Shown here piece after piece: positions 1 through 64,000 of a stretch of DNA of 64,000 nt. Below the pieces are notes generated by a model. It was not told where the DNA came from, ran no database searches, and saw only the letters and a list, made by a program, of their open reading frames with translations. Location of the stretch: assembly GCA_025526935.1 (NCBI GenBank), contig JAHLKD010000137.1, positions 30,646 to 94,645 on the forward strand, given 5' to 3'. Source of the DNA: Cladochytrium replicatum (Eukaryota > Chytridiomycota > Chytridiomycetes > Cladochytriales > Cladochytriaceae). The position numbers and the translations under genes were made by a program. Every line of letters begins with the position of its first letter. Within the stretch, counting starts at the first letter, position 1.

Positions 1-1252
1 CAGCAACTTGACGTTGCTCAAGTGATTGAACAGACCCAGAACGAAGCTGCCCAGGGTCAAAAAGATCAATGGGCACCTCATCACCTGGAAAAATGTCCTT
101 GCGGAGCTTGTCAGCACAGTCAGAAGTACAAATAAACTCAGCAGTGTTACGCCCAATAAAACTGATATGGCGAATGTCACGGGAAAATTGAGGGTTTCCA
201 GAAATTCGATTAATCAGAGTGCGGAGCTGATTAAGTGGCTGACGACTAATTTCCTTAAACCTCACAGTAGCAAAACCAGCAGCATGATCACGAACAGGCT
301 GAGGAGGATTGATCAAAATTGGTGACTCAGCCGGGTAATCAATCACCAATCTGGGTGGCCGTAGTGATCTGCGAGATAGGGGGTCCACTCCAGCAACCAC
401 TGAGCGATAAAGGGCGGGTTGAGCATCAGCTTCGGCAGCTTCAATACGAACAATAGCATTTGATGCACGAGAGGCAAATTTTGCAGTGCTGAAAGGCCCA
501 GGATTGCGAGTAGCAGGGGCAGGTGGCGGTCGGCTAGCACTCGCAACTTGAGCATAGGAAGGCACGGCAGAGACAGCAGCAGGAGGGCAGCTGATAGTTT
601 CAACCAACGGAACTACAGCAATAGTCAATGCAGCAAAGAAGGCAGCCTCAGTCTCTGGTTCCAATACTGGGAGAAATTGCATTGCACGAGTGAAAGCAGA
701 CATCACTAATGGATGAGATCCAGAAGTTTGAGCAGGGGCCAGCATATGCAGAGCATCCAAGAATCGGTCACGAGGAGTAGGCAAGGGAGAGGTAGCATGA
801 TCAGCTGCAGAGGCATTCTTCTCGACTCTGGCACGAGAGGCAGGTCGGCGAGTCGGGGGTCATTTTGATGCAGGACGTTTCCCTTTGGGATCAGCATCAG
901 CAAGGGTAAGTGACATTTCGACTGTATCATTCATGTGAACATCAACAACACTTGCGGGGGATCTTCCTCTAATTCGAGGCGGTTCTGAAGTGGATGATGC
1001 TTGGTCACGTGATCGGCGGTCACGTGATTCGCAAGGAGAATTCACTTCATCTGCCCACAGAAAATTTTCTCCATCAAAGTTGCTGGGCTGAGAGTCAGGA
1101 ATGTTTTCCTGAGGGGCGCGAGGGTGGGACACAGAGGGAGCACGGGAGCGAGCACGGCCAGAAGCGATGAAAATTTTTGAGGGGGGTGCGGCGGGCGGCG
1201 CGGCATGCGGCGCGTCAGGCGGCTGCGCAGGCGGAGCGCTGTGAGGCGGCAT
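1..1252 (-). pseudogene. LINE ORF1-like reading frame, one in-frame stop, runs off the window
   Basis: Reading the minus strand from the ATG at 1252 gives a proline/alanine-rich N-terminus and a Ser/Arg-rich stretch. A TGA stop follows at 862-860. The same frame then stays open without another stop to base 1 (about 286 codons). Those downstream residues include a region with HISFIGR and FICTSDCADKL, with the feel of the nucleic-acid-binding part of non-LTR retrotransposon ORF1 proteins. No zinc knuckle is reached inside the window. The frame lies next to a poly(A)-ended LINE tail at 1370-1500. The LINE ORF1 assignment is inference from context and composition. The single stop suggests a recently inactivated copy, or a sequencing error. 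Confidence 0.5.
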
Positions 1253-1257
1253 TGATT

Positions 1258-1260
<3 letters not shown>

Positions 1261-1302
<42 letters not shown>

Positions 1303-1350
1303 GAGAGTGAGTGAGAGAGAGTGAGAGAGTGAGTGAGAGAGAGTGACAGA
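1261..1350. repeat. (GA)n / GAGT microsatellite
   Basis: Almost pure GA dinucleotides with GT interruptions lie immediately upstream of the ORF1-like ATG (1252). Translated on the minus strand the tract gives a Leu-Ser run, which artificially extends the open frame upstream. Confidence 0.9.
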
Positions 1351-1367
1351 GCGAGAGCCTTTCGAAA

Positions 1368-1500
1368 AGTTTTTTTTTTTTTTTTTTGAACTTCATAATA
1401 TGTATTTATTGTCCAACCAATACATATCACCCGCTGGTGCAAAATCCAAATACAAGTGCAAAAATACACGTAAATCGGCAGCACATGGGGAGCCGTGCGA
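1368..1500 (-). mobile_element. LINE 3' tail with poly(A)
   Basis: The minus strand reads through a conserved LINE 3' end and finishes in a run of about 19 A (plus-strand T run at 1371-1387). About 110 bases closely match the plus-strand tail at 12935-13075, including the shared words CACGGCTCCCCATGTGCTGC and TTTTGCACCAGCGGGT. This is the end of a separate LINE copy lying directly upstream of the ORF1-like frame. Confidence 0.7.
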
Positions 1501-1542
1501 GCCGTAGGAAATGCTGATAACCGACTACATTAAAGATTTCAA

Positions 1543-1614
1543 TCTCAGTTAGTATAGTGGCTAGTATCTCTCCCTGTCACGGAGAAGACCCGGGTTCGAT
1601 TCCCGGACTGAGAG
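1543..1614 (+). tRNA. tRNA-Asp (anticodon GTC)
   Basis: A 72-nt cloverleaf. The acceptor stem TCTCAGT/ACTGAGA pairs fully, the anticodon loop CTGTCAC carries GTC, and the T arm is CCGGGTTCGATTCCCGG. The discriminator base is G. There is no intron and CCA is not encoded, as expected for a eukaryotic gene. Remnants of a Copia-type LTR begin about 120 bp downstream. Confidence 0.95.
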
Positions 1615-1830
1615 GTAATTAGATAAATGAGGGAAGTGGAAGCGCAAGAAATTGATTTTCTTTCATTCGTCCTTCCCTGGGTGCATGGTGAGCGTGGAAT
1701 GTATGAATCAAATCATCTAATCATCTGTGTTTAGTCCGAATGAGAACAAAGAATAAATTTGGACTGACGTAAGGGGTAATATAAGTAAAGTTACCATATG
1801 TGGTAACAACATGGAAGATATGTTAGTACG
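1615..1830 (-). repeat. Spacer with a short LTR fragment
   Basis: The first 120 bases show nothing recognisable. From about 1736 the sequence matches the middle of the LTR at 14762-15376 in reverse orientation (AAAGAATA, TTTGGACTGA, TTACCATATGTGGTAACAAC). It is therefore a small decayed LTR fragment. Confidence 0.55.
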
Positions 1831-2084
1831 CGTTGGAGGAGAGCAGGAGTCCCAGAACTGGCCCCATCACATCTGAAACTGTGAGCATAGGTCCCAATTC
1901 CTATGTCCGTCATCCCCTCCCATGTACAAGAGCAATCATACTATGCATATCAATTTGTCGTTATCCCTGCAGTGACACAACGTTCAATCCACAGCCAATG
2001 GCACTCATAGCCTGTAGACCCCTGTTTGCCCGAAACATCACTTTGAGTGGTGATCAGATAATGGATTCCTTGTTCCGAAACGCA

Positions 2085-2499
2085 AAAAATACCTTTGGAC
2101 TGATGCAACTTGTAATGTAAGTAATATTACCATATTTGGTAACAGCATAGAAGACACATAAGTTCGCATTTCCACCATCACAAATACATATTACTTTTCC
2201 GGAGTAAATGACTGTTATTGCCTTAACAATTATAGCCGACATGTCTCTCTGTATCCCGCACAGAGAACTCCTGGATGACTCCAGTCCAATCGTAATGTAG
2301 TAGTGTGTTATGTGTTTGGTTGTTAAAGTGACTGTAAACCCTGTTATTGCCTTAACAATTATAGCCGACATGTCTCTCTGCATCCCGCACAGAGAACTCC
2401 TGGATGACTCCAGTCCATCCGTTATATAGTAGTGTGTTATGTGTTTGGTTGTTAAAGTGACTGAAGAAAAAAGAGTCTTGTAACGTTCATAATCCAACA
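2085..2499 (-). repeat. Solo/truncated Copia-A LTR with internal 129-bp duplication
   Basis: On the minus strand an LTR begins at 2499 with TGTTGGATTATGAACG, the same start as the LTR at 14762. It runs through the conserved block ending near the TTTGGACTGATGCAAC word. A 129-bp segment is tandemly duplicated (about 2212-2340 and 2341-2469). No internal retrotransposon sequence is attached, so this is a solo or truncated LTR. Confidence 0.7.
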
Positions 2500-2560
2500 G
2501 ATAATTGCCTTCAGCTTTCCTGCCTTCTCGGTAGGTTTTGCTATAACAACTGATGACCCC

Positions 2561-3790
2561 CTCTTGAGGTGTCACTAGAGTGGGAGGGGTGGGCTGCTTG
2601 GGGCCCTTTACATTTAAACAAGAATGCTGGCAAGAAGTTAATGTCAAGCGTGTTGGCAACCATGATCGCCTTTCATTGTCGTGTTCTGATGTTGGCTGTT
2701 CAAACTGATATTGTTTGCAAAGTTGCAGATATATTGGCCAGCGTTTGTTTGTTTCCAGACAAGCTGCAGCATTTGCCCCCTGAAGTTGTTGTCTATACCG
2801 GAATCGTCAAGTGCAAAAGCCTCACACTTGCTGTCCACAGTAACCTACTAGAATGGGCACAATTCAGTCAAGTTTCATGACTGGACAGCAACCTACTAGA
2901 ATGCGCACAATTCAGTCAAGTTTTATGACCAGGAATGAAGACTCCAAAAATGAAAGTTTGCACCAGGCATGTCATAAAGTGGGAGACTTGAAGTCAAAGA
3001 GTTGAAGAACTGGAATGAGAATGCTTGACTCACCTTCAAATTTCCTTTCCTATTTTGTCAATCACTGTTACACAATTTGGAAGGTCGTGAGAGCATGGTT
3101 CGAGTAGACCATTCCAGAGTTTCAGTGTTGCCAACGAAGGTGAACAGCTTTGTATCCCTACTGATGTCCGCATTGACCACGCGGAAATCCACAGTAGGTG
3201 GGTCATCAACTTCTTCCATGATGGAGATGCTCCACACTTTACCCGAAGTAAGTGGCATGCAAGGATCTGTCCAACGCAAGAAACACAGGTGTGAGTAAGA
3301 GCAGACCTCTCCGTCTATTCTGCAGAAGAGGAAGGGCGAGAAGTGTTGCTAGCTATTAGCAGAAACAAATTAAACCGTCGTACTCTTTGAGTTGTAAGGG
3401 CAAAAGGGGAATAACTTTGGGATACCATCGCAATGCCTCTGAGATAGGTAGGTGCCAGAGTTTTATACAAACAAGGCTGTTGTGAGAAGTTGGTCAGAAA
3501 ATTCTCACACCAAACACTGCTGGCTTATGTTCCCATACCCACACCAGCCACATGGGCATTGTCATTAGAAATACCTCAAAAATTTCTGTACATTTGAGTT
3601 TCTTCGTGCGTACAAATTCTCAAAAGTCTCATGGAATCATGGGCCAATTTTGTCAATGGTGGCAACAACTGATAATTTGGCAAAAAAGGGGAAAAATATA
3701 TGTGCTCTCCCCACCACCAATGGCTGGGAAAGCAAATTCTCAAAAAGGGGGATTATTTAGCTCGATTTAGACATAGAGAGTTTTAACTTT
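2561..3790. other. Spacer, no convincing gene
   Basis: Contains a 47-bp imperfect tandem duplication near 2840-2932 (AACCTACTAGAATG repeated). A 73-codon minus-strand frame at 3058-3279 has coding-like composition but no recognisable family, and may be a decayed exon. Nothing else could be supported. Confidence 0.4.
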
Positions 3791-3803
3791 ATAATTGCTC
3801 TCT

Positions 3804-3904
3804 GAGTTCGGTAACGTCAATTACCAGAAGAACATCATCATGTCACACATCAAATACTTCCAGAATCTGATGATGTTCTTCTGGTAATTGACGTTACCAA
3901 ACTC
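3804..3904. repeat. Long inverted repeat (37-bp arms, 27-nt loop)
   Basis: Bases 3804-3840 are the reverse complement of 3868-3904 with a single mismatch (GGTAAC against GTTACC edge). The unit could be a small hairpin element or an RNA stem-loop. No protein frame or flanking target duplication was identified. Confidence 0.85.
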
Positions 3905-4089
3905 AATCTTGCCAATTCCTCCTGAAGAACCTTACAGAGGGCTAGACTTCATTACAGATCTCCTGAAATGTCAAAACATATAATCCCAACATTAGTCTGT
4001 TAATAACTTCTGTTTTCACTTCGGCTCTTACGACTTACTTTAGACTAATATAAACTTATAAATACCCATATATTTTTTCTTACCGATTT

Positions 4090-4249
4090 GTAGTGTACCG
4101 AAGTAAAATATGGTTAACATTGTAGTGTACCGAAGTAAAATATAGTTTACATTGTAGTGTACCGAAGTAAAACATAGTTTACATTGTAGTTTACCAAAGT
4201 AAAATATAGTTTACATTGTAGTTTACCAAAGTAAAATATGGTTTACATA
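4090..4249. repeat. 32-bp tandem repeat, 5 copies
   Basis: Five head-to-tail units start at 4090, 4122, 4154, 4186 and 4218. All contain GTAGT-TACC-AAGTAAAA and end in ACATT. The last two units share a variant (TTTACCAAAG instead of GTACCGAAG), showing stepwise expansion. This is AT-rich minisatellite DNA. Confidence 0.9.
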
Positions 4250-4320
4250 TGATAAACTTATATGCTTTATCAACCGGTATTGTTTAACTGCCCCATCCAA
4301 CTTCCCACCTGACAATGTCT

Positions 4321-4600
4321 TCAACCCAGGTGGGTAAAATTATCCCATAATGGCAGCTGACCTTTGGTGCAAAGCTCTTTACGTAACCTGGGTAAAATTA
4401 TCTCATAATGGCAGCTGACCTTTGGTGCAAAGCTCTTTACTTTACGTATGTCTCTTATGTTATGTTATAGTTTATATTGTGGAATGTTGTGGTAGATCAG
4501 CATAGTAGGAGTAGGGTGTACTCCGTTCAAACGTGTATGTCTCTTATGTTATATGGTTTATATTGTGGAATGTTGTGGTAGATCAGCGTAGTAGGAGTAG
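4321..4600. repeat. Two successive tandem duplications
   Basis: A block of about 60 bp around TGGCAGCTGACCTTTGGTGC occurs twice (4329 and 4391). Then a block of about 90 bp with GTGGAATGTTGTGGTAGATC occurs twice (about 4478 and 4563). The second block is the terminal part of the Copia-A LTR. Confidence 0.75.
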
Positions 4601-4765
4601 GTATACTTTGTCAAGCATGATTGAGTAGAGTCGATCCTGAGACTCATACACGCCATTCAATCAGCGTTGCATGCTCTTATATAGCAGTATTGCTTGATTT
4701 CTAAACTATTGTTCCCATTAAGTAAGGGAATTAAGAATAACTTTGGACTGACGCAACATCTAATT
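4560..4765 (-). repeat. Copia-A LTR fragment (3' end)
   Basis: The reverse complement matches the end of the LTR at 14762-15376: TGTGGAATGTTGTGGTAGATC, the segment GTCGATCCTGAGACTCATAC, and the block ending at TTTGGACTGA. No pol sequence accompanies it. Confidence 0.65.
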
Positions 4766-5204
4766 ATCCCAAGAATGAGATCGAAAATTCAGTCCAGGAG
4801 ACATCCGTTAAATATTTGTGAAAATCATATGGATTATTATCAGAGAAAGTGAAAAAAATTTCAATCAAAACAACTTCTTCTCCTCCACCGACTATCCCAC
4901 CGACCCATCACAATCCGCCTCCTCCTCCTTCGCCGCAAATCCAAAAAAACAAAAGAACTGACAAAGGAAGAAGGAAAAATGGGGAGTACGAGGGGAATAA
5001 GTGGTAAATCATCATCAACAGCAACGTCACGACAAAAACTTTTGGTGAGAGTAGAACGTGGTGCGATGACAGGACAGAAAAAAGAATCGATAAAGAATTG
5101 CAAACCACAATTAACACAAAAAAAATCTCCACACTCGTTGACGACTCTAGTTTTACGTCCCGAAGACCGAGACGATCTCATTTCGTTGCCCGTAACGAAA
5201 CATG
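4766..5204. other. 3' flank of eEF3
   Basis: No independent gene is supported. Short frames here on both strands are low-complexity Arg/Lys/Phe-rich shadows. The stretch probably holds the eEF3 3' untranslated region. Confidence 0.4.
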
Positions 5205-8200
5205 TTAGACGACCCAGTCGTCATCGTCGTCGTCGTCGTCCCCAAGACCAGCCTTCTTCTTCTTGGCCTTCATCATCTTCTCTTTTCTCGACAACTTGGT
5301 CTTCTGCGACTTGACTTTCGACACATTCCCAAACGCGTCAGTCATCTCCTCCTCCTGCTTGAACTCAATCTTCGCCTCCACACGCATCTCGTTGCGGGCA
5401 CCTGTAACTGTGCACACACCATTATCGACGTGCCAGATCTCAGGGCAGAGCTCCTTAACGAAGTCGGAGTTGTGCGAGATGATAACGACGCCGCCACCGT
5501 AGTCCTTGATGGCGCTAGCGAGCGCACCGAGAGAGTCGCGGTCGAGATAGTTGGTCGGCTCGTCGAGAACAAGCATGTGTGGTTGGTTCCACATGGCAGC
5601 GCCGATAACAACCTTGACTTTCTGTCCACCAGACAAACCACGGAGACGGTTGTGGGTAGAGAACTCGGGATCGAGACCGACGTCGGCCAAGTGCTTGGTG
5701 ACGTTCTGGGCAGTAAGCGGGCGAGCGTACATACCCGCGCGGGCGGCCTCCTTGTCATCGAAAGCCTGCAACATCTTAGCGAATCCTAGAGACTCGAGCT
5801 GCTCGCGGGGCATCCAGGTGTTGTCGTCGTGAACCTTGTTCACCCACTTGACTTCGTAGTCGAAGGTCTTCTTGCCCTTGCGACGACCCATCAGCTGCTC
5901 GATCTGGCGCTTCTCGCCCTCGATCATGATGACCTTCTCCATCTGTTTCTGCTCCTCCTCCGAAATCTGACGAGTCTCCTTCTGGAGCAACTCACGATCC
6001 TCACCGTACTGGTAACGCCATTGGATGTACTGGTTGGCAGTCTTGTCAAGGTGTTGTTCCAAGTGGTGGAACGCGTGCTGGGCGACGTAGGCGATACGGA
6101 GGTTAGGGTGCTTCCAGACGTCACCGCTGGTGGCGTTGACCTCACCGGTCAAAACCTTGATGAGAGTGGACTTTCCGGCACCGTTGGGGCCAATGCATCC
6201 GACACGAGAGGAGAGAGCGAGCTGGACTGTGACGCCAGTGATGGTGGGCTTCGGGTTGATGGGGTATTTGAAGCTGACGTTGCCCATCTTCAAGATGGCC
6301 TTGTCCTTTGACTTGACACCGTCGAGGAATCCGGGCTCAGGGAATTTGAATGAGAAGGCAGCCTCAGAGAGCGAATAGTAAGACTTGGCCTCAGGGCGGA
6401 CCTTGACGAACTCGGCAAGGTTACCCTTATACTGCTTCAGCTTGCGGTTCTCGTAGTGAATGATGCCGGTGGCGACGTTGTCAAGGAAGCTGGAGTCATG
6501 CGAAACAATGATGGAAGTGACAGTGGTCATGCTGGTGAGGTAGCTCTCGAGCCACTTGACGTTCTTCACGTCCAAGTGGTTGGTAGGCTCGTCGAGAAGC
6601 AGAATGTCTGCCTTGAGCATCATCGCACGTGAGAGTTCGAGCTTCATACGCCAACCTCCGGAAAGCGCAGAAACGGGCTGAGCGCGGCGCTCAGAGTCGA
6701 AACCGACAGACTCAAGAATATTCTCAATCTCCGCCTTGTTGATGTTCATCTCCTGAACCTTGGTATCGTTCAAGCAGAACTCGATGACCGAGTCGGCACC
6801 TTGGAAACCCTGAAGGTTGTGTTCGACGTAGATCGTCTTCAAAACATCAGGGGGAGGGAAGTTCTCGACCTGGTTGTTGGCGATGGCGCGCATGAGAGTG
6901 GTCTTCCCTGAACCGTTGGGACCGCAGAGACCATAGCGGGCACCACGCTTGAGACGAAGACGGGTTTTCGTGAGCAAAATGAGCGCACCGTATGCGAGCG
7001 AGAATTCACAGTCGCAGAGAAGAGGGAGACCGTCGTCTTCCTCCTCGTCACCCTTCTTCTTGGCCTTCTCAGCCTCAACCTCGAGCTGACGGCAGCGTTC
7101 ACTGAAAGCGCTAACGATGGCGGTAATATCCTCCTCAGTGTTGAACTGGACGAGGTAGGGCTCAACCACAGATCTCCACTCTGTCTGGTCATAGACACGG
7201 GTGTTGACAAGCTGGGCAGCGAGCGAGCAGATGTACTTCAGGTCAACAACTTCGAAAGTATCAATGTCCTCAGGGGTTGTGGAGATGGCAGCGATGACTT
7301 CCTTGAGAATGGAGAGGAGAGTGTCCGGCTCGACGTCCTTGCGCTCAGGGCGTTCGTCACCTCCGCCGACAAGGATTAGAGTCGCGCGAGCCTTCGTGGC
7401 ACGATCACGGAGCTCGGGGTCAGCAGCAGTCTCGACAACACGGTCAAGGGCAGGAAGAAGCTTGGGCAAGAACTGTTCGACGTCCAGAGGGTTCTCGACG
7501 AGCTTGCACATGTTGTCAATGATCACAGCAGCCTGACGCAAGATGGCGGGCTTGCGCTCAGAGAGAGCACGGCTGAGAAGAGGCAACATGATGGCGAGCG
7601 CGGGAGCCTCGACCTGTGCTACGAAAGTGGTGGAGGCGAGTTTGTACGTGCACTCCGGGACCTCCTCGGGCTTTGCGATACAGCTGATAAGAGCCGGGAT
7701 GAAAGGCTCAATGTCAACGTTTCCAATGACCGAGCAGACGTCCGCCATGGCCTTCTTGGCCGCGACCTGTACATCGACCTTCGAGTCCCACATCTGCTCA
7801 GAAAGCGGGGGGATGATGTCGGGGAGGCTGGAGGCGACCTGTCGGGGAGCTGTCTCGGCAAGTTTGCTGAAGATGTGGCAAATGGCCTGCTTGGTCTGCC
7901 ATTTTCCGTTGACAAGACCTTCGAAGAGGTGAGGAAGGATAACCTTAATTCCACGGGTGCAGAGGAGGGCGACAAGTGCGTTGCCGGCGGTGGAGGCGGT
8001 CTCACGCACAACCTTGTCCTTGTCAGAGTACAAGTCCAAGACCTTCGGGAGAAGGGGAATCAAGTGCGGCTCGGTGGGCTTGCCAACGATGGTAGCCAGC
8101 GAAGCGTAACCCATGAGAGCACCCTCGCGAGCCTTTGACTTCTTTTTGTTGTCCATGGCAGTCGACAGGGCGTCGAGAATCTCGTAGGTGCGGAGATATC

Positions 8201-8398
8201 CAATACCAGCCAACTTGACCTGGTGAGCGAGGTCGTCGGCTGCGACCTTACGGTCAGCATCGGTGGTTGCGACTTCGACGAGGTGGTGGAGAAGTTCCTG
8301 AACACGCTCGCGACCGTGTGCTAACAAGATGGATTTAATCAGAAAAGACTGTAGAGAACGCATGCGCGCAGTGAAAACTCACCTTCAGCGGCAGACAT
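5205..8398 (-). CDS. Translation elongation factor 3 (eEF3), two exons
   Basis: eEF3 is a ribosome-bound ATPase that helps release deacylated tRNA from the E site during elongation. The N-terminus is HEAT-like (about residues 1-320), followed by a helical segment and two ABC domains. ABC1 has GPNGSGKTT (472-480), LSGG (558-561) and LLLDEPT. ABC2 has GPNGAGKST (716-724), LSGGQ (901-905) and LVLDEPT, with a chromodomain-like insert between its halves. The C-terminus is Lys-rich and ends in a poly-Asp tract then WVV. The start is a 16-nt exon, ATG at 8398-8396 to 8383, encoding MSAAE plus one base. A GTGAGT donor at 8382 joins an acceptor at 8321, so coding exon 2 is 5205-8320. This gives 1043 residues, the normal family length. 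The ATG at 8363 lies inside the intron and is unlikely to be used. Confidence 0.96.
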
Positions 8399-9804
8399 GA
8401 TTAAAGGGTAAAACTAGCAAATAAAGATAGGGCAGGCAAACAAGCGCCGTCTATAATTCACTGAAGTTCGATCAGCAACGAAAACACAGACGGTACAGGA
8501 TCATTCACTTACACAGAATAAAGATGGCCGCAACACAAGGGCCAGAGAGAGATAAAGATGAGGGGCGGTAAGCGGAGAGCTGCAGCGCACGGAGACGGAT
8601 GGGTTTAAGACGGGGGGGAGGACACTTTTATATGGCCGAACGGGTAAAAAAGTAAAAAAAAAACTGAATGAAAAAAGAAAAAGAGAAAGAAAAAAAAGCG
8701 CGGTGCAGTGCCACCCAGCCCAATTGGACGCCCAGACCTGAATGAGCCAGATTTGGAACACGATCTGGACTCACGCTGAATGGGCCGATCACGATTGCAT
8801 TTACTTACTCACTGCTGGCACTGCTGGCACTACTGGCATGTATCCCCATGTGATAGTGTGCGGGCAATCAACCCGATTATTTATTCTCTTTTTTATTGAT
8901 AGATCACTCCCTTGTCCGAGCACGTGCTGCCCTTGCTTCACACGTGACCCTCAAATTTGTATTCTTTTATATCGTTTTTATCACTCGCTTCATGCGCGCG
9001 TTTCATCGTTGACGTAGAATTTTAAATCGCTCGTCGTTTGATCGGCTGCATCGGCTGCTATTGCGGCCGTTCTGGGATTGGCTTTCATGTCAACGGCGTG
9101 TAAATGAAATTCCCATGTTGCCTGTTGAGATCATGACCCTGCCCGACTCAGATGCTCTTTCGTGCGCTTTCACGTCATTGTTTGAATGCACCAAAAAAAC
9201 CTCTCAGACGATTCTTCCGAATCTGTTTTTACTTCAAATTCGTGACCTGCTGCATCATCGGCGCACATCACCTCCGTACTTGAGTCCCTTTGAATCGCTT
9301 GCCGCATAATAGGGTTCACAGTACCCTTCTTCAATTCAAAGTGTACATCCCAGGACAGTACAAACCCCACATACCATTTTTATCTTGCAAACAACAATGT
9401 GTCGCATAAGGAGCTTCACCAAGAATCATGCGTGTGCGGCAGCACAACTGTTCATCAAACGATTCCAAGAAATGCCATTATAGTGAAGTTAGAATGTCGG
9501 TCTGTGTGTCTCGAGCTAGGAAGAACAATATAAATTAACGTATTCGTTACTTACGGGACACCCCCGAATGCTGAAAAAACACCTTCATCATCTTACCTGC
9601 CTGCTCTTGTTCTTGCCCTGTTCGCATGATTCATGGCAATGATCAATAAAAAAACTCCTTCCCAACTCACTGTTCAAGAGAAAATTGTGGTGCCCGATTC
9701 TCTGGATTGGTGCCATCAGAAAATCAATGATATCTTTTCGGTTACACTCTGACCGCAGAGGAAGTCCCTATTACGACGTTCAGCAATTCCAACGACAACA
9801 ATTT

Positions 9805-9952
9805 CTCAAAAGTAGCACGCCCTCAGGAACTCACTGCATCATAACATCGATGTATGGTCCTCATTACTTTTATCAAGACTCAAAAGTAGCACGCCCTCAG
9901 GAACTCACTGCATCATAACATCGATGTATGGTCCTCATTACTTTTATCAAGA
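9805..9952. repeat. 74-bp exact tandem duplication
   Basis: Bases 9805-9878 are repeated at 9879-9952 with no difference seen. The unit begins CTCAAAAGTAGCACGCCC. Perfect identity implies a recent duplication. Confidence 0.9.
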
Positions 9953-11007
9953 CTTGGAGTAGATCAATATATCGAGCTTCAGAATAGAAGAGCTCTTCAA
10001 TGACATGTGATACGTTGACAGTATGTGGTTCGGTCGCCGCAGTTGGACTTCTTGATGCGGTTGTTAGCGACACAGAACTGACCAGTGTGGTGCCCCCGCT
10101 CAGTGTCTGATTGCAAACCGCCCGAATGTGCTCGGATGCTACTGCTCCGTCATGAAACGTGACATCGGTTGGATCAGCTCGCGCAGCTTTCCAGAATCTG
10201 CATGCATGTTATTTTCTCAGCTCGATCACACAGCGTTGGCCGCTTTCAAAGAAAACCTCACCAAGTCATACTGCTTTCCACTAGGCTTCCTAAGCTTCCC
10301 ATGAACCTCCATGCACGACTTTATCATCTGCATGTTTCCTTGCTGAGGTGAGATGGTATAGTATACAGCACACAACAAACACATCAGTCTCTTGACTCTC
10401 ACCTCAAACAGAATCGTCAGGTATTCATCGAGCGACCGCGAAAGTCCGCCGCATCACCACGCCTCTCCATACCTGATCCCAAATTCTTACCCACCGCCAT
10501 CCCACCATCAACCCAACAACACCGACCCTGGCACTCGATCCCCGAGCTCAAACTTCATCCCAAACAGATCGAGCACTCGAAACATAAACCCGATTTTGTT
10601 CACATGAATTTGTGGCCAACGCCCACCCTTTCTCGCGATGAGCGTGTGGTATCATTTTACTGCAGTTGCATTTCAGTTATAAATCGCCGCCAATCAAAAT
10701 TAGTCCCCTCGGTGGGGGTATCGATACCATGTGCTCGGTTTCCGCCCGCTCGTTGCAGTAGTTTGAACATATCCAATCCCCCTTCCAACAACAACAGCAG
10801 GGATCCCACCTTGCATCCTCATCTCTCTCCTGATCCTGCTGTTGCCACGGTCCCGACCAATAGCCGTCTTCTCCTGCTCCTCCACAGTCATCTCCTCCAC
10901 ACCCGCCCTCCTGTTCGGCGTGAACCCCCGAATACGAACGACTCAGTGTTCCATTTGTATGTCAGTCGGGTGTAAATACGATTCCTGACAATTACCTGTT
11001 ATCACCT

Positions 11008-11053
11008 CCATTTCCATCAAATTACTAGTAATATAGTAATTTGATGGAAATGG
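11008..11053. repeat. Perfect inverted repeat (20-bp arms, 6-nt loop)
   Basis: Arms 11008-11027 and 11034-11053 are exact reverse complements around the loop GTAATA. The structure lies about 130 nt beyond the 3' end of the minus-strand tRNA-Trp. Confidence 0.9.
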
Positions 11054-11180
11054 TGTTGTTGAAACAGAGAGCACAACAACATACTCAGGAAACCTGTTTG
11101 GTACGACCCTTGCTTCCCAGTACCAAAATATTTCTTAGCGCGGGTCATGTTGGCAAAATCTATTCAAAACAATATGGTAG

Positions 11181-11252
11181 TGACCCCTAAGTGATTTGAA
11201 CACTTAACCTTCTGATCTGGAGTCAGACGCGCTACCGTTGCGCCAAGGGATC
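11181..11252 (-). tRNA. tRNA-Trp (anticodon CCA)
   Basis: On the minus strand the acceptor stem GATCCCT/AGGGGTC pairs with one G-U. The anticodon stem-loop TCTGA-CTCCAGA-TCAGA gives CCA. The T stem AAGTG/CACTT closes a 7-nt loop TTCAAAT. Discriminator A, no intron, no encoded CCA. Confidence 0.93.
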
Positions 11253-11299
11253 TGGTATTTTTCTACTTTTGCTTATAGTAATTGTCTACTTTCACAAGA

Positions 11300-12505
11300 A
11301 ATCCCATTAGTGCTAATTTGCTTCTTCATGGTCAAACCCTGCCTGTCAAGGCTTCATTTCGTTATCAGAGATACTGGATTTGATATTCCACTGACTGTTT
11401 CCCATCGACTTGCTAAAGCGCGTGCAGCTTCTTTTGCTTTGCTTTCTTATTTGTTTTTGTCTTTTATTCCACCTACGCTTGAATTTGTTTATATGCTATG
11501 CTTCCTTCTGTTGCTGTTTGCAAACCAGTTCGGAATTTTATTCACCAAAGTTTGTCTAGACTTTGTTGCCTTTCATTTTCCACTTCAATTGCTGGGTTTT
11601 TGCTGTTTTCAAAACGCCAGCAATTGAAGTTTCCTGACTTTCAGTTCCGGCTTCAATATCTGCAGTTTCAGATGTTTCAGCGTTGGTTGGATGATGATGC
11701 CCCTGATATGGCCCACTCTATGTTGTCATTCTTTCTGCCTCAGGCAAAACATTCTCGTTGTTCTCGTGTTCCTTTCAACAATCCCTTCCTCTTCCCGCAG
11801 CTGCGAATGTTCTGGTTCCCCTACCTTCTTGGTGAAAGTGATCAAGTAGCCTCATCTGCCTATGGTTCTATAGCTGCTAGCTTTGCTCTCCTTGCATCTG
11901 CCCACCCTCATTCGCTAGCAATTGCTCCTCCATGCTTCCTTATTTCTTCAATCTTGAGGCTTCTGCAGTATAGTCTTGGACGTTTGTTTTATCACCTCCG
12001 CAAGCAGTGTTGTCCCTGCTGCGCTGCAACTCTCTCTAGATCTCATGTTTCAGAATGTTTGCAACTTGACCTACTGTTGCCTCCTGTTCCTGTTTTACAG
12101 CTTCCGCTTGATGTTGCAATTGATAGCCTTCGTCTATTTCCCATTGTCAACCCAGCGAATTGTGCACTCTGGTATCTTGTTTTTCGTTGTCTTCATAAGA
12201 TGGCCTCACTGTATTGGTCTGTCATTAGAAGTTTCTCCTCCAGACTCCCTCTTTGGCCCTGCATTTGTGGATCTTTAACGTTTTCTTTTTTCATTATTTA
12301 TTACTCACCTGTTTTTGGCACCTTAGCAGTATCTGACCAGTAGCCACAGGTTTGAGTTTACTGCCTCTCTTTTTCTTTGTTGCTTTTCCTTTCGCTGCGC
12401 TTCCCTATGTGTTGGTCCATGACCATCTTCTAAGGCACTGTGGGTGTTGTTTTTCGTTATGCATTGATGTGCACAATAAATAAATAATATTTTTAAAAGA
12501 AAATA
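11300..12505 (+). mobile_element. 5'-truncated LINE: ORF2 C-terminus and 3' tail
   Basis: The open frame 11498-12343 (281 codons) is Leu/Ser/Phe-rich. It contains CPCCAATLSRSHVSEC (about 12013-12060), a C-x2-C-x7-H-x3-C zinc knuckle of the kind found at the C-terminus of LINE ORF2 after the reverse transcriptase. The 3' UTR ends near 12500 in AATAAATAAATAATATT followed by A-rich sequence. The reverse transcriptase is absent, consistent with 5' truncation during target-primed integration. Confidence 0.65.
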
Positions 12506-13078
12506 ATTTTGTTGCTTCCTCGCCACCAACATCTCCCAACAATATGTCTTCGTTTATTCCTGCTTTTTTGGCTTGGCCGCCTGTTTCCCAACCTCCGACC
12601 TTATTGTAGGAACTGTCATGATGGCCCTGAGGTGTTGGGTCCCCATGTCTCTGTGTGTTTAGGTTTGTGTGCTAGTTTGTCCGCTAGTTTTGATTTAAAC
12701 CCACCTGAGGATTCCCGCTTACCTCTTGACATTGCAATTGGTGTGCTTTCACCACGGCCTTTTTATCCTTCCCCTGCCTTTTCCCGGTAGGTTCTTGTTC
12801 TTCGTGCACTTAACTGTATTTGGTCAAACTGTCTTGGTTATGACCAAGTTTTGTCTCCCACTCCTGATTCTATCTTGTCTGCTTTTGTTGATTTGGATAT
12901 GCCTTAGTGTTATGAAACATTTTTACTTTTCCTATGGTTCACACGGCTCCCCATGTGCTGCCAATTTACCTGTATTTTTACACTTGTATTTGGATTTTGC
13001 ACCAGCGGGTAATATGTATTGGTTGGATTGGTTGGAAAATAAATACATTTTGTGAAGCCCAAAAAAACAAATCTTGCA
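12506..13078 (+). mobile_element. Second 5'-truncated LINE 3' end
   Basis: The frame from 12509 contains CRNCHDGPEVLGPHVSVC, a C-x2-C-x9-H-x4-C knuckle aligning with that of the previous copy. The following tail (12935-13075) matches the minus-strand tail at 1384-1500 and ends in an A-rich stretch. Confidence 0.65.
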
Positions 13079-13250
13079 CCGTGGTAGCTGGTTTTTGTTG
13101 TCTTCATAAGATTTGGCTTCACTGAATAGGTCTGCAATTAGAAGTTTCTCCTACTCGCTTTCCTATGTGCTAGTCCAGAAGGCACTTTGGGTTATTTATT
13201 GTTATGCATTGTATGTGCAAAATAAATAAATAATATTGTTAAAAAAACAA
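13079..13250 (+). mobile_element. Third truncated LINE tail
   Basis: About 170 bp resembling the first copy's 3' UTR (GTTGTCTTCATAAGAT, ATTAGAAGTTTCTCCT). It ends in AATAAATAAATAATATTG and a short A run. Confidence 0.65.
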
Positions 13251-13605
13251 ATTAATGTTTTTGGGTATCTAGTGGCATTTAATAAGCTTCTACTACAGCC
13301 GTGTCATCCTTAGCCTACTTTTTCCTAGTGGGTTCTTGTACTTTGAGCACGAAACCGCATTTGGTCAAACTGTCCATGTTTTGAGCTAGTTTGGTCCCCT
13401 GCCCCTCATTCCATGCTGTCTGCTTTTGCTGATTTGGATATGCCTGAGTGATTGAAACGTTTTACTTTCCTACTGCTCGCACAGCTCCCTGTGTGCTATG
13501 CTGCACACTTTCCCATGTGATGATCCATTACCATCTGGTGCAGCACTTTGGGTGTTGTTTTTTGCTATGCATTATATGTGCAAATGTATTATTCAAAAAG
13601 AAAGA
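13251..13605 (+). mobile_element. Fourth truncated LINE tail
   Basis: Resembles the 3' UTR of the second copy (GGTCAAACTGTC, GCTGATTTGGATATGCC). It ends near ATGTGCAAATGTATTATTC and an A-rich run. All four tails are in the same orientation. Confidence 0.6.
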
Positions 13606-13714
13606 AGGGATCCTCTATGCGGCGACGACGGTCAAAACCTTTCTTTACTGTTCGAACATTCAAATTGCCGTTAAACTTGCGTTTTGCTTTCTGTCCATCC
13701 CCTAAGCATTTTGG

Positions 13715-13860
13715 GTTCACGTTCAAGAAGAATCAAAGGTTGTCCAGCAAGTGGAGAAGAATCAAACGTTGTCCAGCAAGTGGAACGTAAGGCTCAATCA
13801 CGTTCAAGAAGAATCAAAGGTTGTCCAGCAGGTGGAACGTAAGGCTCAATCGGAGGTTGT
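13715..13860. repeat. Tandem repeats with GAAGAATCAAAGGTTGTCCAG core
   Basis: The core occurs three times (about 13729, 13757 and 13811) with variable spacers, followed by a GTGGAACGTAAGGCTCAATC block that occurs twice. No gene is supported. Confidence 0.75.
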
Positions 13861-13876
13861 CTAGATCTCCTCTGAT

Positions 13877-14761
13877 GTGGCTCCGGTTGAGGAGGTTGAG
13901 GTGGTGAAGAGAACAATCAACTTGTTCCAACTAACACATGGGAAGAATCCATTTTACCGAAAGGCAAGAATATCCTCTCAAATAAATGGGTATTTGATTA
14001 TCAGCTTGACGAAAATGGAAACATTATTTGATTCAAAGCGAGATGGGCTGCAAGAGGGTTTTCTCGGATCGAAGGTGAGGACTTAAATGAAGTTTACTCT
14101 CCAGTCACAAAGTCTACTTCTATCCTTATGCTTATCACATTATCAACGATAGTTATGTTGTACATACATCAGATGAAAATTACGAACAATAGTTTCTACC
14201 ACACGGATACACTGATATTTTTTGCAAACAATCCATCAATGTACTCAGGGACTGGTTACGTTATAATGTTCGCTAACACAGCAATTAGCTAGCAATCTAC
14301 TATCCAACAAATCATTATGCTATCTTCATCAGAAGCAGAACTGATTGCACTGATTGAATCTGATCAGAGAAATGGCATGGATTAGTCTAATGTTAGACGC
14401 TTTCAGGATTAAATCACGAAAACCTCTTGTCATGTATAAGGACAAGAAGTCCACTGAGGCAATCGCAACCGATATGACTAACAATTGATGTACCAAACAC
14501 TTGGATACTTGAGAAAAGTTCATTACTCAATGTATCAAAAAAGAAGTTAGTTCAAATCAAGCATGTCTGCACAACAGATATTGTAGCGGATATTTTCACA
14601 AAACCACTTCCATACAAGTTGTTTGTCAAACATCATAATACATTAGGATTAGTCAGTCAATCTTGTCTCAAGATAAAGAAAGACTGAACTAGTAGATCTC
14701 TCATAGTTTCGCTTAACAGCTCAGTCAGCAACATTTAGGTTGTTAAAGGACTGGGAGGGTG
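13877..14761 (+). pseudogene. Decayed Copia-A reverse transcriptase / RNase H remnant
   Basis: A conceptual reading across several frames shows the start of a Ty1/Copia reverse transcriptase (NKWVFDYQLDENGN, then FKARWAARGFSRIEG and YSPVTKS), broken by stops. Further on are RNase H pieces (GTGYVIMFA, LSSSEAEL) around 14250-14345. A purine-rich tract GGACTGGGAGGGTG at 14748-14761 directly precedes the LTR. The middle of pol, including the catalytic palm, is missing, so the copy is dead. Confidence 0.75.
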
Positions 14762-15376
14762 TGTTGGATTATGAATGTTACAGGACTCTATTACTACAGT
14801 CACTTTAACAACCAAACACATAACACACTACTACATAACAGATAGACTGGAGACGTCCAGGAGTTCTCTATGCGGGATGCAGAGAGACCTGTCAGTTATA
14901 ATTGTTCAGGCAAAAACGCTTGTTTACTCGGGAAGAGTGATATGTATTTATGAAGGTGGAAACGCGTACTTACGTGTCTTCTATGTTGTTACCAAATACG
15001 GTAATATTACTTACATTACACGTTGCATCAGTCCAAAGGTATTCTTTGTTCCTCTTTAGGAACATAGAATCCATTGTCTGATTGAAGCACTAGTTAGTAA
15101 TTACAGTAATATTTACTTATTGGGAACAGTAATTTAGTCATCAAGCCATAAAAACAGGAACAAAGAATACCTTTGGACTGATTGAAGCACTAGTTAGTAA
15201 TTAGAGTAATATTTACTTATTGGGAACAGTAATTTAGTCATCAAGCCATACTGCTATATAAGATTATGCAAAGCTGATTGAATGGCGTGTATGAGTCTCA
15301 GGATCGACTCTACTCAATCACGTTCGAACGGAGTATACCCTACTCCTACTCCGCCGATCTACCACAACATTCCACA
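14762..15376 (+). repeat. Copia-A 3' LTR
   Basis: Begins TGTTGGATTATGAATG right after the polypurine tract and ends CATTCCACA, giving TG...CA termini over about 615 bp. A segment of about 110 bp inside is duplicated (TTGAAGCACTAGTTAGTAAT at about 15083 and 15181). Fragments of the same LTR occur at 1736-1830, 2085-2499 and 4560-4765. Confidence 0.8.
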
Positions 15377-16435
15377 AGTATGGGTGGTGTGACATTTTTC
15401 TCAATGTAGGCTATAACGATCGTGTCCAGCCCGTCGAGGATGTGCGCTCAGGCAAAGCGCTATACGGGTCGGTAAAGTAAGTGCGAAAGTGATCAGAAGC
15501 ATGTATCCGGGAACTGTGAACCCAAACCGCACCAGGTTGCATGTCGTAATCAGTGTTGTGTGACGAGATTGGCGAGTACGTGTGGCAGGACCAAGGATCA
15601 GCAACGCAACGACGAATTGTATGAATAGCGCGAATAGGTTCCAGCGAGCAGCCATTGTGAGGGAGATCTAGCTAGGTTGCAATTGACGTGAGAGCGAGGT
15701 TAGAGACTGCAAGTGCACAGGTGCACGCTAAACAATATTATGTATGCAAAGTACGCTAGCTGGAAACTTGATTTGGATGTGATTCGAGCACCTGGTGGGG
15801 TGGTTTTGCAGGGAAGGACTCGTCGCAGTTACCCCCCTTAGGAATGGGGAAGAGTTGAGAAATGTGTTGAGTGATGGTGAGAGCGAAGTGGAGTGGACGT
15901 AGTAATGCAAGGAGTCGATGCGGAGTAAGATAATCGTCAACATAATCATTATAGCTGGGCGTGCTGGTAGATTAGGAATCTCCATGTCTTCACCAGCTGA
16001 TTCGATAGCATGCTGCAGCGAGTCTAAGCAAATCAACGCCTGGTCTCCAAGTTGTTCCCAGTCACCCAGACAACCCAATTCCGGCACAGCTTGTATGTCT
16101 TGTTAATCGTGGAATGATACTTCTTCCATTGATATGAACTGGAGTTCTGAGCGGCAAGTAAGCAAGCGTGAGAAATCTGTAAGCTCACATTCAATAAGTT
16201 TCTGTTCTTTGGTCCTGTAAACACCATGCCTACGGAATCGTCAAAGGGTTTACAGCGCTCTTCCTGTGAGTGTCTCGCCGTCGTCAGTCTGGTTCCAGGT
16301 GCAACAATTGTAACGTTCGACCCAACCTTGGTGAGAAAATCAAGATCAACTAATACAAACTGAGGGTCGTCTTAGCATCTGCTGGAGCTTTCGCGTGCAG
16401 TCAGTTCCCAGGAAGTGAGAAGTCTTCAGCTTGAA
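15377..16435. other. Spacer with two weak minus-strand frames
   Basis: The frame 15401-15655 (minus, 84 codons) starts MAARWNLFALFIQFVVALLI, a signal-anchor-like start, and has a second hydrophobic stretch. Its end abuts the LTR, so it could be the first exon of a gene cut by the insertion. A second frame at 15728-16087 (minus) contains a coding-like segment (PELGCLGDWEQLGDQALICL). Neither is recognised. Confidence 0.3.
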
Positions 16436-16438
16436 CAT

Positions 16439-16499
16439 ATACTTTCAAGGAGTCAGAAGACGAAATATGACGCAACGTCTTCTGACTCCTTGAAAGTAT
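16439..16499. repeat. Perfect inverted repeat in the GMP synthase 3' flank
   Basis: Arms 16439-16462 and 16476-16499 (24 bp) are exact reverse complements with a 13-nt loop; pairing extends 3 bp further with one mismatch. It sits about 75 nt beyond the GMP synthase stop codon, so it could fold in the 3' UTR. Confidence 0.9.
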
Positions 16500-16572
16500 G
16501 TGTCACACACACAAATCTCCACTTCTTGCACGTTACAGATTACATTCATGTCAAAGCAATCTATTAAGCATC

Positions 16573-18655
16573 TCAAACCAACTCGATCGTTGCCGGGGGT
16601 TTAGAGCTAACATCGTACATGACGCGGTTGACCCCCTTGACTTCGTTGATGATCCTGTTCATGATCCGCTTGAGCACATCGTAAGGGAACTCGAAGGCCT
16701 CAGCTGTCATAAAGTCTATCGGAAAGAGCATGAGAATTGAACAAATCTGTTGAATTCCATCCCGTCCTCACCTTTTGTCTGAACGGCCCGCAGCGAAATG
16801 ATCTGGTCATATGTACGCCCGTCACCCATGACGCCCACAGAGCGAACCGGTAGCAATGCGGCATAAGCTAATTCAATCATCCGATTAATTTAAGCTTTAT
16901 TCGACAGACAATCTGCTTGCCCCAACCTTGGGATATTTGGCGGTAAAGACCAGCCTTCTTGATCTCCTCGATGTAGATGTAGTCGGCCAATCGGGCGATG
17001 GCAACCTGCTCCTTTGTGACTTCTCCCAGAACACGAATGGCGATACCGGGTCCAGGGAATGGGTGCCTCCAGATCAGCTCCTCGTCGAGGTTCATGATGG
17101 CACCAAGCTCGCGCACTTCATCTAAAGTCCAATCAAATCAATAAGCCAAGTTCAAAATGTTGGGCTTATGATAGGCCATTACCCTTGAAAAGCTCACGAA
17201 GTGGCTCGATGAGCTTGAGCTTCATGTTTTCGGTGAGACCACCAACGTTCTTCACCCAAGAGAAAAAATTAGCAACATGAAACAGAAGTCAGGCCAAGTA
17301 AAGCATACGTGATGGGTCTTGATAGTCGCAGACGGGCCTTTGAATGAGACCGACTCGATCACATCAGGGTAGAGTGTCCCCTGGAGTAAGAACTCGATCT
17401 TGCCCTTGCCCTCCTGTTCGACTTGAGCCTCAATCTCCGCAGACTTGGAATCGAATACTTCAACAAAAGTGTTTCCGATGATCTTTCGCTTCTTCTCAGG
17501 ATCCTCAACCTATCAAATATTGGGCGTTTGAGCGGCACGCTTTTAAATGTTCTTTGCTATAACCTACGCCTTTGAGACGAGACAGGAAAAGTTCGCTCGC
17601 ATCGGCGACGATCAAGTTGATACCCAGCTTCTCGCCAAGGATCTGCTTCACTTGCTCACACTCGTTGAGACGCATCACGCCGTTGTCGACCAGTACCGCG
17701 TGGAATCTTCATCAAACAAATGAGCACAGCTCAATCTACATAAAAAAGGACAACGCAAACGCACCGGTCTCCAATGGCTTTGGTCATCAAACACGCAGCA
17801 ACAGTACTATCCACGCCTCCACTCACAGCACCAATGACTTGCGCGGTCTCACCGACGATGCCGCGGATCCGTTCGACTTCCTTTTCAATGAACGTAGCCA
17901 TAGTCCACGAGCCTTTCTGCGCACCACAGATGCGAGACACAAAGTTGGAGATGATCGCCGTGCCATGCGTGGTGTGCGTGACTTCGGGGTGGAACTGAAT
18001 ACCCCAGACACGCTCCTGTAGGTTCTCTGCTGCCGCAAACGGGGCAGTGGAGGTCTGGGCCAGTTTCTTGAATCCTGTGGGAAGGGCGGTGAGTTGGTCA
18101 GCGTGGCTCATCCAGACCTACGCAACAATCAATAAAGATCAGAAAGTGATGGGTTTTTTTTGAGAAGGTATGCTTCATTTACGCTAAACTCCTTCGGAAG
18201 GCCTTCGAACAGCACGCTGTCTTCTAGGATGCTGATAATGGCATGACCGTACTCGCGGTGATCCGACGCTTCGACCTTTCCACCTCGCGTGTACGCAAGT
18301 TCTTGCAAGCCGTAGCAGATGCCGAGGACGGGGACACCGAGGTTCCACAATGCAGGATCAACGTGCGGTGCGTCCTTGTCATAGACAGAGTAAGGGCTTC
18401 CCGATAAGATCACACCTAGCACATCATTTGATCAAACAGCTCGTAAGCACCGCAGCGATCACAGGAGCGTCATTACAGACCTTTTGGTTTGAACTTGAGC
18501 TCGGAGAGCTTGATTGTGCATGCAAAGAGCTCGCAATAGATTCCGAGCTCACGGATACGCCGTGCAATCAGATGCGAGAACTGAGAGCCAAAGTCGAGGA
18601 TAAGAATGGTATCGTAGAGGTTAGCGACCTCCGTTTCTGGTGCGTTTGGGGACAT
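16573..18655 (-). CDS. GMP synthase (glutamine-hydrolysing), nine exons
   Basis: Converts XMP to GMP with glutamine and ATP, the last step of guanine nucleotide synthesis. Exons on the minus strand: 18481-18655, 18183-18415, 17765-18117, 17568-17706, 17309-17509, 17183-17249, 16927-17121, 16772-16867 and 16573-16715. All junctions are GT-AG and keep frame, giving 533 residues, close to the family's roughly 525. The class-I glutamine amidotransferase has the nucleophile Cys92 in GICYG and the His179-Pro-Glu181 partner. The ATP-pyrophosphatase P-loop SGGVDST is at 235-241. The C-terminal dimerisation region ends PPATIELV, typical of the enzyme. The first-exon donor is GTCTGT, slightly unusual. 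I chose the ATG at 18655; an in-frame ATG at 18691 would add 12 residues unlike the family. Confidence 0.95.
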
Positions 18656-18839
18656 TTGAAAAAATATGACAGGTTGATTGCACGTGAGCAAGGAAAAAAC
18701 AATTTAATGCTGTCGTCCAAGCTAAGTCATCCAAAAAGATCGTACTCGTACAGTATTCATAGCATCAGATGGAGAAAGAAAGAATTTGATTCATTATCTA
18801 GCTCGGTCCTCCACAAACTCTAGATAAGCGTCATCATCC

Positions 18840-19480
18840 GGTGCTCAAAATTCGAAATTTCAAAGTTGGTCCCATATTTGTTGTACGTCTCTCCGATGAC
18901 TCCTCCATGAAGTATCGAATCCAAAGCAGCTGTGAAGTCAGTAGCATAGAGGTAATGCCGTAAATTTCAGCGGACTGTATGAAAGGTGCTGCATGGAGAA
19001 ATCATGCATTTAGTTGAAACGAAATTAGTGCACCAGTGATTCCAACCAATTCACAGGGTCAGCAGCTGCTTTCGTGGCAGCATATGGATGGGTCGGATGA
19101 AGCGGAGCTGCCTCGTCACAATCAGCCTGTGTCATCAGTTCAGTACTACCATGTGGGGGACAACATCCACATACTTTATCGGACGAAGTTTCGCCCTACA
19201 AATTCGTCGGTCGAGATGTGGATAAACCGCTTCACTCGGTGAACGTGCGAGCGGCCTCGAGCTGTGCATGTGTTCCCCATTTTGCATTACATTGACTTCT
19301 GCAACATCGAACGAAATCGCCGAACGAGTGGTCTGATTGAGTATCCTTCGTGTCACTACGGGATTCTTCCTGGATGATCGTGTCAATCTTCTTCCCTTTG
19401 AGCACACGTACTTGACAAGCCCGCATCGCCCGTCACGAGAACACTCTTGATCGGGCGAGAAGGATCTGCGTTCTCCAGCG
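18840..19480 (-). pseudogene. Decayed NAD-dependent NDP-sugar 4,6-dehydratase
   Basis: Reading 19480 to 18840 on the minus strand and switching frames recovers pieces of an extended short-chain dehydrogenase in the right order. They are the Rossmann start KSVLVTGDAGL (near 19440), LEAARTF-VKRFIHISTDE (about 19250-19200), the catalytic-helix region SSDPYAATKAAAD (about 19100-19060), and a clean 40-codon stretch (about 18960-18841) with YLYATDFTAALDSILHG and IGETYN-GTNFEIS. The last piece is characteristic of dTDP/UDP-glucose 4,6-dehydratases. Stops, shifts and a missing middle make it non-functional. It lies between GMP synthase and RSPH10B. Confidence 0.6.
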
Positions 19481-19717
19481 GCGTTCCGATGACCTCGTGT
19501 CCTCCGTTAATGCTTTTCTCTGAGGCTCACACATGTGGATTTACAAACAAGCTCGGATATATTCTTCTGTTTAATTTTAAAAAAAAATTTGATGAAAGAC
19601 CTAGCGCGAAAATCCTTCCCGTTTCTTGCGTGATCTTCACCACCGAGAGCAGTTTGCACACCAGGCACCGCACCCACATACCCTGACTGACGAAACTGGC
19701 GCAGCACGCGTTTGATT

Positions 19718-22700
19718 ATGGCGGTCGAGCTCTCATCCATTATTGTCGACACCTATGAGGGCGACACAGAGGACGAAAAGTTCCACGGAGCAGGTTTATT
19801 GCTCTTCAAATCTGGGAACGCGTATACAGGGATGTTTGCGAACGGCTTCATGGAGGGATCAGGGGTATACAAATGGGCCGACGGGGTAACCTACATAGGA
19901 GAATTCAAGAAGAACAGGATGACTGGAAGTGGAGAATATCAATGGTACTTGAGGAAAAAGAATGGAGAATCTTTTCCGCTATTCGTAAAATCAACCATCT
20001 TTGATCGAAATAGGACGAATGGCTGCTCATACCAAGGAAATGTTCGCAACGGATTTCGACACGGGCGCGGGTTTTGCGAATCTACTCCTATGGGCTCAAC
20101 ATATGACGGAGAATGGAGCGATGGGAAGCAGTGCGGGAAGGTGATTTCGGCACTTCTACTGTCACAAAAAATCTGATTATACTTTTAGGGGACTATGACA
20201 TATCGTGAAGGAGCACATCACCGCTACGAAGGTACGACGATCGTCAAAAATATTTATTCAGTCATTTAAGCTGAAGACAATTCCCATCCACCGTTAGGAT
20301 CATGGCTGGACGGAAAGAAACATGGACAAGGTGTCATGTGCTACGCCTCTGGGAATGAATATTCTGGAGATTGGAAAGAAAACGTTAAGGAAGGCTGGGG
20401 CAGAATGTTCTGGAGGGACCGTCATGAGGAGTACGAAGGCGAATGGAAGGTGTGTGAATCTGATCTGATCGGCGAATTGCCATGCACACACAGTTTGATG
20501 AATAAACTAATCCGGACATAGGAGGGCCAACCAAACGGAAGAGGGGTATACATCTGGCGCACGGCATCCACGGTTCGCCATCGTCATCCGATGCACAACC
20601 GATACGACGGTACGTTTTCTTCCCTTAGTTTCAGAAGCAGAAAATCACCGCGGTTCAACTGCAAGGAACATGGCTAGACGGGAAGCGTTCAGGGTTTGGT
20701 GTTTTCGAGTATGCTACAGGTGCACGATATGAAGGGGAGTGGGTAAACAACATTAAGGTATTTCATTCAGGATTAAAGGACAACTAATTTGCTGAAAGGC
20801 TGCTCCAGCACGGTCCAGGTATCTATGTCACAGAGCATGGTAGACGATACAACGGGTTGTTCCAAAACGACCGAATGGTCGTCGAGTTTGAAAAGTATCG
20901 GAACGGTCAGTCACTGCAAGCTTAAAATCCTGAAACCTGTTTTTATATCTTCCGTACCAGATGCGCCCTTTGTGTTCGCAGTAAGTGACATGCTTCCTAA
21001 GGACTTTGATCAAATTGTAGAAGAACAACTGATAAACATCAACCACGCCATCATGCGTTACACCAGTACGCTCAAAGTACCATCTGTATGAAGGTTTCAT
21101 TGCTTACCCTCTCTCCAGGCGAGCTGCGGAACATCTACGAAACTTATAGCAAATACAATCATCTGCCCGCACAACATCCTTCACACAGCATGATGACTCG
21201 TTTGGAGCTGTGGAAGCTGATCAAAGATTGCCAGCTTCAGAAACGAAATATCACACTCGGTTTGTTGAAATATGATCGTTTCCTGCTCTCCTTTTGACGA
21301 TCACACAACCTACAGCGCAGATGGATCGAGCTTATGCCGTAACATTCCAGGCCGACGACGTGTTCAAGTGCAAATACGACGTAAGTCATGAAACGGTCGA
21401 GCCTGTAAAAATACTTTCTTTATCAACCGCAAAGTATCCCCACTTGGCAACGGAGCGCTTCATTCTCTACGACTTTCTCGAAGCCCTAGTGCGGATCTCC
21501 CACCTGCTCAATAAGGGGCGAGAGAACCTCTCGATCTATGAGAAATCCGTCGCGGCGGAGTTTTCACATCTATTAAAGCACGACATTGTTCCTAAGGCAC
21601 GCGGCGGTGGTGGTGGCCCATCCGCGACAGCAGCACAAAGTGGACCCCTGTACACCAAGTGGAGATCTGAAAGTACGATCGAATCTGTTGAAGCGGAGCT
21701 CAAGGACGTAAGTTGGAGCTGCCGAGACATCTTCATATTTACGCACATTTGTATATGTTTCAGGAGATGGAGCATGAATACTTTGGAGCATTAAACTCGA
21801 TGTATGGAGATCTGTGTTGCCCAGGACTTAGATCGCTCGCGGGCTCGGTGGGCGATCAAACAATGACCCTTCGGGACGTGATCCAAAAACTCATGGTAGC
21901 GATAAAATAAATAGGTTCAGCAGTGGACTGAAAAATTGCGATATTGCTGCCAGGAATACGAGGTGATCGACGCCGAAGAAAAGGGTCCGCTGACCGTCAA
22001 GACGTTGATCAACATATTCAGTGCTGACCTTCCGGCCGTGCAAGTCGATGAGGACTACAACCTTGATTATGAGGTTGTACAAAACACCCCACAAACAAGG
22101 GAACTTTAGCCCATATTTCAACGATTTCTTTTCAGATCGTATCGTACGAGTTGTTTGAGTATCTTTTCGAATGCTTCCGTATCTCGAAGCAGGACCTAAT
22201 CGCCAAGGTCGCCGCGGCCATCGAAGAACATCGCGAGAGATCGTTATCGATCTCCACTCAACGCATCAACTCCAGCCATGACGAATTAAACTCAGAGCCG
22301 CAGCAGCGTCATGTATCGAGCAACACGAACGAAAGTAGCGCAGACTTTAACAATTCATCCGGTTCCTCGGGCAGCGTCGACGCCCACGTTATCCAAACGG
22401 CTGCCGATGCTTCCAACATCCCTCGGAATGGAGAAGATCCCGCTCGTTTGTCTTCTTTGCACGAAAACGGGACACAATGGGTTGAGTTGGTGGTGGAAGC
22501 TACGGGGGTAAGTCTCTCCCAGAAAAGTGAATTCAAAATGACGAGATATCTGAGCTCCCAACCAGATCTCTGCACCTTCAGCAGAAAAGAGCACACAAAA
22601 CGAATCCGGGCAATCCGAAAGGACAAACAACAACGAATCGGATCTGTTGACCGAGCTCCACCCAGTTGCTTCCAGCGCATCCCTGCAAAGCCGAAACACG

Positions 22701-22853
22701 ACCGATGCGCCGGTCAGCGAACCGATTCCCCATGTCGGACCGCTGCCTCTGACGCCCACGCACCAGAAACAACAGCTCAAGGAGTGCGCTCGGGCTTTCT
22801 TCAACCGCATACTGGACAAGCACGCCCAGTGGAAGGACAGGAATCTAAAGTGA
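19718..22853 (+). CDS. Radial spoke head 10 homologue B (RSPH10B), MORN repeats, 14 exons
   Basis: A flagellar axoneme protein of the radial spokes. Exons: 19718-20140, 20189-20231, 20298-20449, 20522-20609, 20666-20757, 20809-20905, 20961-21076, 21124-21259, 21316-21380, 21435-21707, 21764-21895, 21954-22073, 22136-22507 and 22566-22853. This gives about 798 residues. Roughly the first 310 residues hold about ten MORN repeats (YxGxWxxGxxxGxG), such as YEGSWLDGKKHGQGV and YEGEWVNNIKHGPGI. The C-terminal half has the conserved LTRLELWKLIKDC-like block (MMTRLELWKLIKDCQL) and a helical end FFNRILDKHAQWKDRN. The exon 7/8 junction is the weakest: frame is kept only with a GAG acceptor at 21123, or a nearby alternative. 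A BLAST-style alignment to animal RSPH10B would settle it. Confidence 0.88.
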
Positions 22854-23037
22854 GGGAACCCGAGCAGATGACAATCCAAAGTGCAAGAAAACCACATTTG
22901 TCCTATATAAAAAAAACATAGGAGTCTATAAACTTACGTGGCAGAGATTGATAGTATAGTGAAGTGCGCTGCTGCAAAAAAGGTACAGAATATGGACCCA
23001 TCGTTCGCATCGTTTATTACTATGTGTGTGTGACAAA
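22854..23037. other. Convergent 3' flank of RSPH10B and eL6
   Basis: Only 184 bp separate the two stop codons of these convergent genes, so their 3' UTRs must be short or overlap. Confidence 0.6.
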
Positions 23038-23690
23038 TCAGAACTTCAAAAGGTGCGGGTACTGCCCCTTGCTGAGTGCAAAGGATGAGCTCAAGTACGC
23101 AGAGAGCGCCGGGGTCTTCTTCACTGCAGCGACGATCTTGGCGTCCACCTTCTTTTGTGCGGCAATCCTCGACTCAGTGACGGCAGACTTCTACAAGAAT
23201 CGACACAAATATGAGAAAAGAGGGTCATTAGGGTCGTTCGGTGATTCTAAAATACCTTGGGCTCCTCCTCGTACAACTTCTTTGCATTTTTAGCGTCCTT
23301 GGTCTGCTTGAAAAAGTCGTCGTTGACAGAGTCGTCAATGCTGCACGTGCTGATGTCCACCTTAGTGGAGGTGGCAATGACGTAGGCCTGGTTGACCCGT
23401 CGGAGAGGCACGCCGTTGATTTTGAAGGGGCCGGTGACGAGGAGCAGACCCGAGCCGAGCTGCTTCAGGAACACGACACGCTTTCCACGAAAACGGCCGG
23501 CGAGGATGATCAGGACGGTTCCGGGCTCGATCGAGGAGCGTAGGGAGGTGGGACGGGTGGCCTTACGCGACTTGAAGGGGACCGGGGCGTCGTCGGCGGG
23601 GTAGAAGCGGGCGGGTTTGTTGACGAGAACCGTGCGGTTCTTTCCGTTCTTTGGGCCCTTCACAGGAACGGTTTTGGTTGTGGCCGACAT
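23038..23690 (-). CDS. Large-subunit ribosomal protein eL6, two exons
   Basis: A structural protein of the cytosolic 60S subunit. Exon 1 is 23256-23690, the intron uses GTATTT and TTGTAG, and exon 2 is 23038-23190, giving 195 residues. Family marks include FYPADD near residue 30, the [20 protein letters not shown] block with [28 protein letters not shown], and the C-terminal LSKGQYPH. The N-terminus is short and basic, as in fungal eL6. The promoter should lie in 23691-24361. Confidence 0.95.
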
Positions 23691-24361
23691 CGATATGTGT
23701 GACTGAGTGACAGAAGAAAGAAAAATGAAGGTAAGTCTCTGGGCAATGGAAATGGAAGAGCAAAAACGAAAATAGGTTCCCCCTCAACACCACCCATTCT
23801 CCCGACCCACATCCATCCACGCAGGGTCGTTGGCAGTGTTCCACGAGATGCAGCAGGTCAGTTCACAACCCAAGTATAGTCAAAGCAGCGAATGCCGCTC
23901 ATTTTAGAGGTGTCAGAAAATATAAAGGTAGGAATCATCATGCCTGGCATCAGCGGGAACGTGGAACGTACGTCTACCACGGACCGATCAACCACCACCG
24001 ATCCATCCATCCATCCATGCATCCACGCATCCACCATCCCCCATCCATCCATCCATCCATCCATCACCCAACACCAACCGAAACGCAGTCCGTACGTGCA
24101 GACGGTACCCGAATGTAATAAATGGAATCGAGTCTCACCTGCACAGCTAGGGACACGTGACCATGTGGGTGCGTTGTTTTGTTGGTGCATCAAATCAATT
24201 ACGACTGCATATTAATCACACATCCTTACATCAAATAGCTAATGGGGTGCGCTGTGCACTGCTAAACAACTTCTATGAGATCAAAACACAATAATTCGCT
24301 GCTCCATGTGCGTGCTGGGCTGGGCTGTGTTGCGTTACGATCCAATCCACTTTGCGTCTAT
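23691..24361. promoter_or_regulatory. eL6 upstream region with (ATCC)n repeat
   Basis: No gene is supported. The 300 bp upstream of the eL6 ATG presumably hold its promoter; a GTAAGT after an ATGAAG at 23734-23727 on the plus strand is chance. An ATCC/ATGC tetranucleotide repeat spans about 24000-24066. Confidence 0.35.
24000..24066. repeat. (ATCC)n microsatellite
   Basis: Two runs of CATC/ATCC units are separated by short imperfect sequence. Confidence 0.9.
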
Positions 24362-27010
24362 TCACGCAACTGCTGTCGCTGCTGTTGTAGGCGTTGTGGA
24401 ACTAGTACTTGTACTAGCAGCCCGCCCTGGAGAACTAGCAGGGGACGACCCCGAAACCATCACCACCACCGGATCCTTCCCTTTACTCTGCGCAACAACC
24501 ACAACCCCGTTCGCGCTCCCTCCATCCTCTCTCGCACTCGTTGTCGTCCTCCCCCTCCTCTCCTCCTCATCCTCCTCAACAACACTCAACACCCCTTCTC
24601 CCTCTCCTCCAGATCCTGACCCACTTCCATCCTTACCACCACCACCACCAGCTGCTGCTGCCGCCGCTGCACTCGCAATCGCAAACTGTCGCGCCGCTAG
24701 CCCAGCTGCAAGCCCTGCCTTCACGCTCCCCCCAGAACTCTTCCGGAACCGGAACCCGCTCGCTTCGCCGTTCCTCCCGAGCTTTCGCATCCGGAACTCC
24801 TCCACTCCCCTCTCGAGAATGTGTCGTCGAAGCTCCCGGATCCGCTTCTGCGCGATCTCGAGGTCGCCCTCTGCCATGTTGGCACGGAACGTCTGCTTCC
24901 GCATCAGTAGCGATACTTCCTCTTTCGCATTGTTGATGCGTCGCCGGTGCTCCGTGTACGCCATCAGCGAATTGAGCAGCTCGTCGCGAATATAGTCGTC
25001 CGTCATTCTGAAGGGTATAAAAAGAACTCAGTTAAAATGTTGTGAAACTACAATGTCACTTTTCAACCTCGTGATGGCTTGGGAGAGCGTGTCCACAATG
25101 CTCGGGGCTACGAGCGGCTCGCTCAGCATCGTTCCGGGTGCAAAGGAGCTCAATGTGGTAATCAGAGCCGTCGCAACCGGGTGTAGCGGTGACTGCGGCG
25201 GTGTCGGAGGCTTGCTGCTCCCCTCTTGTTCCCCAGCCCCCGTCGCCGCCGTCGTTGCCTCCTCCTCCCCATTCACATTCCCAGGCGTCGGCGTGGTCGA
25301 TCCCGCTCTCATCTCCTCCATCTCCTCCAAATCCGCAAGGTCGAGCTCAACATCCGCCGCCGTCGTCTGCGCACTCTCGGCGCTTGGCACTGCCGTCGTG
25401 CCTTCCGTGGCAGTGTTGTCTTCCGTTGGCTCGTCGATCTCGTCGATGGGAGGCGGGTCGTCGGAGCCCGGATCTCTCCGCATCGCAAAGGCGGCGGCGG
25501 AGAGGCTGAGCATCGGGGACGTGGTTGCTGCGTTGCCGTGGTATTGGGAGAGCGAGGAGGTCAGTGGTGTCGTCGAGAGGAGCTTGTACGCCATTTGGAT
25601 CTGCGAGTTCACCGGACCTACTTGATGCTTTGCGACTATGAACAATCGTTAAAAACACTTCTCTCTACGAAAACTGCTCCATCACACTCACTTCGGATGT
25701 ACACAAATGGATCTTTTTTCAGGGGAAGACCAGACATAGAATCAATACCAAACAGTTTCAGCGCGGCCTTGACCGCTTTGATGCCCCGGTCAAGCTCAGT
25801 GATTGCGTTCTCAAGGTGCCGTAACGAGTCCTTGAACACAAGAATCTCGTTCATCATAGACTTGTGTTCCTCGGCAAGATTCTCGATCAACAACTCCAAC
25901 TCGTCCTCTTCGGGATGATCAGGAGTTGGCCCCGTGAATATCTTTAAATTTACAGCATGAATAGAGTGTACAACTTGTCGGTTTTTCCATTCGTACCTTC
26001 AGAATTACCCGGTCGAGTTCCTTGTGCTTCTCTTCGAGAGCCTTCGAGTCTTGACCCAGTTTCTCGAGCTGGAGCCGCACGGACACGAATCAGCATGCAT
26101 CGCAATGCAATGGACAGTCGGTCATACCGTTTTCACAGCTTCCTTCAGTTGTGCCTCGAGCAAATCCAACGCTCTTCTTGTCTGCGACTCTTTCTCGTAT
26201 GCCCCCATAAACTCCGCCGTCTCCTTTTCGATCTTTTGAGCAACATTCCTTCCCTATTTGTAAACCGGGTTCCGTAAGTCACCCATAACGTTACTTCCAC
26301 AGAAATTGTACCGAAGACATACCTTAAGTTTTGCAAGCAATAGTCTCACAGAAAACTTTCGGTATCGTTCAACGTCTGCCCACTCCTTCCTCCTGGAAAA
26401 ATTGCCAAATGCTCAGCATGATACCCATTCGCACGGTTTTTACTCTGCAAAGAAAACCACTTACGTGACTCTTCCCAAGTCCTCCACTTCCCTCCGCTTC
26501 TGCACGACCTCCTGCTTCAGGCTCTTCACGTACGCCTCCTGGTACGGCAACAGGTAATCCGGCGCCGCCTTCTCAAGCGTCTCGAGCGAATCGAACAGCG
26601 CCGCGACCCGCGCAAAGTCTCGAGCGAGGTGCATCTCGACGGGGACCGAGAGGCTACTGGAAGAGCTCGAATGCGTCAGTGCGAGCTTTGGGAAAAAGTC
26701 CGCCGAGTTCCCGAGCTCCTCTAAAGGAAAATTAGTGACAAAAGTGCGTTTAAGTTCTTGTGTATAATAAGCATTGTTTTGGAAAATAATGAGACGCACT
26801 GTCGAGGACGGAGCCCCAGAGAGACGACTCGACGGATGGGGAAGGTGACGGTGAGCGCGGGTGAGACTGGTTGAGAAAGATAACGTTCGGGGAGCCGTGA
26901 GGTGTGTAAGGCGGCGATGAGGACGAAGGGGAGTGCGAACGGCGGGACGAGGTTGCGACGGCGTCGCCGACGGAAGTGGAAGGAGTGAAATGGCCGGCCT
27001 GGTGAGCCAT
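24362..27010 (-). CDS. Coiled-coil protein of unknown function, eight exons
   Basis: Exons on the minus strand: 26800-27010, 26465-26720, 26323-26392, 26128-26253, 25997-26068, 25692-25941, 25068-25635 and 24362-25007. All junctions are GT-AG and frame-consistent, giving 732 residues. The N-terminus is Ser/Pro-rich. Residues about 100-330 are strongly helical with coiled-coil character (RRKEWADVERYR, RRALDLLEAQLKEAVKTL, KALEEKHKELDRV). A motif IFTGPTPDHPEEDELE follows at the next exon start; similar G-P-T-P-x-x-P-E-E-D words occur, from memory, in uncharacterised fungal proteins. A low-complexity acidic/Ser/Thr section is next, then another helical segment (YTEHRRRINNAKEEVSLL), then an Ala/Gly/Ser-rich tail. 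No catalytic motif or signal peptide was seen. The product may be cytoskeletal or a trafficking scaffold, but that is a guess. Confidence 0.8.
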
Positions 27011-27384
27011 TTTTGAGACAAAGCGGGTGAAAATGGTGTGTCAGACAGGTCAGACGGGGGACAGCAGTGGGCCAGCAGAAAATTCGAGTGATGGGCAACG
27101 TGAAATGCAAGAGTCGCAACAGGTTTTCGACGCCGACGCAGGTTCAGTCCGTTCAGGCACGCTGGCACAACTTCACACCAGCAAAATTGAGTTGTGGCGA
27201 GGGGGGCACGGGAAGACACTGGGATGGAGAGCAAAGTCATCGCAGGGAGATCATGGTATGGGGACAGCACGGCAATCGGGAGAACCACTGCTACTATTAT
27301 GGATAAACGTGTTTCGGGCAACCACCCTGCTGCATTCATAGAACTTAAACACATCACCAAAACTCTACATTGAATCAGGGCACA
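27011..27384. other. Spacer between two minus-strand genes
   Basis: Holds the 5' flank of the coiled-coil gene and the 3' flank of the membrane-protein gene. Nothing else was seen. Confidence 0.5.
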
Positions 27385-28212
27385 TCAAGCAACGGCACGG
27401 TCGATCGGACGGGAGAGCGAGCGAGAATGGTTCGTCACATAGAACGTCGCAGTCTGATCGGTCAAATAAAAATTGTTAGTGTCGCACATTAAATCATCGC
27501 AAAAGTATGTACCGCCATGAGGGAAACCCCAGCCATGCCAAGGGCATCGATCGCGTCTGCCGAGTTGTCATCAGTCCCGTGTCCAGCGCCAGAAGCGCCA
27601 AATGCAAGGAGACGGACGGTCCCAAACAACGCGATCAGGATCAAACTAACAAAGACCACAGTATTGACATTGTCACCGAGCTGTTTCTGTGATTGTGAAA
27701 CGACAAACGTATCAGAGTTTGTTTTTTCAAGATGGTTGCATGGATGTGTTACCCTGGCGACACCGATGATCGACGCGACAGCAACGACAAGTGCGAGGAA
27801 CAATGGGACGATCACGACGTTGGTGCCTCCGGAAGTTTCTATGGGAGACATAGGCATCAAAATACGGAGGGCAAAGACAGGCACCACACACCAGGAATCT
27901 CCAAATGCGCAACCAAGGTCCACACGGCCACGCCCTGTATGACCGACATTGTTGGGAAAGCGTCATATGAATGTATGCAAGGTTTCTCACCAGTCCAATG
28001 AGCGCGGTCAATACACCCACGTAACCCAGATCAACGGCGGACGGCTGGGGTGGAGCGACATCTTCGGTCTCCTCAAACTCTTGCTCGGACATTTCATGGG
28101 TCTCGACGTGGCCCGAGAAGTGGATTGCTCTGCGATGATAGCCGTTGGGACCGCCGTTCAGTGGAGTTGTCGAGGATACGGACACGTCGGAAACGTTTGA
28201 AGGTCGACTCAT
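27385..28212 (-). CDS. Small multi-spanning membrane protein, unknown function, five exons
   Basis: Exons on the minus strand: 27991-28212, 27892-27934, 27753-27838, 27513-27686 and 27385-27453. All junctions are GT-AG and keep frame, giving 197 residues. The first 60 residues are polar and Ser/Thr-rich (MSRPSNVSDVSVSS) with an acidic stretch. They are followed by about four hydrophobic segments: YVGVLTALIGLGVAVWTLV, VVIVPLFLALVVAVASIIGV, NTVVFVSLILIALFGTV and a weaker one near IDALGMAGVSLMA. The last exon encodes a basic tail with HSRSLSRPIDRAVA. Without splicing the last intron the frame would end at 27489 instead. I do not recognise the family. It is divergent from the p23 gene, 254 bp away. 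Confidence 0.75.
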
Positions 28213-28466
28213 GGTGTGTTGAGCACAACTCGAGCACGGGACCGGTTACTCACCACCCAGGAAAACCACCGATTTTTAATAAAAAAAGACTACGAGCGAT
28301 TCTGCAGCAGCATTGAACAGCGCTGCCCTCTGTTCGTCAGGATGCAGTATTTTCCCATACAATTGTATGTTCTGGAACACCTTGGAAGCTCTCGTCCTTG
28401 ACAAGGCTTGGTTGAATTCCTCACACAAACAAAACCACCGCGACCTCAGCGACCACTCGGAGCGAT
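28213..28466. promoter_or_regulatory. Divergent promoter region (membrane protein / p23)
   Basis: A 254-bp gap between two divergently transcribed start codons, so it must serve both genes. No specific factor site can be named with confidence. Confidence 0.4.
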
Positions 28467-29497
28467 ATGATGACTGCAGCGTACGTGTTCCTTTCTGCTC
28501 CACGCCTTAAATCGTTTGCTTTCCTCCTCCGTGGTTCGAATTTGTCTATGTCTCGTTGGGTTTGCTTGTTCACAAAACTCCGACCAGCAAAGCTTCTTCT
28601 TGGTCTGCTACAGCTGGCTCTCGACTTTTCAAGTGATGATTTATTTCAATCGAGTTTTGCTCTATGTTATACACAGTGTCTTTTCCGTGCAATTGACGAT
28701 ATTCTCCTTGATCTCCGTTTCTACAGACTGACGACACGTTTCCCTGAGGTCCTTTGGGCCCAGCGCACCGACGAGATCTACCTGACCTTCAACGTTCCTG
28801 ACGTGGAGAACCCCGTTCTCAACCTCACTGCCGGCGCACTCACTTTCAGTGGAACGTCTGAAGGCAAGGAGTACGCGGTCACCATCGATTTCTTCAAGGA
28901 AGTCAGCCCCGAGGTAAAAACTATGAAGCGTACCCAATTTCCAACGCACCGGTTACTGAACTGATTCACCCAAATAAAGGAGTCTAAAAAGTCCGTGACT
29001 GCACGTAGCATATACTTTGTCATTGTGAAGAAGGAAAAGGACCAGAGCTACTGGCCGAGGCTGCTCAAGAACAGCGGCAAAGTGCACTGGTTGAAGACAG
29101 ACTTTTCAAAGTGGAAGGACGAGGACGACGACGATGATGCTGCGGCTGCTGGTGCTGGGGGAGCCAGTCCCTTTGGCGACATGGACTTTTCACAGTTTGG
29201 CGGCGGAGATATGGGTGGTATGGGTGGTATGGGCGGTATGGGCGGTATGGGCGGCATGGGGGGTATGGGGGGAATGGGGGGTATGGGCGGCATGGACTTT
29301 GAAAGCATGATGCAGGGTCAGAACTTTGTAAGTACAGGCTGCTTTTTATGGCAAAATGATCTAATCAGTTCGTATTTGTAATTTAGGATGATGAGAAGGA
29401 CAGTGACGACGAAGGTACGTGATGAACCTCTAGTAATTTGGCTCAAATTTCATTTTATTTTTTAGACATGCCAGCTCTCGAGTCTTCCGACAAGTGA
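28467..29497 (+). CDS. Hsp90 co-chaperone p23/Sba1, five exons
   Basis: p23 binds the ATP-closed Hsp90 dimer and slows ATP hydrolysis, stabilising client complexes. Exons: 28467-28480, 28727-28913, 28980-29327, 29387-29414 and 29466-29497, giving 202 residues. The CS domain starts at once: PEVLWAQRTDEIYLTF, then FKEVSPEESKKSV, and ends with the diagnostic YWPRLLK and VHWLKTDFSKWKDED. The acidic tail carries nine MGG tripeptide units, recalling the Gly/Met-rich tail of yeast Sba1, then FDEKD-like acidic residues and a final SSDK. The 14-nt first exon and 246-bp first intron are inferred from the splice signal GTACGT and TTTCTACAG and frame. The second ATG at 28470 is an equally good start. Confidence 0.92.
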
Positions 29498-30715
29498 GCG
29501 TGTCCTTGAGATCCGGGACAGCCGTGCTCCCTCTAATTCTAATATATGAAGTGTATATTAGAAGTGTTCCAACACCCATGAAACACGCTGATTATCTCTT
29601 ACCCAAACGGAAACCTGCCACCTCCTGACCTAGCACGCCCTGCTCCAACGCGCGGCGCAACCTGAACAGTCTCGCTCGTCGGCTTCGCTGTCCGACTCGC
29701 CCCGCTCTAACCATACCGCTCACCTGCCCATATTTACTCTGGCTTCGCTGATTCCCTTCCTGAGCTCAAAGCGCCGAGAAGCTGAAAATTCCCCCAGCTC
29801 ACAAAGAGACTCGTCCTCCTTCTCCATCAGCGCTACTTCGTCCCCATTCGCTCTTCGCAGCACCAGTGACGGTGATTCTCAGCCCAAATATGTTATCGAT
29901 TCTTCCCACGCAGCATCAGCGCTCCGGGTGTGGGAGACATAACTCTCCCCGTCGTTATCAGCACAAGGAGCAACACGGAGAACAGTCAAGAAATCATCGC
30001 AGAGTCTGCTCACACCTCTTCGTCCGGAAGCTGAAGTCAAACAGACCGAGTCTCACGATACCGCTGTGGATAGCGAAGTCGCCTCTCCACATCTTTTGAT
30101 TATTGCAGAACCTCGCCGAGGAACATCAAACTTCCAACCTGCCACAGGAAATCCGTAAAACGGAATCGTTATGCTAACATCTCCGTTTACCGCCCCAACA
30201 GCGCACAATCACCATCATCATCACGCTCGTCCTCGTCCAGAATCTCTCCAACTCTAACACTCTCCCTCTACACCACATTCTACCGGTGCTGTGATCCCCC
30301 CCACAGGGTCCAATCCTACCCCGTCATGCCTTCTCCCATGCCCCCACAGCGAACTCCTTCCTGTCCAGGCATGCCGATCGACCCTTCAAATGCATCTTCT
30401 CCACGCCATGCACACCACCCACGACGTCTCCCATCTGGATCCGTCACAACACCTCTCGCAGATACTCCATGATCGCCACAACGCCTTTCAGAGTGACATT
30501 CACCGTCGGAACAGGTCCCTTCTTCCCCAAAAATGATGTGTTTCCCGTCAGTCAAATTCTCCTTTCATGGGTGACCATTTTCCCCGGGGCGGAGGAAGCT
30601 TGGTCAACTCTGAAAGCTACAGGGAGATCGCTCCATCACCGGCTGTTTCATTCCTCATGGCAATCGCAGACAGCACAAACCCGGATGCAATCGGTAAAAC
30701 TAACATTTTATTGAA
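29498..30715 (+). pseudogene. Possible decayed Ser/Pro-rich 5' part of a kinase gene
   Basis: Frames on the plus strand show coding-like, Ser/Pro-rich stretches interrupted by stops, for example SSKRREAENSPSSQRDSSS near 29770. They lead toward the kinase-like segment at 30716-31090. No intact frame longer than about 80 codons exists. The stretch is a plausible decayed regulatory N-terminus, but spliced or unrelated DNA cannot be excluded. Confidence 0.3.
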
Positions 30716-31090
30716 TTGCCTTTTATGTTCAAACTAATCAACCCTCTATTTTCGGTGTACGGAAAGTACGCTAGCGGTGAACAGATTGGACGCTACGCGC
30801 TCGTGATCATAGGCCATCGGATCTGGCGCCCCTTCTCAAAGGTGTATTCCGCAGCCGTTCTCACGGGAGCACACCTTGGACTCAGTATTCGAATGACCGG
30901 TATCCCATACCACGACGATTCAGGGGACAGTCTAAACTTGCGCACGGGTTGCGCAATTTGGCGCACGCTGGACCACCCCAGCATCGCCCGCATGATCGAG
31001 GTTATGGACATCCCCGACGTCGTCATGATTGTCGCGGAGCTCTGCGAGCGGGGGAAGCTCTTCTCGCTTCTCAGCGAGGACACGGACTAG
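30716..31090 (+). pseudogene. Truncated protein-kinase N-lobe
   Basis: The 124-codon frame ends with TLDHPSIARMIEVMDIPDVVMIVAELCERGKLFSLL. The part from HP to LF has the subdomain IV-V pattern of Ser/Thr kinases (helix, beta strands, hinge acidic residue, G-L-F). The earlier glycine-rich loop and the AxK lysine region are recognisable only in outline (FSKVYSAAVL), and key residues look lost. The frame stops at 31090, where LINE sequence begins, so everything after subdomain V is missing. Confidence 0.55.
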
Positions 31091-31615
31091 GCAAGGCTCA
31101 GTTTGGGCCCATATCTGTGGAGAGTGTACCTGGACCCAGTACTGCGACGTTTGCACAGCCTAGCAGGAAGCAAGGGATTTGGCTGGTCACACAGACATCC
31201 CGCTGATTTGCGGAGGTGGAATGCTTGGGGTCAGCCACAGGAACAGGAGTGGAAGACTGAAAAATCTGTGTCAGCCGTAGCATATGTAGATGATACCACA
31301 ATATTTGCCAAAAACTGGTCAGATTTGCAGGACCTTGGGGATATATGGCATTCTCTCTGCCGGGTTTCAGGGATAGAAACAAATGATAGGAAAGAATTTG
31401 TCATAGCTACCTCAGCTGCTGGTGTTGGACCTATGACTGGAATAGGTGGTGAGGTAATTCAAATAGTTGGACCAAAGGAGATAGAGAGAATTCTGGGTAA
31501 CTGGTTTGGGGGCCGCCCTGGATCCAAACTCCAGGTACAGAGGGTCACTGAGATCAAGCGATTGAGAAGGAGGCGGTGTCTGGGTGAATGGCTGTGTATG
31601 TCGCCAACAGTGTGA
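31091..31615 (+). pseudogene. LINE reverse transcriptase palm fragment
   Basis: The frame 31103-31615 has YLDPVLRRLHSL followed by AVAYVDDTTIFAKNWSDLQ. The tetrad YVDD stands in the F/YxDD catalytic position C of non-LTR reverse transcriptases. The upstream palm is missing. It belongs with the downstream thumb-like piece at 38056-38283, from which it is separated by other insertions including the hAT element. Confidence 0.7.
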
Positions 31616-33117
31616 TCCTTCTGGCGGTCAGATACTGGTGGAGAACATGTTAAAAACTAGCATATCAGAGATTCATGGAGCTACAGCATTTTGAAGCTTT
31701 CAGGTTTGATCCATCAGGTCTCGCTGGACCACGGCAAGCGCCTATCAAAACCATCGCCTACGCATTACGAATAGATTCGTGTATTGCTCGCTCGGTTTTG
31801 TTGGCTGCCTGCAGAGTTATGGTGACATGTCCGTATGCATGTATCATGAACCTTTTTTCCATTGTCTCTTGAGATGCTTCATTGCCTGTAGATGCATCGT
31901 GCGCAACGCAGATACATGAAGTTTGCTGGACTTTTCTGGGCTTGGAGAATGGGGATGCTTCATGTTAAGAGTTCCCACCCATTTGTGCATGTGGCGCAGC
32001 ACGTGACACGCTTGTCTGCACATTGACATCAAACATCTTTCTGGACACAGCATACCATGAAGGGTTTCGATTTATTACAGACCCAAAATACGTCAACAGC
32101 TTTCAAAGAAACCACTTGCGCCAGTTGACTCTGATTTTATGTGTTGTATCCCCCTATCCTAGCTGGTGTTGCTTGTGCACAAGCTTCTACTCTTTTATCT
32201 GTGGATTTTGTAATGGAGGATCCCTGATTTTTGCATTCATCAGCTTGCACTTTCAGTTCCTTGACACATACCATTAGAACGTTGCTAGTTAGTCTCGTTT
32301 ACCATTTCTGCACCTGCATTGTTGTTTAGCTTTGCATCGTCGCTTGCTTGCGATTCCACCACACTGGGATTTTGTATGTTATTATGAGCCCATTGTGGTC
32401 TGTCTACCTTGATCTTTGATCTAGAATGCCCGAAATGGTACGAGCAGAGTGCTATCCCTTTGGTCCTTTCTAAATTTCGAAGTCGGTCATATTGCATTGG
32501 AGTTGCGTAAGTTTAGACACCTTCCTTTCGTTTCTCTAAAACAATCTTTTTATGAGTTGTGTTGGATAAGTAGTGAACTCCACACACATTCCTCCATTTC
32601 TCTATCATATGTTTTCTTTTTGTCTTTTTTGACGAGCGATACACGGTGACCTGGTGTATCGTCTGCGAGGCAGCATCTGGTAAAAACTAGCATATCAGAC
32701 TGTTTGCTAAATGGGTTATCCTTTGGGTTGTCTTTTTTCTCTTTGATCTGAGAGTTTTTTTGTCAATCCCTCTTCGTTCTTCTTTATGGACTTGTATTTC
32801 ATGTATTTATTTCCACGTTTGGCAGGTTCTGTGCGGAGTGATGGTGGCATTTAGTGGGGGAATGTGGTGTGGCTTAGTCCTGTGAGTTGATGTGACCAAT
32901 GTCTTTGACCACAGGTATGCCCACACACGCTGTTCACTTGAATATAGGAGTCGATGTGACCAATGTCTTTGACCACAGCATTCCCTGGTTGCCTGACCAG
33001 CTTGGTGGTGTACAGCCTGCCTGATTATTAGGCATATACACACACCTGGGAGAACAGGTACTGGGCCAAGAGACGGAACCTGGAGCTGTTGTGCTACCTA
33101 AAGTACAGCTAAAACGC
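31616..33117. mobile_element. Degenerate LINE-derived DNA with an 18-bp direct repeat
   Basis: No intact frame. The word AAAAACTAGCATATCAGA occurs at 31652-31669 and 32682-32699, bracketing about 1 kb and possibly marking an insertion. A duplication of about 62 bp carries TGTGACCAATGTCTTTGACC (about 32891 and 32953). The last bases before the hAT element read as LINE sequence that resumes at 38041. Confidence 0.45.
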
Positions 33118-33413
33118 CCTACCGCTAAGGTTCGGCAGGTCCGGGTTTCAGTGGTGACCCGCACCAAACCCTTTGGGTCGGGTCGTGTTTGTCTGGGACC
33201 CACCGGGTCACTGACGGGTACAAAGGGAATACCCGGACCCGAAGTGGTTGAAACCCGTACCTGACCCTGACCCGCCGGGTTTTTGCTGCCCAGGAGAGGA
33301 TTGATTGAATTTTGAGTTAGACCACGGATATTTACATGAACACTTTGTGTCTGTGTGGACAGTGTGTATTTTAGAAACACTATCGTAAAAAGAAACAAAA
33401 CTCCACTGAGCAA

Positions 33414-35096
33414 TCACAAGTTGATAGGTGGAACAGCCCAAATCAGCTTCTGTATCTGGTTCATATCGTCAGAGTCCCATCCACCACTGGTTAAGTCCTT
33501 CGCCAACCCAGTCCTGATGAACCGATCAATGTCGTCATTTGAAAGCATGAAATCCTTGGCTAAACCTGTCTTCCAAGGTTTCCAATCCACCTCAGGGAGC
33601 GTTATGGACGAAAGATGCCCGATGTATGCCGTCCAGAACCTTAGCCACTCAGAAGGATAAGCATCCACTAATGCCCTGAACATGCGATAGATAGTGGCAG
33701 ACGTACTTAGCGAATTATTGTGCCGTATCCAGTTTCCGAGCAAAATGTGCACCCTAAGAAGAGTAAGGCTGCTCCGAGCACTGCTACTTGAAGTTGATAT
33801 TCGGCTTGAGCAGTCGTCTGATTCAACAAATATGGGCCGTAAAAACTCATTTCGGGAGAGGACTTCGTAGTTTACATTGACGTACTTGATTGATGGTGGA
33901 AGAGACGGCAATTTAAGGTCATAAATAACCTCATTGATCTTATGCATCTGGAAGCAGATACCCTGGATGACCTCTTTCACCAAAAGGATAGCCGTACGAC
34001 GGTGCTGCTGCAGGCTAAGCAATGCAAGGGAACTCGTTGGAGAACTGGTTCGATGTACCTTCGGAATTCTACCAATCCCCTTGATAGCCGACGATATGCT
34101 TATTAGGCCGCCTGTTGATGTTGGCGCCGCAGGTGCTGCAGCTTCTGAATGACCAGCCTGTCGTTTCAGAGCAGCAAGCTCTCCCTCCAGGGCGGTCACA
34201 CGTGATTTCCATTGTGAAATCTCCTGGGAAGTTGCCTGCTTCTCCCTTTCCATTGCAGCGGTGATCTCCCTGAATCTTGCTAGCTCTTCGTGCTCGCCGT
34301 GCTGAATCAATGCACCCGCCCTGCCCAATTCATCAATGAGAGCCTTCTCTCGCACTTCTGCTGCAATGCGGGTCCTTCTCTCGTTCATTGCAGTCTCTTC
34401 AAGATCTTTTGTCATGTTCAACAGTCGTTCTGACTGTTTGAGGACCTGTTTTGTCCTTTCACGGTCCTCATCTGCTCGTTTGATGGTCGCTTGGAACTCG
34501 TCAACCTTTGCAGTGACGGGCATTCCTCTGTAAATGCCGTACTTGTGTCCCTGCCGCCTGTAAAAGTCCAGAAATGTTGTTTCCTTCTGAAAGGAAGAGC
34601 TTTTCAAGCACTCCATAAGATAGGCATTTGCTGCTGTTATGAACTCCGTTCGTCCACTGCATTCATCGTGAATTTCGTTCAGGGCTTGACGAACTAGCTT
34701 GCTGTCAGAGTTAAGTCGGTCGATCAACCCTTGAAGAACAAATCTTGGGCCGCATTCATCACGATTTGTTTGACAGTTGCTGATGAAGTCCTCCGAGTCG
34801 TAGCTGTGGCCGCTTGCTTTGAATTTTCGATACCAAAGTTGTATGTCTGAAGCAGGACAGAGTCCGTCGATGAGCAAATAGTCAGCATCCCCTTTAGTAC
34901 CACGTCGGGCCGGTTTCTTTGAAGGAGCTGTCGATTTGACATCTGTCGATTTGACATCAAGGCCAACTTCTGCTTCTTCCACTTCAGAACCCGATGCCAG
35001 AGATGTTTCAGGTGCAGTCACAGGTTCTGCACTTGATTCTCTTTCAGATGATGATCTGGATTGTTTTAACGCTCGCTTCTTTGTAGTTCGAGGCAT
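33414..35096 (-). CDS. hAT-borne 560-residue protein of unknown function (copy 1)
   Basis: An intact frame with a good start context (ACACC before ATG). Residues 1-70 are basic/Ser/acidic with NLS-like words (TTKKRALKQSR, KKPARRG). Residues 70-190 form a globular-looking segment (WYRKFKASGHSYDSEDF, FYRRQGHKYG). Residues about 196-314 are a long coiled coil (ERTKQVLKQSERLLNMTKDL). The C-terminal part has several Trp-rich helices (WLRFWTAYIGHL, VDWKPWKTGLAKDF). I see no BED finger, no DDE triad and no hAT dimerisation signature, so this is not the transposase. It could be an accessory transposition protein, a captured host gene or a gag-like protein. Copy 2 at 39739-41421 differs at six residues. 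Confidence 0.85.
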   Translation of the reverse strand: MPRTTKKRALKQSRSSSERESSAEPVTAPETSLASGSEVEEAEVGLDVKSTDVKSTAPSKKPARRGTKGDADYLLIDGLCPASDIQLWYRKFKASGHSYDSEDFISNCQTNRDECGPRFVLQGLIDRLNSDSKLVRQALNEIHDECSGRTEFITAANAYLMECLKSSSFQKETTFLDFYRRQGHKYGIYRGMPVTAKVDEFQATIKRADEDRERTKQVLKQSERLLNMTKDLEETAMNERRTRIAAEVREKALIDELGRAGALIQHGEHEELARFREITAAMEREKQATSQEISQWKSRVTALEGELAALKRQAGHSEAAAPAAPTSTGGLISISSAIKGIGRIPKVHRTSSPTSSLALLSLQQHRRTAILLVKEVIQGICFQMHKINEVIYDLKLPSLPPSIKYVNVNYEVLSRNEFLRPIFVESDDCSSRISTSSSSARSSLTLLRVHILLGNWIRHNNSLSTSATIYRMFRALVDAYPSEWLRFWTAYIGHLSSITLPEVDWKPWKTGLAKDFMLSNDDIDRFIRTGLAKDLTSGGWDSDDMNQIQKLIWAVPPINL

Positions 35097-35264
35097 GGTG
35101 TTTGTACTGTTTGTCGTGGGAAGATACTGGCCCGGTGTTCTTAGCCGGAATCTTACAGGAATGTATGCTATAATACTTCCCTGACACTATAGTTTTCTAC
35201 CCGATCTGAAAATAATAATAAGCTAGGGAAGAAACTGGCTAGTAACATTGATAGAGAGGATTCT

Positions 35265-35975
35265 GTCCGGGTGGACAGAATCTTATTGCTAGTAAAATTG
35301 ATAGAGAGGTTAGCTGTACTTGATAGAGATCACTGAAGTACCGCCAATGAGTTGAGAAAGTGTCCGGGTGGACAGAATCCTATTGCTAGTAACATTGATA
35401 GAGAGGTTAGTTGTATTGGATAGAGATCACTGAAGTACTGTCAATGAGTTGAGAAAGTGTCCGGGTGGACAGAATCCTATTGCTAGTAACATTGATAGAG
35501 AGGTTAGGTGTATTGGGTAGAGATCACTGAAGTACCGCCGTCAATGAGTTGAGAAAGTGTCCGGGTGGACAGAATCGTATTGCTAGTAGTATTTGTAGAG
35601 AGGTTAGCTATACCTGATAGAGATTACTGAAGTACCGTCAATGAGTTGAGAAAGTGTCTGGGTGGACAGAATCCTATTGCTAGTAACATTGATAGAGAGG
35701 TTAGCTGTACTTGATAGAGATCACTGATCACTGAAGTACCGTCAATGAGTTGAGAAAGTGTCCGGGGGGACAGAATCCTATTCTACCCAGACAGACACAG
35801 TGACACTCAGTCTCCCAGACTTCTGTCCACCCGGACACTTTCTCAACTCATTGACGGTACTTCACTGATACTTCACTGATCTCGATCAAGTACAACCAAC
35901 CTCTCTACAAATACTACTCGCAATAGGATTGTGTCCAGGCGGTCGCTTTCTCAACTCCTGGACGGTACTTCAACA
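35265..35975. repeat. hAT sub-repeats, ~97-bp unit x6 plus inverted remnant
   Basis: The 14-base palindromic word TGTCCGGGTGGACA, or close variants, recurs starting near 35265, 35362, 35459, 35559, 35656 and 35760. Each is followed by GAATCCTATTGCTAGTAAC and ends CAATGAGTTGAGAAAG. An inverted, decayed unit follows from about 35822. The array lies between the 560-codon ORF and the transposase relic. Confidence 0.9.
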
Positions 35976-36003
35976 GATGAACAGTCTAAACAACAATTTA
36001 TAT

Positions 36004-37399
36004 TTAAAAGAGTGGGTTATCATCAGTTGCTTCCAACTCTAATACCACATCAAAATCCTCGCCAAAATTATGCACGTTTACAAAATCCTCACTAACATCA
36101 CTTTTTGAATCTAGGGAATCATTTTTGAATGGTTCTTCAGCACTCAATTGATGCAACCAGTCATGACGGCACATCAATGCATTTATTGGTCTTGGAGCAA
36201 GGCGATAAAATCCTTTGCTGCAAGATTGATAATGTGTGCCATACACCGCATGTGTTGAGTTTCTACAGACCACGCAATATCCCTATCTTCCAAGAGCGTC
36301 TCCAGCTTAGCACTCATGGTAAAGTTGTTTGAACCGTTGTCGGTTGTAATGCACAATAAGCATTCACCCGATAGCATGCCAAATTCATCCAGACACTTGA
36401 CAAGCTGACTAGCCATGGCGACGCCTTCATGCTTTCCAACCATCGGAATCATCTGCAGCAGCAAGTCCTGCGGCTCCCATTCTTTCATGATGAAGTGGGC
36501 AGTAATTCCAAGAAAAGAAATCTGGTTCTTCGATGTCCAACAGTCAGCTGGTATTGATACTTTTGAAGGCGAACCAACAATCAGACCTTTAACGAGCTCC
36601 TTCTGCCTATCGTAAAGATCCATCTCCTTTTGCTTCACTGCTTTTGCCGTCTTTGGTGTATAGTTTGGCTGAAAAGTCTTCAGCATGCTGACAAAGAACT
36701 CGTTCTCCACAACAGTAAAAGCCTGATTGTCTGCAGCAATCCAGTCCAAAATCGACCGCCACGCTACGTCTGGATTGAACACAAAGTTTTGCTCCTTCTC
36801 CTGCAAGCCGAAATTCAATGTCTGTTGTCCCTTGGGGACGATTCCAACAGTCCAAGCGACCTGGCAATACTTCCATGGTGGTTTTTCAGATGCCGGAGGA
36901 AGTTTTTTGTTGATCCCGTCTTATCGACCTTCTGGCTCCACTTGCATTTCGCAACCAAACATGTTCTCAGACCATTATCAACCTTATAGTTATCCTTCGC
37001 TATGCTGCCTCGACTACCTCTACAGTCCGACATGCTATCAACATCTGCGTCTGATGAAAGCATTGATGGTTGAACTGATCCAGCAGCAGGCTCCTGTCGC
37101 ACTGAAGAGTCAGCAAAACTAACGTCGGCAGGAAGCTCTGGTGCATGCTGAGAAGCCAGGCCCAACTCGCTGGAGTCATTGGAAGAAGATGTGGAGCTCG
37201 GCTCTCGAGCGCTGTTGTTGCCACCGTGTCCTGATACACGTCTGCGTTTGTCCTGCATGATGTTCCCCTCGCTGGACGCCTCTGAAATTTGGGGGGCTGG
37301 CAGACTTCGCTTCCGTGTGTCAAGCGGATGACTGTCCACCAGTCTTTGGCTTGCGTCGGACGCTGCCTTACGCTTTGGTTTAACAAAGGCGGCGTCCAT
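36004..37399 (-). pseudogene. hAT transposase relic with BED zinc finger
   Basis: The first part (36815-37399) carries a BED-type finger: CLVAKCKW followed by FLRHLKNHH, giving the C-x4-C / H-x4-H pattern. The frame must then shift near 36835 to continue into the RNase-H-like core, where KGQQTLNFGLQ is in register. The core (36183-36818) has the family words PADCWTSKNQISFLGITAHF, TTDNGSNN and HMRCMAHIINLAAKDF, which carry the first catalytic Asp regions. After a stop at 36183 another frame adds an acidic tail to 36004. The helical insertion and C-terminal hATC dimerisation domain are missing, so this copy cannot be autonomous. Confidence 0.8.
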
Positions 37400-37437
37400 T
37401 TTTGCTGTGGTGTGGCTGGAACGTTACCGATTCTAAG

Positions 37438-37835
37438 TGTCCAGGTGCACAGAAAGCACAGCTCTCGAGGTCTGTCGTGGTAGAAATTGTTTGTTACAGA
37501 ACTTCCGTTGTGACTTCTTGGAAAGTGTCCAGGTGGACAGAATCGTATTGCTAGTAACATTGATAGAGGTTAGTTGTACTGGGTAGAGATAACTGAAGTA
37601 CGTCAATGAGTTGAGAAAGTGTCCAGGTGGACAGAATCCTATTGCTAGTAACATTGATAGAGAGGTTAGTTGTATTGGGTAGAGATAACTGAAGTACGTC
37701 AATGAGTTGAGAAAGTGTCCGGGTGGACAGAAAATACATGCCTCGATGTCTGTTGTGATGCAAAATTGTTTGATACATACAAAACTTATATTGCGTCTTC
37801 TTGGAAAGTGTCCGCGTGGACAGAAAGAACAATAG
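37438..37835. repeat. hAT sub-repeats on the other side of the transposase
   Basis: The same GTGTCC-AGGTGGACAG unit as at 35265-35975, in the same orientation, recurs near 37438, 37527, 37621, 37717 and 37810. The spacers are identical in type (TTGCTAGTAACATTGATAGA). The transposase relic is thus bracketed by arrays of one motif. Confidence 0.88.
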
Positions 37836-38040
37836 CTTCGTTTTAGCTTCTCTATCACATCGGGTTTTACTCGGGTCTGACTTTTGACCCGAGGAGGGTT
37901 TTCCTACTGGACCCGATACCCGACCCGGACCCGACCCGAAAATTTTCCATGAAAACCCGGCACTCGGGTCGGGTACATTTGGTCAATGGACCCGGACCCG
38001 ACCCGAAAGACCCTAAAACCCGCCGATCCTTACCTACCGC

Positions 38041-38335
38041 TGCTAGGAGAAGCCCTTGGATTTTAACAGAACACAGGTTCTCACCAACACCAATCTGCAG
38101 AAGCTACAGCGTACTATAATCTCATCCATAAAGCGGAAGCTTGGGTTGCCGGCCAGCTTCCCAACAATAGCGGTAGAACACCTGGTGGGCTTAGGATTGA
38201 TTAGTTTCAAACAAGTGTATTTGGAAGACCAGGTCAAGTGGCTTTTGGAGCGCACTCAGAAATGCAAATTCCCCTCGAGTTGATCCATATGCATGAGCAG
38301 ATGGGCCATCGAGATGTCGAAGTTTGGTTTGAGGG
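38041..38335 (+). pseudogene. LINE ORF2 post-RT fragment, continuation of the split LINE
   Basis: The frame 38056-38283 reads LQKLQRTIISSIKRKLGLP then GLGLISFKQVYLEDQVKWLL. This is the LINE region after the palm, with the GLGL-x-S word. Removing the hAT plus one target copy joins this piece directly to the sequence ending at 33125. Confidence 0.65.
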
Positions 38336-38339
38336 CGAT

Positions 38340-38995
38340 GTGATTTGATCAGTCTATATGCTGCTGATCTGGGACTTGCGCTAGAGATAGTCCTCAGGTT
38401 GATCTGTGTATGTGCAGAGTTTCGCGTTTCTCCAATCACACTCTTGCGCCACAGCCACCCGGAATCTCATATCGCCACAGGCTCTTTGAATTGTGCAAAC
38501 AATTCAAATATACTGTCGTTTCGGCTTTAATAATTAACCTGTGACTATAGATTCACAGGAATATCTAATATAGACATTATTCTCTCGAATAGAGAGATAT
38601 AGATCCCAGTAATCGTTCACAATAACCATTGTGAGCAGAACATGAAGATTAGCTATAATCTTGTCTACAATGACATGTTCTCTATGAGAAATAAATATGT
38701 AGTACCTTGCATTAATATCATACGAGATATACTCGAGTATGATATAACTGTCAGCAGCAAACTGATTAGCATCACATTCTTTCTCAAACGCGTGATCACT
38801 CGCAGAACTCTTCTAGATTCCAATGAGTAAAGGAGGATGTCTTCATGACCAATAGTTAGAAATGCCAGTTCTTTCATGTAATGTATGATTACGCATGAAC
38901 TTGTCCCAGACGTCTCTGGTAAGGCTATTTCCCCTCAGTGTCGGTAGTGGATGAAGACTGGAGTAGCTAGTTCCATATATGTGCATGCATCAACA
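38340..38995 (-). repeat. Copia-B 3' LTR (left end approximate)
   Basis: On the minus strand the LTR starts at 38995 with TGTTGATGCATGC, right after the polypurine tract GACTGCGGGGGTG (39008-38996). Near the far end it shares GAGCCTGTGGCGATA and CGACAGTA with the Copia-C LTR, showing kinship. The 38340 edge is only estimated from where LINE sequence stops. Confidence 0.6.
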
Positions 38996-39154
38996 CACCC
39001 CCGCAGTCAAAGCTGCGGTAGACAATGAGGATATTGGTATGAGCGTTGAGTCGCACGTCTGTTTGTTGGTAATGTATGTATTAGTCAACAAGGGTCAAAT
39101 CAGATTGACGTGTAAGACCAAGTGCGCGTGTGAATTTTGAAAATAATTTGAATG

Positions 39155-39495
39155 TCAAGGGTTTTGTGAAATATCAGCAATTTGGTTCTCAGTATCAATA
39201 TCTCTGAGTTCCTGCTGCTTCTGCTCAATTTGAAGATTCACAAACTTTTCTCGAACATCCATGTGTTTAGTTCTGTGATCATTAAGCAGGTCATTGGCAA
39301 TAGACTGCGTAGAGGTATTATCTTGCCAGAGGATCATGGGCTTACTTTTGGATGAAATACCAATGGTTGCCATGAGGTTTTTCATCCACTTCATCTCAGG
39401 TGATAATTCATTCAATGCATATAACTCTGCTTCAGTGGAAGAGCAAGTTATAACCTGTTGCTTTGTAGACTGCCAGCAAACAGCTGCATTGGCGA
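39155..39495 (-). pseudogene. Copia-B RNase H, 3' portion
   Basis: Reads MNELSPEMKWMKNLMATIG, LWQDNTSTQSIAND and HMDVREKFVNLQIEQKQ, the C-terminal RNase H of Ty1/Copia elements. Its upstream half (SRTGYVVMFAN) lies beyond the hAT insertion at 41717, so the insertion broke the frame. The extreme C-terminus is degenerate. Confidence 0.8.
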
Positions 39496-41708
39496 TAAGG
39501 ATCGGCGGGTTTTAGGGTCTTTCGGGTCGGGTCCGGGTCCATTGACTAAATGTACCCGACCCGAGTGCCGGGTTTCCTCTCTATCAATGTTACTAGCCAG
39601 TTTCTTCCCTAGCTTATTATTATTTTCAGATCGGGTAGAAAACTATAGTGTCAGGGAAGTATTATAGCATACATTCCTGTAAGATTCCGGCTAAGAACAC
39701 CGGGCCAGTATCTTCCCACGACAAACAGTACAAACACCATGCCTCGAACTACAAAGAAGCGAGCGTTAAAACAATCCAGATCATCATCTGAAAGAGAATC
39801 AAGTGCAGAACCTGTGACTGCACCTGAAACATCTCTGGCATCGGGTTCTGAAGTGGAAGAAGCAGAAGTTGGCCTTGATGTCAAATCGACAGATGTCAAA
39901 TCGACAGCTCCTTCAAAGAAACCGGCCCGACGTGGTACTAAAGGGGATGCTGACTATTTGCTCATCGACGGACTCTGTCCTGCTTCAGACATACAACTTT
40001 GGTATCGAAAATTCAAAGCAAGCGGCCACAGCTACGACTCGGAGGACTTCATCAGCAACTGTCAAACAAATCGTGATGAATGCGGCCCAAGATTTGTTCT
40101 TCAAGGGTTGATCGACCGACTTAACTCTGACAGCAAGCTAGTTCGTCAAGCCCTGAACGAAATTCACGATGAATGCAGTGGACGAACGGAGTTCATAACA
40201 GCAGCAAATGCCTATCGTATGGAGTGCTTGAAAAGCTCTTCCTTTCAGAAGGAAACAACATTTCTGGACTTTTACAGGCGGCAGGGACACAAGTACGGCA
40301 TTTACAGAGGAATGCCCGTCACTGCAAAGGTTGACGAGTTCCAAGCGACCATCAAACGAGCAGATGAGGACCGTGAAAGGACAAAACAGGTCCTCAAACA
40401 GTCAGAACGACTGTTGAACATGACAAAAGATCTTGAAGAGACTGCAATGAACGAGAGAAGGACCTGCATTGCAGCAGAAGTGCGAGAGAAGGCTCTCATT
40501 GATGAATTGGGCAGGGCGGGTGCATTGATTCAGCACGGCGAGCACGAAGAGCTAGCAAGATTCAGGGAGATCACCGCTGCAATGGAAAGGGAGAAGCAGG
40601 CAACTTCCCAGGAGATTTCACAATGGAAATCACGTGTGACCGCCCTGGAGGGAGAGCTTGCTGCTCTGAAACGACAGGCTGGTCATTCAGAAGCTGCAGC
40701 ACCTGCGGCGCCAACATCAACAGGCGGCCTAATAAGCATATCGTCGGCTATCAAGGGGATTGGTAGAATTCCGAAGGTACATCGAACCAGTTCTCCAACA
40801 AGTTCCCTTGCATTGCTTAGCCTGCAGCAGCATCGTCGTACGGCTATCCTTTTGGTGAAAGAGGTCATCCAGGGTATCTGCTTCCAGATGCATAAGATCA
40901 ATGAGGTTATTTATGACCTTAAATTGCCGTCTCTTCGACCATCAATCAAGTACGTCAATGTAAACTACGAAGTCCTCTCCCGAAATGACTTTTTACGGCC
41001 CATATTTGTTGAATCAGACGACTGCTCAAGCCGAATATCAACTTCAAGTAGCAGTTCTCGGAGCAGCCTTACTCTTCTTAGGGTGCACATTTTGCTCGGA
41101 AACTGGATACGGCACAATAATTCGCTAAGTACGTCTGCCACTATCTATCGCATGTTCAGGGCATTAGTGGATGCATATCCTTCTGAGTGGCTAAGGTTCT
41201 GGACGGCATACATCGGGCATCTTTCGTCCATAACGCTCCCTGAGGTGGATTGGAAACCTTGGAAGACAGGTTTAGCCAAGGATTTCATGCTTTCAAATGA
41301 CGACATTGATCGGTTCATCAGGACTGGGTTGGCGAAGGACGTAACCAGTGGTGGATGGGACTCTGACGATATGAACCAGATACAGAAGCTGATTTGGGCT
41401 GTTCCACCTATCAACTTGTGATTGCTCAGTGGAGTTTGTTTCTTTTTACGATAGTGTTTCTAAAATACACACTGTCCACACAGACACAAAGTGTTCATGT
41501 AAATATCCGTGGTCTAACTCAAAATTCAATCAATCCTCTCCTGGGCAGCAAAAACCCGGCGGGTCAGGGTCAGGTACGGGTTTCAACCACTTCGGGTCCA
41601 GGTATTCCCTTTGTACCCGTCAGTGACCCGGTGGGTCCCAGACAAACACGACCCGACCCAAAGGGTTTGGTGCGGGTCACCACTGAAACCCGGACCCGCC
41701 GAACCTTA
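39496..41708 (+). mobile_element. hAT internal-deletion copy, 2.2 kb, ORF only
   Basis: Termini TAAGGATCGGC (39496) and CCGAACCTTA (41708) match the 4.9-kb copy. Flanking 8-bp duplications ATTGGCGA (39488-39495 and 41709-41716) are exact. After 80 bp of the transposase-side end, sequence jumps to the segment just outside the sub-repeat array (CCTCTCTATCAATGTTACTA), so about 2.7 kb with the transposase and all sub-repeats is gone. Orientation is opposite to copy 1. It sits in the RNase H of Copia-B. Confidence 0.93.
39739..41421 (+). CDS. hAT-borne 560-residue protein of unknown function (copy 2)
   Basis: Same length and layout as the protein at 33414-35096: NLS-like N-terminus, segment 70-190, coiled coil about 196-314, Trp-rich C-terminus. 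Six differences were counted by eye: L160R, R243C, and four changes in the C-terminal half (P to R, E to D, A to S, L to V). No stop or frameshift has entered although the element has no transposase. The 240 bp upstream, including the 5' flank to the ATG, matches copy 1, so a promoter may travel with it. Confidence 0.85.
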   Translation: MPRTTKKRALKQSRSSSERESSAEPVTAPETSLASGSEVEEAEVGLDVKSTDVKSTAPSKKPARRGTKGDADYLLIDGLCPASDIQLWYRKFKASGHSYDSEDFISNCQTNRDECGPRFVLQGLIDRLNSDSKLVRQALNEIHDECSGRTEFITAANAYRMECLKSSSFQKETTFLDFYRRQGHKYGIYRGMPVTAKVDEFQATIKRADEDRERTKQVLKQSERLLNMTKDLEETAMNERRTCIAAEVREKALIDELGRAGALIQHGEHEELARFREITAAMEREKQATSQEISQWKSRVTALEGELAALKRQAGHSEAAAPAAPTSTGGLISISSAIKGIGRIPKVHRTSSPTSSLALLSLQQHRRTAILLVKEVIQGICFQMHKINEVIYDLKLPSLRPSIKYVNVNYEVLSRNDFLRPIFVESDDCSSRISTSSSSSRSSLTLLRVHILLGNWIRHNNSLSTSATIYRMFRALVDAYPSEWLRFWTAYIGHLSSITLPEVDWKPWKTGLAKDFMLSNDDIDRFIRTGLAKDVTSGGWDSDDMNQIQKLIWAVPPINL

Positions 41709-41716
41709 ATTGGCGA

Positions 41717-42959
41717 ACATTACAACATATCCTGTCCTGGAATAGTGAGCAGGATCATTTGCCCGGTCTGCATCAGCATATCCCATAGGGATGTGTTCAT
41801 TTGATGCAAACTCATATACACCATCAGAGCGTACGTTGGGAGTGCGTATGTTGTTGCGTGTGTAATGCAAACCATAGTCCCATGTTCCCAATAAGTAACG
41901 ATGCAGGCGAGCTAGTGCCTTTTGTTCGCAAACTCGTGGTTCAACCTGATGCTGTGCCAAGACATTGACAGCATAAGATAAATCAGGTCTGGTCTTTGTA
42001 GCTAGGTACGAGATTTTCATGAGTTCCGAGCGAAAAATAGTTGCATCATTTTTGGATAAAATAGGCAAGCTTGTTTCATGTTTGTAGTGAGAAGAAATAG
42101 GTGTTTTGGCTGGTCTTAAATTGGATTCCCATAATTTCAATCTCTGCAATATTTCCTTTGCATATTGAGCATTGGTTATGAAATAACCGTGAGTAGTTTT
42201 GATCAATTGCATTTTCAGAATCCATTTGGCTGTAGAGTGACTTCCAACCTTGAATGAGGAATTCAAGCCATCCATGAAGTCTTGGTAGCCATTTGGGTCT
42301 GGAGAGAAATGAAGAATATCATCTACATGAACAGTAGTGTGTTCACGTATTTTCACAGTGGAACTGTGAGTAGATGATTTCATTTGCCAGAAATGACAAG
42401 CATCTGAAAGATCACGGATGTATCCCATGTCTTCATATTTTGCCCAGAGGCATTTGTACCATTCTCTAGCAGCTTGATGTAAACCATATAAGCTTTTGAC
42501 AAGATTACAAACTAATGGATTGCCAGATTCGTCAGTCTCTGTAAATCCATGGGGCATTTCAACATAAACATCTTCCTCAAGTGATGCATTGAGATATGCT
42601 CCTGTAATGTCAAATTGATAAATGCGTAATTTGACAATTGCAGCAAGAGCAACTAGTAATCAAATTGTAGTGGTTTTTGCCACAGGAGAATAGGTTTTGT
42701 CGAAATCCATTCCCTGTATCTGGGAGAACCCTCTAACTACCCATCGTGCCTTGAATCGGATGATGTTGCCATCTTCATCAAGTTTGTATGAATATACCCA
42801 TTTACCAGTGAGAAGGTTGTTCCCATTTGGCAAGATGCGTTTGTTCCATGTTCCCAAATTGATAAGTTGTTGATTTTCTTCACATATGGCTGCAAGCCAG
42901 TATGGCCATTCATCAGGTCGCGACATAGCTTCCTGGACTGTTTTGGGAATACTTCTCAA
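41717..42959 (-). pseudogene. Copia-B reverse transcriptase, one nonsense codon
   Basis: N-terminal RT words EAMSRPDEWPYWLAA, GKWVYSYKLDEDGN and ARWVVRGFSQIQGMDF precede a TGA near 42660. In the sister fragment at 62466-63286 that codon is CGA (Arg), so one C-to-T change inactivated the frame. Downstream come LVKSLYGLHQAAREW, TTVHVDDILHFS (catalytic pair DD), and SRTGYVVMFAN where the hAT element enters. The usual Tyr before V-D-D is His. Confidence 0.82.
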
Positions 42960-43009
42960 GTGTCCTTGAGGTATAGGAACGTCGGTGTACTCGATTTTGC
43001 TTTCTCATT

Positions 43010-43448
43010 TGTAGAATTTCGTCGTAGGCAGGTAAGATCAGATAAGAGGTACTTGTTCAATGTATTGGAAGCTTAAGACTCACACCTTTTATAGGTTCTC
43101 CCATTCCCAACAAAGCCTCCCTTAATTTGTCCTTGCCACGTCAGCAGCGGCGCTCTCCTTCCTCCTTTGGTAAGTCCCCTTCAAGTTTGCTGGTGATCCG
43201 GAATTTTCTGGAACGCTGGCTTTTGAAGTTTTCGTCGAAGAACATGAAGCCGAAATAGAAACAGGAATGAAAATTTTGGATAACAACAAAGCTAGTGTCG
43301 TGGGTTAAATGACAAGCCATTCAACATCATGTCGCAAGTTCGATTCTGAGGATCAACAATAATCCTGTTGTTATCCTCAGCCGAACTTTTTCTTTTTGAA
43401 AGTAAAAACAAAGAAGGAAAACTTTTATGAACGAAACAACACTCAACA
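43010..43448 (-). repeat. Copia-1 3' LTR
   Basis: 439 bp with TG...CA ends on the minus strand (TGTTGAGTGTTG ... TTCTACA). It is preceded on that strand by the polypurine tract AAACGGGGGAG. No difference from the 5' LTR at 47831-48269 was seen by eye. Confidence 0.92.
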
Positions 43449-43569
43449 CTCCCCCGTTTCTGAACAAAAGTTCTTCCTTTGAAAGTTGAAAAGAAATAAC
43501 AATTGAAAAACAAACATAGAAGCCAGAAGGAATGCAAACATAATTGGTGTGTCCTTCAAGAAACAAAAC

Positions 43570-44136
43570 CTAATTTTCTCTCATCTCTTTCATTGCATCT
43601 ACCATCCCAAGTAGACCCATCAGTTTCTCATGTCGACGTCGTGCGAGACCCTTGGTGAAGATGTCTGCCACCTGATCCTCTGTGGGGATATACTGCAGGT
43701 CAATGTCCCCAGATTGAATGCGGCCACGCACAATGTGATATCGCAAAGCGATATGCCGGGACTTGAATCCGGGATTGCGGGCACCAGCAATTGCAGCGGT
43801 ATTGTCGCAGTGGACTACAGGCGGAGCAGCAAAGGAATATCCAAGTTCTTCAAGCATGTGCTTTACCCAAACGAGTTCGTCGCTAGCTGTGGATAGTGCA
43901 ACGTACTCCGCTTCTGCTGTCGAACTCGCCGCTGATGTTTGAAGCTTGCTCCCCCAGGCAACAGCTCCCCCATTGATCAAGATAGCATATCCCGTAGTCG
44001 ACTTTTTGTTGTCAGGATCTCCGGCGTGATCCGCGTCCGCATAGCATACAATCTCAAGGCGATCTCGTCGTCCATAGCGGATTCCATTTGAGGGAGTGTG
44101 CAGCAGGTAGGCGACACCCGTTCCGCCGCGCACCAA
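43570..44136 (-). CDS. Copia-1 RNase H and C-terminus (shifted frame)
   Basis: Carries the Copia RNase H with CYADADHAGD (catalytic Asp), STAEAEYVALS (catalytic Glu), VHCDNTAAI, then HIALRYHIVR and IPTEDQVADIFTKGLA, the usual end of a Copia pol. It is in a different frame from the main ORF. A missing base in the stretch about 44125-44140 (before AYLLHTPSNG) separates them; restoring the frame would fuse the two. Confidence 0.85.
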   Translation of the reverse strand: MVRGGTGVAYLLHTPSNGIRYGRRDRLEIVCYADADHAGDPDNKKSTTGYAILINGGAVAWGSKLQTSAASSTAEAEYVALSTASDELVWVKHMLEELGYSFAAPPVVHCDNTAAIAGARNPGFKSRHIALRYHIVRGRIQSGDIDLQYIPTEDQVADIFTKGLARRRHEKLMGLLGMVDAMKEMREN

Positions 44137-47100
44137 TGAGTGTACTGAGGTGCGTTTTGATAACGCGCAACGGTGCCAGTGGCAAACGAGATATCGGGTC
44201 GTGTGCTCGTCGCGGCGTATAGGAGCTGACCGACGATTGTGCGATAGCTAATCTCATTTCGCTCGACCTCGATCTCCTCTCCCATATCCTTGAAGATTGT
44301 AAAGCCAGCTTCAACTGGTGTTTTCCGCTCGAATCTGATCTTACATTTCTTCGCCGACATTCTGATGTACTGCGCTTGAGAGATGGTGAGCTTGCCGCCG
44401 TCCTTATCGTAGTCAATTTCCCAGCCGAGATAATACTTCGGGGATCCTGCCTCGCTGACCTCAAATCGTCGCTTCATCAACTCCTCGATTCGATTCACCT
44501 CGTCCTCATCGGTCGACGCCACCAGAATATCGTCCACGTAGATGACGACAAGCGTGAGCGACGATCCCTCTCGACGGTAGTAGAGGCAGACATCGCTATC
44601 GGAACGTTTCAGCTTGATGACGGTCACTAGGAAATCGTCGAAGAGACTATTCCACTCGCAAGGCGGCTGCTTGAGGCCATAAAGCGCACGAATAGCTAAG
44701 CAGACCCAATCTTCCTTGCCCGGTTCAATGAATCCCTCTGGCTGCTCGTAGTAGAGTTCGCGGTCGATGATGCGCGCATTCAGGAACGCTGTTTTGATGT
44801 CGTACTGGCGCATCACCATCCGTTCCTGCACCACGAGCGCCAACACAACTCGAACAGTTTGTTTTCGAGCCACCGGAGAAAACGTCTCATCAAAGTCCTC
44901 TCCCTCGCGTTGCGAATATCCTTTCGCAATGAACCGCGCCTTGTGCCGAACCATCTTCCCCTCGGCGTTCGTCTTGTAGCGATATACCCAGCCTGACTTG
45001 ATGATGTTTCGCCCTGCAGGCCTCGGTACAAGTCGCCACGTTGAGTTCTCGCGATGCGCAAGGATCTCCTCTTGCATGGCAGCTGTCCAGTCGTCCTTCT
45101 CCAGGCTCGCCATGGCTTCCTCATACGTCCTTGGTTCCGTGTGCAAGATCACCTTCCTTTTCGAGGCTACTCGTGCCGATCCGACTTGTTTCACCTTCTC
45201 AAAGCCATACCGTTCGACTGACCTTTTCTCTCGGCTTCCTCGGCGCACAGGAATCTTACTAGTGCTGGGTTTCCGCTTCAATAGCCCAGGATCTTGCACC
45301 TCTACTTCATCGTCCTCCGATTCCGTGTCCTTGTCCCTTGAATTGGTCTCGACCTCCCCCTCACTGTCGTCGCTGTCGCTATCTCTATAGCTGCTGTCAT
45401 CGCTGTCGCTGTTGTTGCTGGCCAAGTCGGTGTGTTTGAGCGGTTTTGCCGAGTCTCTGTGTTGGGGGAGGTTTTTGAAAGAGACCAGTTCAAGGGCATC
45501 AGTAAGGGCTCGCTCATTCCAGGTATGCTTCTCATCAAACACCACCGACTTGCTTTTCATCATTACTTTCCTTTTCGGGTCCCAGACACGAAATCCGAAT
45601 GCTTCGTATCCAACAAAGATTCCTGGGATCGCTCGATCCGCTAGCTTGCCCGATGGGAGGGGATCGTGCACGTATGCCACGCATCCCCAGGTCCGCAGTT
45701 TGCTGACGTTTGGTTTTCTGCCTGTCGCGGCCTCCAATGGCGTAATACTTGTCTTCCCGATCTTGCGCGGGAGCCGGTTGTTTAGGTAACATGCTGTTAC
45801 CATCGCCTCGCCCCATAGCTTGCTGTTTGCCCCTGCCTCATTTAACATAGCTCGTGTAAGATTTTGGAGGGTCCGATTTGCTCGCTCAACAGGTCCATTC
45901 TGCATCGGGGTGTACGGCATGGTAGTGTGATGTTGAATGCCGCGCTTCCGTGCCCATGCCTCGTACTTTTGTGAAATCAACTCTTTTGCGTTGTCGGTGA
46001 CAACTACTTGGACCTCCTTGCCAGTAAGGAGTCCTATCTCTCGCACGGCATCTTGACTGAACTCGAATGCCAGATCCTTGGTTTTCAGGGGGCGTACAAC
46101 CAGGACTCCAGAGTTCCTGTGTGCTGCGACCGCGGCATAGATTGCACCTCCGTAGGTGGGCGGCTTTATTGGTCCTTGGAGATCGATGTAGAGGGTGCTA
46201 TGGGAATTAACGTCAATGTCCTTGATCCGTGGAAAGCTAGTTCTGGTCAACTTAGCTTTCACACAGGTCGGACAAGGGTCCAACCTCTCAGTTCCATCGA
46301 TCTCCATTCCTTCAACTAGCTTCTGGGCCTCCTCGATCCGATTGAATCCAGCGTGTCCGAACCTTCTATGCCAAGTGATGAGATCCGCTGTTGCGTCGTT
46401 ACGTCGTGCCACCCTGGCGATCGATCGGGACAGATCAAGTGCAAACAAGTTGCAAGTCTTATCTTGTGTGAACTCCATGACTATCTCATTGTTGCGACCG
46501 ATCTGGATCTTCTTGCCAGCACCGTAGAGCTTGAGACGGTGTTCTATGAGTCGATTCCATGATACCAAGTTGTCAGACAGGTTCGGAGCAAAGTACACTT
46601 CACTAAGGATCACCTCCCTCTCCCGCCCTCCAACTGATACCAGCAATCGAACTCTTCCGATCCCGACAACCTTGAGTCCTGATCCAGCATTTGCGGTGTC
46701 GATCTCAATCGGAGTAATCTTCCGCAACTCGATGAACGCCCTTTGATCGTTGCACAGGTGGTGCGAAGCCCCAGTGTCGAAGAACCACTTAGAAGATCGA
46801 TCAGAGAATCTCTCCGAAGCCATGAACGCAATCGCAGGTAGCGTTACTTCGTTTGCGTGCCCACCGCTTCTTCCGCCACCGCGGTTGGATCCTCCATTTC
46901 CTCGACCGCGTCCTCTACCGCCGCTCCCTCGACCTCGACCGCCTCTTCCAGTACCTCGTCCGCCACCTCGACCTCCTCGACCTCCGCTACCACCTCGTCC
47001 GTTTCCAGAGCCTTGATTTGAACCACCCAAACTCGAGGTCTGGTTAGGACAGTTGGCAGCGAAGTGGCCTGGCTGGCTACAGTTCCAGCAAAGTCGTTGG

Positions 47101-47831
47101 TTGCCGCCGGAGGTCTGATAAGCTTGATCTCGACTGTTACCTTCCTCGTTTTCGCGACTTCGTCGTTTGCTTTCGTCGTCGAGAAGTCGGCCGACAACAT
47201 ATTGGTAGTCCTTTCGGCGGGTGTCATCCTCAACGTCAATTGTGGCAATCACAGTATCGAATTCCGGAGGGAGGGAGCTGAGCAGGTAGATGATGTGCTG
47301 GTCTGGGGAAATGGAATCACCAATAGCAGTCAGTCTCTGGACAATCATGGCAAGTTCCGAGATGTGGGTCTTAAGATCAGACCCGGTACTCATCTTTTTC
47401 CCCATTAGCTCGCGTCGGAGTGTGATCCTGTTGACGTTGGCCTGGCGCTGGTACATCTGATCGAGGGCTACGAGCATCGCCTTTGCGGTGTTCGCGCTGG
47501 TGACAAGCGAAAGTACGACGTTGCTGAGCTTCCCGATGATCTTGGATCGGGCCTTGCGATCATCCAGAACACTTTCTTCATGGGCGGCGATTTCGGCCTT
47601 GCCAGCATTGCTAGTCTCGTCAAAACCAGTTCGCAGTCGTGGGTCAGGATTTGGTCCCCTGTCGACAACTGTCCAGAGCTCCTTGCCCTCGAGATAGGCC
47701 ACCATGCAGAGTCGCCAGGTATGATAATTCTCTCCATCAAAGACAAAGAGATTGTCATCCTGAGCTTTGCGGGTCATGAGCGCCGTTGGTTTCGGCTGTT
47801 GTTGGGAAGAGCGAGAATCCACTGCTACCAT
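43977..47831 (-). CDS. Copia-1 Gag-protease-integrase-RT polyprotein
   Basis: 1284 codons. Order: Gag (FDGENYHTWRLCMVAYL), zinc knuckle CWNCSQPGHFAANC, an Arg/Gly-rich run of about 60 residues, protease FFDTGASHH, pre-integrase region with HRRFGHAGF and CPTC (zinc-binding), integrase YIDLQGP / VTDNAKE / NGPVERANR (D-D-E), and an acidic Ser/Asp linker. RT follows with FDIKTAFLNA and VIYVDDILVAS. The last residues after THWCAAER are out of register owing to a frameshift. The ATG overlaps the final A of the 5' LTR, so the primer-binding site TGGTAGCAGTGG is also codons 1-5. Confidence 0.92.
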   Translation of the reverse strand: MVAVDSRSSQQQPKPTALMTRKAQDDNLFVFDGENYHTWRLCMVAYLEGKELWTVVDRGPNPDPRLRTGFDETSNAGKAEIAAHEESVLDDRKARSKIIGKLSNVVLSLVTSANTAKAMLVALDQMYQRQANVNRITLRRELMGKKMSTGSDLKTHISELAMIVQRLTAIGDSISPDQHIIYLLSSLPPEFDTVIATIDVEDDTRRKDYQYVVGRLLDDESKRRSRENEEGNSRDQAYQTSGGNQRLCWNCSQPGHFAANCPNQTSSLGGSNQGSGNGRGGSGGRGGRGGGRGTGRGGRGRGSGGRGRGRGNGGSNRGGGRSGGHANEVTLPAIAFMASERFSDRSSKWFFDTGASHHLCNDQRAFIELRKITPIEIDTANAGSGLKVVGIGRVRLLVSVGGREREVILSEVYFAPNLSDNLVSWNRLIEHRLKLYGAGKKIQIGRNNEIVMEFTQDKTCNLFALDLSRSIARVARRNDATADLITWHRRFGHAGFNRIEEAQKLVEGMEIDGTERLDPCPTCVKAKLTRTSFPRIKDIDVNSHSTLYIDLQGPIKPPTYGGAIYAAVAAHRNSGVLVVRPLKTKDLAFEFSQDAVREIGLLTGKEVQVVVTDNAKELISQKYEAWARKRGIQHHTTMPYTPMQNGPVERANRTLQNLTRAMLNEAGANSKLWGEAMVTACYLNNRLPRKIGKTSITPLEAATGRKPNVSKLRTWGCVAYVHDPLPSGKLADRAIPGIFVGYEAFGFRVWDPKRKVMMKSKSVVFDEKHTWNERALTDALELVSFKNLPQHRDSAKPLKHTDLASNNSDSDDSSYRDSDSDDSEGEVETNSRDKDTESEDDEVEVQDPGLLKRKPSTSKIPVRRGSREKRSVERYGFEKVKQVGSARVASKRKVILHTEPRTYEEAMASLEKDDWTAAMQEEILAHRENSTWRLVPRPAGRNIIKSGWVYRYKTNAEGKMVRHKARFIAKGYSQREGEDFDETFSPVARKQTVRVVLALVVQERMVMRQYDIKTAFLNARIIDRELYYEQPEGFIEPGKEDWVCLAIRALYGLKQPPCEWNSLFDDFLVTVIKLKRSDSDVCLYYRREGSSLTLVVIYVDDILVASTDEDEVNRIEELMKRRFEVSEAGSPKYYLGWEIDYDKDGGKLTISQAQYIRMSAKKCKIRFERKTPVEAGFTIFKDMGEEIEVERNEISYRTIVGQLLYAATSTRPDISFATGTVARYQNAPQYTHWCAAERVSPTCCTLPQMESAMDDEIALRLYAMRTRITPEILTTKSRLRDMLS

Positions 47832-48269
47832 GTAGAATTTCGTCGTAGGCAGGTAAGATCAGATAAGAGGTACTTGTTCAATGTATTGGAAGCTTAAGAC
47901 TCACACCTTTTATAGGTTCTCCCATTCCCAACAAAGCCTCCCTTAATTTGTCCTTGCCACGTCAGCAGCGGCGCTCTCCTTCCTCCTTTGGTAAGTCCCC
48001 TTCAAGTTTGCTGGTGATCCGGAATTTTCTGGAACGCTGGCTTTTGAAGTTTTCGTCGAAGAACATGAAGCCGAAATAGAAACAGGAATGAAAATTTTGG
48101 ATAACAACAAAGCTAGTGTCGTGGGTTAAATGACAAGCCATTCAACATCATGTCGCAAGTTCGATTCTGAGGATCAACAATAATCCTGTTGTTATCCTCA
48201 GCCGAACTTTTTCTTTTTGAAAGTAAAAACAAAGAAGGAAAACTTTTATGAACGAAACAACACTCAACA
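47831..48269 (-). repeat. Copia-1 5' LTR
   Basis: 439 bp, same boundaries as the 3' LTR. It is followed on the minus strand by TGGTAGCAGTGG, a likely initiator-Met-tRNA-type primer-binding site starting at the LTR edge. Confidence 0.92.
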
Positions 48270-48607
48270 TCATTTACATTGACATTGGGGATATTACGTC
48301 TCAACAAGGAATGTCTTCGCCGGGGATGAAATCTGTTTGTTGGAGTAACCATAGGTTGTTTGCCTTTAAGTTTGCGACGTTTGGCTCTGTGTGCAACAAA
48401 TCCATAATCGTTGTCATCATCTTCACCAATCCATTGTAAATCTTCCAAATCACTTTGGGAATCATCTTCCTTTTGTTCTTGTACGTGTTGTACAGAAAGT
48501 AGTACATAAGTGTCATGGTTCATGTTTAACGAATGGTTATAGTCATTGGTGGTATCGTACTCGTCATCAACATTTGAATCATGTTGGGACATAGGAGTAA
48601 AATGCAT
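48270..48607 (-). pseudogene. Copia-B acidic linker upstream of RT
   Basis: Reads SDLEDLQWIGEDDDNDYGFVA and AKRRKLKGKQP, an acidic then basic stretch like the linker before RT in Copia-C. It continues into 43009 once Copia-1 and one TCATT copy are removed. Sequence further upstream is lost at the Copia-C insertion. Confidence 0.65.
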
Positions 48608-48611
48608 TTGT

Positions 48612-49210
48612 TGTTAAGTATTTCGATTGATGGACTTGGCCAATCCTGTCATTGATAGTACAAAAACACAAATGCCCAATATAAAGATATGTCACTCTTC
48701 CCCGAGCAACATTTCTAACTATTGAACTAAAGCATATAGATGATGATCTATTACGAGTTTGGATACCTCCGGTTATTTCTTCATGGGTTATATTTATTGC
48801 GGCCATAGGTATAGTAAACTGTCATTACTTTTCTATCATCCACTTGTAGAAGTGAAGCCCGGATCAGATCACAGCAAAGGTTTACATATGATTAACGCGT
48901 TCGTGGGAATCATGTGTGAGAACAATCCTGTTGAGGAGAGCTAGATCTCACGCACAGCTTAGCATGATTATGCTTCGCTACGCCTGTGAGAAGAAGAGTC
49001 AAACCTTATCGCTTCGATCCAGATCTTCCGGAAGGAAAAGCCAAAACGACAGTACACTTATTTAAGGAGCCTGTGGCGATACACACAAGGAGCATTCTCT
49101 TGCGCTAGTACTTGTGACTCGCAATCTTCTTTATTCATCTCTTAGAAACATTAACCCGTGAATTAGCAACACACACAACCTGAGGATCCAGACCACAGCT
49201 TTGTTCAACA
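48612..49210 (+). repeat. Copia-C 5' LTR
   Basis: 599 bp from TGTTAAGTATTTCG to TTTGTTCAACA (TG...CA). Near-identical LTRs lie at 54578-55177, 61867-62465 (minus) and in part at 56037-56515 (minus) and 63287-63880 (minus). Confidence 0.88.
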
Positions 49211-49261
49211 CAATAGTTACGAATCGTTGCTTAACACATTTCTTTGGACAACAACGACAAG

Positions 49262-52200
49262 ATGGGTTCAGGATCGAATGACACCACATCTTCGCGGCCG
49301 AAGCCATTCACCGGTAAAACGCTGCAGGATTTCGATCTGTACATGGAACAAGTGCAGACTTACGCAAACTTACGTGGCGGCGCTGGCACTATGCTTCTCC
49401 AAGAACCAATGGCTCTTCCTGATAATCCGAATTACGAGGCGGAAGGAAATCGCCCACAGCGTCCGATAGTCATCGCCGGAGCTGCTGGCGGAGCTGCTAA
49501 CGAAGCACGAGCACAATGGGAAGCAGAACTACGTGAACATTTGGCGATCGTCACACACAACAGTCACTTACGTACGCAATATCGTGCTGAGATGCAAGAT
49601 TACCGTGCACAACAAGCGGACAATAACGTCGCAGTTGGAATTCTATGCGAATGTTTCCCAAAACGCGACATGAATCGAGTCAGAGCTTATGCGTCAGCAA
49701 AAGGCAAAGTCGATGGACTTTGCCGAATTTTCAGTGCTGGCGGACAAGCTCCGATCAAATCGTCTATGTGGGAGCAACGGCTGGTAGATCTGAAATGTAC
49801 GAACGGTCAGTCGGCAGAAAGCGTTCAGCAGTTTGTGACCGACCTCACTGAGTTATTCGAACTCAAACTGAACTCTTTACCGGACGAACTCGTAATCAAG
49901 GATCTACTAAACCGGTTAGTCGCAAAAATCACGATGCAGACAATTGAACTACGGACCCTCGTACCTTTTCTCGGAAAAATGATCACTTCTGCGTATGCCG
50001 AATGGGAACCGGCGTTAATACAAGATCCAATTGATGCTGCAAATCCGAATGCTCCGCGACCATTCCACCAAAAGCCAACGCATTACTTCGAAACAGTGTC
50101 AAATATCTTGACCGACCTCAACCAATTGGTCCAACTCAACGTCACCATGGATGCCGGTGGGCCGAATGGGACAAAGAAGGCCATGAAGGCAAAGGCGAAG
50201 AAAGCGAAGGCGAAAGCGAAAGCCAAGGTTGCGAAGTCGGAGGATATTTGTACCTTGCATCCGAACTCATCTCACACCAATGCTCAATGCCGTAAGCAGG
50301 GTGCCTCGAGTGGCTCAGGCAGTAGCGGTGGGAGTAGCAGTTCCACTCGGACCAGGCAGTCGCAGGACTCCAGGTCGTCCACATCTTCTTCTGCAAAGAA
50401 GACAGATCTCACATGCAATTTCTGTGGCAAACGAGGACACAAGCAGTCGGCGTGTAAACGCTATCTCACTGCAAAGAGTCTTTGTTTAGACACGGATTTT
50501 CGTGCATTCATTGCCAGCCGTGGCGATGCAGGTGATGATTCGTCGGAGGACGAATCTACCGCCAAACCGGTGTTGACCAAGAAGGTAATCTTTGACCTTA
50601 CCCAACCTACTTCTGTTGATAAAGATGCTGACACATACATCGGAAATATGTTTTCGATAGTGAACGCACACTCGGCACAGAAGGTTGTCCGTGTACATGT
50701 TCAAGCAAAGGATCGTGTGGGTTTGCTTGATACAGGCGCAACTGTTTGGATGACACCTAATCGTCATGCCTTTAGTTCGCTGACGTATACGAATGACGAG
50801 GACGTGGTGGAACTAGCGGATAGTCATACAATTCCAGTTTGTGGTTTTGGAGATGTATCTGTAGTTTTACCCAATGGGCGAATTAAGATAATACACAACG
50901 CACTTTATGTTCCTGATCTCGAAGACACACTTGCATCAGTGTGTAGTATCATTGGAGACTCCGGAGACATTGTGAGTTTCACCAAAGACAAGGCTATCCT
51001 CACGCATGGTGATACGGATGAACACGTTATTATTGGGCGACGGGAAAGAGATTTGTACTATCTCTATGCTGATGTTAGTACCGTCGGAACTCACCAACCG
51101 CGGCATGTGATTGCTCAACGAGCTAAAGCAGTAGCGGTATCCGCAGAAGGTCTCGATCAGTCGATGGACTTTACGTCCGGTGTACGATCTTCTCACGCGA
51201 TGGGTCTCGATGTAATGTCAGACAACAACATTCGTCAAACGAACGATGATGAATGTCAACGAGCATCTCAAGATACAGTTGGAGTGAGCACCAACTTATC
51301 GCCAGTGACAGTACGCGAACTTGCAAAGTTACACCAGCAGTTTGGTCACATCCACTTACGGACAATCTTTCGAACGGCAGAGAAGCTCAACATCAAAATG
51401 CCCAAGGTTGAACCGGATGCATTCAATCTTGTCAACAAATCAATTATGCAGAATTGTTTGGTCTGTAGTCGCACGAAGCTGAAGCAGAAGCCGATTTATT
51501 CTACAATAAGTCGAGCTCCGAGGAAACTTTTCCGTCTGTTTTCCGATGTCGTACGTTTAATCTACGACGGACAGAAGAAGAGATATTGGCAGATCATTGT
51601 CGACGAACAACCTCGTTTCATCACAATCTACTTCCTGAATCGAAAGAGTGATGCGGTGGATAGTATGATTCGACATATCGCTGATGTGGAAAATCGCAAT
51701 CACCCATTACACGTTGCTGAACTACGTTCCGATTCAGGAGAATTGATTACCAAACGGTTGATCCAATGGTGCAATACCAAGATTCCTCGCATCCGCGTCC
51801 ACCCAGCTCCTCCGTCAGTAAAGGAACTCGATGGTCTATCAGAGCGGAATATACAATCGATCAAGTATATGTCGGACGCGATGCTGCTACAAGCTGGACT
51901 ACCACGAACACTTCAATTCGTGCAACTCTCCATCCTATACGCTGCGGTCGTCAAGAACGCTACTTTCCATTCAGCTGTGAATGCGATTCCGTACTGTGCT
52001 TACCTTGACAAGCGGATAGATTTGGCAACTATCCACGCCTTTGGAACACTCGTTAGTTTGTGGATCTCACACGAACAAAGGTTGGCGCGCAGAATCCGAG
52101 ACAAGTCTGAACTAGGTCTGTTTCTCGGATACAAGGGTGAAGACCTGAAGATCGTCATAGCACTCAATTTTCGGACAAACACAATAGGCGAATACTTCCA

Positions 52201-52747
52201 TGTTACGTTCCACAAGGGAGTTTTTGTTGGTTATAATCCTACCCGACAGTTACTCGACGATCTTACGGTACAATATCCACTGAAGGCCGGGACATATTTC
52301 GATGTTGATCAAATACCAACCGGGGATCAGGGGGTGCAAGAGACGACTGTTGAGTTTGTCTCAGACAATTTCCCGATTTCTACCGTTGCAGACGAAGAAA
52401 TCGATGAGGATATAAACGACGACCCCATATATTACCGCTTAGAAGAAGCCGGTGACATGCATGTTGTTGAACATTTACATGGACTAGACGATGATGACCC
52501 AGACGATGCTGATTATGATCCAAATGCTGATTTATCGACTCCACAATCCATTACTGAAGAATCTCCGAATTTGTCTTCCGTATCTCCTGTAGAGGAATAT
52601 GATGCACAACTCGAAAGTGATCTTCAATTCATTGGAGAAGATGTCGACGAAGCATATGCAGCAAGAAAACGAAAACGTCAAGCAAGTGCAAATTTGTCGA
52701 ACGCCAAAAGGAAACAAAATTCCTTAGTTTACCCGGTCCGTTCCTAA
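49262..52747 (+). CDS. Copia-C Gag-protease-integrase frame
   Basis: The first ATG is at 49262 (MGSGSNDTT); an upstream in-frame TTG at 49244 is not a start. Gag has helical LYMEQVQTYANLRG and an Ala-rich block. A Lys/Ala-rich run follows, then zinc knuckle CNFCGKRGHKQSAC, protease GLLDTGATVWMT, pre-integrase HQQFGHIH with CLVC, integrase FSDVV / RSDSGEL / LDGLSERN as the D-D-E triad, and an acidic linker. The frame ends at 52747 because one extra A (about 52727, against the copy at 56037-62465) shifts it before RT. Confidence 0.88.
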   Translation: MGSGSNDTTSSRPKPFTGKTLQDFDLYMEQVQTYANLRGGAGTMLLQEPMALPDNPNYEAEGNRPQRPIVIAGAAGGAANEARAQWEAELREHLAIVTHNSHLRTQYRAEMQDYRAQQADNNVAVGILCECFPKRDMNRVRAYASAKGKVDGLCRIFSAGGQAPIKSSMWEQRLVDLKCTNGQSAESVQQFVTDLTELFELKLNSLPDELVIKDLLNRLVAKITMQTIELRTLVPFLGKMITSAYAEWEPALIQDPIDAANPNAPRPFHQKPTHYFETVSNILTDLNQLVQLNVTMDAGGPNGTKKAMKAKAKKAKAKAKAKVAKSEDICTLHPNSSHTNAQCRKQGASSGSGSSGGSSSSTRTRQSQDSRSSTSSSAKKTDLTCNFCGKRGHKQSACKRYLTAKSLCLDTDFRAFIASRGDAGDDSSEDESTAKPVLTKKVIFDLTQPTSVDKDADTYIGNMFSIVNAHSAQKVVRVHVQAKDRVGLLDTGATVWMTPNRHAFSSLTYTNDEDVVELADSHTIPVCGFGDVSVVLPNGRIKIIHNALYVPDLEDTLASVCSIIGDSGDIVSFTKDKAILTHGDTDEHVIIGRRERDLYYLYADVSTVGTHQPRHVIAQRAKAVAVSAEGLDQSMDFTSGVRSSHAMGLDVMSDNNIRQTNDDECQRASQDTVGVSTNLSPVTVRELAKLHQQFGHIHLRTIFRTAEKLNIKMPKVEPDAFNLVNKSIMQNCLVCSRTKLKQKPIYSTISRAPRKLFRLFSDVVRLIYDGQKKRYWQIIVDEQPRFITIYFLNRKSDAVDSMIRHIADVENRNHPLHVAELRSDSGELITKRLIQWCNTKIPRIRVHPAPPSVKELDGLSERNIQSIKYMSDAMLLQAGLPRTLQFVQLSILYAAVVKNATFHSAVNAIPYCAYLDKRIDLATIHAFGTLVSLWISHEQRLARRIRDKSELGLFLGYKGEDLKIVIALNFRTNTIGEYFHVTFHKGVFVGYNPTRQLLDDLTVQYPLKAGTYFDVDQIPTGDQGVQETTVEFVSDNFPISTVADEEIDEDINDDPIYYRLEEAGDMHVVEHLHGLDDDDPDDADYDPNADLSTPQSITEESPNLSSVSPVEEYDAQLESDLQFIGEDVDEAYAARKRKRQASANLSNAKRKQNSLVYPVRS

Positions 52748-54008
52748 TATCGATTGGACCCTGAAGGCCGATTCCTCATATCCAACACAACCAATTGCGA
52801 ATGGAAATATACGGACTGCACCAAAGACTCTTCGTGAGGCTTTATCACGATCCGATGAGGCTCCATTCTGGTTAGCGGCGATGAAGGAGGAAGTTACACA
52901 ACTAGTCGGCAACAATACTTGGGCCGAAACGTTTTTACCTGATGGACGGAATTTATTATCGGGCAAATGGGTTTTCACATATAAGCTTGACGAACATGGC
53001 AATATTACTCGATTCAAAGCACGTTGGGTCGTACGAGGATTTTCACAGATTGAAGGATTGGATTTCGATGAAACCTATTCTCCAGTTACGAAAACGTCCA
53101 CGATCCGTTTTCTGATTGCATTAGCAGCATTAGTCGGCATGATCATATTCCAGTTTGATATCAAGGGTGCATATCTCAATGCGATACTGGAAGAAGAGAA
53201 CTACGTCGAACTCCCTCATGGTTTCGGACGAGTAGATTTCCAGAATCGACCCATCGTCTGCAGACTTATCAAAAGTCTGTACGGTCTACACCAGGCAGCT
53301 CGAGAATGGTACAAAACTCTTTGGAAACAATATCTCAGTGTTGGTTTCGTGCGGAATATTGCAGACATCTGTCATTTCTGGCGATACAATCCAACAAATA
53401 ATACCCGCGAACACACTACCGTTCATGTCGATGATATACTACATTTTTCCACAGATCCAAACGCATATCATCGGTTTCAGACCGATTTGGAAACTTCGTT
53501 CACAGTAGGCAGTACTTCGAAGGCGAAATGGATTCTGAAAATGGAGTTATTGCAGACAACGGAAGGATATTTCCTTAGCAATGCATTGTACGTAAAGAAG
53601 ATTCTCGAAGAAGCGAATTTATGGGGTACCAACATCAAACCGACCAAAACACCGATGTCAAAATCATATATCTTTGATGAGACCACACCAACACTGTCCG
53701 ATGCCGAGGCAACACAATTTCGATCAATGTTAATGAAGATATCGTACGTGGCGACTAAGACACGACCGGATATTTCATACGCAGTCAATATTTTGGCACA
53801 ACATCAGATTGATCCTCGACAGTCAGAATCAAAGGCTCTCTATCGATTACAACGATATTTACTCGGTACTTGGGATTACGGTTTACACTATACACGGACT
53901 GGTATCACGTCTCCGATGCTAAGACCCGACGGTCTCTACATGTTTGATTCGGCTAACAACCCACAAGGTTATGCCGATGCAGACTGGGCGGGCGATGCAG
54001 ATAGATAG
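52736..54008 (+). pseudogene. Copia-C reverse transcriptase, frame-shifted from gag-int
   Basis: Open from about 52736 although its first ATG is at 52881. RT words: GKWVFTYKLDEHGN, ARWVVRGFSQIEGLDF, FDIKGAYLNA, LIKSLYGLHQAAREW, TTVHVDDILHFS (His in place of the usual Tyr of YVDD), then GYADADWAGDADR. It is cut at 54008 by a GATA duplication (GATAGATAGATA at about 54000). Confidence 0.82.
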
Positions 54009-54450
54009 ATACTCACGAACCGGTTACGTGGTAATGTTCGCTAATGCGGCAATCAGTTGGCAGTCGATTCGACAACAGACTATTGCAGCCTCGTCGTCGG
54101 AAGCCGAACTGTATGCGCTGAACGAACTATCGCGTGAGATGAAGTGGATGAAAAATCTTATGACGGGTATCGGAATTACGTCGTTCAATCCGCTCCGTTT
54201 ATGGCAAGACAATCAATCCACCAAGTCTATCGCAAGCAATCTGTTCAACAACAAACGGACTAAACACATGGACGTTCGCGAGAGATTTGTGAATCTCCAA
54301 GTTGAACAGAAACATCAGGAGTTACACCATATGGATACTTCTGATATGATCGCGAACATCTTAACTAAACCTCTTGGAAGTAAATTATACCTTAAACACA
54401 GGGGCTCGTTGGGGCTAGTCAGTCAGTCTTCACTTAATATACTATCTTGA
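54000..54450 (+). pseudogene. Copia-C RNase H end, second frameshift
   Basis: Continues after the GATA duplication: YSRTGYVVMFANAAISWQS, SSSEAELYALNELS, LWQDNQSTKSIAS, HMDVRERFVNLQVEQ and ILTKPLGSKLYLK, the normal Copia terminus, then stop. The inverted copy lacks the duplication and reads straight through here. Confidence 0.82.
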
Positions 54451-54577
54451 ACGACCGGCTGGCGATGTCCATACAACTCACCTTTATTTCAATAGAATAT
54501 CAACTTCAGCATTTACAGAAAGTTATGATCGGTTGAGTGATACTCTCGGTTGTACCTATCTAATGACTGAGGGGGTG

Positions 54578-55177
54578 TGTTAAGTATTTCGATTGATGGA
54601 CTTGGCCAATCCAGTCATTGATAGTACAAAAACACAAACGCCCGATATACAGAAATGTCACTCTTCACTGAGCAACATTTCTAACTATTGAACTAAAGCA
54701 TATAGATGATGATCTATTACGAGTTTGGATACCTCCGGTTATTTCTTCATGGGTTATATTTATTGCAGGCCATAGGTATAGTAAACTGTCATTACTTTTC
54801 TATCATCCACTTGTAGAAGTGAAGCCCGGATCAGATCACAGCAAAGGTTTACATATGATTAACGCGTTCGTGGGAATCATGTGTGAGAACAATCCTGTTG
54901 AGGAGAGCTAGATCTCACGCACAGCTTAGCATGATTATGCTTCGCTACGCCTGTGAGAAGAAGAGTCAAACCTTATCGCTTCGATCCAGATCTTCCGGAA
55001 GGAAAAGCCAAAACGACAGTACACTTATTTAAGGAGCCTGTGGCGATACACACAAGGAGCATTCTCTTGCGCTAGTACTTGTGACTCGCAATCTTCTTTA
55101 TTCATCTCTTAGAAACATTAATCCGTGAATTAGCAACACACACAACCTGAGGATCCAGACCACAGCTTTGTTCAACA
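54578..55177 (+). repeat. Copia-C LTR shared by two tandem copies
   Basis: Serves as 3' LTR of the copy on its left and as 5' LTR of the truncated copy on its right. Close to identical with the left LTR; minor differences such as AAACGCCCGATATACAG against AAATGCCCAATATAAAG are visible. Confidence 0.87.
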
Positions 55178-56036
55178 CAATAGTTACGAATCGTTGCTTA
55201 ACACATTTCTTTGGACAACAACGACAAGATGGGTTCAGGATCGAATGACACCACATCTTCGCGGCCGAAGCCATTCACCGGTAAAACGCTGCAGGATTTC
55301 GATCTGTACATGGAACAAGTGCAGACTTACGCAAACTTACGTGGCGGCGCTGGCACTATGCTTCTCCAAGAACCAATGGCTCTTCCTGATAGTCCGAATT
55401 ACGAGGCGGAAGGAAATCGCCCACAGCGTCCGATAGTCATCGCCGGAGCTGCTGGCGGAGCTGCTAACGAAGCACGAGCACAATGGGAAGCAGAACTACG
55501 TGAACATTTGGCGATCGTCACACACAACAGTCACTTACGTACGCAATATCGTGCTGAGATGCAAGATTACCGTGCACAACAAGCGGACAATAACGTCGCA
55601 GTTGGAATTCTATGCGAATGTTTCCCAAAACGCGACATGAATCGAGTCAGAGCTTATGCGTCAGCAAAAGGCAAAGTCGATGGACTTCGCCGAATTTTCA
55701 GTGCTGGCGGTCAAGCTCCGATGGAATCGTCTATGTGGGAGCAACGGCTAGTAGATCTGAAATGTACGAACGGTCAGTCGGCAGAAAGCGTTCAGCAGTT
55801 TGTGACCGACCTCACTGAGTTATTCGAACTCAAACTGAACTCTTTACCGGACGAACTCGTAATCAAGGATCTACTAAACCGGTTAGTCGCAAAAATCACG
55901 ATGCAGACAATTGAACTACGGACCCTCGTACCTTTTCTCGGAAAAATGATCACTTCTGCGTATGCCGAATGGGAACCGGCGTTAATACAAGATCCAATTG
56001 ATGCTGCAAACCCGAATGCTCCGCGACCATTCCACC
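55178..56036 (+). mobile_element. Truncated Copia-C copy (gag only)
   Basis: Starts with the same leader and ATG (55229) and follows gag closely (N-to-S and a few other changes). It ends abruptly after TTCCACC at about 56036, where an inverted LTR begins. The frame runs 55229-56065 but its last residues are LTR-derived. Protease, integrase and RT are absent. Confidence 0.85.
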
Positions 56037-56515
56037 CCTTGTGTGTATCGCCACAGGCTCCTTAAATAAGTGTACTGTCGTTTTGGCTTTTCCTTCCGGA
56101 AGATCTGGATCGAAGCGATAAGGTTTGACTCTTCTTCTCACAGGCGTAGCGAAGCATAATCATGCTAAGCTGTGCGTGAGATCTAGCTCTCCTCAACAGG
56201 ATTGTTCTCACACATGATTCCCACGAACGCGTTAATCATATGTAAACCTTTGCTGTGATCTGATCCGGGCTTCACTTCTACAAGTGGATGATAGAAAAGT
56301 AATGACAGTTTACTATACCTATGGCTGCAATAAATATAACCCATGAAGAAATAACCGGAGGTATCCAAACTCGTAATAGATCATCATCTATATGCTTTAG
56401 TTCAATAGTTAGAAATGTTGCTCAGTGAAGAGTGACATTTCTGTATATCGGGCGTTTGTGTTTTTGTACTATCAATGACTGGATTGGCCAAGTCCATCAA
56501 TCGAAATACTTAACA
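56037..56515 (-). repeat. Truncated Copia-C LTR (inverted)
   Basis: The minus strand starts TGTTAAGTATTTCG at 56515, after the polypurine tract, and loses its last ~120 bp at the junction with the gag fragment. It is the 3' LTR of the inverted copy. Confidence 0.87.
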
Positions 56516-59500
56516 CACCCCCTCAGTCATTAGATAGGTACAACCGAGAGTATCACTCAACCGATCATAACTTTCTGTAAATGCTGAAGTTGATATTCTA
56601 TTGAAATAAAGGTGAGTTGTATGGACATCGCCAGCCGGTCGTTCAAGATAAGACTGACTGACTAGCCCCAACGAGCCCCTGTGTTTAAGGTATAATTTAC
56701 TTCCAAGAGGTTTAGTTAAGATGTTCGCGATCATATCAGAAGTATCCATATGGTGTAACTCCTGATGTTTCTGTTCAACTTGGAGATTCACAAATCTCTC
56801 GCGAACGTCCATGTGTTTAGTCCGTTTGTTGTTGAACAGATTGCTTGCGATAGACTTGGTGGATTGATTGTCTTGCCATAAACGGAGCGGATTGAACGAC
56901 GTAATTCCGATACCCGTCATAAGATTTTTCATCCACTTCATCTCACGCGATAGTTCGTTCAGCGCATACAGTTCGGCTTCCGACGACGAGGCTGCAATAG
57001 TCTGTTGTCGAATCGACTGCCAACTGATTGCCGCATTAGCGAACATTACCACGTAACCGGTTCGTGAGTATCTATCTGCATCGCCCGCCCAGTCTGCATC
57101 GGCATAACCTTGTGGGTTGTTAGCCGAATCAAACATGTAGAGACCGTCGGGTCTTAGCATCGGAGACGTGATACCAGTCCGTGTATAGTGTAAACCATAA
57201 TCCCAAGTACCGAGTAAATATCGTTGTAATCGATAGAGAGCCTTTGATTCTGACTGTCGAGGATCAATCTGATGTTGTGCCAAAATATTGACTGCGTATG
57301 AAATATCCGGTCGTGTCTTAGTCGCCACGTACGATATCTTCATTAACATTGATCGAAATTGTGTTGCCTCGGCATCGGACAGTGTTGGTGTGGTCTCATC
57401 AAAGATATATGATTTTGACATCGGTGTTTTGGTCGGTTTGATGTTGGTACCCCATAAATTCGCTTCTTCGAGAATCTTCTTTACGTACAATGCATTACTA
57501 AGGAAATATCCTTCCGTTGTCTGCAATAACTCCATTTTCAGAATCCATTTCGCCTTCGAAGTACTGCCTACTGTGAACGAAGTTTCCAAATCGGTCTGAA
57601 ACCTGATGATATGCGTTTGGATCTGTGGAAAAATGTAGTATATCATCGACATGAACGGTAGTGTGTTCGCGGGTATTATTTGTTGGATTGTATCGCCAGA
57701 AATGACAGATGTCTGCAATATTCCGCACGAAACCAACACTGAGATATTGTTTCCAAAGAGTTTTGTACCATTCTCGAGCTGCCTGGTGTAGACCGTACAG
57801 ACTTTTGATAAGTCTGCAGACGATGGGTCGATTTTGGAAATCTACTCGTCCGAAACCATGAGGGAGTTCGACGTAGTTCTCTTCTTCCAGTATCGCATTG
57901 AGATATGCACCCTTGATATCAAACTGGAATATGATCATGCCGACTAATGCTGCTAATGCAATCAGAAAACGGATCGTGGACGTTTTCGTAACTGGAGAAT
58001 AGGTTTCATCGAAATCCAATCCTTCAATTTGTGAAAATCCTCGTACGACCCAACGTGCTTTGAATCGAGTAATATTGCCATGTTCGTCAAGCTTATATGT
58101 GAAAACCCATTTGCCCGATAATAAATTCCGTCCATCAGGTAAAAACGTTTCGGCCCAAGTATTGTTGCCGACTAGTTGTGTGACTTCCTCCTTCATCGCC
58201 GCTAACCAGAATGGAGCCTCATCGGATCGTGATAAAGCCTCACGAAGAGTCTTTGGTGCAGTCCGTATATTTCCATTCGCAATTGGTTGTGTTGGATATG
58301 AGGAATCGGCCTTCAGGGTCCAATCGATATTAGGAACGGACCGGGTAAACAAGGAATTTTGTTTCCTTTTGGCGTTCGACAAATTTGCACTTGCTTGACG
58401 TTTTCGTTTTCTTGCTGCATACGCTTCGTCGACATCTTCTCCAATGAATTGAAGATCACTTTCGAGTTGTGCATCATATTCCTCTACAGGAGATACGGAA
58501 GACAAATTCGGAGATTCTTCAGTAATGGATTGTGGAGTCGATAAATCAGCATTGGATCATAATCAGCATCGTCTGGGTCATCATCGTCTAGTCCATGTAA
58601 ATGTTCAACAACATGCATGTCACCGGCTTCTTCTAAGCGGTAATATATGGGGTCGTCGTTTATATCCTCATCGATTTCTTCGTCTGCAACGGTAGAAATC
58701 GGGAAATTGTCTGAGACAAACTCAACAGTCGTCTCTTGCACCCCCTGATCCCCGGTTGGTATTTGATCAACATCGAAATATGTCCCGGCCTACAGTGGAT
58801 GTTGTACCGTAAGATCGTCGAGTAACTGTCGGGTAGGATTATAACCAACAAAAACTCCCTCGTGGAACGTAACATGGAAGTATTCGCCTATTGTGTTTGT
58901 CCGAAAATTGAGTGCTATGACGATCTTCAGGTCTTCACCCTTGTATCCGAGAAACAGACCTAGTTCAGACTTGTCTCGGATTCTGCGCGCCAACCTTTGT
59001 TCGTGTGAGATCCACAAACTAACGAGTGTTCCAAAGGCGTGGATAGTTGCCAAATCTATCCGCTTGTCAAGGTAAGCACAGTACGGAATCGCATTCACAG
59101 CTGAATGGAAAGTAGCGTTCTTGACGACCGCAGCGTATAGGATGGAGAGTTGCACGAATTGAAGTGTTCGTGGTAGTCCAGCTTGTAGCAGCATCGCGTC
59201 CGACATATACTTGATCGATTGTATATTCCGCTCTGATAGACCATCGAGTTCCTTTACTGACGGAGGAGCTGGGTGGACGCGGATGCGAGGAATCTTGGTA
59301 TTGCACCATTGGATCAACCGTTTAGTAATCAATTCTCCTGAATCGGAACGTAGTTCAGCAACGTGTAATGGGTGATTGCGATTTTCCACATCAGCGATAT
59401 GTCGAATCATACTATCCACCGCATCACTCTTTCGATTCAGGAAGTAGATTGTGATGAAACGAGGTTGTTCGTCGACAATGATCTGCCAATATCTCTTCTT

Positions 59501-61815
59501 CTGTCCGTCGTAGATTAAACGTACGACATCGGAAAACAGACGGAAAAGTTTCCTCGGAGCTCGACTTATTGTAGAATAAATCGGCTTCTGCTTCAGCTTC
59601 GTGCGACTACAGACCAAACAATTCTGCATAATTGATTTGTTGACAAGATTGAATGCATCCGGTTCAACCTTGGGCATTTTGATGTTGAGCTTCTCTGCCG
59701 TTCGAAAGATTGTCCGTAAGTGGATGTGACCAAACTGCTGGTGTAACTTTGCAAGTTCGCTGTACTGTCACTGGCGATAAGTTGGTGCTCACTCCAACTG
59801 TATCTTGAGATGCTCGTTGACATTCATCATCGTTCGTTTGACGAATGTTGTTGTCTGACATTACATCGAGACCCATCGCGTGAGAAGATCGTACACCGGA
59901 CGTAAAGTCCATCGACTGATCGAGACCTTCTGCGGATACCGCTACTGCTTTAGCTCGTTGAGCAATCACATGCCGCGGTTGGTGAGTTCCGACGGTACTA
60001 ACATCAGCATAGAGATAGTACAAATCTCTTTCCCGTCGCCCAATAATAACGTGTTCATCCGTATCACCATGCGTGAGGATAACCTTGTCTTTGGTGAAAC
60101 TCACAATGTCCCCGGAGTCTCCAATGATACTACACACTGATGCAAGTGTGTCTTCGAGATCAGGAACATAAAGTGCGTTGTGTATTATCTTAATTCGCCC
60201 ATTGGGTAAAACTACAGATACATCTCCAAAACCACAAACTGGAATTGTATGACTATCCGCTAGTTCCACCACGTCCTCGTCATTCGTATACGTCAGCGAA
60301 CTAAAGGCATGACGATTAGGTGTCATCCAAACAGTTGCGCCTGTATCAAGCAAACCCACACGATCCTTTGCTTGAACATGTACACGGACAACCTTCTGTG
60401 CCGAGTGTGCGTTCACTATCGAAAACATATTTCCGATGTATGTGTCAGCATCTTTATCAACAGAAGTAGGTTGGGTAAGGTCAAAGATTACCTTCTTGGT
60501 CAACACCGGTTTGGCGGTAGATTCGTCCTCCGACGAATCATCACCTGCATCGCCACGGCTGGCAATGAATGCACGAAAATCCGTGTCTAAACAAAGACTC
60601 TTTGCAGTGAGATAGCGTTTACACGCCGACTGCTTGTGTCCTCGTTTGCCACAGAAATTGCATGTGAGATCTGTCTTCTTTGCAGAAGAAGATGTGGACG
60701 ACCTGGAGTCCTGCGACTGCCTGGTCCGAGTGGAACTGCTACTCCCACCGCTACTGCCTGAGCCACTCGAGGCACCCTGCTTACGGCATTGAGCATTGGT
60801 GTGAGATGAGTTCGGATGCAAGGTACAAATATCCTCCGACTTCGCAACCTTGGCTTTCGCTTTCGCCTTCGCTTTCTTCGCCTTTGCCTTCATGGCCTTC
60901 TTTGTCCCATTCGGCCCACCGGCATCCATGGTGACGTTGAGTTGGACCAATTGGTTGAGGTCGGTCAAGATATTTGACACTGTTTCGAAGTAATGCGTTG
61001 GCTTTTGGTGGAATGGTCGCGGAGCATTCGGATTTGCAGCATCAATTGGATCTTGTATTAACGCCGGTTCCCATTCGGCATACGCAGAAGTGATCATTTT
61101 TCCGAGAAAAGGTACGAGGGTCCGTAGTTCAATTGTCTGCATCGTGATTTTTGCGACTAACCGGTTTAGTAGATCCTTGATTACGAGTTTCGTCCGGTAA
61201 AGAGTTCAGTTTGAGTTCGAATAACTCAGTGAGGTCGGTCACAAACTGCTGAACGCTTTCTGCCGACTGACCGTTCGTACATTTCAGATCTACCAGCCGT
61301 TGCTCCCACATAGACGATTCGATCGGAGCTTGTCCGCCAGCACTGAAAATTCGGCAAAGTCCATCGACTTTGCCTTTTGCTGACGCATAAGCTCTGACTC
61401 GATTCATGTCGCGTTTTGGGAAACATTCGCATAGAATTCCAACTGCGACGTTATTGTCCGCTTGTTGTGCACGGTAATCTTGCATCTCAGCACGATATTG
61501 CGTACGTAAGTGACTGTTGTGTGTGACGATCGCCAAATGTTCACGTAGTTCTGCTTCCCATTGTGCTCGTGCTTCGTTAGCAGCTCCGCCAGCAGCTCCG
61601 GCGATGACTATCGGACGCTGTGGGCGATTTCCTTCCGCCTCGTAATTCGGATTATCAGGAAGAGCCATTGGTTCTTGGAGAAGCATAGTGCCAGCGCCGC
61701 CACGTAAGTTTGCGTAAGTCTGCACTTGTTCCATGTACAGATCGAAATCCTGCAGCGTTTTACCGGTGAATGGCTTCGGCCGCGAAGATGTGGTGTCATT
61801 CGATCCTGAACCCAT
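56510..61815 (-). pseudogene. Copia-C gag-pol, multiple single-base lesions
   Basis: Same domain order as the plus copy, from ATG 61815. Lesions relative to that copy: an extra base near 61192, an extra base near 59761, a nonsense TAG near 58793 (Lys codon in the other copy), a missing base near 58553, and an extra base near 57602. The linker-to-RT junction is intact here (NSLFTRSVPNIDW), as is the RNase H region, so each copy shows how the other is damaged. Confidence 0.83.
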
Positions 61816-61866
61816 CTTGTCGTTGTTGTCCAAAGAAATGTGTTAAGCAACGATTCGTAACTATTG

Positions 61867-62465
61867 TGTTGAACAAAGCTGTGGTCTGGATCCTCAGGTT
61901 GTGTGTGTTGCTAATTCACGGATTAATGTTTCTAAGAGATGAATAAAGAAGATTGCGAGTCACAAGTACTAGCGCAAGAGAATGCTCCTTGTGTGTATCG
62001 CCACAGGCTCCTTAAATAAGTGTACTGTCGTTTTGGCTTTTCCTTCCGGAAGATCTGGATCGAAGCGATAAGGTTTGACTCTTCTTCTCACAGGCGTAGC
62101 GAAGCATAATCATGCTAAGCTGTGCGTGAGATCTAGCTCTCCTCAACAGGATTGTTCTCACACATGATTCCCACGAACGCGTTAATCATATGTAAACCTT
62201 TGCTGTGATCTGATCCGGGCTTCACTTCTACAAGTGGATGATAGAAAAGTAATGACAGTTTACTATACCTATGGCTGCAATAAATATAACCCATGAAGAA
62301 ATAACCGGAGGTATCCAAACTCGTAATAGATCATCATCTATATGCTTTAGTTCAATAGTTAGAAATGTTGCTCAGTGAAGAGTGACATTTCTGTATATCG
62401 GGCGTTTGTGTTTTTGTACTATCAATGACTGGATTGGCCAAGTCCATCAATCGAAATACTTAACA
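61867..62465 (-). repeat. Copia-C 5' LTR (inverted copy)
   Basis: 599 bp from TGTTAAG (62465) to TTCAACA (61867) on the minus strand, followed by the same leader as the plus copies. Confidence 0.88.
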
Positions 62466-63286
62466 GAAATAGGTGTTTTGGCTGGTTTAAGATTGGATTC
62501 CCATAATTTCAATCTCTGCAATATTTCCTTTGCATATTGAGCATTGGTTATGAAATAACCGTGAGTAGTTTTGATCAATTGCATTTTCAGAATCCATTTG
62601 GCTGTAGAGTGACTTCCGACCTTGAATGAGGAATTCAAGCCATCCATGAAGTCTTGGTAGCCATTTGGGTCTGGAGAGAAATGAAGAATATCATCTACAT
62701 GAACAGTAGTGTGTTCACGTATTTTCACAGTGGAACTGTGAGTAGATGGTTTTATTTGCCAGAAATGACAAGCATCTGAAAGATCACGGATGTATCCCAT
62801 GTCTTCATATTTTGCCCAGAGGCATTTGTACCATTCTCTAGCAGCTTGATGTAAACCATATAAGCTTTTGACAAGATTACAAACTAATGGATTGCCAGAT
62901 TCGTCAGTCTCTGTAAATCCATGGGGCATTTCAACATAAACATCTTCCTCAAGTGATGCATTGAGATATGCTCCTGTAATGTCAAATTGATAAATGTGTA
63001 ATTTGACAATTGCAGCAAGAGCAACTAGTAATCGAATTGTAGTGGTTTTCGCCACAGGAGAATAGGTTTTGTCGAAATCCATTCCCTGTAGCTGGGAGAA
63101 CCCTCTAACTACCCATCGTGCCTTGAATCGGATGATGTTGCCATCTTCATCAAGTTTGTATGAATAAACCCATTTGCCAGTGAGAAGGTTGTTCCCATTT
63201 GGCAAGATGCGTTTGTTCCATGTTCCCAAATTGATAAGTTGTTGATTTTCTTCACACATGGCTGCAAGCCAGTATGGCCATTCATC
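62466..63286 (-). pseudogene. Copia-B (second copy) RT fragment
   Basis: Reads from CEENQQLINLGTWNKR through FDITGAYLNASLEE and TTVHVDDILHFS to LKPAKTPIS. It is close to 42090-42960 but keeps Arg where that copy has a stop. It is bounded on both sides by Copia-C LTRs (62465 and 63287), so only this slice survives. Confidence 0.83.
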
Positions 63287-63880
63287 TGTTGAACAAAGCT
63301 GTGGTCTGGATCCTCAGGTTTGTGTGTTGCTAATTCACGGGTTAATGTTTCTAAGAGATGAATAAAGAAGATTGCGAGTCACAAGTACTAGCGCAAGAGA
63401 ATGCTCCTTTTGTGTATCGCCACAGGCTCCTTAAATAAGTGTACTGTCGTTTGGCTTTTCCTTCCGGAAGATCTGGATCGAAGCGATAAGGTTTGACTCT
63501 TCTTCTCACAGGCGTAGCGAAGCATAATCATGCTAAGCTGTGCGTGAGATCTAGCTCTCCTCAACAGGATTGTTCTCACACATGATTCCACGAACGCGTT
63601 AATCATATGTAAACCTTTGCTTGATCTGATCCGGGCTTCACTTCTACAAGTGGATGATAGAAAAGTAATGACAGTTTACTATACTATGGCCGCAATAAAA
63701 TATAAACCCATGAAGAAATACCCGGAGGTATCCAAACTCGTAATAGATCATCATCTATATGCTTTAGTTCAATATTAGAATGTTGCTCAGTGAAGAGTGA
63801 CATTTCTGTATACGGGCGTTTGTGTTTTTTTTACTATCAATGACTGGATTGGGCCAAGTCCATCAATCGAATACTACAAA
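63287..63880 (-). repeat. Copia-C LTR with many single-base indels
   Basis: Matches the other Copia-C LTRs but carries numerous one-base gains and losses, often in homopolymers (TGTCGTTTGG, GATTCCACG, AATAAAATATAAACCC, TTTTTTTTAC). The far end should be TGTTAAG but reads TTTGTAGTATTCG. Confidence 0.82.
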
Positions 63881-64000
63881 CACCCCCTCAGTCATTAGAT
63901 AGGTACAACCGAGAGTATCACTCAACCGATCATAACTTTGTAAATGCTGAAGTTGATATTCTATTGAAATAAAGGTGAGTTTATGGACATCGCCAGCCGG
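63881..64000 (-). mobile_element. Start of another Copia-C copy, cut by the window end
   Basis: The polypurine tract and the last non-coding bases of a Copia-C interior (matching 56516-56640) run off the window. Confidence 0.8.

What the first reader, a model, noticed from the sequence alone, without database searches (positions are those of the whole stretch)
33126..38032. hAT transposon carrying a second, intact 560-codon gene of unknown function
Seen directly: short terminal repeats (TAAGGWTCGGC), an exact 8-bp target duplication, a BED/RNase-H-like transposase relic, and a separate 560-codon frame with an NLS-like start, a ~120-residue coiled coil and a Trp-rich C-terminus. Known: most hAT elements encode only a transposase. 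Inference: this is a two-gene hAT lineage whose second protein may assist transposition (DNA binding or bridging, nuclear import) or be a captured host gene. I recognise no family.
Basis: partly seen in the sequence, partly recalled or inferred. Interest (0 to 1): 0.8.

Follow-up and report, generated by a model that had tools for sequence, protein, structure and literature searches.

The report
Fungal hAT-like transposon with second gene
A jumping DNA element of the hAT type, probably in a fungus, carries next to its broken cut-and-paste enzyme a second, intact gene of unknown family, and a shortened copy of the element nearby has kept only that second gene.

Summary
A 4907-bp hAT-like element (33126-38032) has 11-bp ends, an exact 8-bp target duplication, a damaged transposase and an intact 560-codon gene. 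(1) A second, inverted copy at 39496-41708: 2213 bp, its own 8-bp duplication, 99.4% identical over 2135 aligned columns, no transposase, 560-codon frame open, inserted in a copia-type retrotransposon frame that is restored when it is taken out. (2) Arrays of a palindrome, TGTCC-N4-GGACA, spaced 88-104 bp, one upstream of each gene; all 14 matches in 64 kb (at most one mismatch) lie inside the two copies. The transposase is truncated as well as frame-broken. The 560-aa protein matched only coiled coils in the libraries searched; no eukaryotic genome collection could be searched. Whether it is a second element gene or a captured host gene is unsettled; I lean to the first. Fungal hATs with extra genes are in print (PMC3538342: transposase, an ORF of unknown function and a histone H3-like gene). 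New variant of a known kind; moderate interest.

The parts
33126..38032 (-). copy 1: hAT-like element, 4907 bp, both genes read on the minus strand
   Evidence: 11-bp ends with 1 mismatch, 8-bp duplication
33118..33125 (.). target duplication CCTACCGC, left
38033..38040 (.). target duplication CCTACCGC, right
33414..35096 (-). gene 2, 560 codons, intact, unknown family, coiled coil about residues 195-313
33348..33361 (.). single palindrome-like site (1 mismatch), 222 bp from the end; could be chance
35264..35782 (.). array A: 5.2 units of about 97 bp, six palindromes, upstream of gene 2
35821..35972 (.). inverted array units with one palindrome, next to the cut transposase end
36007..36282 (-). 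third open stretch of the broken transposase, acidic; the reading stops at 36004-36006
36186..36920 (-). second open stretch, with DCWTS, TTDNGSNN and CMAHIINL motifs
36818..37423 (-). first open stretch, with start codon at 37399 and a BED-like C2H2 finger
37438..37822 (.). array B: five palindromes, two spacer types, upstream of the transposase
39496..41708 (+). copy 2: internal-deletion form, 2213 bp, inverted relative to copy 1, no transposase
39739..41421 (+). gene 2 in copy 2, 560 codons, 6 nonsynonymous and 3 synonymous differences
39488..39495 (.). target duplication ATTGGCGA, left of copy 2
41709..41716 (.). target duplication ATTGGCGA, right of copy 2

Best explanation
A hAT-like element family with two genes behind alike control regions, seen here as two non-autonomous copies. 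Shown: copy 1 has hAT-like ends, a truncated transposase and intact gene 2; copy 2 has the same ends and gene 2 alone; a palindrome array in the same orientation lies upstream of each gene in copy 1. Inferred: the 560-aa product is a coiled-coil, probably nuclear protein that works with the transposase; most likely it binds or bridges element DNA (the palindromes or the CGGGT-rich end regions) and so helps to bring the ends together or regulates both promoters, as second proteins of En/Spm, MuDR or Harbinger elements are held to do (recalled, no call). The copies in this window would move only with transposase supplied from elsewhere.
For: Second copy with its own target duplication keeps the intact frame while the transposase is gone. 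Palindrome arrays upstream of both genes, 14 of 14 window matches inside the elements, 2.0 expected, 0 of 100 shuffles reach 14. The palindrome and its 88-104-bp spacing are kept between two unrelated spacer types. Codon use of gene 2 is nearer to the transposase pieces (r 0.42) than to EF3 (0.08) or three copia ORFs (0.13-0.32). No introns break the frame in either copy.
Against: Both copies are one recent lineage, so they show no long association. dN/dS between them 0.60, p 0.44: no selection signal. The codon correlations are weak; the two transposase pieces agree with each other at only 0.16, and only one host gene was compared. Array A may be filler from faulty gap repair, not a designed promoter. 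Copy 2 has lost both arrays and keeps one weak site. No DNA-binding fold was recognised and the model was poor.
Confidence: 0.48

Rival explanations
1. Gene 2 is a captured host gene (transduplication): an intronless copy taken up by a hAT element and multiplied as a passenger with no role in transposition.
For: Fungal hATs have done this with histone H3: P. tritici-repentis (PMC3538342) and P. fijiensis, there an intronless copy (PMC6710886). Gene 2 is intact while the transposase is broken.
Against: It lies behind an element-specific array, its codon use is unlike the one host gene compared, and no host-like copy lies elsewhere in the window (tblastn with both copies masked, no hit at E 10). 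The host genome could not be searched.
Confidence: 0.33
2. Gene 2 belongs to another mobile element that inserted into the hAT, or was joined to it by rearrangement.
For: The middle of copy 1 is rearranged: inverted array units meet the cut transposase.
Against: No second set of ends was noticed around gene 2 in the repeat search (20 of 31 direct and 25 of 64 inverted pairs shown), and the protein resembles no known transposon protein in Pfam.
Confidence: 0.1
3. On the palindromes only: they are binding sites of the transposase's own BED finger (self-control), and gene 2 does not bind them.
For: The BED finger of ZBED1, which also has a C-terminal hAT-type (ATC) domain, binds TGTCG(C/T)GA(C/T)A (PMC8775481 passage; PMC6179265 passages); its arms resemble TGTCC/GGACA.
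Against: The ZBED1 site has no 4-bp spacer; the BED match here is below cut-off; no binding tested. It can be true together with the best explanation.
Confidence: 0.4

Closest known systems
hAT element of Pyrenophora tritici-repentis with H3L (PMC3538342; section 20 part 1 and passages read)
   Different: There the short form fuses parts of two ORFs and keeps the hAT dimerisation domain; here the short form loses the transposase whole and keeps gene 2. No histone here.
hAT element of Pseudocercospora fijiensis with captured histone H3 (PMC6710886; abstract, sections 6 and 7 read)
   Same: Fungal hAT, 8-bp duplications, extra coding sequence without introns.
   Different: The captured gene is a known host gene and the copies are broken by RIP; here the gene is of unknown origin and intact.
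ToxhAT (PMC9594970; passages read)
   Same: Fungal hAT-type transposon carrying a non-transposase gene.
   Different: 14 kb, with a known cargo gene; no relation of the proteins was tested.
Kolobok lineages with accessory proteins (PMC9587614; passages read)
   Same: DNA transposons that encode a second protein next to the transposase.
   Different: Another superfamily, TTAA duplications; their accessory proteins (KolX, nucleases, helicase) were not compared with gene 2.

Membership tests
hAT superfamily | 8-bp target site duplication | tested here: met
   CCTACCGC for copy 1, ATTGGCGA for copy 2, both exact
hAT superfamily | short terminal inverted repeats | tested here: met
   11 bp with one mismatch in both copies
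hAT superfamily | transposase with BED finger and RNase-H-like core | tested here: inconclusive
   zf-BED below cut-off; no profile match for the core; three recalled hAT motifs in order in one frame
hAT superfamily | C-terminal hATC dimerisation domain | tested here: inconclusive
   Absent from copy 1: coding stops near 36007. The two stricter motif patterns had no hit in the window; the loosest had one, inside the EF3 gene at 7095. Truncation, not family, may explain it
two-gene DNA transposon (transposase plus helper) | second gene inside the same ends, present in more than one copy | tested here: met
   2 of 2 copies in the window; one lineage only
two-gene DNA transposon (transposase plus helper) | second gene kept across diverged families | not testable with these tools
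   no eukaryotic genome collection; own genome not held
two-gene DNA transposon (transposase plus helper) | second gene maintained by selection | tested here: inconclusive
   6 nonsynonymous, 3 synonymous, ratio 0.60, p 0.44; frame open in both copies
transduplicated host gene | a host donor gene exists | not testable with these tools
   none in the window; rest of the genome not held

The most novel reading that the evidence does not exclude
A hAT lineage in which transposition needs a second, element-encoded coiled-coil protein of a new family that binds phased palindrome arrays in front of both genes, and in which short elements spread carrying only this second gene, so that enzyme and helper are split between different copies.
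Probability: 0.2. Interest if true: 0.75.

Novelty: new variant of a known kind. Interest (0 to 1): 0.47.

Why it matters
A hAT with a dedicated second protein and phased palindromes before both genes would add hAT to the DNA-transposon superfamilies with a helper protein and would give a defined binding site to test it on. A short copy that keeps only the second gene is a natural test of whether that gene is helper, regulator or passenger.

Tried and rejected
Family searches of the 560-aa protein (Pfam, NCBIfam, PHROGs; three fragments in Pfam) gave only similarity at about residues 188-328 (best PHROG: head scaffolding, E 3.4e-5; best NCBIfam: HlyD, E 1.4e-4, 21 bits against a cut-off of 208.65; best Pfam E 0.08). 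I treat this as coiled-coil composition, not homology. PDB sequences: best E 0.23. Close relatives of the 560-aa protein in viral contigs, bacterial and archaeal genomes, plasmids and phages, of a transposase piece in viral contigs and of the array core in viral contigs: none, as expected of collections without eukaryotic genomes. PADLOC was not searched. AlphaFold models were poor (560 aa: mean pLDDT 39.8, 73 residues at 70-90; transposase piece 37.5), so I ran no fold search.

Introns as the cause of the two frame changes in the transposase: many GT-AG pairs of fitting length exist, so introns cannot be excluded for either change; they do not explain the missing C-terminal part. Gene 2 as the displaced C-terminal half of the transposase: rejected, it holds no match to the hATC patterns. 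Copy 2 as an assembly duplicate: rejected, since the copies differ by 13 changes, have different duplications, and copy 2 interrupts a copia frame.

Ten paper searches: nine on hAT elements or accessory genes (two searches found none) and one on ZBED1. Long results were seen in part (15 of 65, 20 of 32). Among what I saw, no paper describes a coiled-coil second protein in hAT; the library holds open-licence papers only.

Full report
What was claimed and what is there. The element at 33126-38032 is real. It begins TAAGGTTCGGC, ends GCCGATCCTTA, and is flanked by CCTACCGC on both sides. The end sequence with at most one mismatch occurs at four places in the 64-kb window, the four ends of two copies. 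CGGGT/ACCCG pentamers crowd the end 250 bp of copy 1 (10 and 15, against 11 in the 4407 bp between).

A second copy. BLAST of the element against the window shows a second, inverted copy at 39496-41708, flanked by ATTGGCGA on both sides. It is 2213 bp: 80 bp match one end of copy 1 with 1 difference, and the rest aligns over 2135 columns with 2123 identities and one gap. The joint corresponds to about 35260 and 37953 of copy 1. The transposase and the palindrome arrays are gone; the 560-codon frame is open. Taking out copy 2 and one target duplication restores an uninterrupted copia-type frame across the site; the adjoining ORF matches RVT_2 with E 6.1e-14. So an element with these ends inserted there. 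Whether the deletion came before or after that insertion cannot be told from one copy.

Gene 2. 560 aa at 33414-35096 (minus) and 39739-41421 (plus). Nine codons differ: 6 change the residue, 3 do not; dN/dS 0.60, p 0.44, so there is no selection signal between the copies. The single indel between the copies lies outside the frame. Single-base shuffles of that stretch gave at most 231 codons (1000 shuffles), so the frame is not chance; that it was kept by selection at some time is inference. The protein has a basic start (net +4 in residues 1-69), low-confidence helices at 82-182, long helices at 195-265 and 270-313 (block pLDDT up to 79) and a low-confidence helical C-terminus with 7 of its 9 Trp in the last 105 residues. 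Nothing but coiled-coil similarity turned up in Pfam, NCBIfam, PHROGs or PDB sequences. Codon use is nearer to the transposase pieces (r 0.42) than to EF3 (0.08) or three copia ORFs (0.13-0.32), but the two transposase pieces agree with each other at only 0.16 and one host gene was compared.

Transposase. Three open stretches in three frames on the minus strand: 36818-37423 (weak zf-BED, below cut-off), 36186-36920 and 36007-36282. Three recalled hAT motifs stand in order in the middle one: DxWTS and TTDNxxN have this one hit each in six frames of the window, CxxHxxNL has one other, isolated hit at 13892. Of the hATC patterns the loosest has one hit, inside the EF3 gene; none lies in the element. 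The reading stops at 36004-36006 and inverted array units reach to 35972. Copy 1 therefore looks non-autonomous. The hAT assignment rests on the 8-bp duplications, the ends and the motifs, not on a profile match.

Palindrome arrays. TGTCC-N4-GGACA with at most one mismatch occurs 14 times in 64 kb, 10 of them exact; 2.0 are expected and 0 of 100 shuffles reach 14. Thirteen are in copy 1 and one in copy 2. Six lie in array A (35264-35782) upstream of gene 2, one in the inverted units (35824) and five in array B (37438-37822) upstream of the transposase start. The other two are one site seen in both copies (33348, 41473), no more than chance would give, although it starts 222 bp from its end as the outermost site of array B ends 210 bp from the other. 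Starts are spaced 88-104 bp within arrays. Of nine spacers, seven are of one type and two of another. Across types the alignment z lies between -1.2 and 2.1; between the two of the second type it is 8.1-9.1, and between different members of the first type 10.9-19.3. Yet both types keep the palindrome and the spacing. This suggests that the palindrome is what matters; but tandem duplication means the sites are not independent, and the shuffle control does not allow for that.

How it probably works. Shown: ends, target duplications, an inserted second copy, intact gene 2, arrays upstream of both genes. Inferred: the arrays are control or assembly sites. The BED finger of the transposase may bind them, since that of ZBED1 binds TGTCG(C/T)GA(C/T)A (a resemblance only). 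The coiled-coil protein may bind or bridge the same DNA as a dimer. I put 0.48 on gene 2 being a working second gene of the element, 0.33 on a captured host gene and 0.10 on a gene from another element.

What is known. [quoted passage not shown]); a hAT of Pseudocercospora fijiensis with captured histone H3 (PMC6710886, abstract and sections 6 and 7); ToxhAT with cargo (PMC9594970, passages). Accessory proteins are described for Kolobok lineages (PMC9587614, passages). PMC6431247 (passages) has no mention of hAT. So the general kind is known; the particular protein, the palindrome arrays and the gene-2-only short form are what would be new, as far as the searches named in Tried and rejected reach.

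Limits.

Noticed in passing
48612-55057 and 56037-62465: Two copia-type elements in inverted orientation, 99.3% identical over 6449 columns; a true inverted pair or an assembly effect.
   Followed up: no
43010-48269: A copia-type retrotransposon with an open 1284-codon gag-pol frame (43977-47831 minus) and flanking 439-bp direct repeats (43010-43448, 47831-48269) 100% identical, so probably inserted very recently.
   Followed up: partly
39210-42557: The copia-type frame into which copy 2 inserted; taking out copy 2 restores it.
   Followed up: yes
5205-8363 (minus): Elongation factor 3-like gene (HEAT_EF3_N E 7.9e-52, two ABC domains, chromodomain), consistent with a fungal host.
   Followed up: partly
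32884-32978: Two 31-bp direct repeats, 97% identical, 64 bp apart, just left of copy 1.
   Followed up: no
53231 and 59443: One further pair of equal 8-mers (AGTAGATT) next to 11-bp inverted ends with one mismatch, inside the copia pair; probably chance.
   Followed up: no
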